Source of the DNA: Pirellula staleyi DSM 6068
GTDB taxonomy: Bacteria; Planctomycetota; Planctomycetia; Pirellulales; Pirellulaceae
Direction of reading: 5' to 3'
NCBI GenBank assembly: GCA_945900945.1
Contig: CAMDKL010000019.1
Span: 1 to 54,643 of the forward strand
Length of the DNA: 54,643 bases
Shown here: piece by piece, positions 1 through 54,643 of the stretch
How positions within the stretch are numbered: the stretch's first letter is position 1
Layout of the letters: each line of letters opens with the position of its first letter
The notes under the pieces: generated by a model
Database searches by the model: none
Seen by the model: only the letters and a program-made list of their open reading frames with translations
Told to the model about the DNA's origin: nothing
Position numbers and translations under genes: made by a program

Positions 1-459
1 TACACATCGTAGGACCGGCAATCTGGGTAGGACAGTCGATTCACGCGAGATAAATAAGCGTCAAATCACCTTTAGGCGTGGCAGTCATCAAGGAACTTCC
101 GCGTGAACCAACTGTCCCACCCAGAAGTGGGTTCGTTGGTACGTTTTTATTGGCCGGTTGCCATAAGTAACAAAGGCTGTTGTGCTGATTTGCTGATCAT
201 CGTCGCTGATAGGAAACAACATCGTCTTGGTTTTGGGGAAGAGTGTCTTCGTGAAAGAAGTTTAAGTTATAGCGTAACGTATTGGCGATAGCGAATAGTT
301 TCCCAGAGAGTATCCTGAGAGGTAATTCACACGGATGTGAAAAGGACGGATCGCTCGAATCGGAAAAGCGGATCCGGCTTGGGTTTGAAACTCGGGTGCT
401 TAGGATGCATGGAGAGACCATAATCCATTAAATACATTACTTGAGAGGCGGGTACTTCA
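1..459. other. Intergenic leader region; no supported gene
   Basis: One forward frame is open from the window edge to a TAA at 51-53 (17 codons ending ...SIHAR) and could be the tail of an upstream gene, but it is too short to identify. The rest holds only short ORFs without a credible ribosome binding site or recognisable motif. A terminator-like hairpin lies at 108-151. The stretch up to the M20 gene at 460 is probably the promoter and leader of that gene, although I see no convincing -35/-10 pair. Confidence 0.4.
108..151 (+). terminator. Possible rho-independent terminator
   Basis: CCAAC (108-112) pairs with GTTGG (135-139) and CCCAC (116-120) pairs with GTGGG (127-131), with a small internal loop between the two stems. 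TACGTTTTTATT follows directly. The position just after the possible end of an upstream reading frame (stop at 51-53) fits a terminator, but the U-run is interrupted and the stem is modest. Confidence 0.35.
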
Positions 460-1617
460 TTGACTGAGTTGTTTGAAACGCTTGCGGATCTTATTCGTAT
501 CAATAGCGTTAATGCGTTTTATGAAGGTGGGCCGGGCGAAGCAGGCGTTGCTCGTTATGTTGAGCGATTCTTTCGGGAACGAGGAATCGAAACATGGCGT
601 CAAAGCGTCCTGGATGCAAACGGCACCATTGAAGCCAGGTCGAATGTTATTGCACGCATTCCCGGCCACGATTCAAGCCGGCGGATCGTGCTCGAAGCCC
701 ACATGGATACCGTTTCGGTACAAGGAATGACAATCCCGCCGTTTGAGCCCAAGGTGCTAGATGGACGGATGTACGGTCGAGGCGCCTGTGATACCAAAGC
801 TGGGCTCGCTGCGATGATGCATGTTCTATCGCACATTCAGACTAGCCCAACTAAGCCGCCGTGCGATGTGTTGCTCGCTGCAGTTGTCGACGAGGAGTAT
901 TCGTTTCGCGGCGTGATAAAACTGTGCGAGGATCTTAAGGCAGATGCCGCCATTGTGGCTGAGCCCACCGAACTGCGAGTCGCGATTGCGAGCAAAGGTG
1001 TTCTGCGTTGGCGCATGTTGGCCACGGGTAAAGCAGCCCACAGTTCGAAAGCACATTTGGGAACAAATGCCATTTATCACATGGCACGCGTTGTGCTTGC
1101 GATCGAACAGGATCACGCGTCCCTTGCACGCGATCCGCATCCGTTGCTCGGACCTGCAAGCTGTAATGTAGGAAAGATCAGTGGTGGCGTACAAGTGAAC
1201 TTTGTCCCAGACGGATGTGTGATTGAGATTGATCGCCGGCTACTACCTACCGAATCGGTGTCGGACATTTGGAAGCACTACGAACAAATGATTAATGGAT
1301 TAAAAGGGAATATGCCCGAGTTGGATGTACGAATGGAGCAACCCATGTTGGTAGACACAGCGTGGATGGTCGATCCGTCCAGTGCTATTGTCCAAGTCGC
1401 CCGCAACGTTTTGAGCGAATTCAGGTTAGACGATGAACCGATCGGAGTGCCCTTTGGGAGCGATGCGAGCAAATTGGGAAAGGCAGGAATTCCGACAATT
1501 ATCTTTGGACCAGGCAGCATCGACCAAGCGCATGGAGCGGTCGAGTATATTGAGTTGAAACAAGTGGAGCAGGCATTCGAGTTTTATCGAAACTGTGCCA
1601 TGGAGTACGGTAAATAA
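460..1617 (+). CDS. M20 family metallopeptidase (ArgE/DapE-type deacylase)
   Basis: Predicted cytoplasmic zinc-dependent amidohydrolase of the ArgE/DapE/CPG2 family, which hydrolyses N-acyl amino acids or short peptides. The expected metal and catalytic signature is visible: EAHMD (His81, Asp83), GRGACDTKAG with bridging Asp111, DEE at 144-146, AEPTE near 162-166, and a C-terminal GPGSIDQAHG segment carrying the last ligand His. A dimerisation-domain-like middle (residues ~175-290) is present. Length 385 aa is normal for the family. The start is TTG at 460, supported by GAGAGGCG about 10 bases upstream; no nearby in-frame ATG covers the conserved N-terminus. It stands alone, so no partner indicates whether the substrate is acetylornithine, succinyl-diaminopimelate or another acyl amino acid. 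Confidence 0.85.
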   Translation: MTELFETLADLIRINSVNAFYEGGPGEAGVARYVERFFRERGIETWRQSVLDANGTIEARSNVIARIPGHDSSRRIVLEAHMDTVSVQGMTIPPFEPKVLDGRMYGRGACDTKAGLAAMMHVLSHIQTSPTKPPCDVLLAAVVDEEYSFRGVIKLCEDLKADAAIVAEPTELRVAIASKGVLRWRMLATGKAAHSSKAHLGTNAIYHMARVVLAIEQDHASLARDPHPLLGPASCNVGKISGGVQVNFVPDGCVIEIDRRLLPTESVSDIWKHYEQMINGLKGNMPELDVRMEQPMLVDTAWMVDPSSAIVQVARNVLSEFRLDDEPIGVPFGSDASKLGKAGIPTIIFGPGSIDQAHGAVEYIELKQVEQAFEFYRNCAMEYGK

Positions 1618-1795
1618 ACAACGTCTACGAAGCGGCCATCTAGAATGATGACCGGCCTTACCCACCCAATTTAGTTTGCCCTAAAAGGATACTTCCACTT
1701 GGTGAATGACAGGATTTTTGTTACCCTAACTTAAAAATGGTGGTTGAATTGAGCTGCAAGCGTTAGCTGCGATGTGATTATTTGCGACTAAAAGC

Positions 1796-1813
1796 GAGGC
1801 TAGCGCCTGCGGC
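1796..1813 (+). repeat. Fragment of the GGCTAGCGCC repeat family
   Basis: The gap between the M20 gene and the amidohydrolase (1618-1924) has no gene. It contains GGCTAGCGCCTGCGGC (1798-1813), which is exactly the reverse complement of the segment flanking the full element at 44249-44264. It shares the 10-base core with the copies near 2.9, 13.2, 24.8 and 44.3 kb. The remainder of the gap shows no other structure. Confidence 0.55.
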
Positions 1814-1924
1814 TCAACCCAAAAATCTAATCTGGACAAAGCACTAGGCTGGTTTCTCAAGTGCAATCGTTTCATTGGCAAATCAAGTCTCGCCCAGCAG
1901 GCGGGACCTACTCGGAGCAAATCG

Positions 1925-2842
1925 ATGATTTCAAGACGGAACTTTATCCAGACGACTGCCATGAGCGGTTTTGCATTGCGATCACTTCAGGCCACCGATA
2001 TCGCAACCGAGTCTCGGTGGATTGACGCCCACGTGCATGTGTGGACTCCGGATACCAACAAGTACCCGCTGGCTGAGTCATTCAATGTGGCGGACATGGC
2101 ACCGGCAAGCTTTACTCCCGATGATTTGTTTGCGCATTGCAAGCCGCAGGGTGTCGCCAAAGTGGTACTGATTCAAATGAGTTTCTATCGGTTTGACAAT
2201 CAGTACATGCTCGATAGCATGGAAAAACACCCTGGGGTTTTTGCTGGAGTTGCGATTGTGGACGAGAGCAAGCCCGACGTGGTTTCGACTATGAATGTGC
2301 TTGGCAAAAAGGGAGTGCGTGGCTTTCGTCTCTATGCGGACCGCCGGAAAGCGAGTGCATGGAAAGACTCGTCTGGAATGAAACAGATGTGGAGCCATGC
2401 AGCTGACTCAGGACAAAGCATGTGCCTGCTTGCCGATCCCGATGCGTTGCCTACGGTGAATGCTATGTGTGAGCGTTTTCCGAAGACTCAAGTTGTCATC
2501 GACCATTTTGCAAGAATCGGCGTCACCGGTACGATCGACCCAGTTGACTTGGACAACCTGTGCGGATTATCTAAGTTTGAAAACGTCTTTGTCAAGACAA
2601 GTGCGTTTTATGCGCTCGGCAAGAAACTAGCCCCTTACGCGGATCTTGGTGCGATGATTCAGCGATTGGTTCGCGAATTTGGTGTAAAGCGTTTGATGTG
2701 GGCCTCGGATTGTCCCTATCAGGTAGTGGGTGGCCACAACTATGCCGATTCGATTGGTCTGATTCGCGATCGACTCGACTTCTTGTCCCCGGAAGACAAG
2801 CAATGGTTGCTTCGTGGCACTGCGGAGAAGGTATTCTTTTAG
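1925..2842 (+). CDS. Tat-exported amidohydrolase (TIM-barrel, amidohydrolase-2 family)
   Basis: Metal-dependent hydrolase of the amidohydrolase-2 family (COG3618-like, related to lactonases and 2-pyrone-4,6-dicarboxylate hydrolases). The N-terminus has a twin-arginine motif (SRRNFIQ, residues 3-9) and a short hydrophobic stretch, so export is likely. The barrel starts with the HxH metal motif in DAHVHVW (His36, His38). Later ligands are seen in VVIDHFAR (His near residue 190) and ASDCPY near residue 260 (catalytic Asp). Length 305 aa is typical. It is convergent with fhcA downstream, with a repeat copy between them. The substrate cannot be told; a sugar lactone or cyclic ester is plausible from the family. 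Confidence 0.8.
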   Translation: MISRRNFIQTTAMSGFALRSLQATDIATESRWIDAHVHVWTPDTNKYPLAESFNVADMAPASFTPDDLFAHCKPQGVAKVVLIQMSFYRFDNQYMLDSMEKHPGVFAGVAIVDESKPDVVSTMNVLGKKGVRGFRLYADRRKASAWKDSSGMKQMWSHAADSGQSMCLLADPDALPTVNAMCERFPKTQVVIDHFARIGVTGTIDPVDLDNLCGLSKFENVFVKTSAFYALGKKLAPYADLGAMIQRLVREFGVKRLMWASDCPYQVVGGHNYADSIGLIRDRLDFLSPEDKQWLLRGTAEKVFF

Positions 2843-2896
2843 GCGAACGGAGTTCAATAACAATGACAATGCATGCATGCACCTTGCGGTGCGACT

Positions 2897-2966
2897 TCAG
2901 GCCCGGGGCTAGCGCCCACCGGTTCACGAAATCGCAAAGTGAGTGCCATTTGGCTAGCGCCGTTGG
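2897..2966 (-). repeat. Half copy of the two-armed intergenic repeat (left arm, inverted)
   Basis: The sequence from CAGGCCCGGGGC to TTGGCTAGCGCCG is the reverse complement of the left arm of the full element at 44255-44386. It contains the core GGCTAGCGCC twice (2907-2916 and 2952-2961) and the conserved end AAAGTGAGTGCCATT (2936-2950). The right arm is absent. It lies between the stop codons of two convergent genes. One frame of this arm encodes a peptide beginning RPGASAHRFT that recurs in the other copies and gives false ORFs. Confidence 0.75.
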
Positions 2967-2994
2967 TTCACAAAAGTATTACCATTCCACAGTG

Positions 2995-4641
2995 TTACCA
3001 TTCTATGGTTCTGTTTTTAGACCGCAGCTCGTCCGAGCGAACGACAATCATCTCAGTCGAATAGCCATAGCGAGATCGCCAAATGCGATTCAGCAAATCA
3101 TCCATTTGTGAATCTACTTGTACGTTAGCGACTACAGTCGATTTCATCGCGTCATCTAAAAAAACACCGTCGCGATATACGAGCTTGCCACGCCGAAAAA
3201 CCATACGCGGACGCGAGAACATCTGCTCAGGATTTTCACTGCGTTCGTAAACGACCACATCTGCCAAGCTTCCATCGATCAATGAACCTCGATTCTTTAA
3301 TCCCAATGCTCTGGCGGGGCCAAGCCTCGTCATTTTGATAATCTCCTCGAGCGAATACTCACGCTTAAGCGATGGCAACGGACTTGATTTCTGGACGTCC
3401 GGATGCAGCCTCGAAAAAACGGACATTCGAAAATCATAGTTCATCAGCAATCGAATGAGATGCGGATACGAAGTGAACGGCGCACCGTTGGGATGATCCG
3501 TCGTCAGAAAAACTCGAAGAGGATCCTCAACTCTCAAGAATAACTCAATACCAATCGTCCAAAGAAGTCCGTGCACATACTGGTCTTGGCGATACCGAAA
3601 GGGAAGGACACCGCATCCAGCTTGACATTCTAAATCTTGAAAAATCGCCTTCCGAGGGCGAGCTAAATTACGGTTAGCGTATTGGTGCATCGTGTCTCCG
3701 GACAGAGTAACAGTCTGCCCGAATTGAACTTGGCCAACATCGATCGAAAGACTCGCATCCGAATTGACTCGATCGGCCAATCGATGCGCCGCTGAACTGT
3801 AGCCGTGCGGGCCGTCCGCTGCGTAGCAATGAAACTGAGCGTGTGTCAAATGCAACCGTCGGCCTTCGACCGCATCGATGGTGGCCATCGTGGCTGCAAT
3901 ATTGCCAGCCAATCCAAGATTGCTGCAATGAACGTGCAGGGGATGAGCGAGCCCCAACGATTCAACAGCTTGAGACAGCGTGCACAATATTTGCCGCGGC
4001 GTTATGCTAAAATAGGAGTGCTGGTCATCGACACTGAGATGCCGTTGATTGAACTTGAATGCGTCGATGCCGCCTGCATTGACGACTTTTACAGCACAGC
4101 ACTGATGCGCCCGCAGCATCCATCCGACATAGTCATTGATTTGCTGCTGAGGCACGCCGTCACGAATCCACTCCAAGAGCAATCGGTCGTTTCCAAGAAG
4201 TAGGTAACCACCGGTATCGAGCCAAGGCGTATCGGCCATTTCTGCATGCGATTGTCTTGCATTGGCCGGCAACACAGCCGGTTCAAAGCAAGCCGTGTAT
4301 CCCATTTCAAGGTAACGACGACCTGTTTCCCAAGTTGCAGGAACGGGAGAACTAAGCGGTGCTATCCAATTTGATTCTTTACCGCTTCGCTCCGAATTGG
4401 AACGCTTGTGATCTACCATTTCTGGCAACAACAGTCTCGCAATATTAACCTTTCCTCCACCAATATGGGTATGAATATCAATACCACCCGAAACGACGAT
4501 ATGACCATCCAATCGGTACTCAGCGTCCGCTCGCGAGTCTTTTGGCAGAGAACAAATAGATTCCCCGTTGAGAACCAGGTCGCGAATCTCCGACTTGCCG
4601 ATCCCATCGATGCAAACCGCGCCATGGATTCGCGTGATCAT
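2995..4641 (-). CDS. fhcA: Formyltransferase/hydrolase complex subunit A (formylmethanofuran dehydrogenase subunit A-like)
   Basis: Amidohydrolase-fold subunit homologous to FwdA/FmdA. In bacterial Fhc it hydrolyses formyl-methanofuran to formate, the last step of tetrahydromethanopterin-linked formaldehyde oxidation. Visible motifs are GGIDIHTHIGGG with metal ligands His57 and His59, AVKVVNAGG (likely the carboxylated-lysine region), HCSNLG, HLTHAQFHCY and LTTDHPNGAPF (catalytic Asp). The C-terminal GSLIDGSLADVVVYE is typical of the amidohydrolase beta-sandwich. An upstream in-frame start exists at 4662, but the ATG at 4641 overlaps the fhcB stop as ATGA and places the protein at 548 aa, so I prefer it. 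Last gene of leuB-fhcB-fhcA. The fhcC and fhcD partners are not in this window. Confidence 0.85.
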   Translation of the reverse strand: MITRIHGAVCIDGIGKSEIRDLVLNGESICSLPKDSRADAEYRLDGHIVVSGGIDIHTHIGGGKVNIARLLLPEMVDHKRSNSERSGKESNWIAPLSSPVPATWETGRRYLEMGYTACFEPAVLPANARQSHAEMADTPWLDTGGYLLLGNDRLLLEWIRDGVPQQQINDYVGWMLRAHQCCAVKVVNAGGIDAFKFNQRHLSVDDQHSYFSITPRQILCTLSQAVESLGLAHPLHVHCSNLGLAGNIAATMATIDAVEGRRLHLTHAQFHCYAADGPHGYSSAAHRLADRVNSDASLSIDVGQVQFGQTVTLSGDTMHQYANRNLARPRKAIFQDLECQAGCGVLPFRYRQDQYVHGLLWTIGIELFLRVEDPLRVFLTTDHPNGAPFTSYPHLIRLLMNYDFRMSVFSRLHPDVQKSSPLPSLKREYSLEEIIKMTRLGPARALGLKNRGSLIDGSLADVVVYERSENPEQMFSRPRMVFRRGKLVYRDGVFLDDAMKSTVVANVQVDSQMDDLLNRIWRSRYGYSTEMIVVRSDELRSKNRTIEW

Positions 4642-5837
4642 TGCGATAGCCCTTCCAGCCATTCCGCAGCTGACTTTATGCTCGGGACCAATTTGTGGGA
4701 GGGGGAAACACGAGCGAGCACAGTTTGATCGGCACGGAAAATATCCGCAATCACTTCAACGCCAGCAACCGCTGTTGGAAAGCACTTTGAATTTCCAGTC
4801 AGCTCGATGATTTTACACTTTCCCGAGGCTTGCATGGATACAAGATTCAAGAACGGAGTTGAGGAAGCAGTTTCATCGATTAAGACGACGATGGATTCAC
4901 GGCTCATGCCAATGGGTGTACGTGCTATCCATTGCTCGTAACTATGTCCATGGGGATCGTACTGCGGAATTCCATCTCGAAATGCGACTCTGCCAGGAAA
5001 GCCGGTCAACCACGTACAAACTTGCTGAAACGTTCCGTCCAACGTCGACCATGGTAGAGCAGCGCATCGCAGTGTTTCATTGCGACCTGCGATCCATTGC
5101 AGCATTCGCTCGACCCAAAGGTCCGCGTGTTCTATACGCAAATTTTCAGCTGACCATACAATCGTTGTGTATTCAGCCTGTGCCATTCGTTCGAATAATT
5201 GTTTTGTTGGGCGCATCTCACTCGAACGATGGCTTGGACTTTGGTCTGAAGACCGCGACCATTGTGCGAGTGCGCTTGGAACCGTCCTTACGTCACAAGG
5301 CACGGACCACGCGTCAAAGCCAACACTTTTCCATAGTTCGGCTGCGGCAGCGCTAAAATCACCCAGCAGCAATACGGTTTGCAGGTTAGGTTTTCCACCG
5401 GACAAGGCTGCGGGCATTCGTGGGCAAGCAGCCAGCATCGAGTCATCACCCACGACAATAAAAAGGTCGGAATGGTCTCGCGCTTCTGCCAGCGATACTG
5501 AATTCAGCCCGGAGCGTTGGATCGCTAGGACGTTTTTGAAAACATGTCCAGACTCGGCACAGTCGATGGTTGCATTGTATTTGGCGGCGAAGGCCACGGC
5601 GGCTCTAGCTGTCGCTACACTTGCAATGCGTCCAGTAACCAGAATGCGATTTGCGGCTCGCAATGACTCAATTGCCACGATAATCAATTCAGCATCAACT
5701 TGTTTTTCCAGCTGAGGCAAACCTGCTTTTATCGAACGGAGGGTCTCGAACTGGACGAGCGATGCCGTTCGCCGATCGCACTGGATTTCGTTGAGGTCAT
5801 CTGCATCGCAGAGCAGTGAGCAAAAGGAGCAAATCAT
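4638..5837 (-). CDS. fhcB: Formyltransferase/hydrolase complex subunit B (formylmethanofuran dehydrogenase subunit B-like)
   Basis: Homologue of the molybdopterin/tungstopterin subunit of formylmethanofuran dehydrogenase, in the shortened bacterial form of the Fhc complex. The N-terminus has a Cys cluster, Cys3-x2-Cys6-x3-Cys10 ([12 protein letters not shown]), that corresponds to the start of archaeal FwdB, followed by a Rossmann-like region ([21 protein letters not shown], the usual ADA-like segment). The gene is 399 aa. Bacterial FhcB is thought to lack the redox role and to be structural; whether this one binds a pterin cannot be seen. ATG at 5837 overlaps the leuB stop (ATGA) and its own stop overlaps fhcA, implying translational coupling. 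Confidence 0.75.
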
Positions 5838-6913
5838 CCGATCATTGACTGAAGCACGTGGTCGGTGATAGCAAGCGTACCGAGCGACGACTCTCCTCGT
5901 CTCACTAAATCCGCTGTTCGATAACCGGCAGCAAGAACGCGTTTCACTGCCGCTTCCACCGAGGCAGCTTCTTTTTCAAGGCCGAGAGAATGTCGCAACA
6001 ACATGGCGGCAGCAAGAATCGTCGCTAGCGGGTTCGCAATACCCTTGCCAGCGATGTCGGGAGCCGAGCCGTGGATGGGTTCGTATAGACCAGGGCCGCT
6101 TGAACCTAGCGATGCGCTTGGGAGCATTCCGAGTGAGCCCGGTAGCATCGACGCTTCATCGGTCAAGATATCACCGAACATATTGCTCGTCACCACGACG
6201 TCGAAACTGGTTGGCCGACTGAGCAAATGCATGGCCATCGAATCGACTAAGACAACATCGTAAGAAATCGTTGGAAACTCTTCCTGCATGATCCTGGCCG
6301 AGACACGTCGCCACAGTCGTGACGCTTCCAGTACATTCGCTTTGTCAACCATAGTTAGTTTATTGCGGCGTTTCAAAGCTGCATGTGCAGCCATCCGAAC
6401 GATACGTTCGACTTCCGAGGTGGTGTAAACGGCGGTACTAAACGCACGTTGTTGACCATCGGGCAGCTCCTCCAAACCTGAGGGGCCAAAGTAAAGCCCG
6501 CCTGTGAGTTCACGAAAGAAGAGAATATCGGTCCCTTCGATTATTTCTCGCTTGAGTGGAGACGAGTCGAGCAGTTCTTCAAAGGTTACGATTGGGCGGA
6601 GGTTTGCAAATAGACCGAGCTCTTTACGAATCTTGAGCAAGCCGGCTTCGGGACGAGTCTTTGCATTCGGGTCGTCCCATTTTGGGCCCCCAACTGCTCC
6701 CAACAGAATCGCGTCGGACGCCCTACAGGCAGCGGTGGTCGCATCCGGTAACGCTTCGCCGGTCTGATCAATTGCGATGCCACCAATGATGTGCTCGGAA
6801 AACTCGAACGTATGTCCAAACTGGGATGCGACCACTTCGAGGACACGGCGGGCTTGTCGAATGACCTCGGGACCGATGCCATCTCCCGGTAACAAAACGA
6901 TTTTAGCTTGCAA
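5834..6913 (-). CDS. leuB: 3-isopropylmalate dehydrogenase
   Basis: NAD-dependent oxidative decarboxylase of leucine biosynthesis, cytoplasmic. Seen: the N-terminal [15 protein letters not shown], the [12 protein letters not shown] loop, [10 protein letters not shown], the [16 protein letters not shown] region (substrate Lys), [21 protein letters not shown] (metal Asp) and [19 protein letters not shown] (NAD-binding). The frame is open to 7054, but the extra 47 residues there do not resemble the family. A TTG at 6913 with GGAG 11 bases upstream gives 359 aa, the normal length, so I take that start. Its stop overlaps fhcB by four bases, so a leucine gene heads a C1-metabolism transcript. The neighbouring sigma54 activator is divergent. 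Confidence 0.9.
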
Positions 6914-7130
6914 AGTTAAGTAATCTCCAGGCTTGCATGGTATGCCGCGCACTCGCTTGGCAAATGGTTTGGCGAGATGATATCTCAAAACTTCGGAAAT
7001 TGGAACGCAGCCGTTGCCGGACTCTGCCCGCCAGCCGCTTCGCGGGTTAAACATGCTGATCCTGTAGCAAAATGAGACAATCTAGCGTACACTGCTGCTA
7101 GCCAAACACTTATCGCTTTACACACTACCG

Positions 7131-8987
7131 ATGTCGACGTACCTGGTCATTAAACGCGGCCGAGAGCTTGATTCTCGTTACTCGTTGAACAAAGCAATCG
7201 AAAACACAATGGGCCGAGGATTGGAATGCAATATCCAACTCAACGATCCGCTTTCCTCTCGTGTTCATGCCAGGTTGGTCTATCAGGAATCCCAGTGGCG
7301 GGTTCTGGATGCTGGCTCGCGAAACGGTACGCTGTTGAATGGTTCGAAGGTGGACGTCGCGGTTTTGGTTCACGGAAACCGAATTCGTATCGGCAACACT
7401 GAACTTGAGTTCATTGACGACACGCTCAACGAAGATCTTACCGTTGAGCGTATCAATCTCTCGCATGATCTTCGCGGTGATAAAAAAGGGAGTACGCCTG
7501 ATGGTTTTGCTTCTGGCATGTCTGCCTTTCTAGCTCTTCGAGAGGCTGGACGAACGGAGGATTTATCCGATCTGCACCAACTATCTATCCGATGCATATC
7601 ACTGACAACTCCGGACGAAGTAGTCGCATTGGCGATCGAAGTTTTGAGAAATCGAACCAAGGCTACTTTCGTCGCATTCTTGCTAGCCGATGAGGATGGC
7701 ATGCTAACGGAGCAATGCAAGTATCCGAACAACAATGAACCTCGAATCGTCCTTAGCCACAAGCTAACCGAAATGGTTTGCAAACAGGCCACTGCGGTTT
7801 GGGTCAAAAATGAGTCACAGTCACCGGGTGATGGTCCGCTTTTGCATTATGCCGACGCGATATGTGTTCCGTTGCTTCATGATCATAAAACCATTGGAGT
7901 CATCCATTTGTACCGCGACAAGGAGGTTTTCGAAAAGCACTCGTTTGACTTCACGATTGCTTCCGCGAGTTTCCTCGCTGCGTCGCTGGTACGGGCTAGG
8001 AATGAATCGTCATTGAGACTCGATCACGGGCGACTTCAAGTAAAAAACGCAGACTTCGACGAACTGATGGGTCAGTGCCCACTCATGCTTGAGCTTAAAG
8101 AGCGCATCTCGCGTGTTGCCAAAGCGACTGGCAGCATTCTGATCCGGGGCGAAAGCGGCGTCGGCAAAGAACTCGTCGCGCGAGCAATCCACAAAGTGAG
8201 CTCGCGAGCCGATCGACCGATGCTCAGCGTCAATTGCGCGGCGATTCCAAGCGAGCTAATTGAAAGCCAGCTCTTTGGCCATGCAAAGGGAGCCTTTACA
8301 GGGGCGGACAAGGAACATATTGGCTGGTTTCAACAAGCGCACGGTAGCACTCTTTTCCTAGATGAAATCGGTGAGATGACACTTGCAGGCCAAGCGAAAT
8401 TGCTACGTATTCTCGAGGGACATCCATTTTTGCCAGTTGGCGGACGCAAAGAAGTGCGAGTCGATGTTCGCGTATTGACAGCCACGAACCGCGACTTGAG
8501 CGAATTTGTGGCGGACAAGCGATTCCGCGAAGATCTCTATTACCGGCTGAGCGTGTTTGAAATAAAAGTGCCGCCACTACGGCAGCGAGGCGAAGACATC
8601 TCACTGCTCCTCAATCATTTCCTCGAGCACTTTGGACGTCAGCATGGTCGCATGCAAATCAAACTAAGCCAGGCGGCACGCAAACGGTTGTTGGATTACA
8701 ATTGGCCAGGCAATGTCAGGCAACTACGAAATATTATCGATAGCGCCATCGTGCTAGCGGCGAGCGATGAAATTCAAGCTTCGGACCTGACATTGCACGA
8801 ATCCAAGTCAGAGGTGTTCGACACCTTGAATATCGAGCAGTGGGAAAAGAGGCTGATTCAAGAAGCCATGCGACGCACTCGTGGAAGTATTCCTGAGGCT
8901 GCCGAATTGCTCGGAATATCGCGAGCGACCATGTATCGTAAATTGGAAGCCTACGGGATCAACAAAGACGACTTTGACAATCGTTAA
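7131..8987 (+). CDS. Sigma54-dependent activator with FHA and GAF input domains
   Basis: Bacterial enhancer-binding protein. Domain order: FHA phosphopeptide-binding domain (residues ~5-95; MGRG at 27-30, SSRVHARL, SRNGT), GAF sensor (~150-290), AAA+ sigma54-interaction module (~310-545) and a Fis-type HTH (~575-610; AAELLGISRATMYRKL). The Walker A motif GESGVGKE is at 340-347, the sigma54-contacting GAFTGA loop at 387-392, and Walker B LFLDEIGE at 408-415. All catalytic elements look intact, so it should be able to drive sigma54 holoenzyme. The FHA input implies control by a Ser/Thr kinase, which planctomycetes have in number. No classical receiver domain is present. It is divergent from leuB with a 217-bp gap; the target genes are unknown. 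Confidence 0.9.
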   Translation: MSTYLVIKRGRELDSRYSLNKAIENTMGRGLECNIQLNDPLSSRVHARLVYQESQWRVLDAGSRNGTLLNGSKVDVAVLVHGNRIRIGNTELEFIDDTLNEDLTVERINLSHDLRGDKKGSTPDGFASGMSAFLALREAGRTEDLSDLHQLSIRCISLTTPDEVVALAIEVLRNRTKATFVAFLLADEDGMLTEQCKYPNNNEPRIVLSHKLTEMVCKQATAVWVKNESQSPGDGPLLHYADAICVPLLHDHKTIGVIHLYRDKEVFEKHSFDFTIASASFLAASLVRARNESSLRLDHGRLQVKNADFDELMGQCPLMLELKERISRVAKATGSILIRGESGVGKELVARAIHKVSSRADRPMLSVNCAAIPSELIESQLFGHAKGAFTGADKEHIGWFQQAHGSTLFLDEIGEMTLAGQAKLLRILEGHPFLPVGGRKEVRVDVRVLTATNRDLSEFVADKRFREDLYYRLSVFEIKVPPLRQRGEDISLLLNHFLEHFGRQHGRMQIKLSQAARKRLLDYNWPGNVRQLRNIIDSAIVLAASDEIQASDLTLHESKSEVFDTLNIEQWEKRLIQEAMRRTRGSIPEAAELLGISRATMYRKLEAYGINKDDFDNR

Positions 8988-9023
8988 CGTAACAATCGTT
9001 TAATCGTTAGCGTAGGACAGGCA

Positions 9024-9464
9024 ATGCAACAGCTAAAATCGCTCGTTATTTTCTGCTTACTATGCTCCTGTGTCGTTGCAAGCGACGCATTGTTGCCTGC
9101 GTTCGAGGCTTTCGACGAGCAGGTGCGATGGACGAGGCTCGAAAGTGGCGTTCGAGTCTTTGTGAATGCACGGCGGGAGTTATCGACAAAGCCCCGGCGT
9201 CTCGTCATATTTGCGACACCTAACAGTGCCGTACAAGTTGCCGACATGTTGGGAGCATCGTTGCTGGCGAGTCCGCGATCTTGGCTTGGGCCTCGATCGC
9301 TTAAACATCGGAGGCAGCTGCGGTGGTTATCGATTCGCGATGCTGGGATTGTAGACGACGGACTGGTTTGGATGGAGTCTGTAGTATCCGCCGAAGGGTG
9401 TGCGTTGCAATCGTTGCTTTGTCAATCCCTTGTTGTACAAATCGATCAAGTTCAAATCTGGTAA
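9024..9464 (+). pseudogene. Truncated exported protein, N-terminal fragment
   Basis: 146-aa frame with a clear signal peptide (hydrophobic residues ~5-18, then VVASDA). It is followed by ~80 residues containing a VRVFVNA...RLVIFATPN segment, which resembles the start of large exported planctomycete proteins of unknown function. After about residue 95 the frame runs antisense through the credible pseudopilin gene at 9327-9659, so the last ~45 residues are probably not real. I read it as the 5' stub of a longer gene cut at ~9300-9320. It could instead be a short lineage-specific protein; I cannot name the family with confidence. Confidence 0.4.
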
Positions 9465-9659
9465 CGTCCCAACTTCCTGCTTGTAGATGGTTACTTTTTG
9501 ATTTAGTTTGGCAATATTCGCTTCATCGGAAAGTTTTTGATAGCCATTGTAGGCGATCCTAGACATCAAAACGCCTAAAGAGGTGATAAAACAAAGGCAA
9601 AGAATGCGAACGTGGCCAATACCGAAACGACCCAAAAAGCGAAAAGTAGGCGAGGACAT
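9327..9659 (-). CDS. GspG-like pseudopilin C-terminal domain protein with N-terminal membrane anchor
   Basis: 110 aa. A single transmembrane helix (residues ~17-33) is followed by a helix and a short beta region. LNQKVTIYKQEVGTLP, then a conserved spacing to TPFGGYYRLHPNQ, matches the pattern of type II secretion major pseudopilins (YYxxxGxxP ... DPWGxxY). The N-terminus lacks a recognisable prepilin peptidase site (no G-F-T-L-x-E), so it is probably a membrane-tethered relative rather than a filament subunit. It overlaps the tail of the truncated frame on the opposite strand. Nothing nearby belongs to a type II secretion operon. Family assignment is by pattern only. Confidence 0.5.
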   Translation of the reverse strand: MSSPTFRFLGRFGIGHVRILCLCFITSLGVLMSRIAYNGYQKLSDEANIAKLNQKVTIYKQEVGTLPDLNLIDLYNKGLTKQRLQRTPFGGYYRLHPNQSVVYNPSIANR

Positions 9660-9786
9660 AGCAGGGCCGAAGTGAGATAGGAGAGATCAAAGCTGTTCTG
9701 ATCCTAGTTCGAAATCTTCCCGTTAACGCATTGATTGCCTGTGTTCTTACACCGAAGAGTTGCAGACCGCGTTGACTTTTCCGAAA

Positions 9787-11100
9787 TTAACGATTCTTCA
9801 ATCGCTTTTGAATTTCCCTCCAACGCTGAGATAGTTCTTTCTCGAAACCACGGTCGGTTGGTCGGTAGTATTGGCGGTCCACCCCCAAGTAGTCCTGAGC
9901 GGCGATGCCGTCCTTGGAATCATGAGAATACTCGTATCCCTGTCCATGTCCGAACTGTTTAGAACCCGCATAATGTCCGTCGCGAAGATGCACCGGTACT
10001 GGAATCACAGTTCCCTCTTGAACATCGTTTTGGGCAGCGGCAATCGCGGTCGTCGCCGAATTGCTTTTGGGAGCCAAAGCCAAATAGATCACAACCTGGG
10101 ACAACGTGAGCTGGCACTCTGGTAATCCGACAAACTCGCAAGCCTGCATGCCTGCCACTGCCATAGGCAATGCATGAGGATCCGCATTGCCTATATCTTC
10201 ACTGGCAAGAATCACCAGTCGTCGGCAGAGAAAACGAATCTCTTCGCCACTTTGGATCGCACGCGAAAGCCAGTACAAAGCGGCATCAACATCCGAGCCG
10301 CGAATGCTTTTAATGAAAGCGCTAGCCATATCGTAATGCTGCTCGCCGCTTGAGTCGAACTGCAGGACTTTTTTCTGCATGCTCTCTCGAACGAGAGCCA
10401 CATCCAGAATGACAGGCGAAGTATTGGATGAGAGTACCGCAAGTTCCAACGCGCCTAAAGCACGGCGTGCATCCCCCTCTGCCATCGTTGCGCAGGCAAC
10501 GAGGGCTTCCGGATCTGCCTGTATGTTGTACATGCCCATCCCCCGAGATCGATCTGCGATGGCGCGTTCCAAGAGTCCAACAATCTCGGCTTCCGTAAGC
10601 GGTTTGAGTTCAAAGAGTTGGGAGCGACTCAGTAAAGCACCGTTGACGGAAAAGAACGGGTTGCTTGTCGTTGCTCCGACCAATGCAACGATTCCATCCT
10701 CGACGTCTGGCAACAAGGCATCTTGCTGAGCCCGATTGAAGCGATGAATCTCGTCGACAAAGAGAATTGGCCTAGCGCCGCCGGTCAAGAGCTCGTCTTT
10801 TGCCCACTGCAACGCTTCACGCAACTCTTTGATACCGCTGGTAACGGCGTTGATTTGGCGAAACTGTCCGCCCGTCTCGATCGCAAGAAGATGGGCCAAA
10901 GTGGTCTTGCCCGTCCCTGGCGGCCCGTAGAACATGACGGATTGCACTCGTTTTGCAGCGATCAGTCGATTCAGGAGCTTTCCTGGTGCCAAAAAATGCG
11001 ATTGTCCAACGAATTCCGAGAGTCTCTTAGGCCGCATGCGGGCTGCCAAAGGTAGTGACTTTTCCCGGTTGACCTTCTCAGTATGTGAAAATAAATCCAT
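9787..11100 (-). CDS. rarA: Replication-associated recombination protein A (RarA/MgsA, AAA+ ATPase)
   Basis: Clamp-loader-like AAA+ ATPase acting at stalled replication forks. Seen: LAARMRPKRLSEFVGQ (family N-terminus), Walker A GPPGTGKT at 59-66, Walker B ILFVDEIHRFN near 105, VGATTSNPFFSVNGALLSR (sensor/arginine region), and the C-terminal tetramerisation domain with SEDIGNADPHALPMAVA. The frame is open to 11241, but the first 47 residues are unlike the family; the ATG at 11100 gives MDLF..., 437 aa, which is standard. It is single and divergent from msrA. Confidence 0.92.
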   Translation of the reverse strand: MDLFSHTEKVNREKSLPLAARMRPKRLSEFVGQSHFLAPGKLLNRLIAAKRVQSVMFYGPPGTGKTTLAHLLAIETGGQFRQINAVTSGIKELREALQWAKDELLTGGARPILFVDEIHRFNRAQQDALLPDVEDGIVALVGATTSNPFFSVNGALLSRSQLFELKPLTEAEIVGLLERAIADRSRGMGMYNIQADPEALVACATMAEGDARRALGALELAVLSSNTSPVILDVALVRESMQKKVLQFDSSGEQHYDMASAFIKSIRGSDVDAALYWLSRAIQSGEEIRFLCRRLVILASEDIGNADPHALPMAVAGMQACEFVGLPECQLTLSQVVIYLALAPKSNSATTAIAAAQNDVQEGTVIPVPVHLRDGHYAGSKQFGHGQGYEYSHDSKDGIAAQDYLGVDRQYYRPTDRGFEKELSQRWREIQKRLKNR

Positions 11101-11256
11101 CAAAACACCCAAAGCCTCGGAAAAGGCAACCCGAACTGCAATTTTAGCGTATTGTAACGTGTCCTGTTCGTACGTTGCCGTCCAGCTAAAATAAAGGGAT
11201 CTCGCTAACCCCCCCTTAGCATAAAATCCGACCGAATTCAATTTTGGAGAAATACG

Positions 11257-11976
11257 ATGAAGAGTGTCCGTCGCAGGCCCGTGATCGTTTTTTTGGCAGC
11301 GATCGTTTTATCGATAAGCTCGGTTTATTGGCTTGTCGCTCAAGAGAAAACAACTGGCAGCAAGACCGCAATCAAAACACCCAACTCCAGTAATGCATCT
11401 GAGGAAAGCAAATTGGAAACGGCAACATTTGGCGGCGGATGTTTTTGGTGCGTGGAAGCGGTCTATCAACGGGTCGACGGAGTGAAGACCGTCGTCTCGG
11501 GATACGCTGGCGGCAAAGTTGTAAATCCATCCTACGAAGCTGTGTGCACTGGACAAACGGGGCATGCAGAAGTTTGCCAGATTACATTTGACCCCGATGT
11601 AGTTTCGTTCGATGAGATGCTGTTGATTTTCTTCAAGACGCATGACCCGACGGAATTAAACAAACAGGGGGCCGATGTCGGAACTCAATATCGGTCCGTG
11701 GTTTTCTATAACGACGATGCGCAACGCGAAGCGGCAGAGAAGATGAAGGCCAAGCTTTTGGAAGAAAAAGCCTTCAGGAAAATCACAACGGAAATTAGCC
11801 CCCTACCCGACTTCTATCCCGCCGAAAATTATCACCAAAACTATTTCAAGTTGCATCCGGGACAAGCCTATTGCCGAAACATTATCGTTGACAAAGTGGC
11901 CAAGTTCGAAAAACTCTTCAAGGAAAACAGCAAACTGCAGAACGAACGCGAAGCGAAAAAAAACGCAAAGAAGTAA
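11257..11976 (+). CDS. msrA: Exported peptide-methionine (S)-S-oxide reductase
   Basis: Reduces methionine-S-sulfoxide in proteins. The catalytic motif GCFWC is present (Cys62 catalytic, Cys65), with TGHAEVCQITFDP, the H-D-P-T-xxN-x-QG-x-D signature, and a C-terminal YC that can act as resolving cysteine. The first ~28 residues (RRR then a hydrophobic stretch, ending near VAQ) form a signal peptide or anchor, so this copy should act in the periplasm. The C-terminal ~20 residues are Lys/Glu-rich. GGAGA lies 7 bases before the ATG. No msrB is adjacent. Confidence 0.92.
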   Translation: MKSVRRRPVIVFLAAIVLSISSVYWLVAQEKTTGSKTAIKTPNSSNASEESKLETATFGGGCFWCVEAVYQRVDGVKTVVSGYAGGKVVNPSYEAVCTGQTGHAEVCQITFDPDVVSFDEMLLIFFKTHDPTELNKQGADVGTQYRSVVFYNDDAQREAAEKMKAKLLEEKAFRKITTEISPLPDFYPAENYHQNYFKLHPGQAYCRNIIVDKVAKFEKLFKENSKLQNEREAKKNAKK

Positions 11977-12125
11977 TGTAATAATTGACGCTATTCGGCA
12001 AACTCCTCCATCTAATTGCGAGGCTTTGCGGTAGCAAGTTTTCCTACTCCCTTGGAGGTCTTCCAGTTTACCACACTGTGATTTCCTCGTGAAGTCACCC
12101 ATCTTTTAGGGAGGGTGACCATGCC

Positions 12126-12155
12126 AGTGATTTTTAGCACAGTGATTTTTAGCAC
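12126..12155 (+). repeat. Perfect 15-bp tandem duplication upstream of fabI
   Basis: AGTGATTTTTAGCAC occurs at 12126-12140 and again immediately at 12141-12155. Related CACAGTG/CACTGTG words lie on either side (around 12074 and 12170). The duplication sits ~120 bases before the fabI start, in a 299-bp gap that otherwise has no gene. It may be an operator pair or simply a slippage duplication. Confidence 0.6.
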
Positions 12156-12275
12156 GATGCTCAATTTCACAGTGTTGTCATTGTGAGCTGGGCTTGTCGA
12201 TGGCTACCTGGAGCGGGTAGTCTAAGCGGCTGGCAAAGTTCTCATTCATCTTTTCAATGGTTAAGGTTCGGCTCA

Positions 12276-13103
12276 ATGAAGTTATTCGAAGGCAAGAAGG
12301 GATTGATTCTTGGGGTAGCAAATGATCGCTCAATCGCTTGGGCGATCGCTCGCGAGATTATGGAACACGGTGGGGTCTGCGGATTTTCCCATTTGCCGGA
12401 TAAACCCGAGGACGAAAAGAAGAAAAACCGAATGCGGGTTTCCAAGTGCACGGTCGCATACCCAAGCCAAACCGCTTTCCTCGAACCGCTGGATGTCCAA
12501 GATGACGCACAAGTCGACGCCTTCATGAAAATGGCCGGCGAAAAGATGGGGAACATCGACTTCCTTTTGCACTCGATCGCCTTTGCCGACCGTGATGATT
12601 TGTCTCGAGAGACTGTCGAGACAAGCCGCGCGGGTTTCAAGCTAGCGATGGACGTCAGCGTCTATAGCTTGATTTCAGTCACCAACGCTGCTCGCCCTAT
12701 CCTCAACCCAGAAGCCTCCGTTCTTGCCATGACCTATTTCGGCGGTGAGAAGTGCGTACCTGGGTACAACGTCATGGGGATTTGCAAAGCCGCACTGGAT
12801 GCTACCGTTCGCTACTTGGCTTACGATATGGGTCCCAGAAACATTCGGGTCAACGCGGTCAGCGCCGGTCCACTAAAAACCTTGGCTGGAGTTGCCGCAG
12901 GCGTTGGCGAAATGCAAGAGTACTATGGATACGTGGCACCGCTTGGGCGTTGCGTCACGCACGAAGAAGTAGGTCGCTCCGGCGCTTATTTGATGAGCCC
13001 CTACAGCGGCGGTATCACCGGCGAAATCCTACACGTTGATGCTGGCTACAATATCATGGGCAGCCCAGGTAGATTGTTGCACGAATTCGCCAAAAAGAAG
13101 TAG
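12276..13103 (+). CDS. fabI: Enoyl-[acyl-carrier-protein] reductase (NADH)
   Basis: Short-chain dehydrogenase that performs the last reduction in type II fatty acid elongation. The FabI-type fold is shown by GVANDRSIAWAIA (NAD loop, residues 13-25), the LLHSIAFA strand and the FabI-specific catalytic set Tyr154, Tyr164 and Lys171 in YFGG...GYNVMGICK (Y-x6-K). HVDAGYNIMG closes the fold. An upstream in-frame start at 12183 would add 31 residues that do not belong to the family; the ATG at 12276 gives 275 aa, typical of FabI. It is monocistronic; the full intergenic repeat begins 33 bases after the stop. Confidence 0.93.
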   Translation: MKLFEGKKGLILGVANDRSIAWAIAREIMEHGGVCGFSHLPDKPEDEKKKNRMRVSKCTVAYPSQTAFLEPLDVQDDAQVDAFMKMAGEKMGNIDFLLHSIAFADRDDLSRETVETSRAGFKLAMDVSVYSLISVTNAARPILNPEASVLAMTYFGGEKCVPGYNVMGICKAALDATVRYLAYDMGPRNIRVNAVSAGPLKTLAGVAAGVGEMQEYYGYVAPLGRCVTHEEVGRSGAYLMSPYSGGITGEILHVDAGYNIMGSPGRLLHEFAKKK

Positions 13104-13136
13104 CCAAAAAATCGTCGAACCGGTCGGCATTAGCCC

Positions 13137-13255
13137 AATGGCACTCACTGTTTTTCGTGAACCGGTGGGCGCTAGCCCCGGGCCCGAATTCGCTGGCTAA
13201 TTCGTTTAAAACCAAGCCCGAGGTTAGCGCCAAAGGTTTTAAAGTGAGTGCCATT
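13137..13255 (+). repeat. Complete two-armed intergenic repeat with 13-bp terminal inverted repeats
   Basis: AATGGCACTCACT at 13137-13149 is matched perfectly by AGTGAGTGCCATT at 13243-13255. The left arm carries CGTGAACCGGTGGGCGCTAGCC (core 13168-13177). The right arm carries ACCAAGCCCGAGGTTAGCGCC. Both arms recur at 44.3 kb, and the left arm alone recurs at 2.9 and 24.8 kb. There is no coding capacity and no obvious target-site duplication. It fills the gap between fabI and the phosphoesterase gene. Confidence 0.8.
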
Positions 13256-13278
13256 AGGTCCAAGCCAATACCTAAAAC

Positions 13279-14187
13279 ATGAATGAAATCCAAAACATAA
13301 CACCCTTGAGCCGACGTGCGTTTCTCCACGATAGCTCATTGCTACTAACCGCGTCAGCTCTTGCGACATCCGAAGCGCTCTTTGCCGACGACAACTCGCC
13401 GCTACTCAAATCACCATTGCTTCGTGTCGGCTTGCTCACCGACCTGCACTTCGCCGACAAGGATCCGGCTGGCACTCGCCATTATCGGGAGACACTCCCT
13501 AAGCTCGCAGAGGCCGCATCGCAATTCAAAACGAACAAACCCGACTTGATCGTCGAACTCGGTGATTTGATCGATGCTGCTGATTCGACCGAAGTGGAGT
13601 TGAGTTACCTTGCCAAGATCAATGAACTGTTTGCAGCCATCGCACAGGATCGGCATTACGTACTCGGTAACCATTGCGTCGACATGCTGACCAAGGACGA
13701 GTTTCTGGGAAACGTTGGACAAAAAGAATCTTATTATTCATTCGATCGCAACGGCGTTCACTTTATCGTGCTCGACGCATGCTTTCGAAAGGACGGGAAG
13801 CCCTATGGTCGGAAAAATTCAGCTTGGGATGACGCAAATATCCCCGCAGCCGAAGTCGAATGGTTACGAGACGATCTCAAAAAGGCAGATGGCAGAGTCA
13901 TCGTTCTAGCCCATCAACGCTTGGACGGCAACAACCAGCACTGCGTGAAGAATGCGGCCGAAGTTCGCAGCCTACTAGAAGGATCGCAGAAAGTCTCCGC
14001 CGTTTTTCAAGGACACAGCCACCAGAACGCATACGCTGAAATCGGACACATCCACTACTGCACGTTGGCAGCCATGGTGGAGGGTTCTGGAGTAACCAAC
14101 AATGGCTACACAATTCTCAATATTCACTCTGACGGTTCTCTCCACCTCTATGGCTTTCGAAGGCAGAAAAACTATGATTGGTCCTGA
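13279..14187 (+). CDS. Exported calcineurin-like metallophosphoesterase
   Basis: 302 aa. The N-terminal LSRRAFL followed by a hydrophobic stretch to ~residue 35 is a twin-arginine-type export signal. The phosphoesterase metal motifs appear in order: TDLHFAD (D-x-H), ELGDLIDAAD (G-D-x-x-D), LGNHCVD (G-N-H), VLAHQR (His) and QGHSHQ (G-H-x-H). The set is complete, so the enzyme is probably active on a phosphodiester or phosphomonoester in the periplasm. Its 3' end overlaps or abuts the ThuA-like gene, suggesting co-transcription. Confidence 0.85.
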   Translation: MNEIQNITPLSRRAFLHDSSLLLTASALATSEALFADDNSPLLKSPLLRVGLLTDLHFADKDPAGTRHYRETLPKLAEAASQFKTNKPDLIVELGDLIDAADSTEVELSYLAKINELFAAIAQDRHYVLGNHCVDMLTKDEFLGNVGQKESYYSFDRNGVHFIVLDACFRKDGKPYGRKNSAWDDANIPAAEVEWLRDDLKKADGRVIVLAHQRLDGNNQHCVKNAAEVRSLLEGSQKVSAVFQGHSHQNAYAEIGHIHYCTLAAMVEGSGVTNNGYTILNIHSDGSLHLYGFRRQKNYDWS

Positions 14188-15088
14188 TCCACGCTTTACT
14201 AAATGGATGACGCGATTGTCTTCGTTCGTCGCGTTGTCGTTCTTATTTGTCGGTACGAACTACGCCCAAACGGACGCCGCGAAAGGCAATCAAAAAATCG
14301 TACTCGTTGCAGGTGAGACAGCTCTCGTCGATACCGTCGGGCATCATGACTATCTAGCCGGATGCGCAGTCCTCGAAGCCTTGCTGGGACAGACCAAGGG
14401 CGTGGAAACCGTGCAAGTTAAAAACGGATGGCCCTCCGATGAGACTGTCTTTTCGAATGCGAAAGCCGTCGTCTTCTACACCGATGGTGGTGGCAAGCAA
14501 GCGTTTCTCGATCCCCCGCAGCGAACAACCAAGCTTCAATCCATGGTGGATAGCGGTGTTGGTATCGTGATGATCCATCAATCCGTCGACTTTCCAGAGT
14601 CATTTGCGGATCAAGCCAAAAGCTGGCTGGGTGGCATCTACTCGACCGGGTCAGGACGCGGCCATTGGGACAGCAATCACGTCGATTTCCCAAAGCATCC
14701 CATTGCAAGCGGTGTGACGCCCTGGAAAATCAATGATGGTTGGCTCAATGCAATTCACTTCGTGGATGGAATGAAGGGCATTACGCCTTTGGTGTGGTCA
14801 GGCAAAGAGTATGCAGGTAGCCGTGCTGGGTTGGACGCGGACATAGTTGCTTGGTCTTACCAACGCTCCAATGGCGGTCGCTCTTTTTCGTTTACCGGCT
14901 TGGACGCTCATTCGGCTTGGTCGCTACCTGGAATGCGACAATTGGTAGTCAACGGAGTACTATGGACTGCGGGAGTCGAGATTCCAATTGCAGGAGCGGC
15001 CAATGAAATCGACGACAAGCAGTTAACGGCCATGCAAACGCCAAGAACACCCAAGAAACCAGCGGCACAGAAACCTGTTACAAAGTAG
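14174..15088 (+). CDS. Exported ThuA-like domain protein
   Basis: Contains a ThuA/trehalose-utilisation-like glutamine-amidotransferase fold, common in planctomycete exported proteins: KIVLVAGETALVDTVGHHDY, VVFYTDGGG, GVGIVMIHQSVDFP, WLGGIY, then HPIASGVTPWKINDGW and FSFTGLDAHSAWSLPGMRQLVVNGVLW. The glutaminase Cys is absent, as usual for ThuA, so the function is unknown. The frame is open from 14102; ATG at 14174 (slightly overlapping the previous stop) or at 14207 (residues then begin MTRLSSFVALSFLFVG, a signal peptide) are the credible starts. The tail is Lys/Pro-rich. It likely forms an operon with the phosphoesterase. Confidence 0.8.
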   Translation: MIGPDPRFTKWMTRLSSFVALSFLFVGTNYAQTDAAKGNQKIVLVAGETALVDTVGHHDYLAGCAVLEALLGQTKGVETVQVKNGWPSDETVFSNAKAVVFYTDGGGKQAFLDPPQRTTKLQSMVDSGVGIVMIHQSVDFPESFADQAKSWLGGIYSTGSGRGHWDSNHVDFPKHPIASGVTPWKINDGWLNAIHFVDGMKGITPLVWSGKEYAGSRAGLDADIVAWSYQRSNGGRSFSFTGLDAHSAWSLPGMRQLVVNGVLWTAGVEIPIAGAANEIDDKQLTAMQTPRTPKKPAAQKPVTK

Positions 15089-15093
15089 ATGAA

Positions 15094-15474
15094 CTACTTT
15101 GATTTGATGTCATAATCAAAGGTGTTGTTTCCTGACTTGACTTCAAACTTGATCTCGGATTTCTCGGAAAATTGAGCCGGTATGCCCTTCTTTCCTTCTG
15201 CACCGGTCGGCCAAACAAAACTGACCGTGCTCGGGCCAACCTTAGCGCCCTTTACTTGGTAGGTGTAGATCAGATCGTATTTCCCTTGCGCATCTGTTTC
15301 GCTCGTCGCTGTACGGCCTTCGTCTGGCCGAAAATTGACGATAAGGCCTTCGATGGGTGCCCCATCCATCGTTACTTTTCCAGATACACGTCCCAAAGGT
15401 GGCCGGTCGCTTTGCGAACAACCGAAAAGCGAACCAAGCAGAACGAGCCCGACTACAAATCTAACATTCAACAT
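15094..15474 (-). CDS. Planctomycete lipoprotein with carboxypeptidase-regulatory-like beta domain
   Basis: 126 aa. The lipobox LLGSLFGC lies at the end of a short signal. The mature part has the pattern GRVSGKVTMDGAPIEGLIVNFRPD...ATSETDAQGKYDLIY, typical of the transthyretin/carboxypeptidase-regulatory-like fold found in many planctomycete lipoproteins. The start ATG at 15474 has GGAG nine bases upstream; the frame is open 14 codons further but without such a site. It lies 67 bp downstream of a DUF1559 gene on the same strand, the usual arrangement for this pair. Likely an outer-membrane or periplasmic structural accessory; no enzymatic motif. Confidence 0.75.
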   Translation of the reverse strand: MLNVRFVVGLVLLGSLFGCSQSDRPPLGRVSGKVTMDGAPIEGLIVNFRPDEGRTATSETDAQGKYDLIYTYQVKGAKVGPSTVSFVWPTGAEGKKGIPAQFSEKSEIKFEVKSGNNTFDYDIKSK

Positions 15475-15541
15475 TGAGAACAACTCCAAAAATATCGAAT
15501 CGAACAAAGAAATCATAGCTCAAACCGTTTCTCCTTACGTT

Positions 15542-16612
15542 CTAGAAAGCCCCCACGACGCCACCATCGGCTTTTCCAATAAGTCGTTCAAAGGTACTAT
15601 CAATCCAAGCCCCGTTGATTAATGTTCCTGGAATGGTTTGTTGGTTGTAGTCGATGCTTTCGCTAATGAAGTGAACCGACCCATCGTTCAATACAAACAT
15701 CGCACCGCCAGAATGATTACTGCTGTATCCGCGAGGCTGATGGATACGATTGTTGGCACTCCAGTTGATACCGTTGTAGGCAAGCCCAAGGACACACATC
15801 GCTGCCGCCTTGATGCCAGCACTGGTTCCCGGCGTGTTCACGGTCGAACTGAAACCGAGTGCATTACCTGCACCTACAGTTAAATTGTGATATCGAAACG
15901 CTCGTTCACCTATTAGAATCGTGTTGCTAGTCCCATCAGTAATTTCACCTAAATTACATTTCGAGTTTAGCCAAGCGACGCCGGTTGCTGGCCCATACTG
16001 TGGCCAAACTGGAGGGGTTGTGCTCACGCTGCTACATGCGGACATAATGTAATTCGACTTTGCGATCGCGATGCGGTTCGTGCCGTTGGATGTGACGAAG
16101 CGGTTGTACCATGGGGCGTTTGCATTGGCAGGTGCATCGGACAGAGTTTGATCAAAATTATTGAGGCCTGGACCTGTATCCGACGGGCATTGAAAGAACG
16201 GAAGTGACGTTGTCAATGCGGCGAGTCCAACAGGTGTTGCAAGCAATGCGTCCATGCTTGTTTGCCCTGGATTCAAAGTGTTGTACAGAGCAGTTTGCTC
16301 GATGTAGGGCAGAACGAATGCTCCCCATGACCAATGCGTTCTCTGTGTAACAGACATCATGGCAGCCGTATTCAATGCACCGGCGGGGTAATTCGTGATG
16401 AATCCTGATGGAATTGATTTGCAAACATCGTGATAGTTTTGAACAGCCAGTCCCAACTGCTTTAAGTTGTTGGAACACTGCATGCGTCGAGCCGCCTCAC
16501 GAGCCGCTTGAACTGCCGGCAGCAGAAGCCCGAGGAGGATGCCAATGATCGCAATGACCACTAGCAATTCCACCAACGTAAAACCGTTTCGTACAACGTT
16601 TCTTGTTTTCAT
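15542..16612 (-). CDS. DUF1559 pseudopilin-like protein with prepilin leader
   Basis: 356 aa. Type IV prepilin leader: [31 protein letters not shown], cleavage expected between Gly10 and Phe11, followed directly by the DUF1559 signature [17 protein letters not shown]. The C-terminus has the H-x9-DG motif ([12 protein letters not shown]). Such proteins are abundant in planctomycetes and thought to be surface or secretion-system-associated; their exact role is unknown. It is followed by a lipoprotein gene and is divergent from a second DUF1559 gene. Confidence 0.92.
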
Positions 16613-16826
16613 AAGAAGTAGCCTTTGTCACCCAAAAAATAGAATCGATTACGCATTTTTCTAGAAGTAGGATTTATGGATCGCATGTTCAGCTGATGCT
16701 GTTTAGTGCAGCAATCACTTTATGCTTGTTTGGCGACGCCCGTCAATCGTTTAGAGCAGCCGGACACCCCAAAAAACACGCCTTAAAAAGTAGTTTAATT
16801 ATTCAACTAATCTAGTCGGTCGAAAA

Positions 16827-17801
16827 ATGCAGTGTTCCAATAATATTCGCCAGTTAGGATTGGCATCGCACAACTTCGAAAGCGCCCTCAAGTACTTCCC
16901 ACCGCGAAGGCACACGGTCGTTCTGCCGGCTCCGACGACAAATATTCCGACTACATATTCATCCGATGGTGCAGTGCAGGCATTGATTTTGCCGTATATC
17001 GAGCAAGGCAACAAATCGGTCCTTTTCAATATGAATTATGGCGTTAATTCCGATGCTCCAATCAACACAAGCTTTCCAGCACTTGCCAATGCCAATCTCG
17101 CAGCTCGAACCGGTGATGTCCCGAGTTACATTTGCCCATCCGATCCGTCGTCGGCTTTAGAGGGACCCACCGCTAGTCCTAAACAGGGGCGGAATAACTA
17201 TATGGCTTCGATGGGAGGTTCGTCCGACTATCGAGGTGGAACAGCAGTTGATGGCATATTTGCAGCACCCAATCCTTCCGCTGGACAAGTATTGAAGGGA
17301 CCGAGTCACGGATCGATTACAGATGGAACGAGTAATACAGCTATGTTTACCGAAGTGAAGAGAGGAACTTTTCGCAATGACGGGACCGGAAACTTCGATC
17401 ATACAACTGCTTTTATGGGGGCTACTGCCTATACTGGGATTCAGATAACAGACGGACGGACGGTTCCTCAATGTTTGCCAAACGGTCAAAACACAACTGG
17501 CACCTGGCTCCGATACTCAGGTCTTCAGTACTTTCGAGCTCTTCCGTCCACTTTCATGTATACCCATACTCTTCCAATTAATTGGAACAAACAAGCATCA
17601 AACCCTGCACAGCAAAGATACAGCTGTGGTACTACTAGTTTGGTGGTGGGGCATCTTGCTGCATCGAGTTACCATACGGGAGGAGTGAATTCGGTCTATG
17701 CAGATGGTTCGGTTCGATTCTTGTCAGATGGCACGGATTTCGTAATTTGGCAAAACACTGGCAGTAAGGCAGGTGGCGAAGTGCAGGTGGTAAATGAATA
17801 A
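16827..17801 (+). CDS. DUF1559 protein lacking the prepilin leader
   Basis: 324 aa. It begins exactly at MQCSNNIRQLGLASHNF, the point where DUF1559 follows the prepilin helix, and ends with HTGGVNSVYADG (H-x9-DG) and the GSVRFLSDG element. The expected leader and helix are not encoded upstream in any frame of 16613-16826; the frame meets a TAG at 16815-16817. Without it, the protein should not enter the pilin-like membrane pathway. It may be a truncated, decaying copy or use another partner for export. It overlaps the downstream lipoprotein gene by eight bases, so the transcript unit is still organised like an intact pair. Confidence 0.8.
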   Translation: MQCSNNIRQLGLASHNFESALKYFPPRRHTVVLPAPTTNIPTTYSSDGAVQALILPYIEQGNKSVLFNMNYGVNSDAPINTSFPALANANLAARTGDVPSYICPSDPSSALEGPTASPKQGRNNYMASMGGSSDYRGGTAVDGIFAAPNPSAGQVLKGPSHGSITDGTSNTAMFTEVKRGTFRNDGTGNFDHTTAFMGATAYTGIQITDGRTVPQCLPNGQNTTGTWLRYSGLQYFRALPSTFMYTHTLPINWNKQASNPAQQRYSCGTTSLVVGHLAASSYHTGGVNSVYADGSVRFLSDGTDFVIWQNTGSKAGGEVQVVNE

Positions 17802-18207
17802 ATCCAAGACGCCTTTTTTGTACTTGTTAGTTGGTTTAGCGATCTCGTTTTTTGGTGGATGTGGAGGTGTTTCCTCGGGACCGCCTTCGGTTCCAAAAGA
17901 AGCAAGCAAGGTAATGGTAGAAACACGAGATCTTCTTTTGGAAGCTTCTTTTGGAGGAATGCCGTTTCAAAAGAAAGCGGATGCCAAGCAATATGAGAAT
18001 CGATTTCCTGAAGCTGCAAAAGCTATTGCCGATAGGAGTGTGTCTATCGTTTGGGGGAAACTTTTAAAGGAAGGGGTTACTTCTCCAGCGATTGTCGCTT
18101 ATGAATCCACGGCGTCCACTACGGAGGGCTGGGCAGTGAAAGAAGATGCAAAACTTTACAAAGTGACTGCTGCAGAGATTTCTGCCCACAGAAAGTCGGA
18201 CAAGTAG
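17794..18207 (+). CDS. Small lipoprotein paired with DUF1559 gene
   Basis: 137 aa. The signal peptide ends in a lipobox-like ISFFGGC (Cys23). The mature part is short and charged, with no catalytic motif; an EASKVMVETRDLLLEASF helix and a central LLKEGVTSPAIVAYESTA segment stand out. It overlaps the 3' end of the DUF1559 gene by eight bases and is followed by a strong terminator, so the two genes form one transcript. Function unknown. Confidence 0.7.
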   Translation: MNKSKTPFLYLLVGLAISFFGGCGGVSSGPPSVPKEASKVMVETRDLLLEASFGGMPFQKKADAKQYENRFPEAAKAIADRSVSIVWGKLLKEGVTSPAIVAYESTASTTEGWAVKEDAKLYKVTAAEISAHRKSDK

Positions 18208-18231
18208 CTATTCAGACTATTCACTTATAAA

Positions 18232-18278
18232 CAAGGCTCCGATTTTACCTGAGCCTTGTTTCATTTAGTCTTTTTTTG
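18232..18278 (+). terminator. Rho-independent terminator after the DUF1559-lipoprotein unit
   Basis: CAAGGCTC (18232-18239) pairs with GAGCCTTG (18251-18258) around an 11-base loop, followed by TTTCATTTAGTCTTTTTTT. It begins 24 bases after the lipoprotein stop. Confidence 0.8.
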
Positions 18279-18312
18279 CAGGACATCAGTCAGCGGCCAG
18301 ACTGAACAACAC

Positions 18313-18396
18313 GTAGGTCCGGCTGTCCTCAGCCGGACCTTTTGATAAGTACGCAATGGGCTCGTGCAGTGTCAGCCTGAGGACAGGCTGACCTAC
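18313..18396. repeat. Paired palindromic repeat (GTAGGTC...GACCTAC)
   Basis: Two hairpins face each other. AGGTCCGGCT (18315-18324) pairs with AGCCGGACCT (18331-18340), and GTCAGCCT (18371-18378) pairs with AGGCTGAC (18385-18392). The second unit, read in reverse complement, begins GTAGGTCAGCCTGTCCTCAG and so mirrors the first (GTAGGTCCGGCTGTCCTCAG), forming a larger inverted repeat. It lies between a terminator and the next gene and has no coding content. Confidence 0.8.
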
Positions 18397-18521
18397 TTGT
18401 ACGCTATACTAAGAAAATGCGATGGTTTCTTACACGCTCACACCGACGGCAAATCCCAGCTAAGATAAGGATTGCCAACGAATAATTACTTCCCGCCTAT
18501 TTCACTGGACTTCGCCAGCAC

Positions 18522-19736
18522 ATGAAATTCATTCCCATCCTAAGTCTATTTGCGTCGCTCGTGACGATCCCACTAAAAGCTTCCGAATACGACGCTCCGA
18601 ACGCACCCCAAACAGCCGAACAAAAGAGTAAGCCTGTCTCTAAATTTCAATACAAGTCCGACGGAATCTCAGTGCCAGCAGCCACCGCTGATGAACCCAA
18701 GGTAAAGGCTTTTGGGCCAGAAAGTATCTTGGCCGCCAAACAGTATCTCGACGATGGCGCCCTTTATTGGGTTCGAGAACGGAAATGCGTAGCGTGCCAC
18801 AGCACCGGCGTTTATATGGCAGAACGTCCGGCTTTGACAACTCTGCTCGGCCAGCCTAGCGCCGAAGTTCTTGCGGACTTTATCGAGAGTATCCCTGCAA
18901 AGATAGGGCCGCCTGAGATTCGCGATGGGGTGAAGTACTGGGGAGTTAGTATCCAGTCGGTCTGGCGCAGCTCTGGACTCGCCGCCTGGGACAAGCACGT
19001 AACCGGATCACTTTCGGAACACACCGACAAGTCATTGCGTCACACCCTTCAATGCTTAGCAGATGAGGGGTTCATCAAGACCATCGATCAAGTGGAAATA
19101 CCCTACATCACGACCGACTTCGAGCTTACGGTGCAAGCCGCGAGGGCCATTCGCAATGCCCCCGGCTGGCTCGCTACCGTAACCGATGCAGATACGCTCG
19201 ATCGGATAGAGCGATTGAAAAAATACTTGAGCCAACATTCCCCGATCAGCGACTACGAACGCGCCGTTCAGCTTCAACTCGCCGGGCTCATGCCAGATCT
19301 CGTCTCGCACGAACAACGTGCAGCATCTATCGCGATGTTATGGCGCCAACAGCTCCCCGATGGCGGCTGGTCCACGCGGCGCATGTCCGACTTGATGAGC
19401 TGGCACAAGAAGATGGACCCGAAGGTTGTGACGATGATTCAATCCGAACCGGACGCAGCAAGCCCCGAAAGCGACCCCTACATGACCGCTTATGCAATTG
19501 TTCTCTTACGTGAGGCAGACGTTTCTGCAACAGATAGTCGGGTTCAAAAAGGGATTACTTGGCTTAAAGAAAATCAGCGTGTTAGCGGTCGTTGGTGGAT
19601 GAAGTCGCTTTTTCGCGACACATACCATTACAGCACTTATATCAGCACCGCCCAAGCTTTGCACGCACTGGCTCTTTGCGATGAGATTCAACCAACCGTA
19701 AGTCAGGCTGCCAGCTTTTTTTTACCCCACAAGTAG
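18522..19736 (+). CDS. Exported CxxCH-containing protein with terpenoid-cyclase-like alpha repeats
   Basis: 404 aa. A signal peptide covers residues ~1-20. A c-type heme motif CVACH is at residues 89-93, early in the mature protein, followed by helical repeats like those of squalene-hopene cyclase/prenyltransferase folds (QQLPDGGWSTRR near 290, then ITWLKENQRVSGRWWMKSLFRD and YISTAQALHALALC). The cyclase catalytic DxDD is not present, so cyclase activity is unlikely; a periplasmic cytochrome or electron-transfer scaffold is more plausible. It is flanked by palindromic repeats on both sides and appears monocistronic. Confidence 0.7.
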   Translation: MKFIPILSLFASLVTIPLKASEYDAPNAPQTAEQKSKPVSKFQYKSDGISVPAATADEPKVKAFGPESILAAKQYLDDGALYWVRERKCVACHSTGVYMAERPALTTLLGQPSAEVLADFIESIPAKIGPPEIRDGVKYWGVSIQSVWRSSGLAAWDKHVTGSLSEHTDKSLRHTLQCLADEGFIKTIDQVEIPYITTDFELTVQAARAIRNAPGWLATVTDADTLDRIERLKKYLSQHSPISDYERAVQLQLAGLMPDLVSHEQRAASIAMLWRQQLPDGGWSTRRMSDLMSWHKKMDPKVVTMIQSEPDAASPESDPYMTAYAIVLLREADVSATDSRVQKGITWLKENQRVSGRWWMKSLFRDTYHYSTYISTAQALHALALCDEIQPTVSQAASFFLPHK

Positions 19737-19751
19737 TTTCATATCGCCCCC

Positions 19752-19844
19752 GCCAGCTTGCCTGGCAGGAAGCCAAGGTTCGTAGGCTAGGGTACCTAGC
19801 CTATGAACCTTGTACCCCCACGAGACAAGCTCGTGGGGGTACAA
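19752..19844. repeat. Array of three hairpins between convergent genes
   Basis: Hairpin 1: GCCAG (19752-19756) with CTGGC (19762-19766). Hairpin 2: an 18-bp stem from 19774 to 19812, with one G-T pair and loop GTA (TAGGCTAGG 19783-19791 against CCTAGCCTA 19795-19803, extended by CAAGGTTC/GAACCTTG). Hairpin 3: TTGTACCCCCACGAG (19810-19824) with CTCGTGGGGGTACAA (19830-19844), a perfect 15-bp stem with a 5-base loop. Hairpins 2 and 3 share three bases. The position between convergent stops fits a bidirectional transcription block, though no long U-run follows. Confidence 0.8.
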
Positions 19845-19866
19845 GACGTCGCTTCTATTTTTCATA

Positions 19867-20712
19867 TTAACATCCTTGGCCAGGTGTTTGATTTGAACGA
19901 GCCAACTCGCGGGCCAACATCACTGCTTTGCGGTCCAGGCCCCAACGGTATCCGCCGAGTTCGCCCGTCGATCGGAGTACACGATGACAAGGAATCAAAA
20001 AAGCGATTGGGTTGGCACCTACCGCGTTCGCAACGGCACGGGTCGACGTTGGAATACCTAATCGATTCGCCAAATCAGAATAGGAAGTGACGCAATTTTC
20101 TGGAATTCGTAACAACGCTTCCCAGACCTTCAACTGAAAATTGGTTCCCCGCAAATGCAATAGAAGCTGCGTGGGAACTTCCGTTTTAAATATCCTTTCA
20201 ATCACCTCGGCTGTTCTGCGTTGGTCCTTCAATATCCTAGCTCGCGCCCATTCCTCTCGAAATAGGTTCAGTTCATCCTCGATTTTCGATGAGTCCGCAA
20301 ACCGTAGAGCGCAAACACCCCGGTCGGTGAGGCCAACCAAACAGCATCCAAAAGGGGAATCGTGCCAGCCGTAGCGAATGTCGAGATCTTGACCATGCTC
20401 GGCATAATCACCCGGTGTGACCCCCTCGGTAGAAACAATCAAATCGTGCAAGCGGCTTGGGCCGCTTAGTCCTAGGGCAAACGCAGATTCCAGTACAGGA
20501 GTCGACTCTCGCAAAAGCCGCTTCGCCTCCACAGCGTTCAAGTATTGCAATAGACGCTTGGGACTGACACCAGCCCAACGGCGAAACATGCGTTGGAAAT
20601 AAGCCGGACTAAGACCTACCGTCGCAGCAATTTGTTCCAACGGTGGCTGAGTCGTCGCATGTGCACATAAATAATTAATTGCTTGTTTGATTTTTTCGTA
20701 ATCGGATTGCAT
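19867..20712 (-). CDS. Ada-like AraC-domain O6-methylguanine-DNA methyltransferase
   Basis: 281 aa fusion. Residues ~5-105 form an AraC-type double HTH (LEQIAATVGLSPAYFQRMFRRWAGVSPKRLLQ). Residues ~115-275 form the methyltransferase with FQLKVWEALLRIP, TSYSDLA and the acceptor motif IPCHRV (Cys242), followed by LGGYRWGLDRK. The N-terminal zinc-finger domain of enterobacterial Ada (methylphosphotriester acceptor Cys) is missing, so it should repair O6-alkylguanine but lacks the usual phosphotriester switch. The gene symbol is left empty for that reason. It is monocistronic between two repeat arrays. Confidence 0.88.
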   Translation of the reverse strand: MQSDYEKIKQAINYLCAHATTQPPLEQIAATVGLSPAYFQRMFRRWAGVSPKRLLQYLNAVEAKRLLRESTPVLESAFALGLSGPSRLHDLIVSTEGVTPGDYAEHGQDLDIRYGWHDSPFGCCLVGLTDRGVCALRFADSSKIEDELNLFREEWARARILKDQRRTAEVIERIFKTEVPTQLLLHLRGTNFQLKVWEALLRIPENCVTSYSDLANRLGIPTSTRAVANAVGANPIAFLIPCHRVLRSTGELGGYRWGLDRKAVMLARELARSNQTPGQGC

Positions 20713-20828
20713 CTGGAGTTAGCTCACTAGTTTCGAGTTCAAGTGAATATAACTACCAACGCGTCAGGCTCCACCCGTTTCTTGCGCGATAAATTGGATC
20801 CCTCAAGAACTAAGACCCTCGCTTCCTA

Positions 20829-20995
20829 GCTCTAGCTTGGAAACCAGAGTTCCGGAAGCTCTGCTTCGACGTCCTGCGGGCATTGGCAGGCCGTCAACTG
20901 GGCTCCGAGGACTGATTGTCGTGTGTCGGCCGAAACAGGGGCCGGGAAGCAGAGCTTCCAGAGTGCGCGTTCCCAAGCCGTAGCTTGGGAACGAG
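20829..20995. repeat. Composite inverted repeat with nested hairpins
   Basis: The right part contains GGAAGC/GCTTCC (20945-20950 with 20954-20959) and CGTTCCCAAGC/GCTTGGGAACG (20968-20978 with 20983-20993; 11-bp stem, 4-base loop). The left part (about 20829-20870) is a diverged reverse complement of it: AGCTTGG...CCGGAAGCTCTGCTTC. Together they make an imperfect inverted repeat with arms of roughly 45 bp around an 80-base centre. The 300-bp gap between the lactonase stop and the Ada-like start has no gene. Confidence 0.7.
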
Positions 20996-21012
20996 AGGAC
21001 GAATGGTGGCGT

Positions 21013-22146
21013 TCACGGAGAAGATTTCTCTGTTTCCATGAATCGGATGCAGACGGGGCTGTCAACTTTTACGCTAAACTCAGTCGGCGTTAATTCACCC
21101 GTCGATGGGTTGATCCGAAACACGATTACATTACCACCCGATTGATTAGCGACCAGCATGTACTGCCCAGTGGTCTCGATCGCGAAGTTGCGAGGTGTCT
21201 TGATGCCAGCGCTCTGATGGCCAACCGCTTTCAGTACACCCGTGGTCTGATCGATCGAAAAAATTGCGATCGAGTTATATGGGTCGCGATTCGAAACGTA
21301 CACAAATTTCCCTGAGGGATGCACGACCGTCTCAGCTGTACTGCCGCCCTTGCGAACGACATCGTTTGGCAACGTAGAAAGAACTTGTCTTTGCTTCAGT
21401 ATGCCTTTGTCAGCATCGTAATCGCAGGCCAGGATGGTCAAGTTCGACTCGCCATTAATATAGGCGCGCGTGCCATCGGGAGACCAAGCGAAGTGACGTG
21501 GGCCCGTTCCCTTGGGTGCGTCGAATGCATTGTGTGGCGTCAACGTTCCTTTGTTAGCATCAAATGAATAAACAATGACCTTGTCTAATCCGAGATCGCA
21601 ACAGAGGGCGAACTTATTGGCCTTATCCAGGTGGATGGAATGCCCATTCTTCTTTGTCCCCTGATGTTGCTGGAAGGAAGACAACGAGCTGAGCTTGCCG
21701 TCGGCATCGATCGGGATTGAAATGCAACTTCCGCCGCTATAGTTGGCGGCAAGCACATTTTTGCCAGCTGAATCCACGATCAGATGGCACGGTGCTCCGC
21801 CTTGCGATGGTTGAGAATTGAGAAAGGTCAGGCTCCCCGTCGTGCCGTCTATGGCAAAGGCGCTGATCATCGCGTCGGATTCGTTAACGGCGTAGAGAAA
21901 CCTTTTGTTGGGATGAAATGCCAAAAACGAAGGACTGCTGGTTTCTCCCGTCAGCGTGGCCGCCGAAAGAGAGCCGTCCTTGAGGTTCAGTTCGCATTGG
22001 TAGATGCCGTTGCTCCCCTTGCCTGTATAGGTGCCCAGATAAACGCGAAGTTTTTCTTGCGAGTACGCTTGATTGCAGGCAAAAGTAACCGTATTTGCAA
22101 ATACGATCATACAAATTCTCCAGAACAGGGGTCGTCGCCAGAACAT
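21013..22146 (-). CDS. Exported lactonase, 6-phosphogluconolactonase-type beta-propeller
   Basis: 377 aa protein of the seven-bladed Pgl (YbhE-type) lactonase family. Seen: VYLGTYTGKGSNGIYQCELN at the start of the propeller, SPSFLAFHPNKRFLYAVNE, APCHLIVDSAGKNVLAANYSGGS, GTGPRHFAWSPDG, TAETVVHPSGKFVYVSNRD and TPRNFAIETTGQYMLVANQ. A signal peptide (residues ~5-30) points to the periplasm, so the substrate is probably an unphosphorylated sugar lactone. A TTG at 22164 is in frame, but ATG at 22146 has GGAG nine bases upstream. It lies 100 bp downstream of the MFS gene on the same strand and fits the sugar-acid unit. Confidence 0.85.
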   Translation of the reverse strand: MFWRRPLFWRICMIVFANTVTFACNQAYSQEKLRVYLGTYTGKGSNGIYQCELNLKDGSLSAATLTGETSSPSFLAFHPNKRFLYAVNESDAMISAFAIDGTTGSLTFLNSQPSQGGAPCHLIVDSAGKNVLAANYSGGSCISIPIDADGKLSSLSSFQQHQGTKKNGHSIHLDKANKFALCCDLGLDKVIVYSFDANKGTLTPHNAFDAPKGTGPRHFAWSPDGTRAYINGESNLTILACDYDADKGILKQRQVLSTLPNDVVRKGGSTAETVVHPSGKFVYVSNRDPYNSIAIFSIDQTTGVLKAVGHQSAGIKTPRNFAIETTGQYMLVANQSGGNVIVFRINPSTGELTPTEFSVKVDSPVCIRFMETEKSSP

Positions 22147-22246
22147 AGATTTGAACTCCGTCAAAAAGGGTCATCAGGATAGTGTACGTAATATTGTACA
22201 AGTATTGACTGCACCAAACGAATGCGATGAGGGTTTTGATCCCTAA

Positions 22247-23515
22247 TCACTCAATACGACGATTGGCGTTGATTCCTAATGCAGCGAGTGCTGCGACTAA
22301 GTAGCCAAGAGAGAAAAGCCAAAACGCTTCGTGCCAGTCACCGTTCGTGTCCCATTGTTTAAGCACGATCGGCACAAGCAACGGCGTGGTTGCGGCCCCC
22401 AAGTTTCCCCACATGTTTCCCCAACCGAAGACCGCGGCCGTGTTCTTGCCGCCAACATCCTGCATGTAAGCCCAGATGGCTGGAACGCTCATATCGGTAA
22501 CGAAAGCCACAAGGGACGCTGCCGCAATAAACGCCCATGCCGATTCCAGTCGAAGGCACGATAGATAGGCCCCGATCGCTACGATGTAGCAGATGAACAT
22601 AGGCAACGATCGGCCCCAGCGGCGGCCAAGCTTTCGGGTTGCAAAATCGGTCAACTGACCGCCGCACAGCATCCCGACAATTCCAGACGCAAGGACAATC
22701 GTCGACATCCAACCACCGATAATGGGATCAACATGTTTGATGTCTTTCAAATAGGTTGGGAGCCACGTAACTAGAAACACCCAACCGATATTGACTCCGA
22801 ACTGCAAGGCGCACATCAACCACATGGTCCAGCTACAAACCAAAGGAAGTATCGGTGGAAACTCGGCGGGACCGGTTTGAGAGGACTCGGTTTCACCCAC
22901 AGCGATGAGGGCCCGTTCGGCTTCATCTGTGAATGGATGTTCTGCTGGAGTTTCCCTGAACACTCGCCAGAAATGAGCTGCGACAAAAAAGCCAGAGCAG
23001 CCGTAGAGTACAAGGACCCATCTCCAAGTTAAATAGTCGCTCAAAAGCCACGCTGTCAGCAGAGGGGCAATAGTACCTCCCAGGCGACCACCGAACGAAA
23101 CGATGCTGCTGGCCGTCCCTCGCCTGGGCAAAGGAACCCAGCGCTTGACGAGACTACCTGCTGTTGGATAACAACCCGCTTGAGCGATACCAAACAGCAA
23201 TCGGACCGCAATTAATATAAAAAATCCAGTGGCTAGCCCGGTTAGGATTGTACAGACGGACCAAATGAGGATGTACAACGGCAACATCCGTCGCGCACCG
23301 AATCGATCGGACAGCCAGCCCGCAGGCACTTGGCCAAGTGCATAGGCCAGGAAAAAAGCGGACATGATCCCGCCCGTTTGTTCCTTGGTGAGGCTGAGCG
23401 CGTTCTTGAATTCATCGAGCTTGACTATTTCTGCAATACAGTTGCGGTCAAGATAGAGTATTACGGCAGTTAAAGTGGTTGCGCCGATGATGTGGTAACG
23501 AACGTTGGTTGGCAC
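22247..23515 (-). CDS. MFS transporter of the anion:cation symporter family (sugar-acid uptake)
   Basis: 422 aa with about 12 hydrophobic helices. The helix 1 region YLDRNCIAEI, the loop 2-3 motif GWLSDRFGARRMLP and GIAQAGCYPTAGSLVKRWVP match ACS-family members such as glucarate, galactonate and hexuronate permeases. The central loop is charged (residues ~195-220). It starts four bases after the dehydratase gene stop, so it is almost certainly co-transcribed with it. The acid-sugar substrate is inferred from family and neighbours. Confidence 0.85.
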   Translation of the reverse strand: MPTNVRYHIIGATTLTAVILYLDRNCIAEIVKLDEFKNALSLTKEQTGGIMSAFFLAYALGQVPAGWLSDRFGARRMLPLYILIWSVCTILTGLATGFFILIAVRLLFGIAQAGCYPTAGSLVKRWVPLPRRGTASSIVSFGGRLGGTIAPLLTAWLLSDYLTWRWVLVLYGCSGFFVAAHFWRVFRETPAEHPFTDEAERALIAVGETESSQTGPAEFPPILPLVCSWTMWLMCALQFGVNIGWVFLVTWLPTYLKDIKHVDPIIGGWMSTIVLASGIVGMLCGGQLTDFATRKLGRRWGRSLPMFICYIVAIGAYLSCLRLESAWAFIAAASLVAFVTDMSVPAIWAYMQDVGGKNTAAVFGWGNMWGNLGAATTPLLVPIVLKQWDTNGDWHEAFWLFSLGYLVAALAALGINANRRIE

Positions 23516-23518
23516 GAA

Positions 23519-24748
23519 TTAACTCACTTGGCTGCGGCGAAATTGATTTTGGCCTGGATGGAATAGACTCGATAGGTACGACGTTCCCAGACCTGGGCCC
23601 GTGGGCGCAAGGAGAAAACCCTGTTCGATGATGGGCTGAGTGTCAATCAGCCGTTCGTAGAATGTTCGGATATGCGCGCGCACCGTTTCCTGCAAAACAA
23701 CGTTTGCCGATGCAACGGCGCAGTGCAGTCCCGCGAACAACGTCAATGGACCCGTACAGTCATGCATCGTTGCGGGTATGTTGTAGGCTTGAGCCAGATC
23801 AATAATCCGTCGAGTCTCGCTGATCCCGCCCGACCAAGTCGGATCAATCATAACATAGTCCACAGCGCCTGCCTTGAGCAACGCGAGGTAGCTGGAACGC
23901 CCTAATAGCATTTCGCTAGCTGCGATCGGCATTCCTGACTGGCGACGGAAATCGGCCAAGGTATCGACGTTGTCGACTCGTAACACATCTTCTAGCCAAA
24001 GTGGACGAATCTCGCGGAGGGCATCGGCCACTCGTAGCGCCGAGGGCAATTGGAAGAACGCATGCCCCTCAATCATGATTTCGATTGCGTTTCCAACTCG
24101 ATCCCGAATCTCACGCAACGGTTTCATGCCTGCTTCCACGTCGGCAGGAGATATGTACAGTCCGCCATTTTGATGCACGAATCGATCGAACGGCCAGACC
24201 TTCATGCCGGCAATCCCCTCTGCGACCAGTTCCGCGGCCAAATCTCCTGCCGCATGAAACGAAGACCAGTTGTCCTGGAGTGGCCCTGGTTTTCCTTGGT
24301 CCCCATAACCTGGCCACCCAGGATGCTTGGCGACTCGCTGGGTGGATTGCTGTAATGCTCCGTAGCCTGGGCCACCGCACGTATTGTAAATGCGAACTCT
24401 CGGTTGCACCGAACCCCCTAACAGTCTCCATACCGGTTGACCGCAACCTTGACCAAGGATATCCCACAGAGCTACATCGATGGCAGACAGCGCTCGCATC
24501 TCGGCTCCCGGGGCACCGAACGCGGTGCAGCGCTCATAGAGAAAGCGCCAGTGCGATTCGATATCTGTCGCTTCGGACCCCAACAGTCGTTCGGCCATCC
24601 AGTCATGGATCAAACCCTCGATAGCGTGCGGTGTGTAGTACGTTTCTCCACAGCCAATGAGGCCATCGTCCGTATGAACTCGAACCAGGATCAGGTTCGG
24701 CATGATCGCCGCAGGAATTGCAGTCTCGATTGCTGTGATGCGGGGCAT
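23519..24748 (-). CDS. Mandelate racemase/muconate lactonizing enzyme family protein, acid-sugar dehydratase-like
   Basis: 409 aa, enolase superfamily. N-terminal capping domain (residues ~1-115; RALSAIDVALWDILG at 85-99) then barrel. Lys183 in GMKVWPFDRF is placed like a catalytic base. Metal-ligand acids are Glu227 (IEGHA, with His229), Glu253 (WLEDVL) and Glu279 (ASEMLLGR). His329-Asp330 (MHDCTGP) is near the end of the barrel. An E-x-H in place of a bare D/E ligand, and the terminal His, recall galactonate/mannonate-type dehydratases, but specificity cannot be assigned. Start ATG at 24748. It sits between the mannonate-dehydratase-like gene and the MFS gene. Confidence 0.85.
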   Translation of the reverse strand: MPRITAIETAIPAAIMPNLILVRVHTDDGLIGCGETYYTPHAIEGLIHDWMAERLLGSEATDIESHWRFLYERCTAFGAPGAEMRALSAIDVALWDILGQGCGQPVWRLLGGSVQPRVRIYNTCGGPGYGALQQSTQRVAKHPGWPGYGDQGKPGPLQDNWSSFHAAGDLAAELVAEGIAGMKVWPFDRFVHQNGGLYISPADVEAGMKPLREIRDRVGNAIEIMIEGHAFFQLPSALRVADALREIRPLWLEDVLRVDNVDTLADFRRQSGMPIAASEMLLGRSSYLALLKAGAVDYVMIDPTWSGGISETRRIIDLAQAYNIPATMHDCTGPLTLFAGLHCAVASANVVLQETVRAHIRTFYERLIDTQPIIEQGFLLAPTGPGLGTSYLSSLFHPGQNQFRRSQVS

Positions 24749-24823
24749 GTTGTTTCTTTATTGTATATTGGTGATTTGTTATGGAGTAAGTTGGGGATGC
24801 GTGATAAGCGATATTGCTGCGCA

Positions 24824-24857
24824 ATTTAGGCCCGGGGCTAGCGCCCGCCGATTCACG
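24824..24857 (-). repeat. Short left-arm fragment of the two-armed intergenic repeat
   Basis: AATTTAGGCCCGGGGCTAGCGCCCGCCGATTCACG contains the core GGCTAGCGCC (24836-24845) and the flanking sequence found in the arms at 2.9, 13.2 and 44.3 kb. The GTGAGTGCCATT end is missing. It lies within the 112-bp gap of an otherwise tightly packed minus-strand gene run, where it may affect read-through. Confidence 0.65.
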
Positions 24858-24860
24858 TTG

Positions 24861-25808
24861 CTATGCGGTTCCATGGATCAGACCACGGATGTAACCGTAT
24901 GCAAAGAGTCGGCCAAGCATCGTATAGCCTGGTTCACCATCATCTTCTCCTTCGAGTTGTGGGACATGGTCGGGGCGAATCGGGCCGGAAAAACCGATCT
25001 CTCGCAATGCACGAATCGCAGCGGCCATGTCCGTCGGTCCATTGTCATGGAAGGTCTCGGTAAATGCCTCTGACGTTCCTCTTGCATCGCGAAAGTGGAC
25101 GTATTGTATATGATGTCCCAGTCGGCGAATGGTCTGGGGGATGTCTATTCCCATCGTGGCAAACGTTCCTTGGCAGAAACAAATGGCATTTCGCGGACTC
25201 TTTACCAAGTTGACCAATCGCTCCAAGTTCTCAATCGAGTTCATGATTCGGGCCTTGCCGAGAAACTCTCGCAGGGGAGGATCATCAGGATGCATCGCCA
25301 AAGTCACGCCGGACGCCTCGGCAACCGGAACCACTTCTCCCAAAAACCGTTCGAGATTGGTCCACAGGTCCGCGGCTCCAATCGGTGTCGATGCGATTTC
25401 CGCTTGCGAGTTCAATGAAATTGCACGCTGCACGTCGGCCAGATTAAAGGCGGTCACTTTCGCGCCGCCACGCTCGGGAGCATCCAGTTGCGTACGAACC
25501 CAATCGGTTCCCGCCATAAAGTTGTAGCACAAGAGCGGAATGCCAACGGTTCCCATATGCCGAATGATCTGTTTCATTGCGGCCAGTTCCTGGCCATCAT
25601 GGTCCGTCCCAACTTTGATCTTCTCGATCGGTAAGTATCCCTCCACAGCGAACACTTGCAGACCGAATCTCTCTGGGTGTCGTTTGGCCGCCGACAAATC
25701 CTCCAGTGTGGGGCCAGGATAACGGATCACAACACCCTCCACGCCACATTGCGAAGCGAGCCGCATGTTGGTCTGGGAGAGTGGTGTAAGTACAGACGCA
25801 AGTTTCAC
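24861..25808 (-). CDS. Mannonate dehydratase-like protein (UxuA family / xylose-isomerase-like barrel)
   Basis: 315 aa TIM-barrel protein. Motifs resemble mannonate dehydratase: LCYNFMAGTDWVRT near residue 95, LAMHPDDPP near 190, NAICFCQGTF, YVHFRDARGT, FHDNGPTDMA and RPDHVPQL near 285. The reaction would be D-mannonate to 2-keto-3-deoxygluconate, in the cytoplasm. It is about 80 aa shorter than E. coli UxuA, as in a number of bacterial relatives. The GTG start at 25808 overlaps the DUF1501 stop (GTGA), so translation is coupled to an exported-protein gene. Confidence 0.75.
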   Translation of the reverse strand: MKLASVLTPLSQTNMRLASQCGVEGVVIRYPGPTLEDLSAAKRHPERFGLQVFAVEGYLPIEKIKVGTDHDGQELAAMKQIIRHMGTVGIPLLCYNFMAGTDWVRTQLDAPERGGAKVTAFNLADVQRAISLNSQAEIASTPIGAADLWTNLERFLGEVVPVAEASGVTLAMHPDDPPLREFLGKARIMNSIENLERLVNLVKSPRNAICFCQGTFATMGIDIPQTIRRLGHHIQYVHFRDARGTSEAFTETFHDNGPTDMAAAIRALREIGFSGPIRPDHVPQLEGEDDGEPGYTMLGRLFAYGYIRGLIHGTA

Positions 25809-27190
25809 GCGATGATATCTCGCACGACGTTTCCATAGACATCGGTGAGTCGAAAATCTCGACCGGCATGCCGAAAGGTGAGTCGTTCGTGATCGAGACC
25901 GAGCAAATGCAGGATGGTGGCATGCAGATCGTGCACATGGACTTTGTTCGTTGCAGCCTTGAATCCAAACTCATCGGTCTCTCCGTAGGTCATACCACCT
26001 TTTACGCCTCCTCCGGCGAGCCACATCGTAAAACCGTGATGATTGTGATCGCGTCCATTTCCGTTCTCGGAAGTGGGCGTTCGGCCAAACTCACCTCCCC
26101 AAACGACCAATGTTTCCTCGAGCAGTCCTCGTTGTTTCAAATCACCCAATAACGCTGCAATCGGTTGGTCAATTTCTTTGCACAGTTTCTTTACCGATTC
26201 ATTGTGGTTCGAATGGGTGTCCCACGGCTGACCATCGCCGTAATACACTTGCACGAATCGAACACCGCGTTCTACAAGTCGACGTGCGAGCAAGCATCCG
26301 TTCGCGAAGTTACCTGTTCCATAAGTCTCGCGAGTCGATTTGGTTTCGAGTGCCAAATCAAACGCTTCGCTCCCTTGAAACTGCATCTTATACGCGGTTT
26401 CCATCGCGGCTATGCGAGCATCCAATGCAGAATCGTCAGGTCGCAATTCCCGATGGTTGACGTTCAACTGTTGCAATAGATCGAGTTGTCGTCGCTGAGA
26501 GATCGCGTCCCACTGTAAGTTCCGCAAGTGCGGAACCATTTTTTCAGGATCCATTTTAGAATGATTGATATACGTTCCTTGATAGGCAGATGGAAGAAAG
26601 GCGCTATTCCAAAGAATAGAAAACCGCACCGGTCGGCCTGGACAAAGCACAATGTAACCGGGCAGATTTTCGTTCTCCGTTCCTAATCCATATAGGAACC
26701 AGGCGCCCATACTGGGTCGCGTTGGAGTGATCGTTCCGTTATTCATCTGCAACAACGCAGGACCATGATTTGGATTGTCTGCATGCAGCGAATTGAGAAC
26801 ACACATGTCATCCACGTGTTGACTCAGATGCGGCAACAACTCACTGACAGGTAGTCCACTTTCACCATGGTTGCTAAAACGGAAAGGGGAGGCTAGCAAG
26901 CCTCCAGTCGGCCGCTCGGTCAGCAGGTCGGCCCCTGTTGGTTTCTGGCCTTCGTACTTGAGGAGAGCCGGCTTCGGATCGAATAAATCGGCACCGAACG
27001 GCCCCCCATTCATGAACAGATGTATGACTCGCTTGGCCTTGGGTGGGAAATGCGTTCCGGTGGCCGACAATGCGTCCGCCGCAGCAAGATCGCCATTGGT
27101 TGCCAACAGACTGGCGGCGCTTAGCATTCCCATACCGCCACCAAACTGTTGCAACAGATGCCGTCGGTTCAGTTGTCCTTCGAGTGTCAT
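25805..27190 (-). CDS. DUF1501 exported protein, partner of PSD1 gene
   Basis: 461 aa. LNRRHLLQQF followed by a Gly/Met/Ala-rich hydrophobic segment is a Tat signal. The DUF1501 (alkaline-phosphatase/sulfatase-like fold) signatures are KRVIHLFMNGGPFGADLFDPKPAL, LPGYIVLCPG, VYYGDGQPWDTHSNH, LVVWGGEFGRTP, GRDHNHHGFT and VHDLHATILHLLGLDH. The frame is open to 27394, but ATG at 27190, four bases after the upstream stop, is the natural start. Compared with the paralogue at 37.2 kb, the GGPSH segment reads GGPFG. The biochemical role of DUF1501 is not established; it is almost always paired with PSD1-type genes. Confidence 0.9.
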   Translation of the reverse strand: MTLEGQLNRRHLLQQFGGGMGMLSAASLLATNGDLAAADALSATGTHFPPKAKRVIHLFMNGGPFGADLFDPKPALLKYEGQKPTGADLLTERPTGGLLASPFRFSNHGESGLPVSELLPHLSQHVDDMCVLNSLHADNPNHGPALLQMNNGTITPTRPSMGAWFLYGLGTENENLPGYIVLCPGRPVRFSILWNSAFLPSAYQGTYINHSKMDPEKMVPHLRNLQWDAISQRRQLDLLQQLNVNHRELRPDDSALDARIAAMETAYKMQFQGSEAFDLALETKSTRETYGTGNFANGCLLARRLVERGVRFVQVYYGDGQPWDTHSNHNESVKKLCKEIDQPIAALLGDLKQRGLLEETLVVWGGEFGRTPTSENGNGRDHNHHGFTMWLAGGGVKGGMTYGETDEFGFKAATNKVHVHDLHATILHLLGLDHERLTFRHAGRDFRLTDVYGNVVRDIIA

Positions 27191-27194
27191 GGCG

Positions 27195-29639
27195 TCAATC
27201 CAGAAAGAGAATTTCATTCGAAGCCAGCAGCACATGAGTGTACTGCTTCCAGCGGTTCGCACGTTCCTCGCCAGCAGTGTCGGAAAGATACTCCAGGGCG
27301 AGTTTCTGCTCGACTGCGGTTGGTGAGCGAGAAGAAAGCAGCCAGTAGGCACGATTGATTTGTGCCGCTTCGTCGTCTGGGTGTTCTCGCCCAAGTCGGC
27401 TTAAAAGTGCTTGTGATTGCTCCGCGAGTAGGGGGCCATTAAGTGCATACAATCCTTGGAGTGCAGTGGTGGTCGAAAATCGTTGTGGGCTGTGCTGATT
27501 GGGATCGGGGAAGTCGTGGATTTGAAATGTTGTGGAGAGTTCCCGCCGATGAACCGTGCTGTAAAGCGTTCGTCGACGGTTCCCTGGTTCGTCCAGATCT
27601 CTCGACTGTCCGCCTGGAGCCAAATCGAGCACACCGCTGGCTGACAGCATCGTGTCTCGCCATGCTTCGAAGTCGTGCCGCCGCCGGTTCATGTGCGAGA
27701 GCCAGCGGTTACTTGGATCGAGGGACTTGGCTTGATCCGATCTACTTGTTGACTGTTGCCATGTCGCTGAGAAGAGAATCTCGCGATGTAGCCATTTGAT
27801 GGACCATCCGTTCGCGATGAAACGAGCCGACAGATCATCCAGTAATTCGGGATGGCTCGGTCGGCTCCCTTGGGCACCGAAGTTGCTTGGCGTGCTAACC
27901 AATCCCTGACCGAAATGCGTCAGCCATATTCGGTTTACGATGACTCGGGCTGCAAGCGGCGCAGCATCGGAGGTAATCGAATGAGCCAGTTCTAATCGAC
28001 CACTCCCAATCTCAAATAATCGCGGTTCGGGTGTGAGCACAGTGAGAAAGCGCCGGCGCACGATCTCACCCGGGCGATTCGGGTCACCACGAGAGAACAA
28101 TGGTAAATCTTGAGGGCCAGGCCGATACGTAAGCCTCGTTCCGTCTTGCGGGTTTGCTCCAGCCCTCTCGATATAAAGGGATTCTTCGGACAATGCGTTA
28201 GTCAGTTCCGCATCAAACATCGGTACCGCTTTGAGTTCCTTGATCTTGGTCGTCAACTGTTCGAGCTTTTCCAGCGGCGTCGGAGCGTTATCTTTGGTTG
28301 CCGTGTCGACTGGACCGGTATTCGTTTCGTCCGCCGTCTTCTGTTGCTGAGTTGCCGGCAGTTCCTTTGCTCTCCCTTTTTCCCTTTTTGCAATCTCCGT
28401 TTTTAATTTAGTCTGCTCAACTTCCAGCTTGGCGACTTCGGCTTTCGCCTCTCGAACAGGCTGATACTGCTCTTCAGAAATGAGCGGGCGACCGACTTGC
28501 CTGGAACTTGCGAAGACACCAGCCAGGGCGTGATAATCCTCGGCACTGATCGGATCGAACTTGTGATCATGACATCGTGCGCACGCAACCGTCAGCCCGA
28601 GGAATGTACTGGTTACGGCATCGACTCGTTCCTCCCATTCATCGGCCACAATCATCTTGATAATTTCGCATGGCAGTTGCAGTTCCTTCCAATAGGTCGG
28701 GCTCAGGCCGACGAAACCGAGTGCGGTCAGATCTTTTGGGCTCGAACCGGGCATGAGATCGACGGCCAATTGTCGGCAGACGAACTCGTCGTAGGGCATG
28801 TCACCGTTGAAAGCGTTTACGACCCAGTCGCGGTACAAGTAGGCTTGTCCATCCTGCAAAAGCCAACTCTCCGTCCGATCCGTATACCGAGCAAGATCGA
28901 GCCACGTCCTCGCCCACTTCTCACCGTACTGAGGCGATGCCATGAATCGCTCGACCAATTTCTCAAAGGCCATCGGCGAGTCATCCGTCACAAATGCTTC
29001 AACATCTTCCGGTAGTGGCGGAAGTCCAGTCAGATCAAAGCTTAAACGGCGAATCAGCGTCACCCGATCCGTCGGAGGCGCGGGATCCAATCCATCGCGC
29101 TCCATGCTCGAAAGTACGAAAACATCCATACGAGATTTGGGCCACTGGCCGTCTAGGACCTCGGGTAGTGGCTGTTGTCTGACCGGCTGAAAGGACCAGA
29201 ACCTTCGACCTTCATCGAAATTGATTTGACGTGACTTCTGCTCGGGTTCGACGAGTGATTTTGGAAAAGGTGCCCCGCGCTTAACCCACTCCGTCAACTC
29301 CTTAATTTCGGCGTCGGGCAGTTTACCTTTAGGAGGCATCTGAATGTCATTGTCGTACTGAATCGAATGGATTAGCAAGCTCGCGTCTGGTTGTCCGGCG
29401 ACCAGCGTTGGTCCACTGTCACCACCTTTTTGAACCGAAGCCGCAGTATCAAGACGCAATCCACCTCGCAAAACTTTTGCGTCGTTGGAATGGCAGGAAT
29501 AGCAATGCTGGGCGAGAATCGGACGAATCTTGCGCTCGAAATACTGAATGCTTTCGTCACTAGGCGAGCGTTCCTCCGCGAGCGAAATTTGGGAACACGA
29601 GAGAATGGCGATCAGTTGTGGAAGCAGATAGTGAATCAT
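27195..29639 (-). CDS. PSD1-type planctomycete cytochrome, DUF1549/DUF1553 protein
   Basis: 814 aa from ATG 29639 (an in-frame start at 29708 adds 23 residues). A signal peptide is followed by a c-type cytochrome domain with CYSCH (residues 46-50) and a distal methionine region IQMPPKGKLP. Next come DUF1549 (DRVTLIRRLSFDLTGLPP, YGEKWARTWLDLARYTD, VACARCHDHKFDPIS with a second CxxCH) and DUF1553 (PEPRLFEIGSGRLELAHSI, RVIVNRIWLTHFGQGLV, RRTLYSTVHR). A charged coiled coil (residues ~395-460) separates the two. Periplasmic; probably redox. It heads the minus-strand sugar-acid unit. Confidence 0.92.
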   Translation of the reverse strand: MIHYLLPQLIAILSCSQISLAEERSPSDESIQYFERKIRPILAQHCYSCHSNDAKVLRGGLRLDTAASVQKGGDSGPTLVAGQPDASLLIHSIQYDNDIQMPPKGKLPDAEIKELTEWVKRGAPFPKSLVEPEQKSRQINFDEGRRFWSFQPVRQQPLPEVLDGQWPKSRMDVFVLSSMERDGLDPAPPTDRVTLIRRLSFDLTGLPPLPEDVEAFVTDDSPMAFEKLVERFMASPQYGEKWARTWLDLARYTDRTESWLLQDGQAYLYRDWVVNAFNGDMPYDEFVCRQLAVDLMPGSSPKDLTALGFVGLSPTYWKELQLPCEIIKMIVADEWEERVDAVTSTFLGLTVACARCHDHKFDPISAEDYHALAGVFASSRQVGRPLISEEQYQPVREAKAEVAKLEVEQTKLKTEIAKREKGRAKELPATQQQKTADETNTGPVDTATKDNAPTPLEKLEQLTTKIKELKAVPMFDAELTNALSEESLYIERAGANPQDGTRLTYRPGPQDLPLFSRGDPNRPGEIVRRRFLTVLTPEPRLFEIGSGRLELAHSITSDAAPLAARVIVNRIWLTHFGQGLVSTPSNFGAQGSRPSHPELLDDLSARFIANGWSIKWLHREILFSATWQQSTSRSDQAKSLDPSNRWLSHMNRRRHDFEAWRDTMLSASGVLDLAPGGQSRDLDEPGNRRRTLYSTVHRRELSTTFQIHDFPDPNQHSPQRFSTTTALQGLYALNGPLLAEQSQALLSRLGREHPDDEAAQINRAYWLLSSRSPTAVEQKLALEYLSDTAGEERANRWKQYTHVLLASNEILFLD

Positions 29640-29768
29640 CGCGAGAAAAAATGGCTTGGCAATGTGGTAGGGACTCGTTTCAATATACAGCACCAGGAAC
29701 GCTGTCAACCGTAAAAATCGCTCGCGGCTCCGGGTTTCGTCCCAGGTTTTTTCAACAAACTAAATCTG

Positions 29769-30854
29769 CTAGCCAAATTTCAATGCGGGATCGAGTGCTC
29801 GTTGAATCGCTTGTCCGAACGGGCTTGGTTCACTCGAACGAATTATTGTGCTAGACTGACCAAGAAATGTTTGAGCCATGCCAAGTTTGGCTTGCAAATC
29901 TGCGGTCCACTCGGTTGCGATCCACGCGACGTTTCCGCCAACACTGTACCGTCGATTTCTCTGGGAATCGGTCAAAAAATTTTCGACCTTTGGGATCGCC
30001 CTCGATGTTATCGGCAGCTTGAGCAATGTTTCTGCATTGCACGCCCAATCGAAGTTGGACGCCGCTCGCCAAAATATCTCGTCCTCATGATCTTGCAGGA
30101 TACGGGACGCAGGTGCGATTTTTTGCAGACGTGACAATCGGTTCGAAATGGCAGTCGCTATTCCTCCAATGCGAATTGCGAGATCATAGCAACGCTCCTC
30201 TTGCTCGACGGGAAAGAGATCGAGTGCCTCAATGTCCATCGGTGACGACGCGAGTTGGTGCATGCATGCCAAAGCTGGATCCAGTTCGGAAAACCGGCTG
30301 ATGACGGTAGCATACGATTCAGGGAGTGGAAACACTTTGAAGGTTAACTCGTAAATCAAACCGAGCGCGCCTTGACTACCAACCATCAGCTTGGGGTAAT
30401 CAAAGCCCGCTGCGTTCTTGACAACCTGCCCTCCGCCTCGAATACAGTTCCCACGTCCATCAATAAATCGGACCCCCAACAAAAAGTCTCTGATTCCGCC
30501 GAAACGGAATCGGCCTGGCCCGGATGCATTGGCCGCAACGGTCCCGCCAATAGTGGCTCCCCTGTTAACCAACAAGGGATCAAACGGGAGATACTGCCCT
30601 TGTTTTGCCAAAATCGCAACGACGTCGGAGATCTGCGTCCCGCTTAGCATCGTCACAACAAACTCTTGTGGATCGTAAGAAACGATTCCTTGGAGCGAAT
30701 GGGTCGAGAGGATCGTGGCTCCCTCGACCAATGAATGGAAGCCGCTTTTTGTCCGCGATCCGCAAACATGAACCTTGGTCGATTGACGTACGATCTCCTG
30801 CATGTCAGGAATAGGATCGTAGGTTGTAGTTAGGGACATACCGAGACTACTCAC
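29769..30854 (-). CDS. glcE: FAD-binding oxidoreductase, glycolate oxidase subunit GlcE-like
   Basis: 361 aa. PCMH-type FAD domain: [57 protein letters not shown] and [36 protein letters not shown] are diagnostic for GlcE. It acts with GlcD (and normally GlcF) to oxidise glycolate to glyoxylate at the membrane. A GTG at 30854 overlaps the glcD stop by eight bases; an ATG at 30839 is an alternative. No glcF follows: downstream is 129 bp and then the PSD1 gene. Confidence 0.85.
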
Positions 30855-32349
30855 GCGAGATCACTCCGGCTTTCTCCAATGGGTGCAGACCGGAGGTAGT
30901 CAACGCGGGCGCTTCGCCGTCCATCAGCATTTTACCTGGGTTGGCAATGTGCCTTGGATCGATTTCGTTGCGTATTTGAAACATCGATTCCATATCGTTC
31001 GGTTGAAACATCTTAGGTAAATAGTTGCGTTTTTCCATTCCCACGCCATGCTCACCGGTAATCGAGCCTCCGAAACGAATGCAAAGTTCGATGATTTCGG
31101 ACGCCAGCAACTCCGCGCGGTGCAATGCCCCCGGCTCCTTGCCATCGTACAGGATGAGCGGATGCAAATTGCCATCGCCGGCGTGAAATACATTGGCTAC
31201 TCGAATCCCGTGAACCTCGCTCAAGCGGTGGATCTCCTCAAGGGCTTCACCAAGTCGGCCGCGAGGAACAACCCCGTCTTGAACGATGAAATCGGGGCTT
31301 AATCTCCCAACGGCCGAGAACGCGCTCTTGCGCCCCTTCCAGATTTGCTGACGTTCAAAAGTATCTTTAGCTTCTTGGACCAAGTAAGGATTGGAGGCAT
31401 GGATCAGCGGCAGCAATCGATGAAACTCCGCTTCGACCTGCGATGCTTCTCCCTCCAACTCAACGATCAGCAAACCAGCAGCATCGAGTGGGTAACCAGG
31501 ATGGACTGCCGCCTCGGCTGCTTGAATGCTCAAGTTGTCCATGATCTCCATCGCCCCGGGGAGTAGACCAGAAGCGATGATTCGGCTAACAGCATCTCCA
31601 GCAGCCTTGAGGGATCGATAAGCGCACATCACGGTTCGATACACTTCTGGCTTAGGAATCAATCTCAGGGTGATCTCTAAAGCGATCCCAAACAAACCTT
31701 CGGAGCCGACAAACATGCCGACATAATCTGGCTGGATGCTTTCGAGGCTTTGGCCACCAAGCTGATCGACACTGCCATCTGGCAAAACGACCTTTAGCCC
31801 AAGCACATGATTGCTGGTCATTCCATATTTAAGACAATGGGCTCCACCGCTATTGAAAGCGACGTTCCCGCCGATGGTACAGACCGTTTGACTCGATGGA
31901 TCAGGTGCATACAACAGGCCGTACGGTTCGGCTGCTTTGGTCACGTTTAGATTGATAACGCCTGGCTCCACAACCGCCAATCGTTCGACCGGATCCAAGC
32001 GAAGGATACGATTCATCCGGTTCATACTAATGACAATGCCATTCTTCACGGGAAGCGAACCACCAGAAAGGCTTGTCCCGTTACCTCTCGCAACGAAAGG
32101 CACGTTGGACTCGAAACAACATCGAACGGTTCGAATGACTTCTTCAGCGGTTTCGGGCAAGACGACAGCAATAGGCTTTTCGCGAAACGCGGTCAGCCCA
32201 TCGCTTTCATAGGGAACCAAGCCTGCGTCGTGGGTCAATAGCCGTGGGCTTGGATAAATTTGAGCGAGCTTCGAAAGGAATTGCGATACCATTTGGCTAA
32301 CGCCCTGCGTCTGATTGTTTTGCAGCGGGTTGATAGGTGACCCTCGCAT
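30847..32349 (-). CDS. glcD: FAD-linked oxidase, glycolate oxidase subunit GlcD-like
   Basis: About 500 aa. FAD domain ([71 protein letters not shown]) and C-terminal FAD-oxidase domain ([29 protein letters not shown]). It oxidises glycolate or a related 2-hydroxyacid. The frame is open to 32487, inside the upstream aminotransferase gene; ATG at 32349 (24 bases after that gene's stop) or at 32292 are the realistic starts, the latter giving the commoner N-terminus. Second gene of the aminotransferase-glcD-glcE unit. Confidence 0.9.
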
Positions 32350-32372
32350 TTTGTTTCTATGTCCACAAGCTT

Positions 32373-33554
32373 CTACTGATACACATCGTTGGCTGCCGCG
32401 ATGCCCGCGCCCGCTTGCATTGGAAATTTCTGAGCCGACAAACAGTTTTCTAGAGCCGCTAAAAAATTTAAAACATTGCGAGGGCATGACGTTTCACCCA
32501 TCAAACCAATACGCCACGTTTTGCCTTTCATGGGTCCCAAACCAGCCCCGATTTCGATTCCAAACTCGTTTAGCAATCGGCTACGAACGGCAGCGTCGTC
32601 GACTCCCTGTGGAATAAAGACCGCGTTGAGCATTGGCAATCGGTTTTCTTCTGCGACGGCGAATTGGATACCAAGAGCAGTTAAGCCAGCTCGTAACGCA
32701 TAGTGATTCTTGAGGTGCCTAGCAAACCGGACGTCTAATCCCTCCTCTAGGACAATTCGGAGAGCTTCGTGTAGCCCATAGTTCATGTTGATGGGGGCTG
32801 TGTGGTGATAGACTCGCGATGATTCGGCCCAATAGTTTCGAACCATGCTGAGATCGAGGTACCACGACTGGACCTTGGTCTTTCTAGCATCCAACCTTTC
32901 CAAGGCACGTGGCCCAAACGTCAACGGCGAAAGTCCTGGCGGGCAACTTAGGCATTTCTGAGTTCCACTGTACGCAGCATCAACACCCCAATCGTCGATT
33001 CGAACAGGTCGACCGCCGAGACTCGTCACGCAATCCATGATCAAAACTGCACCCGCATCGTGGACGATTTTCGCGATACCCTCCATCGGCTGACACGCAC
33101 CTGTGGATGTTTCGGCGTGAACAATGCCCACGACTTGTGGCTTGTGTGTTTTAACTGCCTTTTCGATTTCTTCCAGCGTAAAGACTTCTCCAAACGGTCG
33201 TTCCATGGCATGAACGACAGCACCCGCTCGTTCCGCCACATCTTTCATGCGACCGCCGAAGACTCCGTTTACGCCCACAACCATTCGATCGCCTGGTGAG
33301 ACTAAATTAACTACGCACGCTTCCATCCCTGCTGAGCCGGTGCCGCTCACTGCGATCGTCAATGGATTCGTCGTTTGAAACACGACACGAAGCATCGCTT
33401 GGACTTCGTTCATAATCTTAAGGAAATAGGGGTCCAAATGCCCAACAGTCGGCTGGGCCAACGCGGCCAATACACGGGTATGAGTATCGCTGGGCCCCGG
33501 CCCCATCAAAATTCGACGAGGTGCGTTGGCTACGGGTGGAATCGGGGCGGACAT
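32373..33554 (-). CDS. Class V aminotransferase, alanine-glyoxylate/serine-pyruvate type
   Basis: 393 aa PLP enzyme. [84 protein letters not shown] (Lys200 as Schiff-base lysine) and [16 protein letters not shown] match the AGXT/serine-glyoxylate aminotransferase group. It would convert glyoxylate to glycine using alanine or serine. Placement directly before glcD-glcE supports a glyoxylate role: the oxidase makes what the aminotransferase consumes. Cytoplasmic; no signal peptide. Confidence 0.88.
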
Positions 33555-33999
33555 TAAATAGTTCTCCAGTTGAATTTAGTAATCGCGACCGAATGGCCAT
33601 TCGCGCGAACTCGCTGCTGTGGGAATGCCATAGCACCGATTTGACCAAGATCGATTGTAGTGCCCAACCCGGTATTGCGCCAGATACGCTTGCCTTGTTC
33701 CTCGCAAATTATTTTCTGAGTGTGGGAACGAGGGTCTAAAACAAGTAGTATTCACCGAGAAGTTTCAAACCAATTTCAGCTCCGCTCGGGGTTTGAACGG
33801 TAATGATTGAAGTGCCAATTCGAAAAATTTTCCGCGATTTTTGTTCATCGCACTCCCATGTTTGCTGCATAATAAGCACCCAGGTAGACTATCAGTATTA
33901 CCATAGCTTTGTGTTGATGAAATGGTCCATTACCCGCCGCAAATTGCAAGTCAAGCAATTCCCCCGATCGAATCGTTAGAATCGAACAAGTGCTGGATT
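33555..33999. other. Intergenic region between divergent units; no supported gene
   Basis: 445 bp between the aminotransferase start and the PSD1 start. Short ORFs here have no ribosome binding site or recognisable motif. It must contain promoters for both directions, but I see no confident -35/-10 or -24/-12 pair. The PSD1 frame is open from 33922, yet its conserved signal peptide begins at 34000. Confidence 0.5.
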
Positions 34000-36900
34000 A
34001 TGTCCCAGACGATATCGTGGTCAACTTTTTTACTACTTGTTGCGTCATGCTTCACGCTGGGGACCAGAAGTCTTTACGCAGAGGATGGCGAAGCATTCTT
34101 CGAATCTAGGATTCGACCACTACTGCTTAAACATTGCCATGAATGCCATGGCGAGAAAAAACAGGAAGGTGGACTGCGGCTGGATTCTCGAGCCGCATGG
34201 CAAGCGGGCGGGGAAAACGGATTGGTTATCCAAATCGGTGCCCCCGAATCGAGTCGGTTGATCGAAGCGGTGCGTTACGCAAACACCGATCTGCAAATGC
34301 CGCCGACCAAGAAACTCAGCGACAGCGAGTTATCCAACCTAGAGGCGTGGATCAAGATGGGAGCGCCAGATCCTCGAGAGGTTAAGACACCAAACGTAAG
34401 CTTGGAGGGTAGGCCGCTTTGGTCGCTGCAACCTATTGCAATCGTACATCCACCGCCGCTCCCAGAGAATAATTGGAGCCAGCAACCGATAGATTGCTTC
34501 ATTTTGGAAAAGCAGCGAGCTGCGGGCCTCGAGCCCAGCAATCTAGCCGACCGGCGAACTTTGATTCGCCGCGCGACCTTGGACCTGACAGGCTTGCCAC
34601 CATCTCCAGCAGAGGTTGAATCCTTTGTTCATGATACGTCCACGAACGCATATTCCCGATTGATTGAGCGTTTGTTGGCTTCACCTCAATACGGTGAACA
34701 GTGGGCAAGGCATTGGCTCGACGTCGCTCGCTACTCCGACACGAAAGGATACGTCTACGCACGTGAAGAGAATCGCTGGGTACATGCATCTGCGTATCGA
34801 GATTGGGTGGTTCGGTCGTTCAATGAGGATTTAGCATACGATCGTTTTGTACGTTTGCAGATCGCTGCTGATGAGATCGTGCCTGCCGTTTCCCCCGATC
34901 TCGCAGCCATGGGTTTTCTTACACTTGGACGACGATTTCTGGGTGTAACACACGACATCATTGATGACCGTATCGATGTAGTTACGCGTGGAATGTTGGG
35001 ACTGTCTGTTGCATGCGCTCGATGTCATGACCACAAGTACGATCCAATCCCGACTCGCGACTATTACTCGCTTTACGGGGTTTTTCAAAGCAGCGCCGAG
35101 TCGCTGGTCCGTTGCGGTCAGTCGAACGACACTGCATTTGATGAAGAACTGGGGAAGCGGGAAACCAAACGTCGAGAAACCATGTCCAAACGCCGGGAAG
35201 AGCAGTCCATGCGTGTGCGCCCCAAAATAGAACAATACCTGCTTGCCCAACTCGAACTGGAAAAATATCCAGAGGAGGTGTTCAACCAGGTTGTTGCACC
35301 TGAAGATATCAACCCATTTGTTGTTCGCAAATGGCAATCTTTCTTGTCAAAGGACAGACAGTCTCCAGACCCGATCTTTGCTAAATGGCACGCCATTGTC
35401 ATGGAAAAAAGGGTTGTCATGGAAAAAAAGGTTGCTATCGAAAAAGAACAACGCCTACTTCAGAACCAAGTGGCATCTGAATATGCTGTCGCGTTCGCAA
35501 ATATCGAAAAGCGGTGGCGAGAACTTATCGCTGCTAATCCTGAAACAACTGCCTTTCCGGATACGAATGATGAGCGACTGCGGCGAGTGCTCTATGGTAT
35601 CGAATCGCCATGTCATGTGCCGGATGAACATATTACCAATATCGAAGCCTATTTCCCCTCCAATGTCATTGTTGAACTCTGGAAATTACAGGGGGAGGTC
35701 GATCGGTGGTTAATGGAAAGCGCGAGCTCGCCGACCTATGCCACGATTCTTGTCGACCGTCCGATTACCTCTAGCCCACGAGTATTCCTTCGCGGAAATC
35801 CGATGACCAAAGGTTCCGAAGTACCACGCCACTTTTTAACGGCCCTGGGCGGTGAAGAGGCTAAGCCATTCGGACGAGGAAGTGGGAGATTGGAACTTGC
35901 TAATGCGATCGCAAGTCCGCTGAATCCGTTGACCGCGCGGGTCATGATCAATCGAATATGGATGCACCATTTCGGTCGTGGATTCGTGGACACACCGAGC
36001 GATTTTGGCAATCGGGCTGAGATCCCCAGCCACCCCGAGCTGTTCGACTGGCTTGTGAAGCGTTTTATCGATTCTGGCTGGAGCATCAAATCGTTGCATC
36101 GCACGATCATGTTGTCTAGCACGTATCAGCAGGGAAACGATTCAGAATTGCAGCAAATCGATCCAGAGAATAGGTTGCTTGCTCGTATGATGGCACGCCG
36201 TCTCAGCTTCGAGCAGGCTCGCGACGCATGGCTCACTACTTCCGGCGAGTTGGATCTACGAGTCGGCGGCAAATCAAAACCATTGTTCGACACGAAGAAC
36301 ACTCGTCGCACGCTTTATGCAATTGTCGATCGAGAAAACGTGCCTCCTGTATTACGCATGTTTGATTTCGCCAACCCTGACCTTTCTATCGCCAAACGAA
36401 CTGAAACCTCAGTGCCGCAGCAGGCGTTGTTCGTCATGAATCATCCATTCATTGCAAATCGAGCGAAACAACTGACCGCGACATTTGGGGAGAGTGACCA
36501 AGTAGAACGAGTTGAGTGGTTGTATGCATCGCTTTATCAGCGTCGGCCAACCGGCCACGAATTACAGCTTGCCATCGATTTTATCAATTTCGAAGACGCA
36601 TCGTTAAAGATTGTACGATCACCAAGCCAATGGACCTACGGCTACGGAGAGTTTGATAGCGAGACGGGACGGGTTGCGACATTCACTCCGCTGCCGCACT
36701 TTACCGGAAAGGCTTGGCAAGGAAGCGATAGATACCCGGATGCGAAGTTAGGCTGGCTGCAACTCTCCCCCATTGGAGGCCATCCTGGCAACAATCTAAA
36801 ACATGCAATTGTCCGTCGATGGACAGCGACGCTCAATGGAAACTATGCAATTCATTCAAAAATATCACACGAACCCGAGATGGGGGATGGCATTCGTGCT

Positions 36901-37224
36901 TTCGTCAGTCATGGCACGAGAGGACTATTACGATCTGCAACGCTGCATCATTCGGCAGATCAGATCGATGTTAACTCGATCGCAATGATGAAAGGTGATA
37001 CGCTCGATTTCATTGTGGATATTCGCGATGGATTGAACAGCGATCAGTTCCTATGGTCACCCAAAATATCGCTTGCAGATTCGACAGGCACAGGTAGCGA
37101 TACGGTGAACCAAGTTTCGGATGCGGAAACAGATTTTGCGCGCGATAGTAATAGTCACTTGGATCGCTGGCAGCAGCTTGCGCAAGTGTTGATGCTTGCG
37201 AATGAATTTATGTTTGTAGATTGA
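34000..37224 (+). CDS. PSD1-type planctomycete cytochrome, DUF1549/DUF1553 protein with extra C-terminal domain
   Basis: 1074 aa. Signal peptide (~1-27), cytochrome domain with CHECH (residues 46-50) and LQMPPTKKLS, DUF1549 (ADRRTLIRRATLDLTGLPP, YGEQWARHWLDVARYSD, VACARCHDHKYDPIP) and DUF1553 (GSGRLELANAI, RVMINRIWMHHFGRGFVDTP, RRTLYAIVDREN). A coiled coil (~400-520) contains a local tandem duplication. Near the C-terminus an inserted ~170-residue segment (WTYGYGEFDSETGRV..., LGWLQLSPIGGHPGN) of likely beta-sandwich type precedes the closing LAQVLMLANEFMFVD. About 260 aa longer than the paralogue at 27 kb, mostly because of these two regions. The stop overlaps the DUF1501 start (TTGA). Confidence 0.92.
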   Translation: MSQTISWSTFLLLVASCFTLGTRSLYAEDGEAFFESRIRPLLLKHCHECHGEKKQEGGLRLDSRAAWQAGGENGLVIQIGAPESSRLIEAVRYANTDLQMPPTKKLSDSELSNLEAWIKMGAPDPREVKTPNVSLEGRPLWSLQPIAIVHPPPLPENNWSQQPIDCFILEKQRAAGLEPSNLADRRTLIRRATLDLTGLPPSPAEVESFVHDTSTNAYSRLIERLLASPQYGEQWARHWLDVARYSDTKGYVYAREENRWVHASAYRDWVVRSFNEDLAYDRFVRLQIAADEIVPAVSPDLAAMGFLTLGRRFLGVTHDIIDDRIDVVTRGMLGLSVACARCHDHKYDPIPTRDYYSLYGVFQSSAESLVRCGQSNDTAFDEELGKRETKRRETMSKRREEQSMRVRPKIEQYLLAQLELEKYPEEVFNQVVAPEDINPFVVRKWQSFLSKDRQSPDPIFAKWHAIVMEKRVVMEKKVAIEKEQRLLQNQVASEYAVAFANIEKRWRELIAANPETTAFPDTNDERLRRVLYGIESPCHVPDEHITNIEAYFPSNVIVELWKLQGEVDRWLMESASSPTYATILVDRPITSSPRVFLRGNPMTKGSEVPRHFLTALGGEEAKPFGRGSGRLELANAIASPLNPLTARVMINRIWMHHFGRGFVDTPSDFGNRAEIPSHPELFDWLVKRFIDSGWSIKSLHRTIMLSSTYQQGNDSELQQIDPENRLLARMMARRLSFEQARDAWLTTSGELDLRVGGKSKPLFDTKNTRRTLYAIVDRENVPPVLRMFDFANPDLSIAKRTETSVPQQALFVMNHPFIANRAKQLTATFGESDQVERVEWLYASLYQRRPTGHELQLAIDFINFEDASLKIVRSPSQWTYGYGEFDSETGRVATFTPLPHFTGKAWQGSDRYPDAKLGWLQLSPIGGHPGNNLKHAIVRRWTATLNGNYAIHSKISHEPEMGDGIRAFVSHGTRGLLRSATLHHSADQIDVNSIAMMKGDTLDFIVDIRDGLNSDQFLWSPKISLADSTGTGSDTVNQVSDAETDFARDSNSHLDRWQQLAQVLMLANEFMFVD

Positions 37225-38624
37225 TTGAAACTATGTTTGAGCCATTTTTTTTTTCACGCCGCGAACTTCTTTGCCGCTCTGGGGTCGGGTTCGGTATGCT
37301 CGGACTAGCGGGTTTACTCGCAGACAACCGGACTGTCCAGGCTACGAACGCAATCAAGCCGCATTTCGTGCCGAAAGCGAAACGTGTGATTCACTTTTTT
37401 CTTAATGGTGGTCCCTCGCATGTAGACACATTTGATCCCAAGCCCGCGTTGGTCAAGTATGCTGGTCAGCCGGTCCCGAATACACTTCTTACAGAGCGCA
37501 AGACGGGTCACGCTTTTCCGTCGCCGTTTAAGTTCAAAGCCTATGGGCAGAGCGGAATCGAAGTGAGCGAATTGTTTGCAAAAACTGCCGAGCATATCGA
37601 TGACATTGCAGTTGTGCGATCCATGTTCGCTCAGGTACCGAATCATGAGCCGTCGCTCATGCTCATGAACTGCGGCGATTCCATTCAATCGCGACCAAGC
37701 CTTGGTTCGTGGCTCACCTATGGCCTCGGTAGCGATAACGAAAACTTGCCTAGTTTCGTGTCGATGTGTCCCGGCGGTCTTCCCATCAAAGGAGCTGAGA
37801 ATTGGCAGTCGGCTTTTTTACCTGGTTCCCTCCAGGGTACCTACGTAGATTCCAAGCAATCCGTGGTAGAACGGCTCATCGAGAACATTCGCAGTCCGCA
37901 TGCAAGCTTCGAGACCCAACGTCGGCAACTTGCGCTATTGCAAAGAATCAACGAAGCGCATCGACACGAACGCTTAGATCCCCGGCTCGATTCCAGGATT
38001 GAGTCTTTCGAGTTAGCATTCCGAATGCAAACCGCAGCCACGGATGCGTTTGACATTAACCACGAACCGCAGACCATTCGCGATCTCTATGGAGACGGAG
38101 TCCATGGTCGACAAACGCTCATTGCCCGGCGACTGCTTGAACGTGGAGTTCGAATGGTCCAATTATGGCATGGTGCAGGCCAACCTTGGGACAATCACGA
38201 CAATATCGAAGAGAACCATCGCAAACTTGCCGCTGAAATTGATCAACCGATTGCCGCGTTACTTAGCGATCTCAAACAGCGAGGAATGCTGGACGATACA
38301 CTGGTTATATGGGGTGGCGAATTCGGCCGAACGCCCACCGTCGAAATGAATGGGAACAAGTCCAAACTTGGGCGTGACCACAATCACTACGGCTTTACGG
38401 TATGTTTGGCAGGTGGCGGGATCAAGGGCGGGACGGTTTATGGTAGTACAGACGAATTCGGTTTTGCAGCACAGGACAATCCCGCCAGTGTGCACGATCT
38501 GCATGCAACGATCTTGTACCTGATGGGACTCAACCACGAGCAACTAACCTACCGTTACGCCGGTCGCGATTTCCGACTGACGGATGTCCACGGCAATGTT
38601 CTAATGCCGATCCTAGGAAACTGA
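37221..38624 (+). CDS. DUF1501 exported protein, second copy
   Basis: 467 aa. SRRELL followed by a hydrophobic Gly/Leu stretch forms a Tat signal. The family motifs are intact: KRVIHFFLNGGPSHVDTFDPKPAL, LPSFVSMCPG, VQLWHGAGQPWDNHDN, LVIWGGEFGRTPT, GRDHNHYGFT and VHDLHATILYLMGLNH. Start is TTG 37221 (overlapping the PSD1 stop) or ATG 37233. Translationally coupled to the PSD1 gene upstream; ten bases separate it from a DevC-type permease. Confidence 0.9.
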   Translation: MIETMFEPFFFSRRELLCRSGVGFGMLGLAGLLADNRTVQATNAIKPHFVPKAKRVIHFFLNGGPSHVDTFDPKPALVKYAGQPVPNTLLTERKTGHAFPSPFKFKAYGQSGIEVSELFAKTAEHIDDIAVVRSMFAQVPNHEPSLMLMNCGDSIQSRPSLGSWLTYGLGSDNENLPSFVSMCPGGLPIKGAENWQSAFLPGSLQGTYVDSKQSVVERLIENIRSPHASFETQRRQLALLQRINEAHRHERLDPRLDSRIESFELAFRMQTAATDAFDINHEPQTIRDLYGDGVHGRQTLIARRLLERGVRMVQLWHGAGQPWDNHDNIEENHRKLAAEIDQPIAALLSDLKQRGMLDDTLVIWGGEFGRTPTVEMNGNKSKLGRDHNHYGFTVCLAGGGIKGGTVYGSTDEFGFAAQDNPASVHDLHATILYLMGLNHEQLTYRYAGRDFRLTDVHGNVLMPILGN

Positions 38625-38633
38625 CTTTTCCTA

Positions 38634-39803
38634 ATGCGAACTCCGCTTGCTTGGCTCAACACAACCTCTAGTTCGCCGAAGCTTCTTCTGGCCTCGTCAG
38701 GAATAGGTTTTGCCGTCGTCCTCATGTTCATGCAGATTGGGTTTTTGAACGGGTTGTTCGATAGCACGGTGCAAATTCTGCGATTGCTGGATGCAGACCT
38801 CGTGATAATGAGCCCGGCGCGCTACACCGTCCCGAGCGAGCAACGATTCAACTACGGATTACTTCAACGAGCACGAGCGGCAACTGGAGTTCGCAGCGTC
38901 AGGCCTCTTTACATTGACCGTTCGATGTCCGAGGTGAGAGTGATTGGGCACGTTTCCAGGTCGATTCGAGCTATTGGAGTTCCGTTGGATGGCGATGTAT
39001 TTATTGACCCAGTCATGAACCAAAAGTGCCGGTTGCTTACCGATGCGAACTATGCTTTAGTCGATCGCAAGAGCAAGGCAAAATATGGCTTTGAACGGGT
39101 CAATCTTCAAAACCTTCGCGATCAACAAGCCGAACTTTCCGGTCGACGGGTGGAATTGAAAGAGTGGATCGAGATTGGAACGGATTTCGTTTACGACGGC
39201 TCAGTCATCGTTTCCGATCGTGGAGTTGAGCACTTCTTTCCTTTTCGGAACGGTACGAATCCTCCTTTGGCGGCGGTCGACTTAGGATTGGTTAAACTGA
39301 GTGAGGGTGCAAGCAGAACGACCGTTCAAGAAGAACTTCAGTTGATTCTCGGTGACGCTGTCCATGTCTACGAACGTGAAGCACTTATACGTCGTGAAAT
39401 TGGTTTCTGGGCCACCAACACGCCTATAGGTATTATCTTTTCGATTGGTACCGTGATGGGATTGTTCGTCGGAGTTATTATCTGCTACCAAATCTTGTTC
39501 ACCGACATTCACGATCACCTCGCGGAATTTGCAACGCTAAAAGCGATGGGTTATGGCCCATTTTATTTTTTGCGGTTCGTCATGTTGCAGTCATTCTATT
39601 TGAGTGTTTTTGGTTTTCTTCCAGGATGGTTGGTAAGCTGGTTGCTATACCTTTGGCTGTCCGAACGAACGGGATTGGTCATGATGCTGACCGCTCAACG
39701 AGTCCTATTAGTCTTCTGCTTGACGTTTTTGATGTGTACGATTAGCGGTGCTTTGGCTGTGCGCAAACTTTGGGCAGCGGACCCAGCAACGCTATTCAAG
39801 TAA
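38634..39803 (+). CDS. ABC transporter permease, DevC/MacB-like (FtsX fold)
   Basis: 389 aa with four predicted membrane helices: one at ~18-40, three near 265-375, and a large extracytoplasmic domain between. The start MRTPLAWLNTTSSSPKLLLASSGIGFAVVLMFMQIGFLNGLFDS and the end GALAVRKLWAADPATLFK are typical of DevC, the permease of cyanobacterial heterocyst glycolipid exporters and related systems. The usual DevA ATPase and DevB membrane-fusion partner are not adjacent: upstream is DUF1501 and downstream is a convergent hydrolase. It must use an ATPase encoded elsewhere or be an orphan. Likely co-transcribed with PSD1-DUF1501. Confidence 0.85.
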   Translation: MRTPLAWLNTTSSSPKLLLASSGIGFAVVLMFMQIGFLNGLFDSTVQILRLLDADLVIMSPARYTVPSEQRFNYGLLQRARAATGVRSVRPLYIDRSMSEVRVIGHVSRSIRAIGVPLDGDVFIDPVMNQKCRLLTDANYALVDRKSKAKYGFERVNLQNLRDQQAELSGRRVELKEWIEIGTDFVYDGSVIVSDRGVEHFFPFRNGTNPPLAAVDLGLVKLSEGASRTTVQEELQLILGDAVHVYEREALIRREIGFWATNTPIGIIFSIGTVMGLFVGVIICYQILFTDIHDHLAEFATLKAMGYGPFYFLRFVMLQSFYLSVFGFLPGWLVSWLLYLWLSERTGLVMMLTAQRVLLVFCLTFLMCTISGALAVRKLWAADPATLFK

Positions 39804-39810
39804 TACGATC

Positions 39811-40845
39811 TTACTTGAGCAGTTCGTTTGCAATCCAAGAATCAGCCCATCGATGCAATCGTTTGCGTGGAAATGCGTTTTCCGAATAACTCGGTGCGCG
39901 GTAGCGATGAATATAACCGACGTGGCCACCGAATTCGGACTTTCGTAAAACGGTGGATTCGGACAATATCGTGTTATCGAACATCCATTCCGGGACAATA
40001 GGATCATGCTTGTCGATCAAGATCGTCGTTGGGACTTCGATTTGATCTAGCCAAGCGCCAGAAGATCCTGCGCAATAGTATTCTTCGGCGTCCCGGAATC
40101 CGGCCAATGGTGCCGTTACCGTTTCGTCAAACTTACGAATGGTTTCAAACGAGGCATGCCGGAGCCGTTCGGCCCATTGTGGCCAAATGGCCGCGCGAGC
40201 ATATGCTTGCTTGCGAAGCGATCGCATGAAATAATCCGCATAAAGCTTGTACACGCCTTGTTCCATGTGTGTCGAACAGTCGGACAGTCTAATCGGGGGT
40301 GCAACCGAAACGGCTTGCAACACACTTAGTTCCCGGTTTTGGTCGCCGCTGTCGATTTTGTTGTGTTTGATTGATAGCATCTTGAGCAAGATGTTTCCTC
40401 CGAGCGACACGCCCGAAATTCGCCATTTCCGTATTCCTAGCTTATCTCGAAGATGAGTCAGCATCCCCCAGACTTCTTCGTAACAAGCTCCGTGGGGCGG
40501 CAACGGTGTAAATTCGCCAGAGGGTCCTGCGCCAGGCAAATCTGCACGAAAGACACGTATTCCTTGAGCAAGCAAGCATTGTGCGGTGGTCGTCATGTAA
40601 GTCCCAGCATGCGAAGACCCGAGACCGTGCAAAAGTAAAACGCCTTCGTCGCTGTGTTCTGCATTCGGTTGACTTGGGGAATTTTCGAATACGAAACTAT
40701 AGCCCTGGTCGCCCATAGGGATCTTATGGTCAATGGTGGGTGGCAACGGAGCCTTGGGCTTGTAAAAACCTGTCAGAATTGTTTGTAGGTGTCCATTGCG
40801 CAAGTACCATGGCGGACGAAATTGTTCAGGCTGTTGCAGCATCAA
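39811..40845 (-). CDS. YheT-type alpha/beta hydrolase
   Basis: 344 aa. RNGHLQTIL is the YheT/EMB8 family mark. GVLLLHGLGSSHAGTY carries the oxyanion loop, ISGVSLGGNILLKML the nucleophile elbow (G-x-S-x-G), IDKHDPIVP the acid and GGHVGYIHR the catalytic His. The triad looks complete, so it is probably a carboxylesterase; the physiological substrate is unknown. No signal peptide. Convergent with the DevC-like gene seven bases away, so terminators must overlap the coding ends. Confidence 0.88.
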   Translation of the reverse strand: MMLQQPEQFRPPWYLRNGHLQTILTGFYKPKAPLPPTIDHKIPMGDQGYSFVFENSPSQPNAEHSDEGVLLLHGLGSSHAGTYMTTTAQCLLAQGIRVFRADLPGAGPSGEFTPLPPHGACYEEVWGMLTHLRDKLGIRKWRISGVSLGGNILLKMLSIKHNKIDSGDQNRELSVLQAVSVAPPIRLSDCSTHMEQGVYKLYADYFMRSLRKQAYARAAIWPQWAERLRHASFETIRKFDETVTAPLAGFRDAEEYYCAGSSGAWLDQIEVPTTILIDKHDPIVPEWMFDNTILSESTVLRKSEFGGHVGYIHRYRAPSYSENAFPRKRLHRWADSWIANELLK

Positions 40846-41052
40846 TCTAACCTTCGTCGGTTTTCTCGCAGCAATTCATCGTGTAAATGAATTAGGCATG
40901 TTAGGCAAAGATTGGCCCAATCGCTACTCACGTTTTCCTTTTGACCACGGTTATTAGTAGAAAATCGTTACCAAATATGGAACATTGCCGTCAATATTTC
41001 CATAGAATGATCGTTGTTTATCAAAGTTCTCACATTCCAATCAAAAAGTAAG

Positions 41053-41319
41053 ATGCCTACTGAATCGGACTATGATCGCAAAATCGAAAACCGGGCAGTT
41101 TTCAGGCTATCTGTCTACGTACTCGGGTTTGTGATGATCAGTTCGGCATTGCTGATCATCAACACCTGGATGATTTTTTCGTTGGTTCAAGGCACGGCAA
41201 ACCTGCACCAACAAATACCAAACATAATAGGCCCTATGGTACTCTTGTTCCTTGAGTGGTTTGCCTGGGATGTCCTGTATGCAAATAGGGCACGAGCACC
41301 CAAAAGCCGTGGGCCATAG
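41053..41319 (+). CDS. Small two-helix membrane protein
   Basis: 88 aa from ATG 41053 (frame open from 41014). Two hydrophobic helices, VYVLGFVMISSALLIINTWMIF and IIGPMVLLFLEWFAWDVLY, are separated by a short polar loop; the C-terminus is basic. I do not recognise the family. Coding is supported by the clean membrane pattern and lack of competing ORFs rather than by homology. Confidence 0.5.
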   Translation: MPTESDYDRKIENRAVFRLSVYVLGFVMISSALLIINTWMIFSLVQGTANLHQQIPNIIGPMVLLFLEWFAWDVLYANRARAPKSRGP

Positions 41320-41396
41320 CCGCATTGGAAACATATACGTTTTCTAACGCGGCTATAGAACTCTTGGCTTGGAAGCATGACGCTTTCCCTAGTTCT

Positions 41397-41699
41397 TTAT
41401 CGGTACAAAACTGTTGCGTACCAACCACTTTGTCCGCGAGCAACACCGATTCCTACTGGACTGCGTTGTCCCCAGTAACAACATTTACGAATCGCATCAT
41501 CGGATGAAACTGTCGAGAAGCCAACCCCTTCGTATCGCCCCGTACCCATCGAGCCACCCACATGCCGCATCTGGCCCGATGATGCTTGCTGAGACGCCTT
41601 TTGTTTGGCGATGCAATTATCACAGGCACTTGCGAACTGTGATGGTAGTGCGAAAACCATTGCACCAAAAACAATCATTGAGAATGCAAACCGCTGCAT
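41397..41699 (-). CDS. Small secreted planctomycete protein with CCYWG motif
   Basis: 100 aa. Signal peptide (MQRFAFSMIVFGAMVFALPSQFAS) then CDNC, a Gln/Ser-rich linker, and a C-terminal motif YEGVGFSTVSSDDAIRKCCYWGQRSPVGIGVARG...GWYATVLYR. I recall this C-terminal pattern as recurring in small planctomycete proteins of unknown function. The start ATG at 41699 has GGGAG eight bases upstream; the frame is open another 49 codons but with no comparable site. Four Cys residues suggest a disulfide-bonded exported domain. Confidence 0.7.
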   Translation of the reverse strand: MQRFAFSMIVFGAMVFALPSQFASACDNCIAKQKASQQASSGQMRHVGGSMGTGRYEGVGFSTVSSDDAIRKCCYWGQRSPVGIGVARGQSGWYATVLYR

Positions 41700-41929
41700 G
41701 CAAATACTCCCTTGCGAGAAACCATTTTCAGAAGCGTCTTGCTTATCCATTTCAGCATTCATCCTAGCTGCTGACCGCATACTACCCTCATCCCTCACTC
41801 CAAATCTGTCAACCGCAATCGACATGCGGATATGGCCCCTTGACAAGCGTAAAGCGTTACAGGCTCAAGACCTATAAACTCGATAATTTTCCAAAACAAC
41901 AGCACTTCTCGTTGATCACCACCATGTAT

Positions 41930-43204
41930 CTAAACGATAGATTCAGCGGTGACGTCGCCTGAGGGGGGTACGAATGGTCGGTATTCGATCATGCGAACGG
42001 CATTTTTTGGCAAAAGCAAATAATCTACTCCTCGCCAGGAAACACGGGTTCGCATCCGGGCTCCAACGAGCACTCTAAAGTATACGAAATGAGAAAGCAC
42101 CAACGCTGGGAAAAAACGAAGCTTCGTTCGCCTACTGCTCCAACTCGCTTCCACGCCGTTCTTCCGAAAAACCCCTTGTACAGCCCGTTCAATCCCCATG
42201 GCGGACAGCAATGCCGCGATCCAAAAAACTCCAAAGGAAACAACTGAGACGCCGATCGCCATGCCATCACTGGCCCAAATCCCCATGGATAAAGTAAGAA
42301 ATGGCATTGCGATGCATGCGAGGATGCAACATGCATGAATTGCTACCATGAACCTTCCAGCGTTGGCCGACCTTGCGGCGATCATTTGGCGTTCAGACCA
42401 AGCAATGAAACTTGCCAACGCGATCTCCTCACAATTGGCCACCATCACCGATGGCACAAAGGCTGTTCTGTATCCGTGTTTGCGTATCTGCCGAACGACT
42501 GCTGCATCATCGAAAAACGAATGGCGCATCGCTTCTAGCAAACCGATCTTCTGGATCACATCTGTGCGCAGTGCCATGCTTCCTCCCCAGGTAATGCAAT
42601 TGAGCCAGACTTGGACTACAGCACCGGCGTTCCAAAAGTAACGAACCAAAGATCCCCATTCGCCATGGCTCGGCGCATACCATCGATTTCCTGTTGCAAC
42701 TCCGACCCTTCGGTCTTGTAGCGGTCCCAATAGATTGCTGAGCCAGTCGCGATACGGGTGCGCATCACCGTCGATGAAGGCGACTGCTTCGTAAGAATCA
42801 TCTAACCTTTCGATGGCTTCGGCTAACGCGCTGCACTTAAGGCTGCACGTCGCAAGCGGGGTCTTCAGTGCGGACACGTGGATTCGATCCGGTGCAAGCG
42901 CCTGGACGTCCTTCACATCTGGTAAAGCGGAGTCCTGCTGGCTATCAACAACCACAAAAACATGAAAGCTGGGGTAGCTCTGATTTAACAAGGCCGACAG
43001 ATTCTGCTTCAGAAACGGATCTTTGCCACGCACCGATACGACAACTGCCGCTTTGAGTGGCGATGAGTTCACTGATCCTTCGGGGCGTATGCCGTTGGTT
43101 CCAGCGGCGCGGAGGACTCGAACGTAGAGGAGGACACAGATCGTCTGAATGGCGACAAGAATCGAGATAAATACGAGTGTAAAAATAGAGGCTAACGCTG
43201 GCAT
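41930..43204 (-). CDS. Family 2 glycosyltransferase, membrane-bound
   Basis: 424 aa. An N-terminal membrane helix (~5-28) is followed by a GT-A domain: AAVVVSVRGKDPFLKQNLSALLNQSYPSFHVFVVVD, the DxD-type FIDGDAHPYRDWL, WGGSMALR and FFDDAAVVRQIRKHGYRTAF. Two to three helices follow (~270-330). Resembles processive or ceramide-glucosyltransferase-like enzymes that use nucleotide sugars at the membrane. The 5' end overlaps the methyltransferase gene by 13 bases, implying joint expression in envelope glycan or glycolipid modification. Confidence 0.8.
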   Translation of the reverse strand: MPALASIFTLVFISILVAIQTICVLLYVRVLRAAGTNGIRPEGSVNSSPLKAAVVVSVRGKDPFLKQNLSALLNQSYPSFHVFVVVDSQQDSALPDVKDVQALAPDRIHVSALKTPLATCSLKCSALAEAIERLDDSYEAVAFIDGDAHPYRDWLSNLLGPLQDRRVGVATGNRWYAPSHGEWGSLVRYFWNAGAVVQVWLNCITWGGSMALRTDVIQKIGLLEAMRHSFFDDAAVVRQIRKHGYRTAFVPSVMVANCEEIALASFIAWSERQMIAARSANAGRFMVAIHACCILACIAMPFLTLSMGIWASDGMAIGVSVVSFGVFWIAALLSAMGIERAVQGVFRKNGVEASWSSRRTKLRFFPALVLSHFVYFRVLVGARMRTRVSWRGVDYLLLPKNAVRMIEYRPFVPPSGDVTAESIV

Positions 43205-44136
43205 GATTCAATCAACAATCGCTCCATCTCTGGCCAAGAACTAATCGATCGCCTCAGCATTCGCTTGGCGATAAAAACGTGAGGAATAGACCAGATCCGG
43301 CCTAAAGATAGCATCCATCCACCCATCGCGACGCGCAGACGCGACGCTAGGTTCATAGTCGTATCTTCCTTTGCTAAAACGATTGGGTTCCAAAATAAAT
43401 TGGCTTCGATCGGACGAAGCCCTGCGGGACGATATAGATTTTTCCAGTCACCACTGAATTTGCGATTGGAGGCTAAATGCGTCCCAACACTCGGTGCTAA
43501 ATACCAGAATGGAGCATGCGAAAACAATCGGCCATTTGGACGCAAGATCGAGGAGAGAAGTTGAACAAGACCCGCAGGATCCGGCAAATGCTCCAGCACA
43601 TCGAGGCACACAACTACATCGAATGACTTGGACCGAACTTGATCGATCGAGGTGAGAAGCTCGACTTGCTGACCACAGGCCTCATGCACTTTGGTTGCGA
43701 ACCTGATCGCTCGCTCGGAAACTTCGAAGTAGCTCGTACGGTGTCCCGCTTCAGCAAAATGAGTACTGTCGAAACCGAGGCCATCGCCAAACACAAGAAC
43801 GTCGAGTGGTCGATCGTATTTCGATCGAAGAAATGCAGTGATCCATTGTCGCAACTCTTGTTTGAGTGAACTGCGATTCCAAACCACGGTTTCAAACAGA
43901 AAGGCAGTTGTATCGACGTAGAAGTTCTCAAGAGCACTGGACCAGGTATAGGGTGAAATACCACGGTCATTTAGTTCGTTCCAAACCGTGCTTCCTAAAC
44001 TCGCATTCTCCTTGATAAACTGCCGGGCAACCTGGTCACGCGAGAACCCAGTTGCCTCGCAAGTTAACCTAACCATTCGCTCTGCGTCATTAAGTAAATC
44101 GTTTACCACGACAAGATTGGAGTGGGGGGATAGCAT
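43192..44136 (-). CDS. Class I SAM-dependent methyltransferase
   Basis: 314 aa. SAM-binding motif I LVFGDGLGFDSTHFAEAGHRTSYFE, then SFDVVVCLDVLEHLPDPAGLVQLLSSILRPNGRLF (motifs II-III). An N-terminal ~100-residue helical extension precedes the fold. The C-terminal part is basic and hydrophobic (SRLRVAMGGWMLSLGRIWSIPHVFIAKRMLRR), perhaps for membrane contact. Upstream of and overlapping the glycosyltransferase gene, so the substrate is probably a sugar or lipid-linked glycan. Confidence 0.8.
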   Translation of the reverse strand: MLSPHSNLVVVNDLLNDAERMVRLTCEATGFSRDQVARQFIKENASLGSTVWNELNDRGISPYTWSSALENFYVDTTAFLFETVVWNRSSLKQELRQWITAFLRSKYDRPLDVLVFGDGLGFDSTHFAEAGHRTSYFEVSERAIRFATKVHEACGQQVELLTSIDQVRSKSFDVVVCLDVLEHLPDPAGLVQLLSSILRPNGRLFSHAPFWYLAPSVGTHLASNRKFSGDWKNLYRPAGLRPIEANLFWNPIVLAKEDTTMNLASRLRVAMGGWMLSLGRIWSIPHVFIAKRMLRRSISSWPEMERLLIESCQR

Positions 44137-44254
44137 GTCGGCTCGCTACAATATTGGTGTTACGGGTCCGCAAAATCGCTATTTTATACGGGAATTGCTG
44201 CGGAACGATAGATAGCTTGCAATTATCCAGCATTAGCATTTGGGGCGCGCCGCA

Positions 44255-44386
44255 GGCGCTAGCCAAATGGCAATCACTTTGCGATTTGGTGAACCGGCGG
44301 GCGCTAGCCTGGGGCCTAAATTTGCTGGCGAATTCGCCTAATACGAAGCCCGAGGACAACGACAATTTTTTAAAGTGAGTGCCATT
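44255..44386 (+). repeat. Complete two-armed intergenic repeat, second copy
   Basis: AATGGCAATCACTTT (44266-44280) is inverted at AAAGTGAGTGCCATT (44372-44386) with one mismatch. The left arm includes GTGAACCGGCGGGCGCTAGCC (core 44300-44309), and the outer flank holds another core at 44255-44264. The right arm shares ACGAAGCCCGAGG and TTTTAAAGTGAGTGCC with the 13.2-kb copy. It lies upstream of the methyltransferase gene and 250 bp before the efflux remnant. The rest of 44137-44636 shows no gene I can support. Confidence 0.8.
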
Positions 44387-44636
44387 GGGCAGTAGCCCAA
44401 CATCACCAACAACATGCGACGGAACCATGAAAACATTGGGTTTTGGCTTTCTCGCGTCCACTACATGGTCCTCGCTGTCCGAATCCACCAGGCAAAAAGA
44501 AGGAGGTTTGGCTTTTGCATAATCCTGTAACTTGAGCGGTTGAGATCGGCAGCACTCATGCAGCCTGTCCCTCGTATAACGTCCAAGCGTATTGCAATCG
44601 AAAATCCCAGGTAAATCCGAGGGTCATTTCGCCACC

Positions 44637-45250
44637 TTGGCTTGGCGAACAACTCCCTTTTTCAGGCCCCGTTGGCACAATTGGGAATGGCTGGTGGCGA
44701 TTCGATTCAAGCAAATCTGATCGCCAACCCGCAAGTGCTCCTGTATTTTCCATCGGGCGTCAAAGAAAGCCAGTACACGGTCTATGCTCCCATCGAATCC
44801 TATTTTCTGAGGCCATCGCGAGTCAAAATTGCCAATCGTGAGTATCGTCGCATTGGCGATCAGCTTGTCCAAAACCGGCTTAATGTGGCTCGCGATATCC
44901 GATTGGCCTATATCGATTTTGCCTTGGTGGCCGATCAATCACGATTAGCTACGGAAGCAGTTGCAATTCGGCAGAGCATCGCGGATTTGACGCTCGCTCG
45001 TTTTAAAAATGGCGACATTAGCGAATGGGAAACCATCGCATCCAAAGTCGATGCGTTGAACGCAAAAGCGATCAACGGAGTGCAAAAGCAAAACGTTGCG
45101 ATCAGCCAAGTTCGATTGGCATCGATCATTGGAATTCCAACTATGGATACACTACTTGAACCAACAGCGCTGGACACAATCACCGCACTGGATCTGGACG
45201 AGCAGCAATTGCTTCAAACGGCATTGGCTTGTCGCCCTGACAACCTTGGG
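44637..45250 (+). pseudogene. TolC-family outer-membrane efflux protein, both ends missing
   Basis: The reading frame (formal start TTG 44642) gives ~205 residues of a TolC/CusC-type protein: LANNSLFQAPLAQLGMAGGD, VYAPIESYFLRPSRVKIA, LVQNRLNVARDIRLAYIDFALVADQ and LARFKNGDISEWE. The first ~50-100 residues and the C-terminal half are absent; the frame is open a further nine codons upstream to a TAA at 44612-44614 without recognisable TolC sequence. The 3' end runs directly into RND sequence in another frame at about 45250. The periplasmic adaptor gene expected in between is gone. Not functional. Confidence 0.75.
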
Positions 45251-46050
45251 CAAGTACGCTTGCCGTAACTCGCGGCATTGAAAAAGCGATACAGGAGCTC
45301 AAGCCCGGCATGGGTGAAGTGCAATTCGATACGACCATCTTCCGGCCCGCTACCTTCATTGAGCGTTCATTAGCAAACCTAAGCCATTCGATGCTGCTCG
45401 GTTGTGTATTAGTGGTCTACGTTTTGTTAGTGTTTCTTTTTGATTGGCGAAGCGCTTTGATCAGCGCGATGGCCATTCCCCTTTCTCTGATCGCAGCCAT
45501 CTTGGTTTTGTACTGGCGAGGTGGAACCGTCAATACCATGGTGTTGGCCGGTTTGGTCATCGCACTTGGAGAGGTCGTATACGCAACGATCATTGTGGTG
45601 TTGGCCTTCCTGTCCGTATTCTTTCTGGAAGGCCTTTCCGGCTCTTTCTTTCGGCCATTGGCTGCGTCCTATATTCTTGCGATCTTAGCTTCACTCGTTG
45701 TAGCACTTACGGTGACGCCTGCGATGTCGCTGCTGTTACTCCCTGCGACGGCTCGGTTGCGCCATCGCGAGGGACCGGTCGTTCGAATTCTAAAGCGATG
45801 GTATCGTGCTTTTTTGCAGAGGTTGCTGAATTGGAAGCGTGTTACCTTGACGGGATTTTCCGTCGTGTTCGCTGCAATTGGATGCACGATTCCATGGCTT
45901 GGCGAGGAATTGATGCCCAACTTTCGCGAGACCGATTTCTTGATGCACTGGGTTGAGAAACCCGGAATCGGAATTGATGCAATGGACCGTATCACAACGC
46001 GAGCGAGCCAAGAACTGATGGCGGTCACCGGTGTTCGCAATTTTGGATAA
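45245..46050 (+). pseudogene. Heavy-metal efflux RND (CusA/CzcA-type) fragment with internal deletion
   Basis: The RND frame can be followed from ~45245 ([25 protein letters not shown]), so it begins inside the gene well after the normal N-terminus. It continues through [46 protein letters not shown] and [13 protein letters not shown], then jumps straight to [24 protein letters not shown]; the D-D-A-I-I-D-x-E-N segment that normally lies between (proton relay Asp residues) is missing. It ends at a TAA after GVRNFG, with recognisable RAE sequence just after. A decayed remnant of a metal-efflux system. Confidence 0.8.
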
Positions 46051-46097
46051 CGGGCCGAATCGAAGTTGATTAACGAACTGCTAGGATCGCAGTTGCA

Positions 46098-47396
46098 TTA
46101 GGAAAGGTTCAGGCTCCAGGGACTGCGATATTCCTTCATCAGCCATTTGGAGATTTCGGCGTCGCCGAGAATGGTTTCGGTTTTCGGGTCCCAGTTTATC
46201 TTTTTATTCGTTCGCACCGCGATGTTGCCAAGATGGCAGACCGTTGCTGAGCGATGGCCTATGTTGATGTCGGCCGCAGGCGTTTGGCGAGATTTCACGC
46301 AATCGAAGAAGTTATTCACGTGACTGATATTGGCTTGGGAATTAACAATCTTCGGCAGATGTGCGTCCTTAAGCAGTTCGGGAGGATTCGCGACAATACC
46401 TCCACGATAGACGAACAGGCTCCCTTTTTCACCAACGAATTCAGTCCCTTGGTCGGTGCTTTTCGTGTCCAGTTTCTGTCGACACATCAACACGACGCCG
46501 TTTGCATACGTGTATTTGATCTCGGTCGTGTCGGGTGTTTCATACCAACCGTCGGGATTAAAAACGGCCGAACCCTCGACGCTCGTCGGGCCGCTCTTGT
46601 CCATCCCAAGTCCCCATTGGGCGATGTCGAGATGATGCGCACCGAAGTTCGTTTGTTGTCCACCGCTGTAATCCCAATAGAAACGAAAGAGATAGTGAAG
46701 GTGATTCTTGTTGAAAGGACGCATCGGAGCTGGGCCTAGCCAACGGTTGTAGTCGAAGCCTTCCGGAGGCAAACTGTTGGGCACAGGGCTCTTCGCCCGA
46801 GCGATCCAGTTTGGACTGGGTAGCGTGACGTTGACGGTGTGCACTTTGCCGACGATTCCTTTTTGGAGCAGCTCAACAGCCAGCTTGAATTCGATACCAC
46901 TCCGCTGCATCGTGCCTGTTTGAACTACCCGCTCATGCTCGCGAGCGGCATCGATCATAGGTTTTCCTTCGCCGATCATGAGTGTAAGCGGTTTCTCGCA
47001 ATAAACGTCTTTGCCTGCCTTGCAGGCTTCGATCGTCATTAGTGCATGCCACTGGTCTGGAACCGTGACGACGACTGCATCCACATCCTTCGCGTCAAGC
47101 AATCGACGGTAGTCGTCGGTCATCACCGCAGAAAGACCTGCTTCCTTCTGCAGAAAACCACCCGCCTCAGCTAGATAAGTCTTGTCCAAGTCGCAGAGAG
47201 CAACAATATTCTTCAAGAAATACTTCATGTTGTTTTTCGGCCCTCCTTGATTACCAACGCCGATCATGCCAACGCGGATCCGCTCGCTCGGCGATTCTGC
47301 CGCGAAGAGAGAGCGATGGGTGCGAGGAGAGAGCCCCAGAATAGCTCCGCCGAAGGCTGTTTCTTTCAAAAAAGAGCGACGTGTGTTTTTGGGCAT
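46098..47396 (-). CDS. Tat-exported Gfo/Idh/MocA family oxidoreductase
   Basis: 432 aa. The NTRRSFLKETAFGGAILGL Tat signal is followed by a Rossmann fold (IRVGMIGVGNQGG), DAVVVTVPDQWHALMTIEACKAGKDVYCEKPLTLMIGEG (EKP catalytic loop) and the C-terminal domain (FDYNRWLGPAPMRPF, FRFYWDYSGGQQTNFGAHHLDIAQWGLG). NAD(P)-dependent sugar or inositol oxidoreductase by family. The exported, bacterial-planctomycete form with the FDY-x-x-WLGPAP motif is common there, but its substrate is unknown. It appears monocistronic and convergent with the RND remnant. Confidence 0.9.
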   Translation of the reverse strand: MPKNTRRSFLKETAFGGAILGLSPRTHRSLFAAESPSERIRVGMIGVGNQGGPKNNMKYFLKNIVALCDLDKTYLAEAGGFLQKEAGLSAVMTDDYRRLLDAKDVDAVVVTVPDQWHALMTIEACKAGKDVYCEKPLTLMIGEGKPMIDAAREHERVVQTGTMQRSGIEFKLAVELLQKGIVGKVHTVNVTLPSPNWIARAKSPVPNSLPPEGFDYNRWLGPAPMRPFNKNHLHYLFRFYWDYSGGQQTNFGAHHLDIAQWGLGMDKSGPTSVEGSAVFNPDGWYETPDTTEIKYTYANGVVLMCRQKLDTKSTDQGTEFVGEKGSLFVYRGGIVANPPELLKDAHLPKIVNSQANISHVNNFFDCVKSRQTPAADINIGHRSATVCHLGNIAVRTNKKINWDPKTETILGDAEISKWLMKEYRSPWSLNLS

Positions 47397-48107
47397 GGCC
47401 GTTGAAACTCCTAAATAATGTAGGAAAATGGGAGTTCTATTTATAGTTTGTGTATTATGAAATTGCTATTGGGACAAAGACTGATTGCAAAACCGCGATT
47501 GATTCAGGCACAATTGCACTGGACGGGCAAGCCAGATTCCATTAGCTGTTCGCGCGGACCATGGGTTCGAAAGTTGGGCCGCAATTTCACAACCGTGACT
47601 AAAGTAATGCAATCATTTTCGATAAAACTATTCGTTGAGTATCCGAACAGTGTATTGCCATTTTCGAGGCGGACGCGGCTCACAAAGACGGCTTATTTCG
47701 GAGCTTCCTGATTGCATGCTAATGCTCGACGTGATGCCTTGCAGCGTGGCCCAACGGCCGATAGAGGTTGCCGATTTTGAGATCAGGCCATTGCCGGCAA
47801 CCCGGGCGTTTCTTTTGGACCATCTCCAAGACAACAAGTCAAAAAAACACCATCGTCGAACGGGAATTCTTGGAACAAATAATAATCCCGAGTTGCAGCT
47901 ACTATGCTTCTCGGGGAAATCCTGAAACCGACTGCGAGACGGTCGGTGTTCGACTGCTGGATCGGGCATCCTGAAACAGGATCGGTTGGAATAGCCACCC
48001 CCTAAACGTCATTCTTTAAAACTCGCCTTGTTTTGATTGCAAAACTTTTCTATTGATCGGTCACCGCAACGGTGACACACCGACCCTGTAGGCATGGAGG
48101 CCTTCAC
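47397..48107. other. 711-bp region without a supported gene
   Basis: Both strands carry ORFs of 60-113 codons, but these overlap each other, lack ribosome binding sites and show no recognisable motif. A hairpin GGTTGCCG (47766-47773) with CGGCAACC (47795-47802) and a small palindrome ATCCTG/CAGGAT near 47970 are the only structures seen. It may be the residue of a deleted gene. Confidence 0.45.
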
Positions 48108-49217
48108 GTGGTAACAAAAACGAAAAAGCCAAGCGCTCAAAAAGCAAAGCAATCCTCATCTATGCTTTGGGTTCTGCTAACCGCACTCTTTGGTAGTGGG
48201 ATAGGTGGGTATCTCAATCCCGATTTGCCCATCCTTGGGCCTCTAATGCAGAGCTTGCAATCTCGAGCCGTCTTGGAGGGCTCAGGTAGGGTGCCAGAGG
48301 GGCAAAGCAATGTCGCCGTTCCTAATTTGGGCAACATCCCACTTCATCAACCGCCCCCCTTGAATGCTCCACCACCTGGCGCTCTTGTCTCAACGCAACG
48401 ACCCGGTGACAAGCTATTGATTGCGAGCTTCAACATCCAGGTGTTCGGTACCAGCAAATTAGCCAAAAGTGACGCTATGGCTGTCATCGTTCAAACCATT
48501 CGTCAGTTCGATATCGTTGCGATTCAGGAAGTTCGAGCGAAGGAAGACGATATCCTGCCCAAGCTAGTGGACGCCCTCAATCAGAACGGCAGTCGCTACA
48601 ACTACCTGATCGGCCCGCGACTTGGCCGATCGGTTAGTACGGAACAGTATGCTTTTGTATATGACACCAACCGCATTGAATATGATCCAAGTTCCGTTGG
48701 AACATTTCCTGATCCCACTGACTTGCTCCATCGAGAACCTTTTTTTGCCCGCTTTCGAACGCGTACGAACGCTCCCGAGCGAGCTTTTTCGTTTTGGCTC
48801 GTGAACATTCATACCGATCCGGATGAAGTCGCCACCGAAGTTGCAGCGCTGGCAGACGTCTTTCAAAGGATGCGGGTGGCAAGGCCAGACGAGGACGATG
48901 TAATCTTGCTGGGAGACCTCAACGCTAGCGAATCGCAACTAGGGAAGCTGGGGCAAATTCCTGGTATCTACTGGGTTGTCCGCGGTGCGATGACCAACAC
49001 GCGACAGAACAAGCAATATGACAATATACTCTTTGATGGTGCAGCGACCCGTGAGTATACGGGCCGCTGGGGCGTTTTTGATCTATGCGCTCAGTATGGT
49101 CTATCTCTCGATAATGCGTTGTTGGTTTCCGATCACTTTCCAATATGGGCCGAGTACGGGATATGGGAAGCCAACAACCAGCAGTTCACTCAAAGCAGAC
49201 AGGACTTGCGACGATAA
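48108..49217 (+). CDS. Membrane-anchored endonuclease/exonuclease/phosphatase-fold protein
   Basis: 369 aa from GTG 48108, which has GGAGG seven bases upstream (an earlier GTG at 48072 lacks this). Basic N-terminus, one hydrophobic helix (MLWVLLTALFGSGIGGYL), a Pro-rich linker (HQPPPLNAPPPGA), then the DNase I-like fold: LLIASFNIQVFG, DIVAIQEVR (metal Glu), FWLVNIHTDPDEV, VILLGDLNAS (D-x-N) and the terminal SDHFPIWAEY (catalytic His). All catalytic residues seem present. Likely acts outside the cytoplasmic membrane on nucleic acid or a phosphodiester; the substrate is not evident. Confidence 0.8.
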   Translation: MVTKTKKPSAQKAKQSSSMLWVLLTALFGSGIGGYLNPDLPILGPLMQSLQSRAVLEGSGRVPEGQSNVAVPNLGNIPLHQPPPLNAPPPGALVSTQRPGDKLLIASFNIQVFGTSKLAKSDAMAVIVQTIRQFDIVAIQEVRAKEDDILPKLVDALNQNGSRYNYLIGPRLGRSVSTEQYAFVYDTNRIEYDPSSVGTFPDPTDLLHREPFFARFRTRTNAPERAFSFWLVNIHTDPDEVATEVAALADVFQRMRVARPDEDDVILLGDLNASESQLGKLGQIPGIYWVVRGAMTNTRQNKQYDNILFDGAATREYTGRWGVFDLCAQYGLSLDNALLVSDHFPIWAEYGIWEANNQQFTQSRQDLRR

Positions 49218-49234
49218 TCCGTTGAAAAGTGTTT

Positions 49235-49943
49235 GGTTTAACGCGACAACCTCGCTGAGACTGAGCGAAGGCGTGTCGGGCGTCTATTTGAGAAGGGGCT
49301 AGAGTCAGCCACGATCTCCTATGCGGAGAACGGAAAAATCGCCTTTGATTCGCTTCAACTCGTTCTACCTGATTTGATCGTGACCGATTTGCAGATGCCC
49401 GAAATGGAAGGTCTTGGCCTTGTCGAAAAAGTTGTGGAAACTGGTATTGGCGTGCCGGTTATATTAATGACTAGTTTTGATAACGAGGAGATCGCGTTGC
49501 AAGCACTGAATGCCGGCGCTGCAAGCGTAAGCGCCCAAAGCTGTCCTCGATAAACACTTGATCTATTCCGCCGAGAACGTGATAGCACTGTCGCAAGGCA
49601 CAACGCAATTCATCACGGCAACTTGGAACTGGATTCGGAATGGAGACAAAACGACGAAGCCACGTATTACAAGATTGCCGAAGAACGTCGTCACATAAAA
49701 CCCTATTCCAATCGCAGGGTTCGAATGGTCGCGACGTTTTCGGATCAGGAAGTGCGTTTTGTCATCATTGATAAAGGGCTAGGCTACTGCGTGGACCAAC
49801 TGAGAGATCCAACCGACGAGAGCAATATGGATCGGATGGGAAGCCGTGGATTGCTTTTAATTCGAAGTTTCATGGACCATGTGACACATAATTCGACCGG
49901 TAATTCCATCACATTGATCAAGAGCGTCGTTCCGCTCGACTAG
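49235..49943 (+). pseudogene. Broken response regulator-HATPase fusion (REC plus anti-sigma kinase-like domain)
   Basis: The receiver domain reads DNLAETERRRVGRLFEKGLESATISYAENGK...LPDLIVTDLQMPEMEGLGLVEKVVE...VPVILMTSFDNEEIALQALNAGAAS, with the phosphoacceptor Asp intact, but its first residues are lost behind a stop near 49240. After NAGAAS the frame shifts by one (continuing PKAVLDKHLIYSAENVIALSQG). It then jumps at ~49594 into the HATPase N-box HNAIHHGNLELDSEW and on to EVRFVIIDKGLGY and GSRGLLLIRSFMDHVTHNSTGNSITLIK. About 50 residues of linker/HATPase are missing at the junction. The ORF from 49623 alone is a truncated HATPase. Confidence 0.75.
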
Positions 49944-49986
49944 GGCAAGCGTGATCTGCATTCCTATCTTTTGAGGCGATAAACAC

Positions 49987-50328
49987 GTGACTTGCACTTT
50001 CGATTTTGAGGGAGCGTTGGACAAGGTCGACAGGGATCGCGAGTTTCTCAACGAATTAGCCAAGATCTACTTGGACGAGGTGTCAATTCTCTTGGTCGCG
50101 ATGGCTCATGCCATAGAACAAAACGATATCATCGCTGCGGCCAAAAAAGCCCATACCATCAAAGGTGCCTCGTCCTATTTATGTGCTCACGCTGTTTTTG
50201 ATGCTGCATGGGATTGCGAGCAAATGCTTCCGTCTAACACTTCCGAGGAAATCGCAACTGCATACGAGAGACTGCTGCAAGAAACGGAACGAGCCAAACA
50301 AGCAATACAGCAAGTGTTCACGTTTTAA
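49987..50328 (+). CDS. Hpt (histidine phosphotransfer) domain protein
   Basis: 113 aa, all helical. KKAHTIKGASSYL carries the phosphorylatable His56, the standard Hpt pattern (A-H-x-x-K-G). GTG start at 49987, with GAGG 11 bases upstream. It would shuttle phosphate between hybrid kinases and receivers. It follows the broken REC-HATPase gene by 43 bp, so it was probably expressed with that protein and may now be left without its nearest partner. Confidence 0.8.
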   Translation: MTCTFDFEGALDKVDRDREFLNELAKIYLDEVSILLVAMAHAIEQNDIIAAAKKAHTIKGASSYLCAHAVFDAAWDCEQMLPSNTSEEIATAYERLLQETERAKQAIQQVFTF

Positions 50329-50353
50329 ATCATGTCGCAACTGAAACGCGTAC

Positions 50354-50677
50354 TTAGTTGACATTCCTGATGGTAAACAGACGATTCAGTCCAGTAATAT
50401 GGAATACTTCCAGCAATAGCTCGGACAGATTTGTCAGGACTATCTCCCCTTTGAACTTTTTATTTAGCACGACTATTTTCCCCAACACTGCCGAGCAAAG
50501 TACGTTGACGTTGGAAAAATTCAAAACGAGTATGTCCGGCATACTGGTCTGAAGCGATTGATCGATAGTTACCCAAGGCTCATTGTCAATTCGAATCGCA
50601 TTCAATCGGCTCTCCAAAAACGCAATAGTCAGAGTCTTGTCAGTCCGCTGAATGTCTACAATCGCACTTTCGTTCAT
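50354..50677 (-). CDS. STAS-domain anti-sigma factor antagonist
   Basis: 107 aa single-domain STAS protein: LTIAFLESRLNAIRI (first strand-helix), ILVLNFSNVNVLCSAVLGKIVVLNKKFKGEIVLTNLSELLLEVFHITGLNRLFTI. The Ser in VLCSAVLG is at the usual phosphorylation position. Such SpoIIAA/RsbV-like proteins bind anti-sigma HATPase kinases when dephosphorylated. It is convergent with the Hpt gene. Confidence 0.8.
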   Translation of the reverse strand: MNESAIVDIQRTDKTLTIAFLESRLNAIRIDNEPWVTIDQSLQTSMPDILVLNFSNVNVLCSAVLGKIVVLNKKFKGEIVLTNLSELLLEVFHITGLNRLFTIRNVN

Positions 50678-50823
50678 TTCTCTACCCTTTTTATTTTCCT
50701 GTTCCCTTAGTGCTTTCTAAAAGCTTTGCAAGGAAAACGTGTGACCAGGAAGTTACCACAAAAACAAGCAAGTATCTAGGAACTTTCAGTGAAATTCGAG
50801 GGACAGTGTTGCTAGTTTGCGTT

Positions 50824-52314
50824 TTATGAACTCGGTCCGGATTTATTCGCGCTCCGAAAGTACCAGTACAACGGCAATCCAGCGGCCATCAAGGCAAGTC
50901 CGGAGACGGATTCGACTCGCTTGGTAAACAGTGTATTGATAATTAACCATGCCGCAACGAGTAGGAATACGAGCGGGACGAATGGATAGCCCCAGGTTCG
51001 ATACGGGCGGTCCATGTTGGGAAACTTGCGGCGTAGAATAAAGACGCTCGAAGTGACCAGCGCGTAGAAAATCCATGACGCGAAAAGTAAGCAATCCGTC
51101 AACTGATCGAAGGTACCTGAAATGGCGAGCACGGATGCCCAAAATCCTTGGACCATCAAGCAAACAACTGGGACACGCGTCGACGCGCTAAGAAGCCCAA
51201 AGCTTTTAAAAAACAGCCCGTCGCGTGCCAGGGCAAACGGGACTCGGGAGTTGGACAAGATCGAACCGTTGAGTGCGCCGAGCGCGGAGACCATAAAAAC
51301 AATCGCAACGATTCGACTACCGTAGTCGCCCAAAAACGTTTTCGACGCGAGAGCGGCAACAGGCAATGCATCCCGATACTTTGTGGAACTCGAACTAGCG
51401 ACTTGATCGAACGGCAACGCATAAAAATAAGCGAGGTTCAACGAACAGTAGATCACCATCACCGTGAGCATACCGACAATCAAAGCGCGAGGAATGTTAC
51501 GCCCTGGATCCCGAACTTCGCCAGCGGCCATTGGCATGTTGTTCCAGCCATCGTACCCCCATAGAGCGGCCAGCATGGCGATACCAAAGGCAGACAAACC
51601 ATTCCACTTTGATTGACTAGGAGTGGCGAGATTGGACCAAGTGGTTCCATTAGAGAAAATAAAAATGCCGAACACGATGAACGCGATGCCACTAATTTTT
51701 AATAGTGTAAGGATTACATGTACCCTGCCACCGAAAGCTACGGAAAAACAATTGATACCCGTCAATAGACCGATCACTGAGACAGCTACGACTTGCTTGA
51801 GACCAAACTGCCAATGAATAGCTTGGCCCATTAGCTTGAAATCGCTTTCAAGCCAAACTTGATCAAGCGGAAACACAGTGGAAAGAAAAATAGAAAATCC
51901 GACTCCAAGAGAAGCGATTGACGCGCTTCCTGCCACGATGAAGCGCTGCCAACCAAAAAGAAAGGCCCAAAGTTCCCCGTACGACTTTCGCAAGTAAACG
52001 TATTCGCCACCCGCTTCCGGCATCATCGAACTTAATTCGGCATAAGTGAGCGCACCGGCCAGCGACAGCAGACCGGCAGCGATCCATGCGAGCAAGACCC
52101 ACATCGGAGAACCGACGGCTTGTGCCATTGGTGCCGCTTTCAAAAATACGCCAGTGCCAATGACAGTTCCTACGACCAACGCGCTTGTATCCGCGAGAGA
52201 CAAGGCCCTGACAAGTTGATGAGGATGCGTCATAGAAACTACGGATGAATAGGCTGCGCCGCCAAGGGCAAACCGTTTGGCAACACTGTTTTGAACCGCA
52301 ACTAGTGCGGTCAT
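50824..52314 (-). CDS. APC-superfamily amino acid permease
   Basis: About 496 aa with 12 or more membrane helices. The first helix motif DTSALVVGTVIGTGVFL, YAELSSMMPEAGGEYVYLRKSYG (helix 3 region), ALWGYDGWNNMPMAAGEVRDPGRNIPRALIVG and the SNSRVPFALARDGLFF segment match the amino acid/polyamine antiporter family, closest in pattern to LAT-type exchangers. The frame is open to 52560, into the divergent STAS-HATPase gene; ATG at 52314 or 52233 are the reasonable starts. Cytoplasmic membrane; substrate undetermined. It interrupts the signalling cluster without obvious functional link. Confidence 0.85.
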   Translation of the reverse strand: MTALVAVQNSVAKRFALGGAAYSSVVSMTHPHQLVRALSLADTSALVVGTVIGTGVFLKAAPMAQAVGSPMWVLLAWIAAGLLSLAGALTYAELSSMMPEAGGEYVYLRKSYGELWAFLFGWQRFIVAGSASIASLGVGFSIFLSTVFPLDQVWLESDFKLMGQAIHWQFGLKQVVAVSVIGLLTGINCFSVAFGGRVHVILTLLKISGIAFIVFGIFIFSNGTTWSNLATPSQSKWNGLSAFGIAMLAALWGYDGWNNMPMAAGEVRDPGRNIPRALIVGMLTVMVIYCSLNLAYFYALPFDQVASSSSTKYRDALPVAALASKTFLGDYGSRIVAIVFMVSALGALNGSILSNSRVPFALARDGLFFKSFGLLSASTRVPVVCLMVQGFWASVLAISGTFDQLTDCLLFASWIFYALVTSSVFILRRKFPNMDRPYRTWGYPFVPLVFLLVAAWLIINTLFTKRVESVSGLALMAAGLPLYWYFRSANKSGPSS

Positions 52315-52458
52315 TCTACTTGGTATGCCGGGAGGCGTGGCACAAGAAAACGGATTCTTATCCGTGCGAAAAATGTAAAAAGTAGTGGTGCGGGTGATGC
52401 ATTGTCGGAAAAGTCGCTGTAAAATGATCTTTAACAATACCCAAACCCGAGGTGAAGC

Positions 52459-53334
52459 ATGGAACTGACGAAAAGTGATCGCGAGGATATTGCCCATGTA
52501 TGCCTTGTTGGGCGTCTTGACGCGATAGCGGTGGAAGAAATTGAGGAACAATTCGCTCAATGGACTACAGAGCGCGGATTGCCGACAGTTGTCGATATGT
52601 CGGGTGTTACGTTTATGTCGTCCCTTGGGATCGGCTTCTTGTTTGCGAACACCAAGAAGCTCAAGAAGGCCGGTTGCAAACTCGTCCTACTCAAACCCGA
52701 AAGGATGGTCGAGTCGGTCCTAAGAACATCTAAAATGGACAAGGTCATGCCGATTGTCGGAACGCTGGATGAGGCGTTGCTGCTTCTGGGCGTGGAAACT
52801 GGCGATCACAAGACTATGGTCCCTGGCGATGTAGCCGCAAGTCAACCAAAAGTCGCGGCAGAGCCCACGAAATCAATAGCTGGGGTGAAGCTTAAGATCA
52901 AGAATGAGACTTCGGAGCTTGCGGAATTATACGCAAAGGTGAGTGAGTTCCTTGAGGCACACTCGACGCCTTACCGTTCGGGTTACACCGTCAATTTGGC
53001 GCTCGAAGAATTAGTGGTCAATATCATTCGCTACGCCTATATGGATCTCGACGAGCACCTCATCGACATCGACTTGAGCATCATTGACCAGCAACTCGTC
53101 CTTGTACTAGAGGACGATGGTAGACCGTTTGATCCTCAGGAAGGAAACATTCGGGAAATGGAATACACGGAGGATGCTGAGGAACTTGAAGTGGGCGGAC
53201 TTGGATTGGTGCTGGTCTTGGATATGGTTGACATGTTGAAGTACGCTCGAGTCAAGGACAAGAACCGAACCGAAGTTCGCATCAAATTTCAAGAAGAAGC
53301 GGAAACGGCAGAGGCAGAAACTGACGCGAGTTAG
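52459..53334 (+). CDS. STAS-HATPase fusion (anti-sigma antagonist plus anti-sigma kinase-like domain)
   Basis: 291 aa. Residues 1-110 are a STAS domain (VCLVGRLDAIAVEEIEEQF, VVDMSGVTFMSSLGIGFLF, phosphorylatable Ser at 54/55). A ~35-residue linker follows, then a GHKL ATPase of the RsbW/SpoIIAB type: NLALEELVVNIIRYAY (N-box), VLEDDGRPFDP (G1) and VGGLGLVLVLDMVDMLKYAR (G2). In usual partner switching these two domains are separate proteins that bind each other; here one chain carries both. GAGGTGAAGC lies just before the ATG. Convergent with the SpoIIE-type phosphatase gene, the third component. Confidence 0.88.
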   Translation: MELTKSDREDIAHVCLVGRLDAIAVEEIEEQFAQWTTERGLPTVVDMSGVTFMSSLGIGFLFANTKKLKKAGCKLVLLKPERMVESVLRTSKMDKVMPIVGTLDEALLLLGVETGDHKTMVPGDVAASQPKVAAEPTKSIAGVKLKIKNETSELAELYAKVSEFLEAHSTPYRSGYTVNLALEELVVNIIRYAYMDLDEHLIDIDLSIIDQQLVLVLEDDGRPFDPQEGNIREMEYTEDAEELEVGGLGLVLVLDMVDMLKYARVKDKNRTEVRIKFQEEAETAEAETDAS

Positions 53335-53346
53335 CCGAGACGCTCT

Positions 53347-54537
53347 TCATTTACGATGTTCTAGTAGCACGACCGATGTGTCGTCCTGCCGTCCACTCCC
53401 TTTGGTAAAATCGTTGGAAGCATCGAACAGCTGTACGAGTGTTTCTTCGAGACTTAGCGATGTGGAATCGGACAATATTTTCACGATTCCATCAATACCA
53501 AAGTGGTTGCTTTCTTCGTCCTCTGGAAAGGCCTCATCCAGGCCGTCGGTATAGAGCAACAGACGACAATTCTCCGGCAAAATGCAGGTGTACGATTCAT
53601 ACTCCGCATCTTCGTCCACCGCCAATGGCAGACCTCCAGCTTCCTGGCCTGCGAGCGGCTCAATCGTACCGGTAGTCAGATTCTGCAAAAGAGGCGGCTG
53701 ATGCCCAGCTGAGGACCAATGCAACGTACGCGTGCCAGGTTCCAGGACGGCGTACAACAACGTGATAAAACCACCTTTTCTATTGACGATGGATTGTTCG
53801 CAAAGCCCCTTATTGATCTCAGTTACAAAATGGGCTGTGTCTGTGTATTCCTGTCTGCGCATGATGCGGACCAACGTGTGCATCGACATGATCGACATAC
53901 AGGCCGCCATACCATGTCCGGTAGCGTCGCCGACCAAGAGTACGATTTTGTCATCCTCGATAGTATAGATGTCGTAATAATCACCGCCCGCCATCGCGAC
54001 CGGCTGCCCACCCGCTACACGAAGGTGGGCGGGTTCGAAACGGGCACAAATGCCGTAACCACTTGGTGAGACTATGTTCTTGGGGAGCACGGACTCCTGT
54101 AGTTTGCGAACCGACTCAACTTCTTCTCGAATCTTCTTGGCTAATTCTTTTTCTCGGGCTGTTCGAACTGCGTCCAGCGTACTCTCCATAACAGCCTGCA
54201 TCAAGAACATGTAGTCGCCACGATCATCTCTCGTAAGGTACGAGCTCATGCCATTGGCCATGAAACGCACAACGCGGAAGACGTCTGAGGGCGAACAAGC
54301 ACCCACGACTGGCGATTCAGGATAACGCTGGCGCAGGAGCGTAAACAATTCGAACGCGGACTCCGAATCCGGCAAACCGATAGTCATAAGCACGATATCA
54401 ATCGGTCGGCCCGATTCAATCGCCGAACGAAATTCTACAGGCGACGTCGTCATGGATACGTCGTTTTCGTCGACGCCAAGGTAAGCCGAAATCAGTTCGG
54501 CTTCCACCTTGTCGTCCCATGCTACCAGAATCCTCAT
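53347..54537 (-). CDS. SpoIIE/RsbU-type PP2C phosphatase with degenerate receiver domain
   Basis: 396 aa. N-terminal receiver-like domain (1-120), a coiled-coil linker (~125-160; REKELAKKIREEVESVRKLQESVLP) and a SpoIIE phosphatase domain with metal motifs GGDYYDIY, LVGDATGHGMAACMSI, LLYTDGLDEA and RQDDTSVVLL. In the receiver the phosphoacceptor is replaced: DIVLMTIGLPDSE has Thr52 where D is expected, and the late Lys reads Arg (SYLTRDD). So it is probably not controlled by phosphorylation at that site. Start at ATG 54537 with AGGTG six bases upstream (a TTG lies one codon earlier). It would dephosphorylate a STAS antagonist. Confidence 0.9.
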   Translation of the reverse strand: MRILVAWDDKVEAELISAYLGVDENDVSMTTSPVEFRSAIESGRPIDIVLMTIGLPDSESAFELFTLLRQRYPESPVVGACSPSDVFRVVRFMANGMSSYLTRDDRGDYMFLMQAVMESTLDAVRTAREKELAKKIREEVESVRKLQESVLPKNIVSPSGYGICARFEPAHLRVAGGQPVAMAGGDYYDIYTIEDDKIVLLVGDATGHGMAACMSIMSMHTLVRIMRRQEYTDTAHFVTEINKGLCEQSIVNRKGGFITLLYAVLEPGTRTLHWSSAGHQPPLLQNLTTGTIEPLAGQEAGGLPLAVDEDAEYESYTCILPENCRLLLYTDGLDEAFPEDEESNHFGIDGIVKILSDSTSLSLEETLVQLFDASNDFTKGSGRQDDTSVVLLEHRK

Positions 54538-54546
54538 CAATCACCT

Positions 54547-54643
54547 TTATTTGTGTTTCGGTCTAGGTATGCGAGAGCCAGTGCCTTTGGACGAGGACCG
54601 TTTACGTTGACGGCCACCCACCATTCGCTCATCGGTGTTATCG
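54547..54643 (-). CDS. C-terminal end of an upstream gene (partial)
   Basis: One minus-strand frame is open from the window edge to a TAA at 54547-54549 and gives a very basic tail (DNTDERMVGG, then a Lys/Arg/Ser-rich segment ending IPRPKHK). Its stop lies nine bases before the phosphatase ATG, and the phosphatase ribosome binding site overlaps the gap, as in an operon. The product cannot be identified from this tail. Confidence 0.4.
   Translation of the reverse strand, partial: DNTDERMVGGRQRKRSSSKGTGSRIPRPKHK

Follow-up and report, generated by a model that had tools for sequence, protein, structure and literature searches.

A widely conserved PSD1-DUF1501 pair in front of acid-sugar dehydratase-like genes in a composite gene run of Pirellula staleyi DSM 6068

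Introduction

In freshwater Verrucomicrobia, passages of He et al. (2017; PMC5615132) describe PSCyt genes with PSD domains that adjoin recurring families of partner genes, and a role of PSCyt in carbohydrate metabolism has already been suggested there on the basis of CBM domains and sulfatase neighbours. The titles, the opening parts of abstracts and the passages of three papers considered (PMC5615132, PMC6946804, and PMC2754498) contain no link between DUF1501 and UxuA or MR/MLE proteins, and the same material assigns no reaction to the PSD1-DUF1501 pair.

These pairs are numerous in planctomycetes, and the genome considered here holds 127 DUF1501 matches, some of them partial. The window is a stretch of 54,643 nucleotides from Pirellula staleyi DSM 6068, in which one such pair is followed by genes for dehydratase-like proteins; an initial annotation had placed the pair at the head of a sugar-acid catabolic run.

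Organization of the gene run

Pfam matches and open reading frames bear out the order and the families of six genes on the - strand of the window: PSD1a (27195..29639), DUF1501a (25805..27190), a short UxuA-like protein of the mannonate dehydratase family (24861..25808; 315 aa, PF03786), an MR/MLE enolase-superfamily dehydratase-like protein (23519..24748; MR_MLE_N/C), an MFS transporter nearest to the D-galactonate (ACS) subfamily (22247..23515; MFS_1, TIGR00893), and a Pgl-type beta-propeller lactonase (21013..22146; PF10282) whose start, judged by eye, resembles a signal peptide. PSD1a extends from an ATG at 29639 to a TGA at 27195, 4 bp ahead of the DUF1501a ATG at 27190, and the GTGA reported between DUF1501a and the UxuA-like gene is indeed common to both, with an overlap of 4 bp. 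The MR-MLE gene lies 112 bp after the UxuA-like gene and 3 bp before that of the MFS protein, and the lactonase ATG (22146) is found about 100 bp downstream of the latter. The UxuA/MR-MLE gap contains a copy (24834..24850, - strand) of the genome-wide dispersed repeat GGCGGGCGCTAGCCCC, which has 112 genome matches with at most one mismatch versus 15 for the reversed control.

PSD1a does not head the run, which begins at 33554 with three further co-directional genes: a class-V aminotransferase (32373..33554; Aminotran_5), a GlcD-like FAD oxidase subunit (FAD_binding_4 and FAD-oxidase_C) with an ORF at 30847..32487 whose real start is probably further in, and a GlcE-like subunit (29769..30854) whose best NCBIfam match is GlcE. 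The GlcE end is 60 bp from the PSD1a ORF and 129 bp from its ATG. On the + strand, divergent from the run, a second pair, PSD1b-DUF1501b, is followed by an FtsX-domain protein (33922..38624). A promoter and terminator scan of the run gave counts no higher than those of shuffled sequences, and it shows no terminator-like site on the - strand in the gaps from PSD1a to the lactonase. The GC content shows no break along the run, and GC3 differs weakly, from 0.52-0.55 between the aminotransferase and DUF1501a to 0.57-0.59 between the UxuA-like gene and the lactonase. No KDG kinase or aldolase is encoded among the co-directional genes.

The front of the run resembles a glc operon. The aminotransferase has BhcA as its best NCBIfam match (227 bits against a cut-off of 650) and is 91% identical to a partial counterpart adjoining glcD in the relative G017; the GlcD-like protein (464.1 bits against 567.9 for GlcD) is 89% identical to its counterpart in the same genome, and the GlcE-like protein reaches 195.8 bits against a cut-off of 284. 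A GlcF-like ORF follows GlcE in all four relatives with a match (G017, G024, G057, and G059), and in the two of these loci that were scanned (L190 and L191) the best NCBIfam match of the GlcF-like ORF is GlcF, with 329 and 324 bits against a cut-off of 333. The GlcF-like gene of the genome itself is located on another contig (G000:C8:17155-18417; 323.3 bits against the same cut-off), so the block meets a broken glc operon. The aminotransferase, GlcD and GlcE genes are the front of such an operon, interrupted at the junction with PSD1a, and they are named glc-like only. PSD1 occupies the place that the GlcF-like gene takes in the four relatives. A replacement of GlcF by PSD1 as electron acceptor of GlcDE was considered and dropped as the leading idea, given the GlcF-like gene elsewhere and the exported appearance of PSD1a.

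PSD1a and DUF1501a

PSD1a carries PSCyt1, DUF1549 and DUF1553 domains, with 60.1, 232.2 and 247.3 bits over Pfam cut-offs of 22, 29.8 and 28.5, and, after a signal-peptide-like start recognized by eye, two CxxCH motifs that are putative sites of covalent c-heme attachment. Its AF2 model (pLDDT 79.0, pTM 0.76) has no PDB match at E <= 0.001, the best having an E of 1.1, which does not by itself prove a new fold.

DUF1501a matches PF07394 with 489.8 bits over a cut-off of 27 and has a twin-arginine start, also seen by eye. The initial annotation regarded DUF1501 and PSD1 as families of no established function; for DUF1501 this can be narrowed to a predicted fold of the alkaline-phosphatase superfamily, as the shared-fold comparison indicates, with Foldseek TM-scores of only about 0.3-0.4. 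The profile alignment comprises 125 columns in the C-terminal half and sets E368 beside the sulfatase D339-N340 motif, with the N-terminal catalytic region outside it; neither a nucleophile nor the first metal site was located. A role of His143 as a substitute for the nucleophile motif of sulfatases, CxPSR, is not supported, as the alignment stops short of that region.

The dehydratase-like proteins, the transporter and the lactonase

The UxuA-like protein matches Pfam UxuA with 242.5 bits and exceeds the cut-off of the NCBIfam subfamily PRK03906 (205.6 against 191); it falls below that of the equivalog TIGR00695 (149.6 against 199.55) and is therefore named UxuA-like only. Its residues H173, C212, H238 and D280 are invariant in eight aligned sequences and align with residues of 3ban that we take to be metal ligands.

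The MR-MLE protein matches 2pod over its full length (325 bits), and K183, H229, E253, E279 and H329 are kept in all eight aligned sequences. Its best NCBIfam relatives are galactonate, gluconate and mannonate dehydratases, none at the level of a cut-off; since the galactonate and mannonate dehydratase equivalogs give 188.5 bits against 311 and 150.4 against 550, the protein is assigned to the MR/MLE superfamily only. It is 81% identical to the protein of L079, a Verrucomicrobiia bin, and 72% to that of G067. The mechanism of dipeptide epimerases requires a lysine after the sixth strand, where this protein has E279, and this activity is not favoured.

The MFS protein scores 211 bits against the TIGR00893 cut-off of 395 and is 77% identical to that of L079. 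The lactonase has 341.6 bits with Pfam Lactonase and 155.9 against a cut-off of 370 with the NCBIfam 6-phosphogluconolactonase family (PRK11028). By homology, the UxuA-like, MR-MLE and MFS proteins look like acid-sugar dehydratases and their importer, in agreement with the uptake and dehydration of acids first proposed for the last four families of the run; the three also recur together, and it is the lactonase that finds no place in the proposal.

Neighbourhoods in the genome and in relatives

It is quite possible that the run is a mere juxtaposition, in which a self-contained PSD1a-DUF1501a pair with an unrelated job was brought beside an acid-sugar module by recombination at the glcE/glcF break; the split of the glc operon exactly at the PSD1a junction and the dispersed repeat inside the run agree with this. 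With 127 DUF1501 matches, chance neighbours are to be expected, and it is therefore unremarkable for a gene to have such a pair nearby. Among the 68 of these matches examined (genes of at least 300 aa), PSD1 lies directly upstream in 56, and the next gene is visible for 51 of the 56 pairs: in 30 it is on the opposite strand, which again points to juxtaposition, and in only 5 is it on the same strand within 50 bp. Tight packing like that behind PSD1a-DUF1501a is unusual; two of these five are in the window.

The relatives' loci were chosen from different sides. Only the 40 DUF1501a-type loci were picked from the side of DUF1501, L079, L088, L100, L069 and L052 having been found via UxuA or MR-MLE, and of the 586 stretches confirmed in one scan for relatives the best 80 were kept. 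The set of 61 UxuA loci excludes three duplicate contigs (L095, L096, and L099) as well as L103-L142 and L144-L157 (40-49% identity) and L053-L055 (28-35%). The 36 MR-MLE rows include the genome's own copy, and 32 relatives' loci were used, without those of G110 and G307 and without the second of the two G120 copies; in one of the 32, L074, the upstream ORF is not visible. Chance rates of 1-3% were assumed, the 1% being estimated from the own genome at 1.2 kb per gene.

PSD1a is directly upstream of DUF1501a on the same strand in 38 of the 40 DUF1501a-type loci; the pair is thus widely conserved, with changing neighbours and normally without dehydratase genes. UxuA occurs in none of the 40, even over the whole fetched stretches, as juxtaposition would have it, and MR/MLE genes lie within four genes in three of them, all at low identity (27-28%). 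In a fourth, L232, MR/MLE of equally low identity (27-28%) is further off on the other strand. MR/MLE and MFS genes are downstream of the DUF1501a orthologue in L223, L228 and L231; in L231 a DHDPS-family protein is encoded between them, with like-placed ORFs in the other two, and the L231 MR/MLE protein, at 311.6 bits, barely exceeds the cut-off of 311 for galactonate dehydratase.

What speaks against juxtaposition comes from the side of the dehydratases. In 7 of the 32 loci, and in 4 of 15 genera counted by hand, the gene directly before MR-MLE is a DUF1501 on the same strand; the seven include L347, with a gap of 719 bp and a partial DUF1501, and L336, with a DUF1501 of another type; the resulting p by genus, 1e-5 to 8e-4 at the assumed rates, is rough, some genera holding several loci. 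Counted by origin, the adjacency arose in about 3 of the 15 genera (p 0.0004-0.009). G120 adds an eighth case with its second copy, visible in coordinates only. In a tree of 140 DUF1501 proteins, five of the seven MR-MLE-linked copies form one clade (local support 1.0) near the window copy, and a clade of 48 members (0.915, midpoint root) contains these five, the window copy, the UxuA-linked copies of L088 and L100, and others; 39 of the 48 belong to DUF1501a-type loci, so that the larger part of this clade stands without such linkage. Of the 61 UxuA loci, 59 of which show an upstream ORF, only 4 have a DUF1501 immediately before UxuA, and in two of these 4 it is of another type (p 0.003-0.11 at the assumed rates). 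PSD1 directly follows MR-MLE only in L068, L071 being excluded because its ORF of 109 aa matches over 63 aa only. Hence, relatives of the pair adjoin dehydratase genes above the chance rate, and the linkage is not pure chance: in several genera a relative of this DUF1501 is the immediate neighbour of MR-MLE or UxuA. The run as a whole is not conserved.

UxuA and MR-MLE themselves co-occur in 20 genomes other than the own (36 and 34 of 240, p 5e-11) and in 11 genera (each being present in 16 of 68; p 8e-6, without further phylogenetic correction). In L079, UxuA, MR-MLE and MFS are contiguous, with 73, 81 and 77% identity to the window proteins, and another type of PSD1-DUF1501 pair heads the same-strand run, separated from them by two genes; the same combination in another phylum also argues against juxtaposition. 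The three genes form a separate module, nearest to the verrucomicrobial bin among the matches listed. A relationship between the cytochrome/squalene-cyclase-like genes at 18522 in the window and in L079 was dropped, the likeness being 32% over 66 aa only.

The transporters beside MR-MLE differ (POT, SSF, and MFS). The gene after MR-MLE in L339 scores 251 against a cut-off of 130 for an oligopeptide:H+ symporter, the transporter of L342 is a Pfam PTR2 protein, and ORFs in L338 and L341 have N-terminal sequences similar to those of such neighbours; moreover, an amino-acid permease is near in L231, MlrC/M81 occurs in 12 of 61 UxuA loci (nine from one genus), AstE/AspA and RraA-like proteins are neighbours in L312, and a creatininase in L088. 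These genes would suit dehydratase-like enzymes whose substrates are not free sugar acids but, for instance, hydroxy acids in amide or peptide linkage that the pair helps to release, an explanation we consider unlikely, as the UxuA metal site, the MR-MLE residues and the best NCBIfam relatives of MR-MLE, albeit below their cut-offs, fit acid-sugar dehydratases. IclR regulators near MR-MLE or UxuA in L341, L092 and L093 are compatible with either view.

The scheme of a single operon, in which the pair would oxidise a sugar, the exported lactonase open the resulting lactone, the MFS protein import the acid and two dehydratases process it, agrees with gene content and spacing and with the lack of terminator-like sites and is highly improbable. 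None of the 61 UxuA loci has a lactonase within four genes, and only 1 of the 40 DUF1501a loci does, there on the opposite strand; the lactonase thus has almost no linkage to the other genes, and it belongs to an unconserved run with a repeat in its 112-bp gap.

A composite run and its possible function

Four modules are shown to be separately inherited: aminotransferase-GlcD-GlcE, PSD1a-DUF1501a, UxuA-MR/MLE-MFS, and a lone lactonase. The reading preferred here, held tentatively and at less than even confidence, is a composite run of such modules in which the pair carries out an outer step and the dehydratases act on an imported acid. PSD1a-DUF1501a is most likely an exported module repeatedly recruited to dehydratase genes, and the chemistry and substrate class named for it below are putative. 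The UxuA-MR/MLE-MFS module may import an aldonic or uronic-type acid, from which the dehydratases would beta-eliminate water to give a 2-keto-3-deoxy acid, the two enzymes possibly serving different stereoisomers or linked acids. The exported pair might act outside the inner membrane, making or freeing such an acid, with DUF1501 as a conceivable metal-dependent hydrolase or transferase fold and PSD1 perhaps as an electron carrier with two c-hemes. The clade of the pair has probably been recruited beside such dehydratase genes several times. The reaction of the pair is not bound to an acid-sugar pathway alone, and caution about the substrate is due because the L339 transporter beside MR-MLE is a peptide symporter.

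A more general and rather doubtful proposal is that one DUF1501 clade together with PSD1 forms an exported pair specialised in supplying MR/MLE and UxuA enzymes with acid sugars or related hydroxy acids, which it would make or unmask. If true, this would be a new periplasmic entry step that combines a fold of the alkaline-phosphatase type with a di-heme cytochrome of unassigned fold. A clade found repeatedly right before MR/MLE directs attention from the many paralogues to a small number of operons whose substrate class can be guessed, and PSD1-DUF1501 function thereby becomes testable; the composite neighbourhood in the window would be misleading if used alone.

Comparison with known systems

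The PSCyt genes in the passages of PMC5615132 have the same arrangement as that found here, PSD domains beside recurring partner families, and those passages neither connect them with MR/MLE or UxuA dehydratases nor give a fold for the partner. Compared with the alkaline phosphatase superfamily (PafA, NPP, and sulfatases), DUF1501a has 13% identity to 5tj3. The core motifs of the mannonate dehydratase UxuA (3ban and 1tz9) align with those of the UxuA-like protein, which has 315 aa versus chains of 386 and 367 aa, respectively. The MR-subgroup acid-sugar dehydratases (galactonate, ManD; 2pod, 3dip, and 4dxk) differ in that the window MR-MLE reaches none of their NCBIfam equivalog cut-offs, and they have in common with it the K, H, E, E and H positions.

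Organisation of the gene run

In this 6.47 Mb planctomycete draft genome, contig 19 of which is the window, the six genes of the initial annotation are present on the minus strand, in the order and families it gave: a PSCyt1-DUF1549-DUF1553 cytochrome (PSD1a, 27195-29639), a DUF1501 protein (DUF1501a, 25805-27190), a UxuA-like protein, an enolase-superfamily protein (MR-MLE), an MFS transporter and a lactonase. The tight junctions are borne out: PSD1a ends 4 bp ahead of DUF1501a, which overlaps the UxuA-like gene by GTGA, and the distance is 112 bp from there to MR-MLE and 3 bp from MR-MLE to the MFS gene. PSD1a has two CxxCH motifs and, by eye, a signal-peptide-like start; a twin-arginine stretch, also recognised by eye, opens DUF1501a. 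The observation is confirmed, with corrections to the run start, the glc context and the 112-bp gap. PSD1 does not head the run, as co-directional genes start about 3.9 kb further upstream, where class-V aminotransferase, GlcD-like and GlcE-like genes are located.

Downstream of the lactonase, on the same strand, lies an Ada-like gene (19867-20712), in which an AraC-type regulator is joined to a methylguanine-DNA methyltransferase domain. The protein at 18522-19736 carries a single CxxCH motif and weakly resembles squalene cyclases; in L079 (L numbers denote loci in relatives) UxuA is preceded by a protein with slight similarity to it (32% over 66 aa).

A GlcE search of 60 genomes including this one (E ≤ 1e-50) gave matches in five, own included, and in all four relatives the next ORF after GlcE is GlcF-like; two of those ORFs and this genome's GlcF-like gene have GlcF as their best NCBIfam family, at 329, 324 and 323 bits, all slightly below the cut-off of 333. 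In the relative G017 the aminotransferase (91%, partial), GlcD (89%), GlcE (63%) and GlcF-like genes are contiguous. Since PSD1a here occupies the place after GlcE, and the genome carries its GlcF-like gene, 78% identical to the G017 one, on contig 8, the PSD1-to-lactonase block abuts a broken glc operon, split between window 29769-33554 and G000:C8:17155-18417. A PSD1-type gene lies two genes from the contig-8 GlcF-like gene.

The 112-bp gap contains a dispersed repeat core, GG(C/T)GGGCGCTAGCCCC, embedded in a longer conserved stretch and matched 112 times in the genome versus 15 for the reversed control; intergenic copies in the window are at 24834-24850, 2905-2921, 13163-13179 and 44295-44311. 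An inverted repeat, CGTTCCCAAGCT...GCTTGGGAACG, is located just past the lactonase (20968-20993), and a CTCGTTCCCA stretch also occurs upstream of the aminotransferase.

The PSD1-DUF1501 pair

Of 197 genomes searched, this one among them, 149 have DUF1501a matches at E ≤ 1e-150. The run as a whole is not conserved: in 40 DUF1501a-type neighbourhoods (39 from other genomes and one own paralogue; at most 20 kb each, 648 kb in total) UxuA is absent both within four genes and from the entire stretches, while MR/MLE is found within four genes in three and MFS in four. PSD1a directly precedes on the same strand in 38 of the 40. In the own genome, 68 DUF1501 genes of at least 300 aa, from 127 matches, were surveyed, and 56 have PSD1 directly upstream; among 51 pairs with a visible next gene, this gene is on the opposite strand in 30 and on the same strand within 50 bp in five. 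PSD1a and DUF1501a thus form an independent unit.

In the genomes searched, the pair has its nearest relative (L194 in G175; PSD1a 77%, DUF1501a 90%) in a different family within the order, a sign that the pair may have been transferred.

The UxuA-MR/MLE-MFS module

Orthologues of the UxuA-like protein (E ≤ 1e-80) and of MR-MLE (E ≤ 1e-90) are encoded in 37 and 35 of 241 family genomes, own included; with the own genome excluded (36 and 34 of 240) they share 20 genomes (p 5e-11), and by genus, the only phylogenetic correction applied, they co-occur in 11 (16 and 16 of 68; p 8e-6). In the named contig L079, from a Verrucomicrobiia bin and among the best 80 of 586 confirmed stretches, UxuA (73%), MR-MLE (81%) and MFS (77%) are contiguous; a PSD1-DUF1501 pair of a different type heads them on the same strand, with two genes between.

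At 61 UxuA loci (two without an upstream ORF), same-strand adjacent genes include MFS (9), an Nramp-like transporter (5) and DUF1501 (4), and within four genes MR-MLE (7) and MlrC (12). A place for the lactonase, proposed as part of the linked system, is not supported: neither it nor glc genes occur within four genes of UxuA at any of the 61, and it lies that close to DUF1501a-type genes at one of 40 loci, on the opposite strand.

The Nramp-like transporter, whose three scanned proteins (L087, L100, L301) all exceed the NCBIfam NF037982 cut-off, directly or closely follows the UxuA-like gene in L084, L087, L091, L100, L301 and L302, where it might provide the metal or carry the substrate. In genus g3 (L312, L048, L307-L311, L321, L322) three genes come after the UxuA-like gene, an ORF of 220 aa, MlrC and an ORF of about 300 aa, the two ORFs being RraA-like and AstE/AspA-like in L312; next, in most of these loci, comes a convergent DUF1501.

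Linkage of DUF1501 to dehydratase genes

A same-strand DUF1501 is expected directly upstream of a random gene here at about 1%. DUF1501 directly before UxuA (4/61; p 0.003 at 1%, 0.11 at 3%) indicates only weakly a linkage beyond chance. Directly before MR-MLE it is found in seven of 32 loci (one without an upstream ORF) and four of 15 genera, with p 1e-5 to 8e-4 by genus and 0.0004 to 0.009 for three origins of 15, values that are rough because more than one locus comes from some of the genera. L068 shows the reverse order, with PSD1-DUF1501 immediately after MR-MLE.

In a FastTree phylogeny of 140 DUF1501 sequences with midpoint rooting, five that lie 5-72 bp ahead of MR-MLE (L338, L339, L341, L342 and L069) form one clade (local support 1.0). 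A larger clade of 48 members (support 0.915 under this rooting) adds to these five the window copy, the DUF1501s that immediately precede UxuA in L088 and L100, and their relatives; 39 of the 48 are loci chosen as nearest relatives, mostly unlinked. The adjacency arose also outside the clade, because the DUF1501s of L052, L079, L085 and L336 are of other types. The linkage to dehydratase genes is read as real, in the form of facultative recruitment.

Proposed function

The initial scheme, in which the pair oxidises or unmasks a sugar, the lactonase opens the lactone, the MFS protein imports the acid and two dehydratases process it, is partly supported. The make-up is modular, with a conserved pair, co-occurring dehydratases and recurrent adjacency in one DUF1501 clade. 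The MFS protein would import an acid for conversion by the two dehydratases to 2-keto-3-deoxy acids; the exported PSD1a-DUF1501a pair might, more tentatively, make or free this acid. The substrate class may be other than sugar acids, given that dehydratase-gene neighbours include an oligopeptide-type POT symporter, an amino-acid permease, creatininase, AstE/AspA, RraA-like and MlrC genes.

A link of DUF1501 to MR/MLE or UxuA was not found in the titles and abstract openings of the papers searched, and the parts consulted of the SAR202 paper (PMC6946804) describe expanded enolase-superfamily paralogues and do not treat the PSD1-DUF1501 pair. For R. baltica, 41 copies of each of the two domains and a suggested redox function are reported (2009; PMC2754498, in part), and He et al. 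2017 (PMC5615132, in part) describe PSCyt-PSD genes as abundant, accompanied by recurring partners and possibly involved in carbohydrate metabolism. Interest shifts from a single run to a clade of DUF1501 proteins that repeatedly lie next to MR/MLE and UxuA genes.
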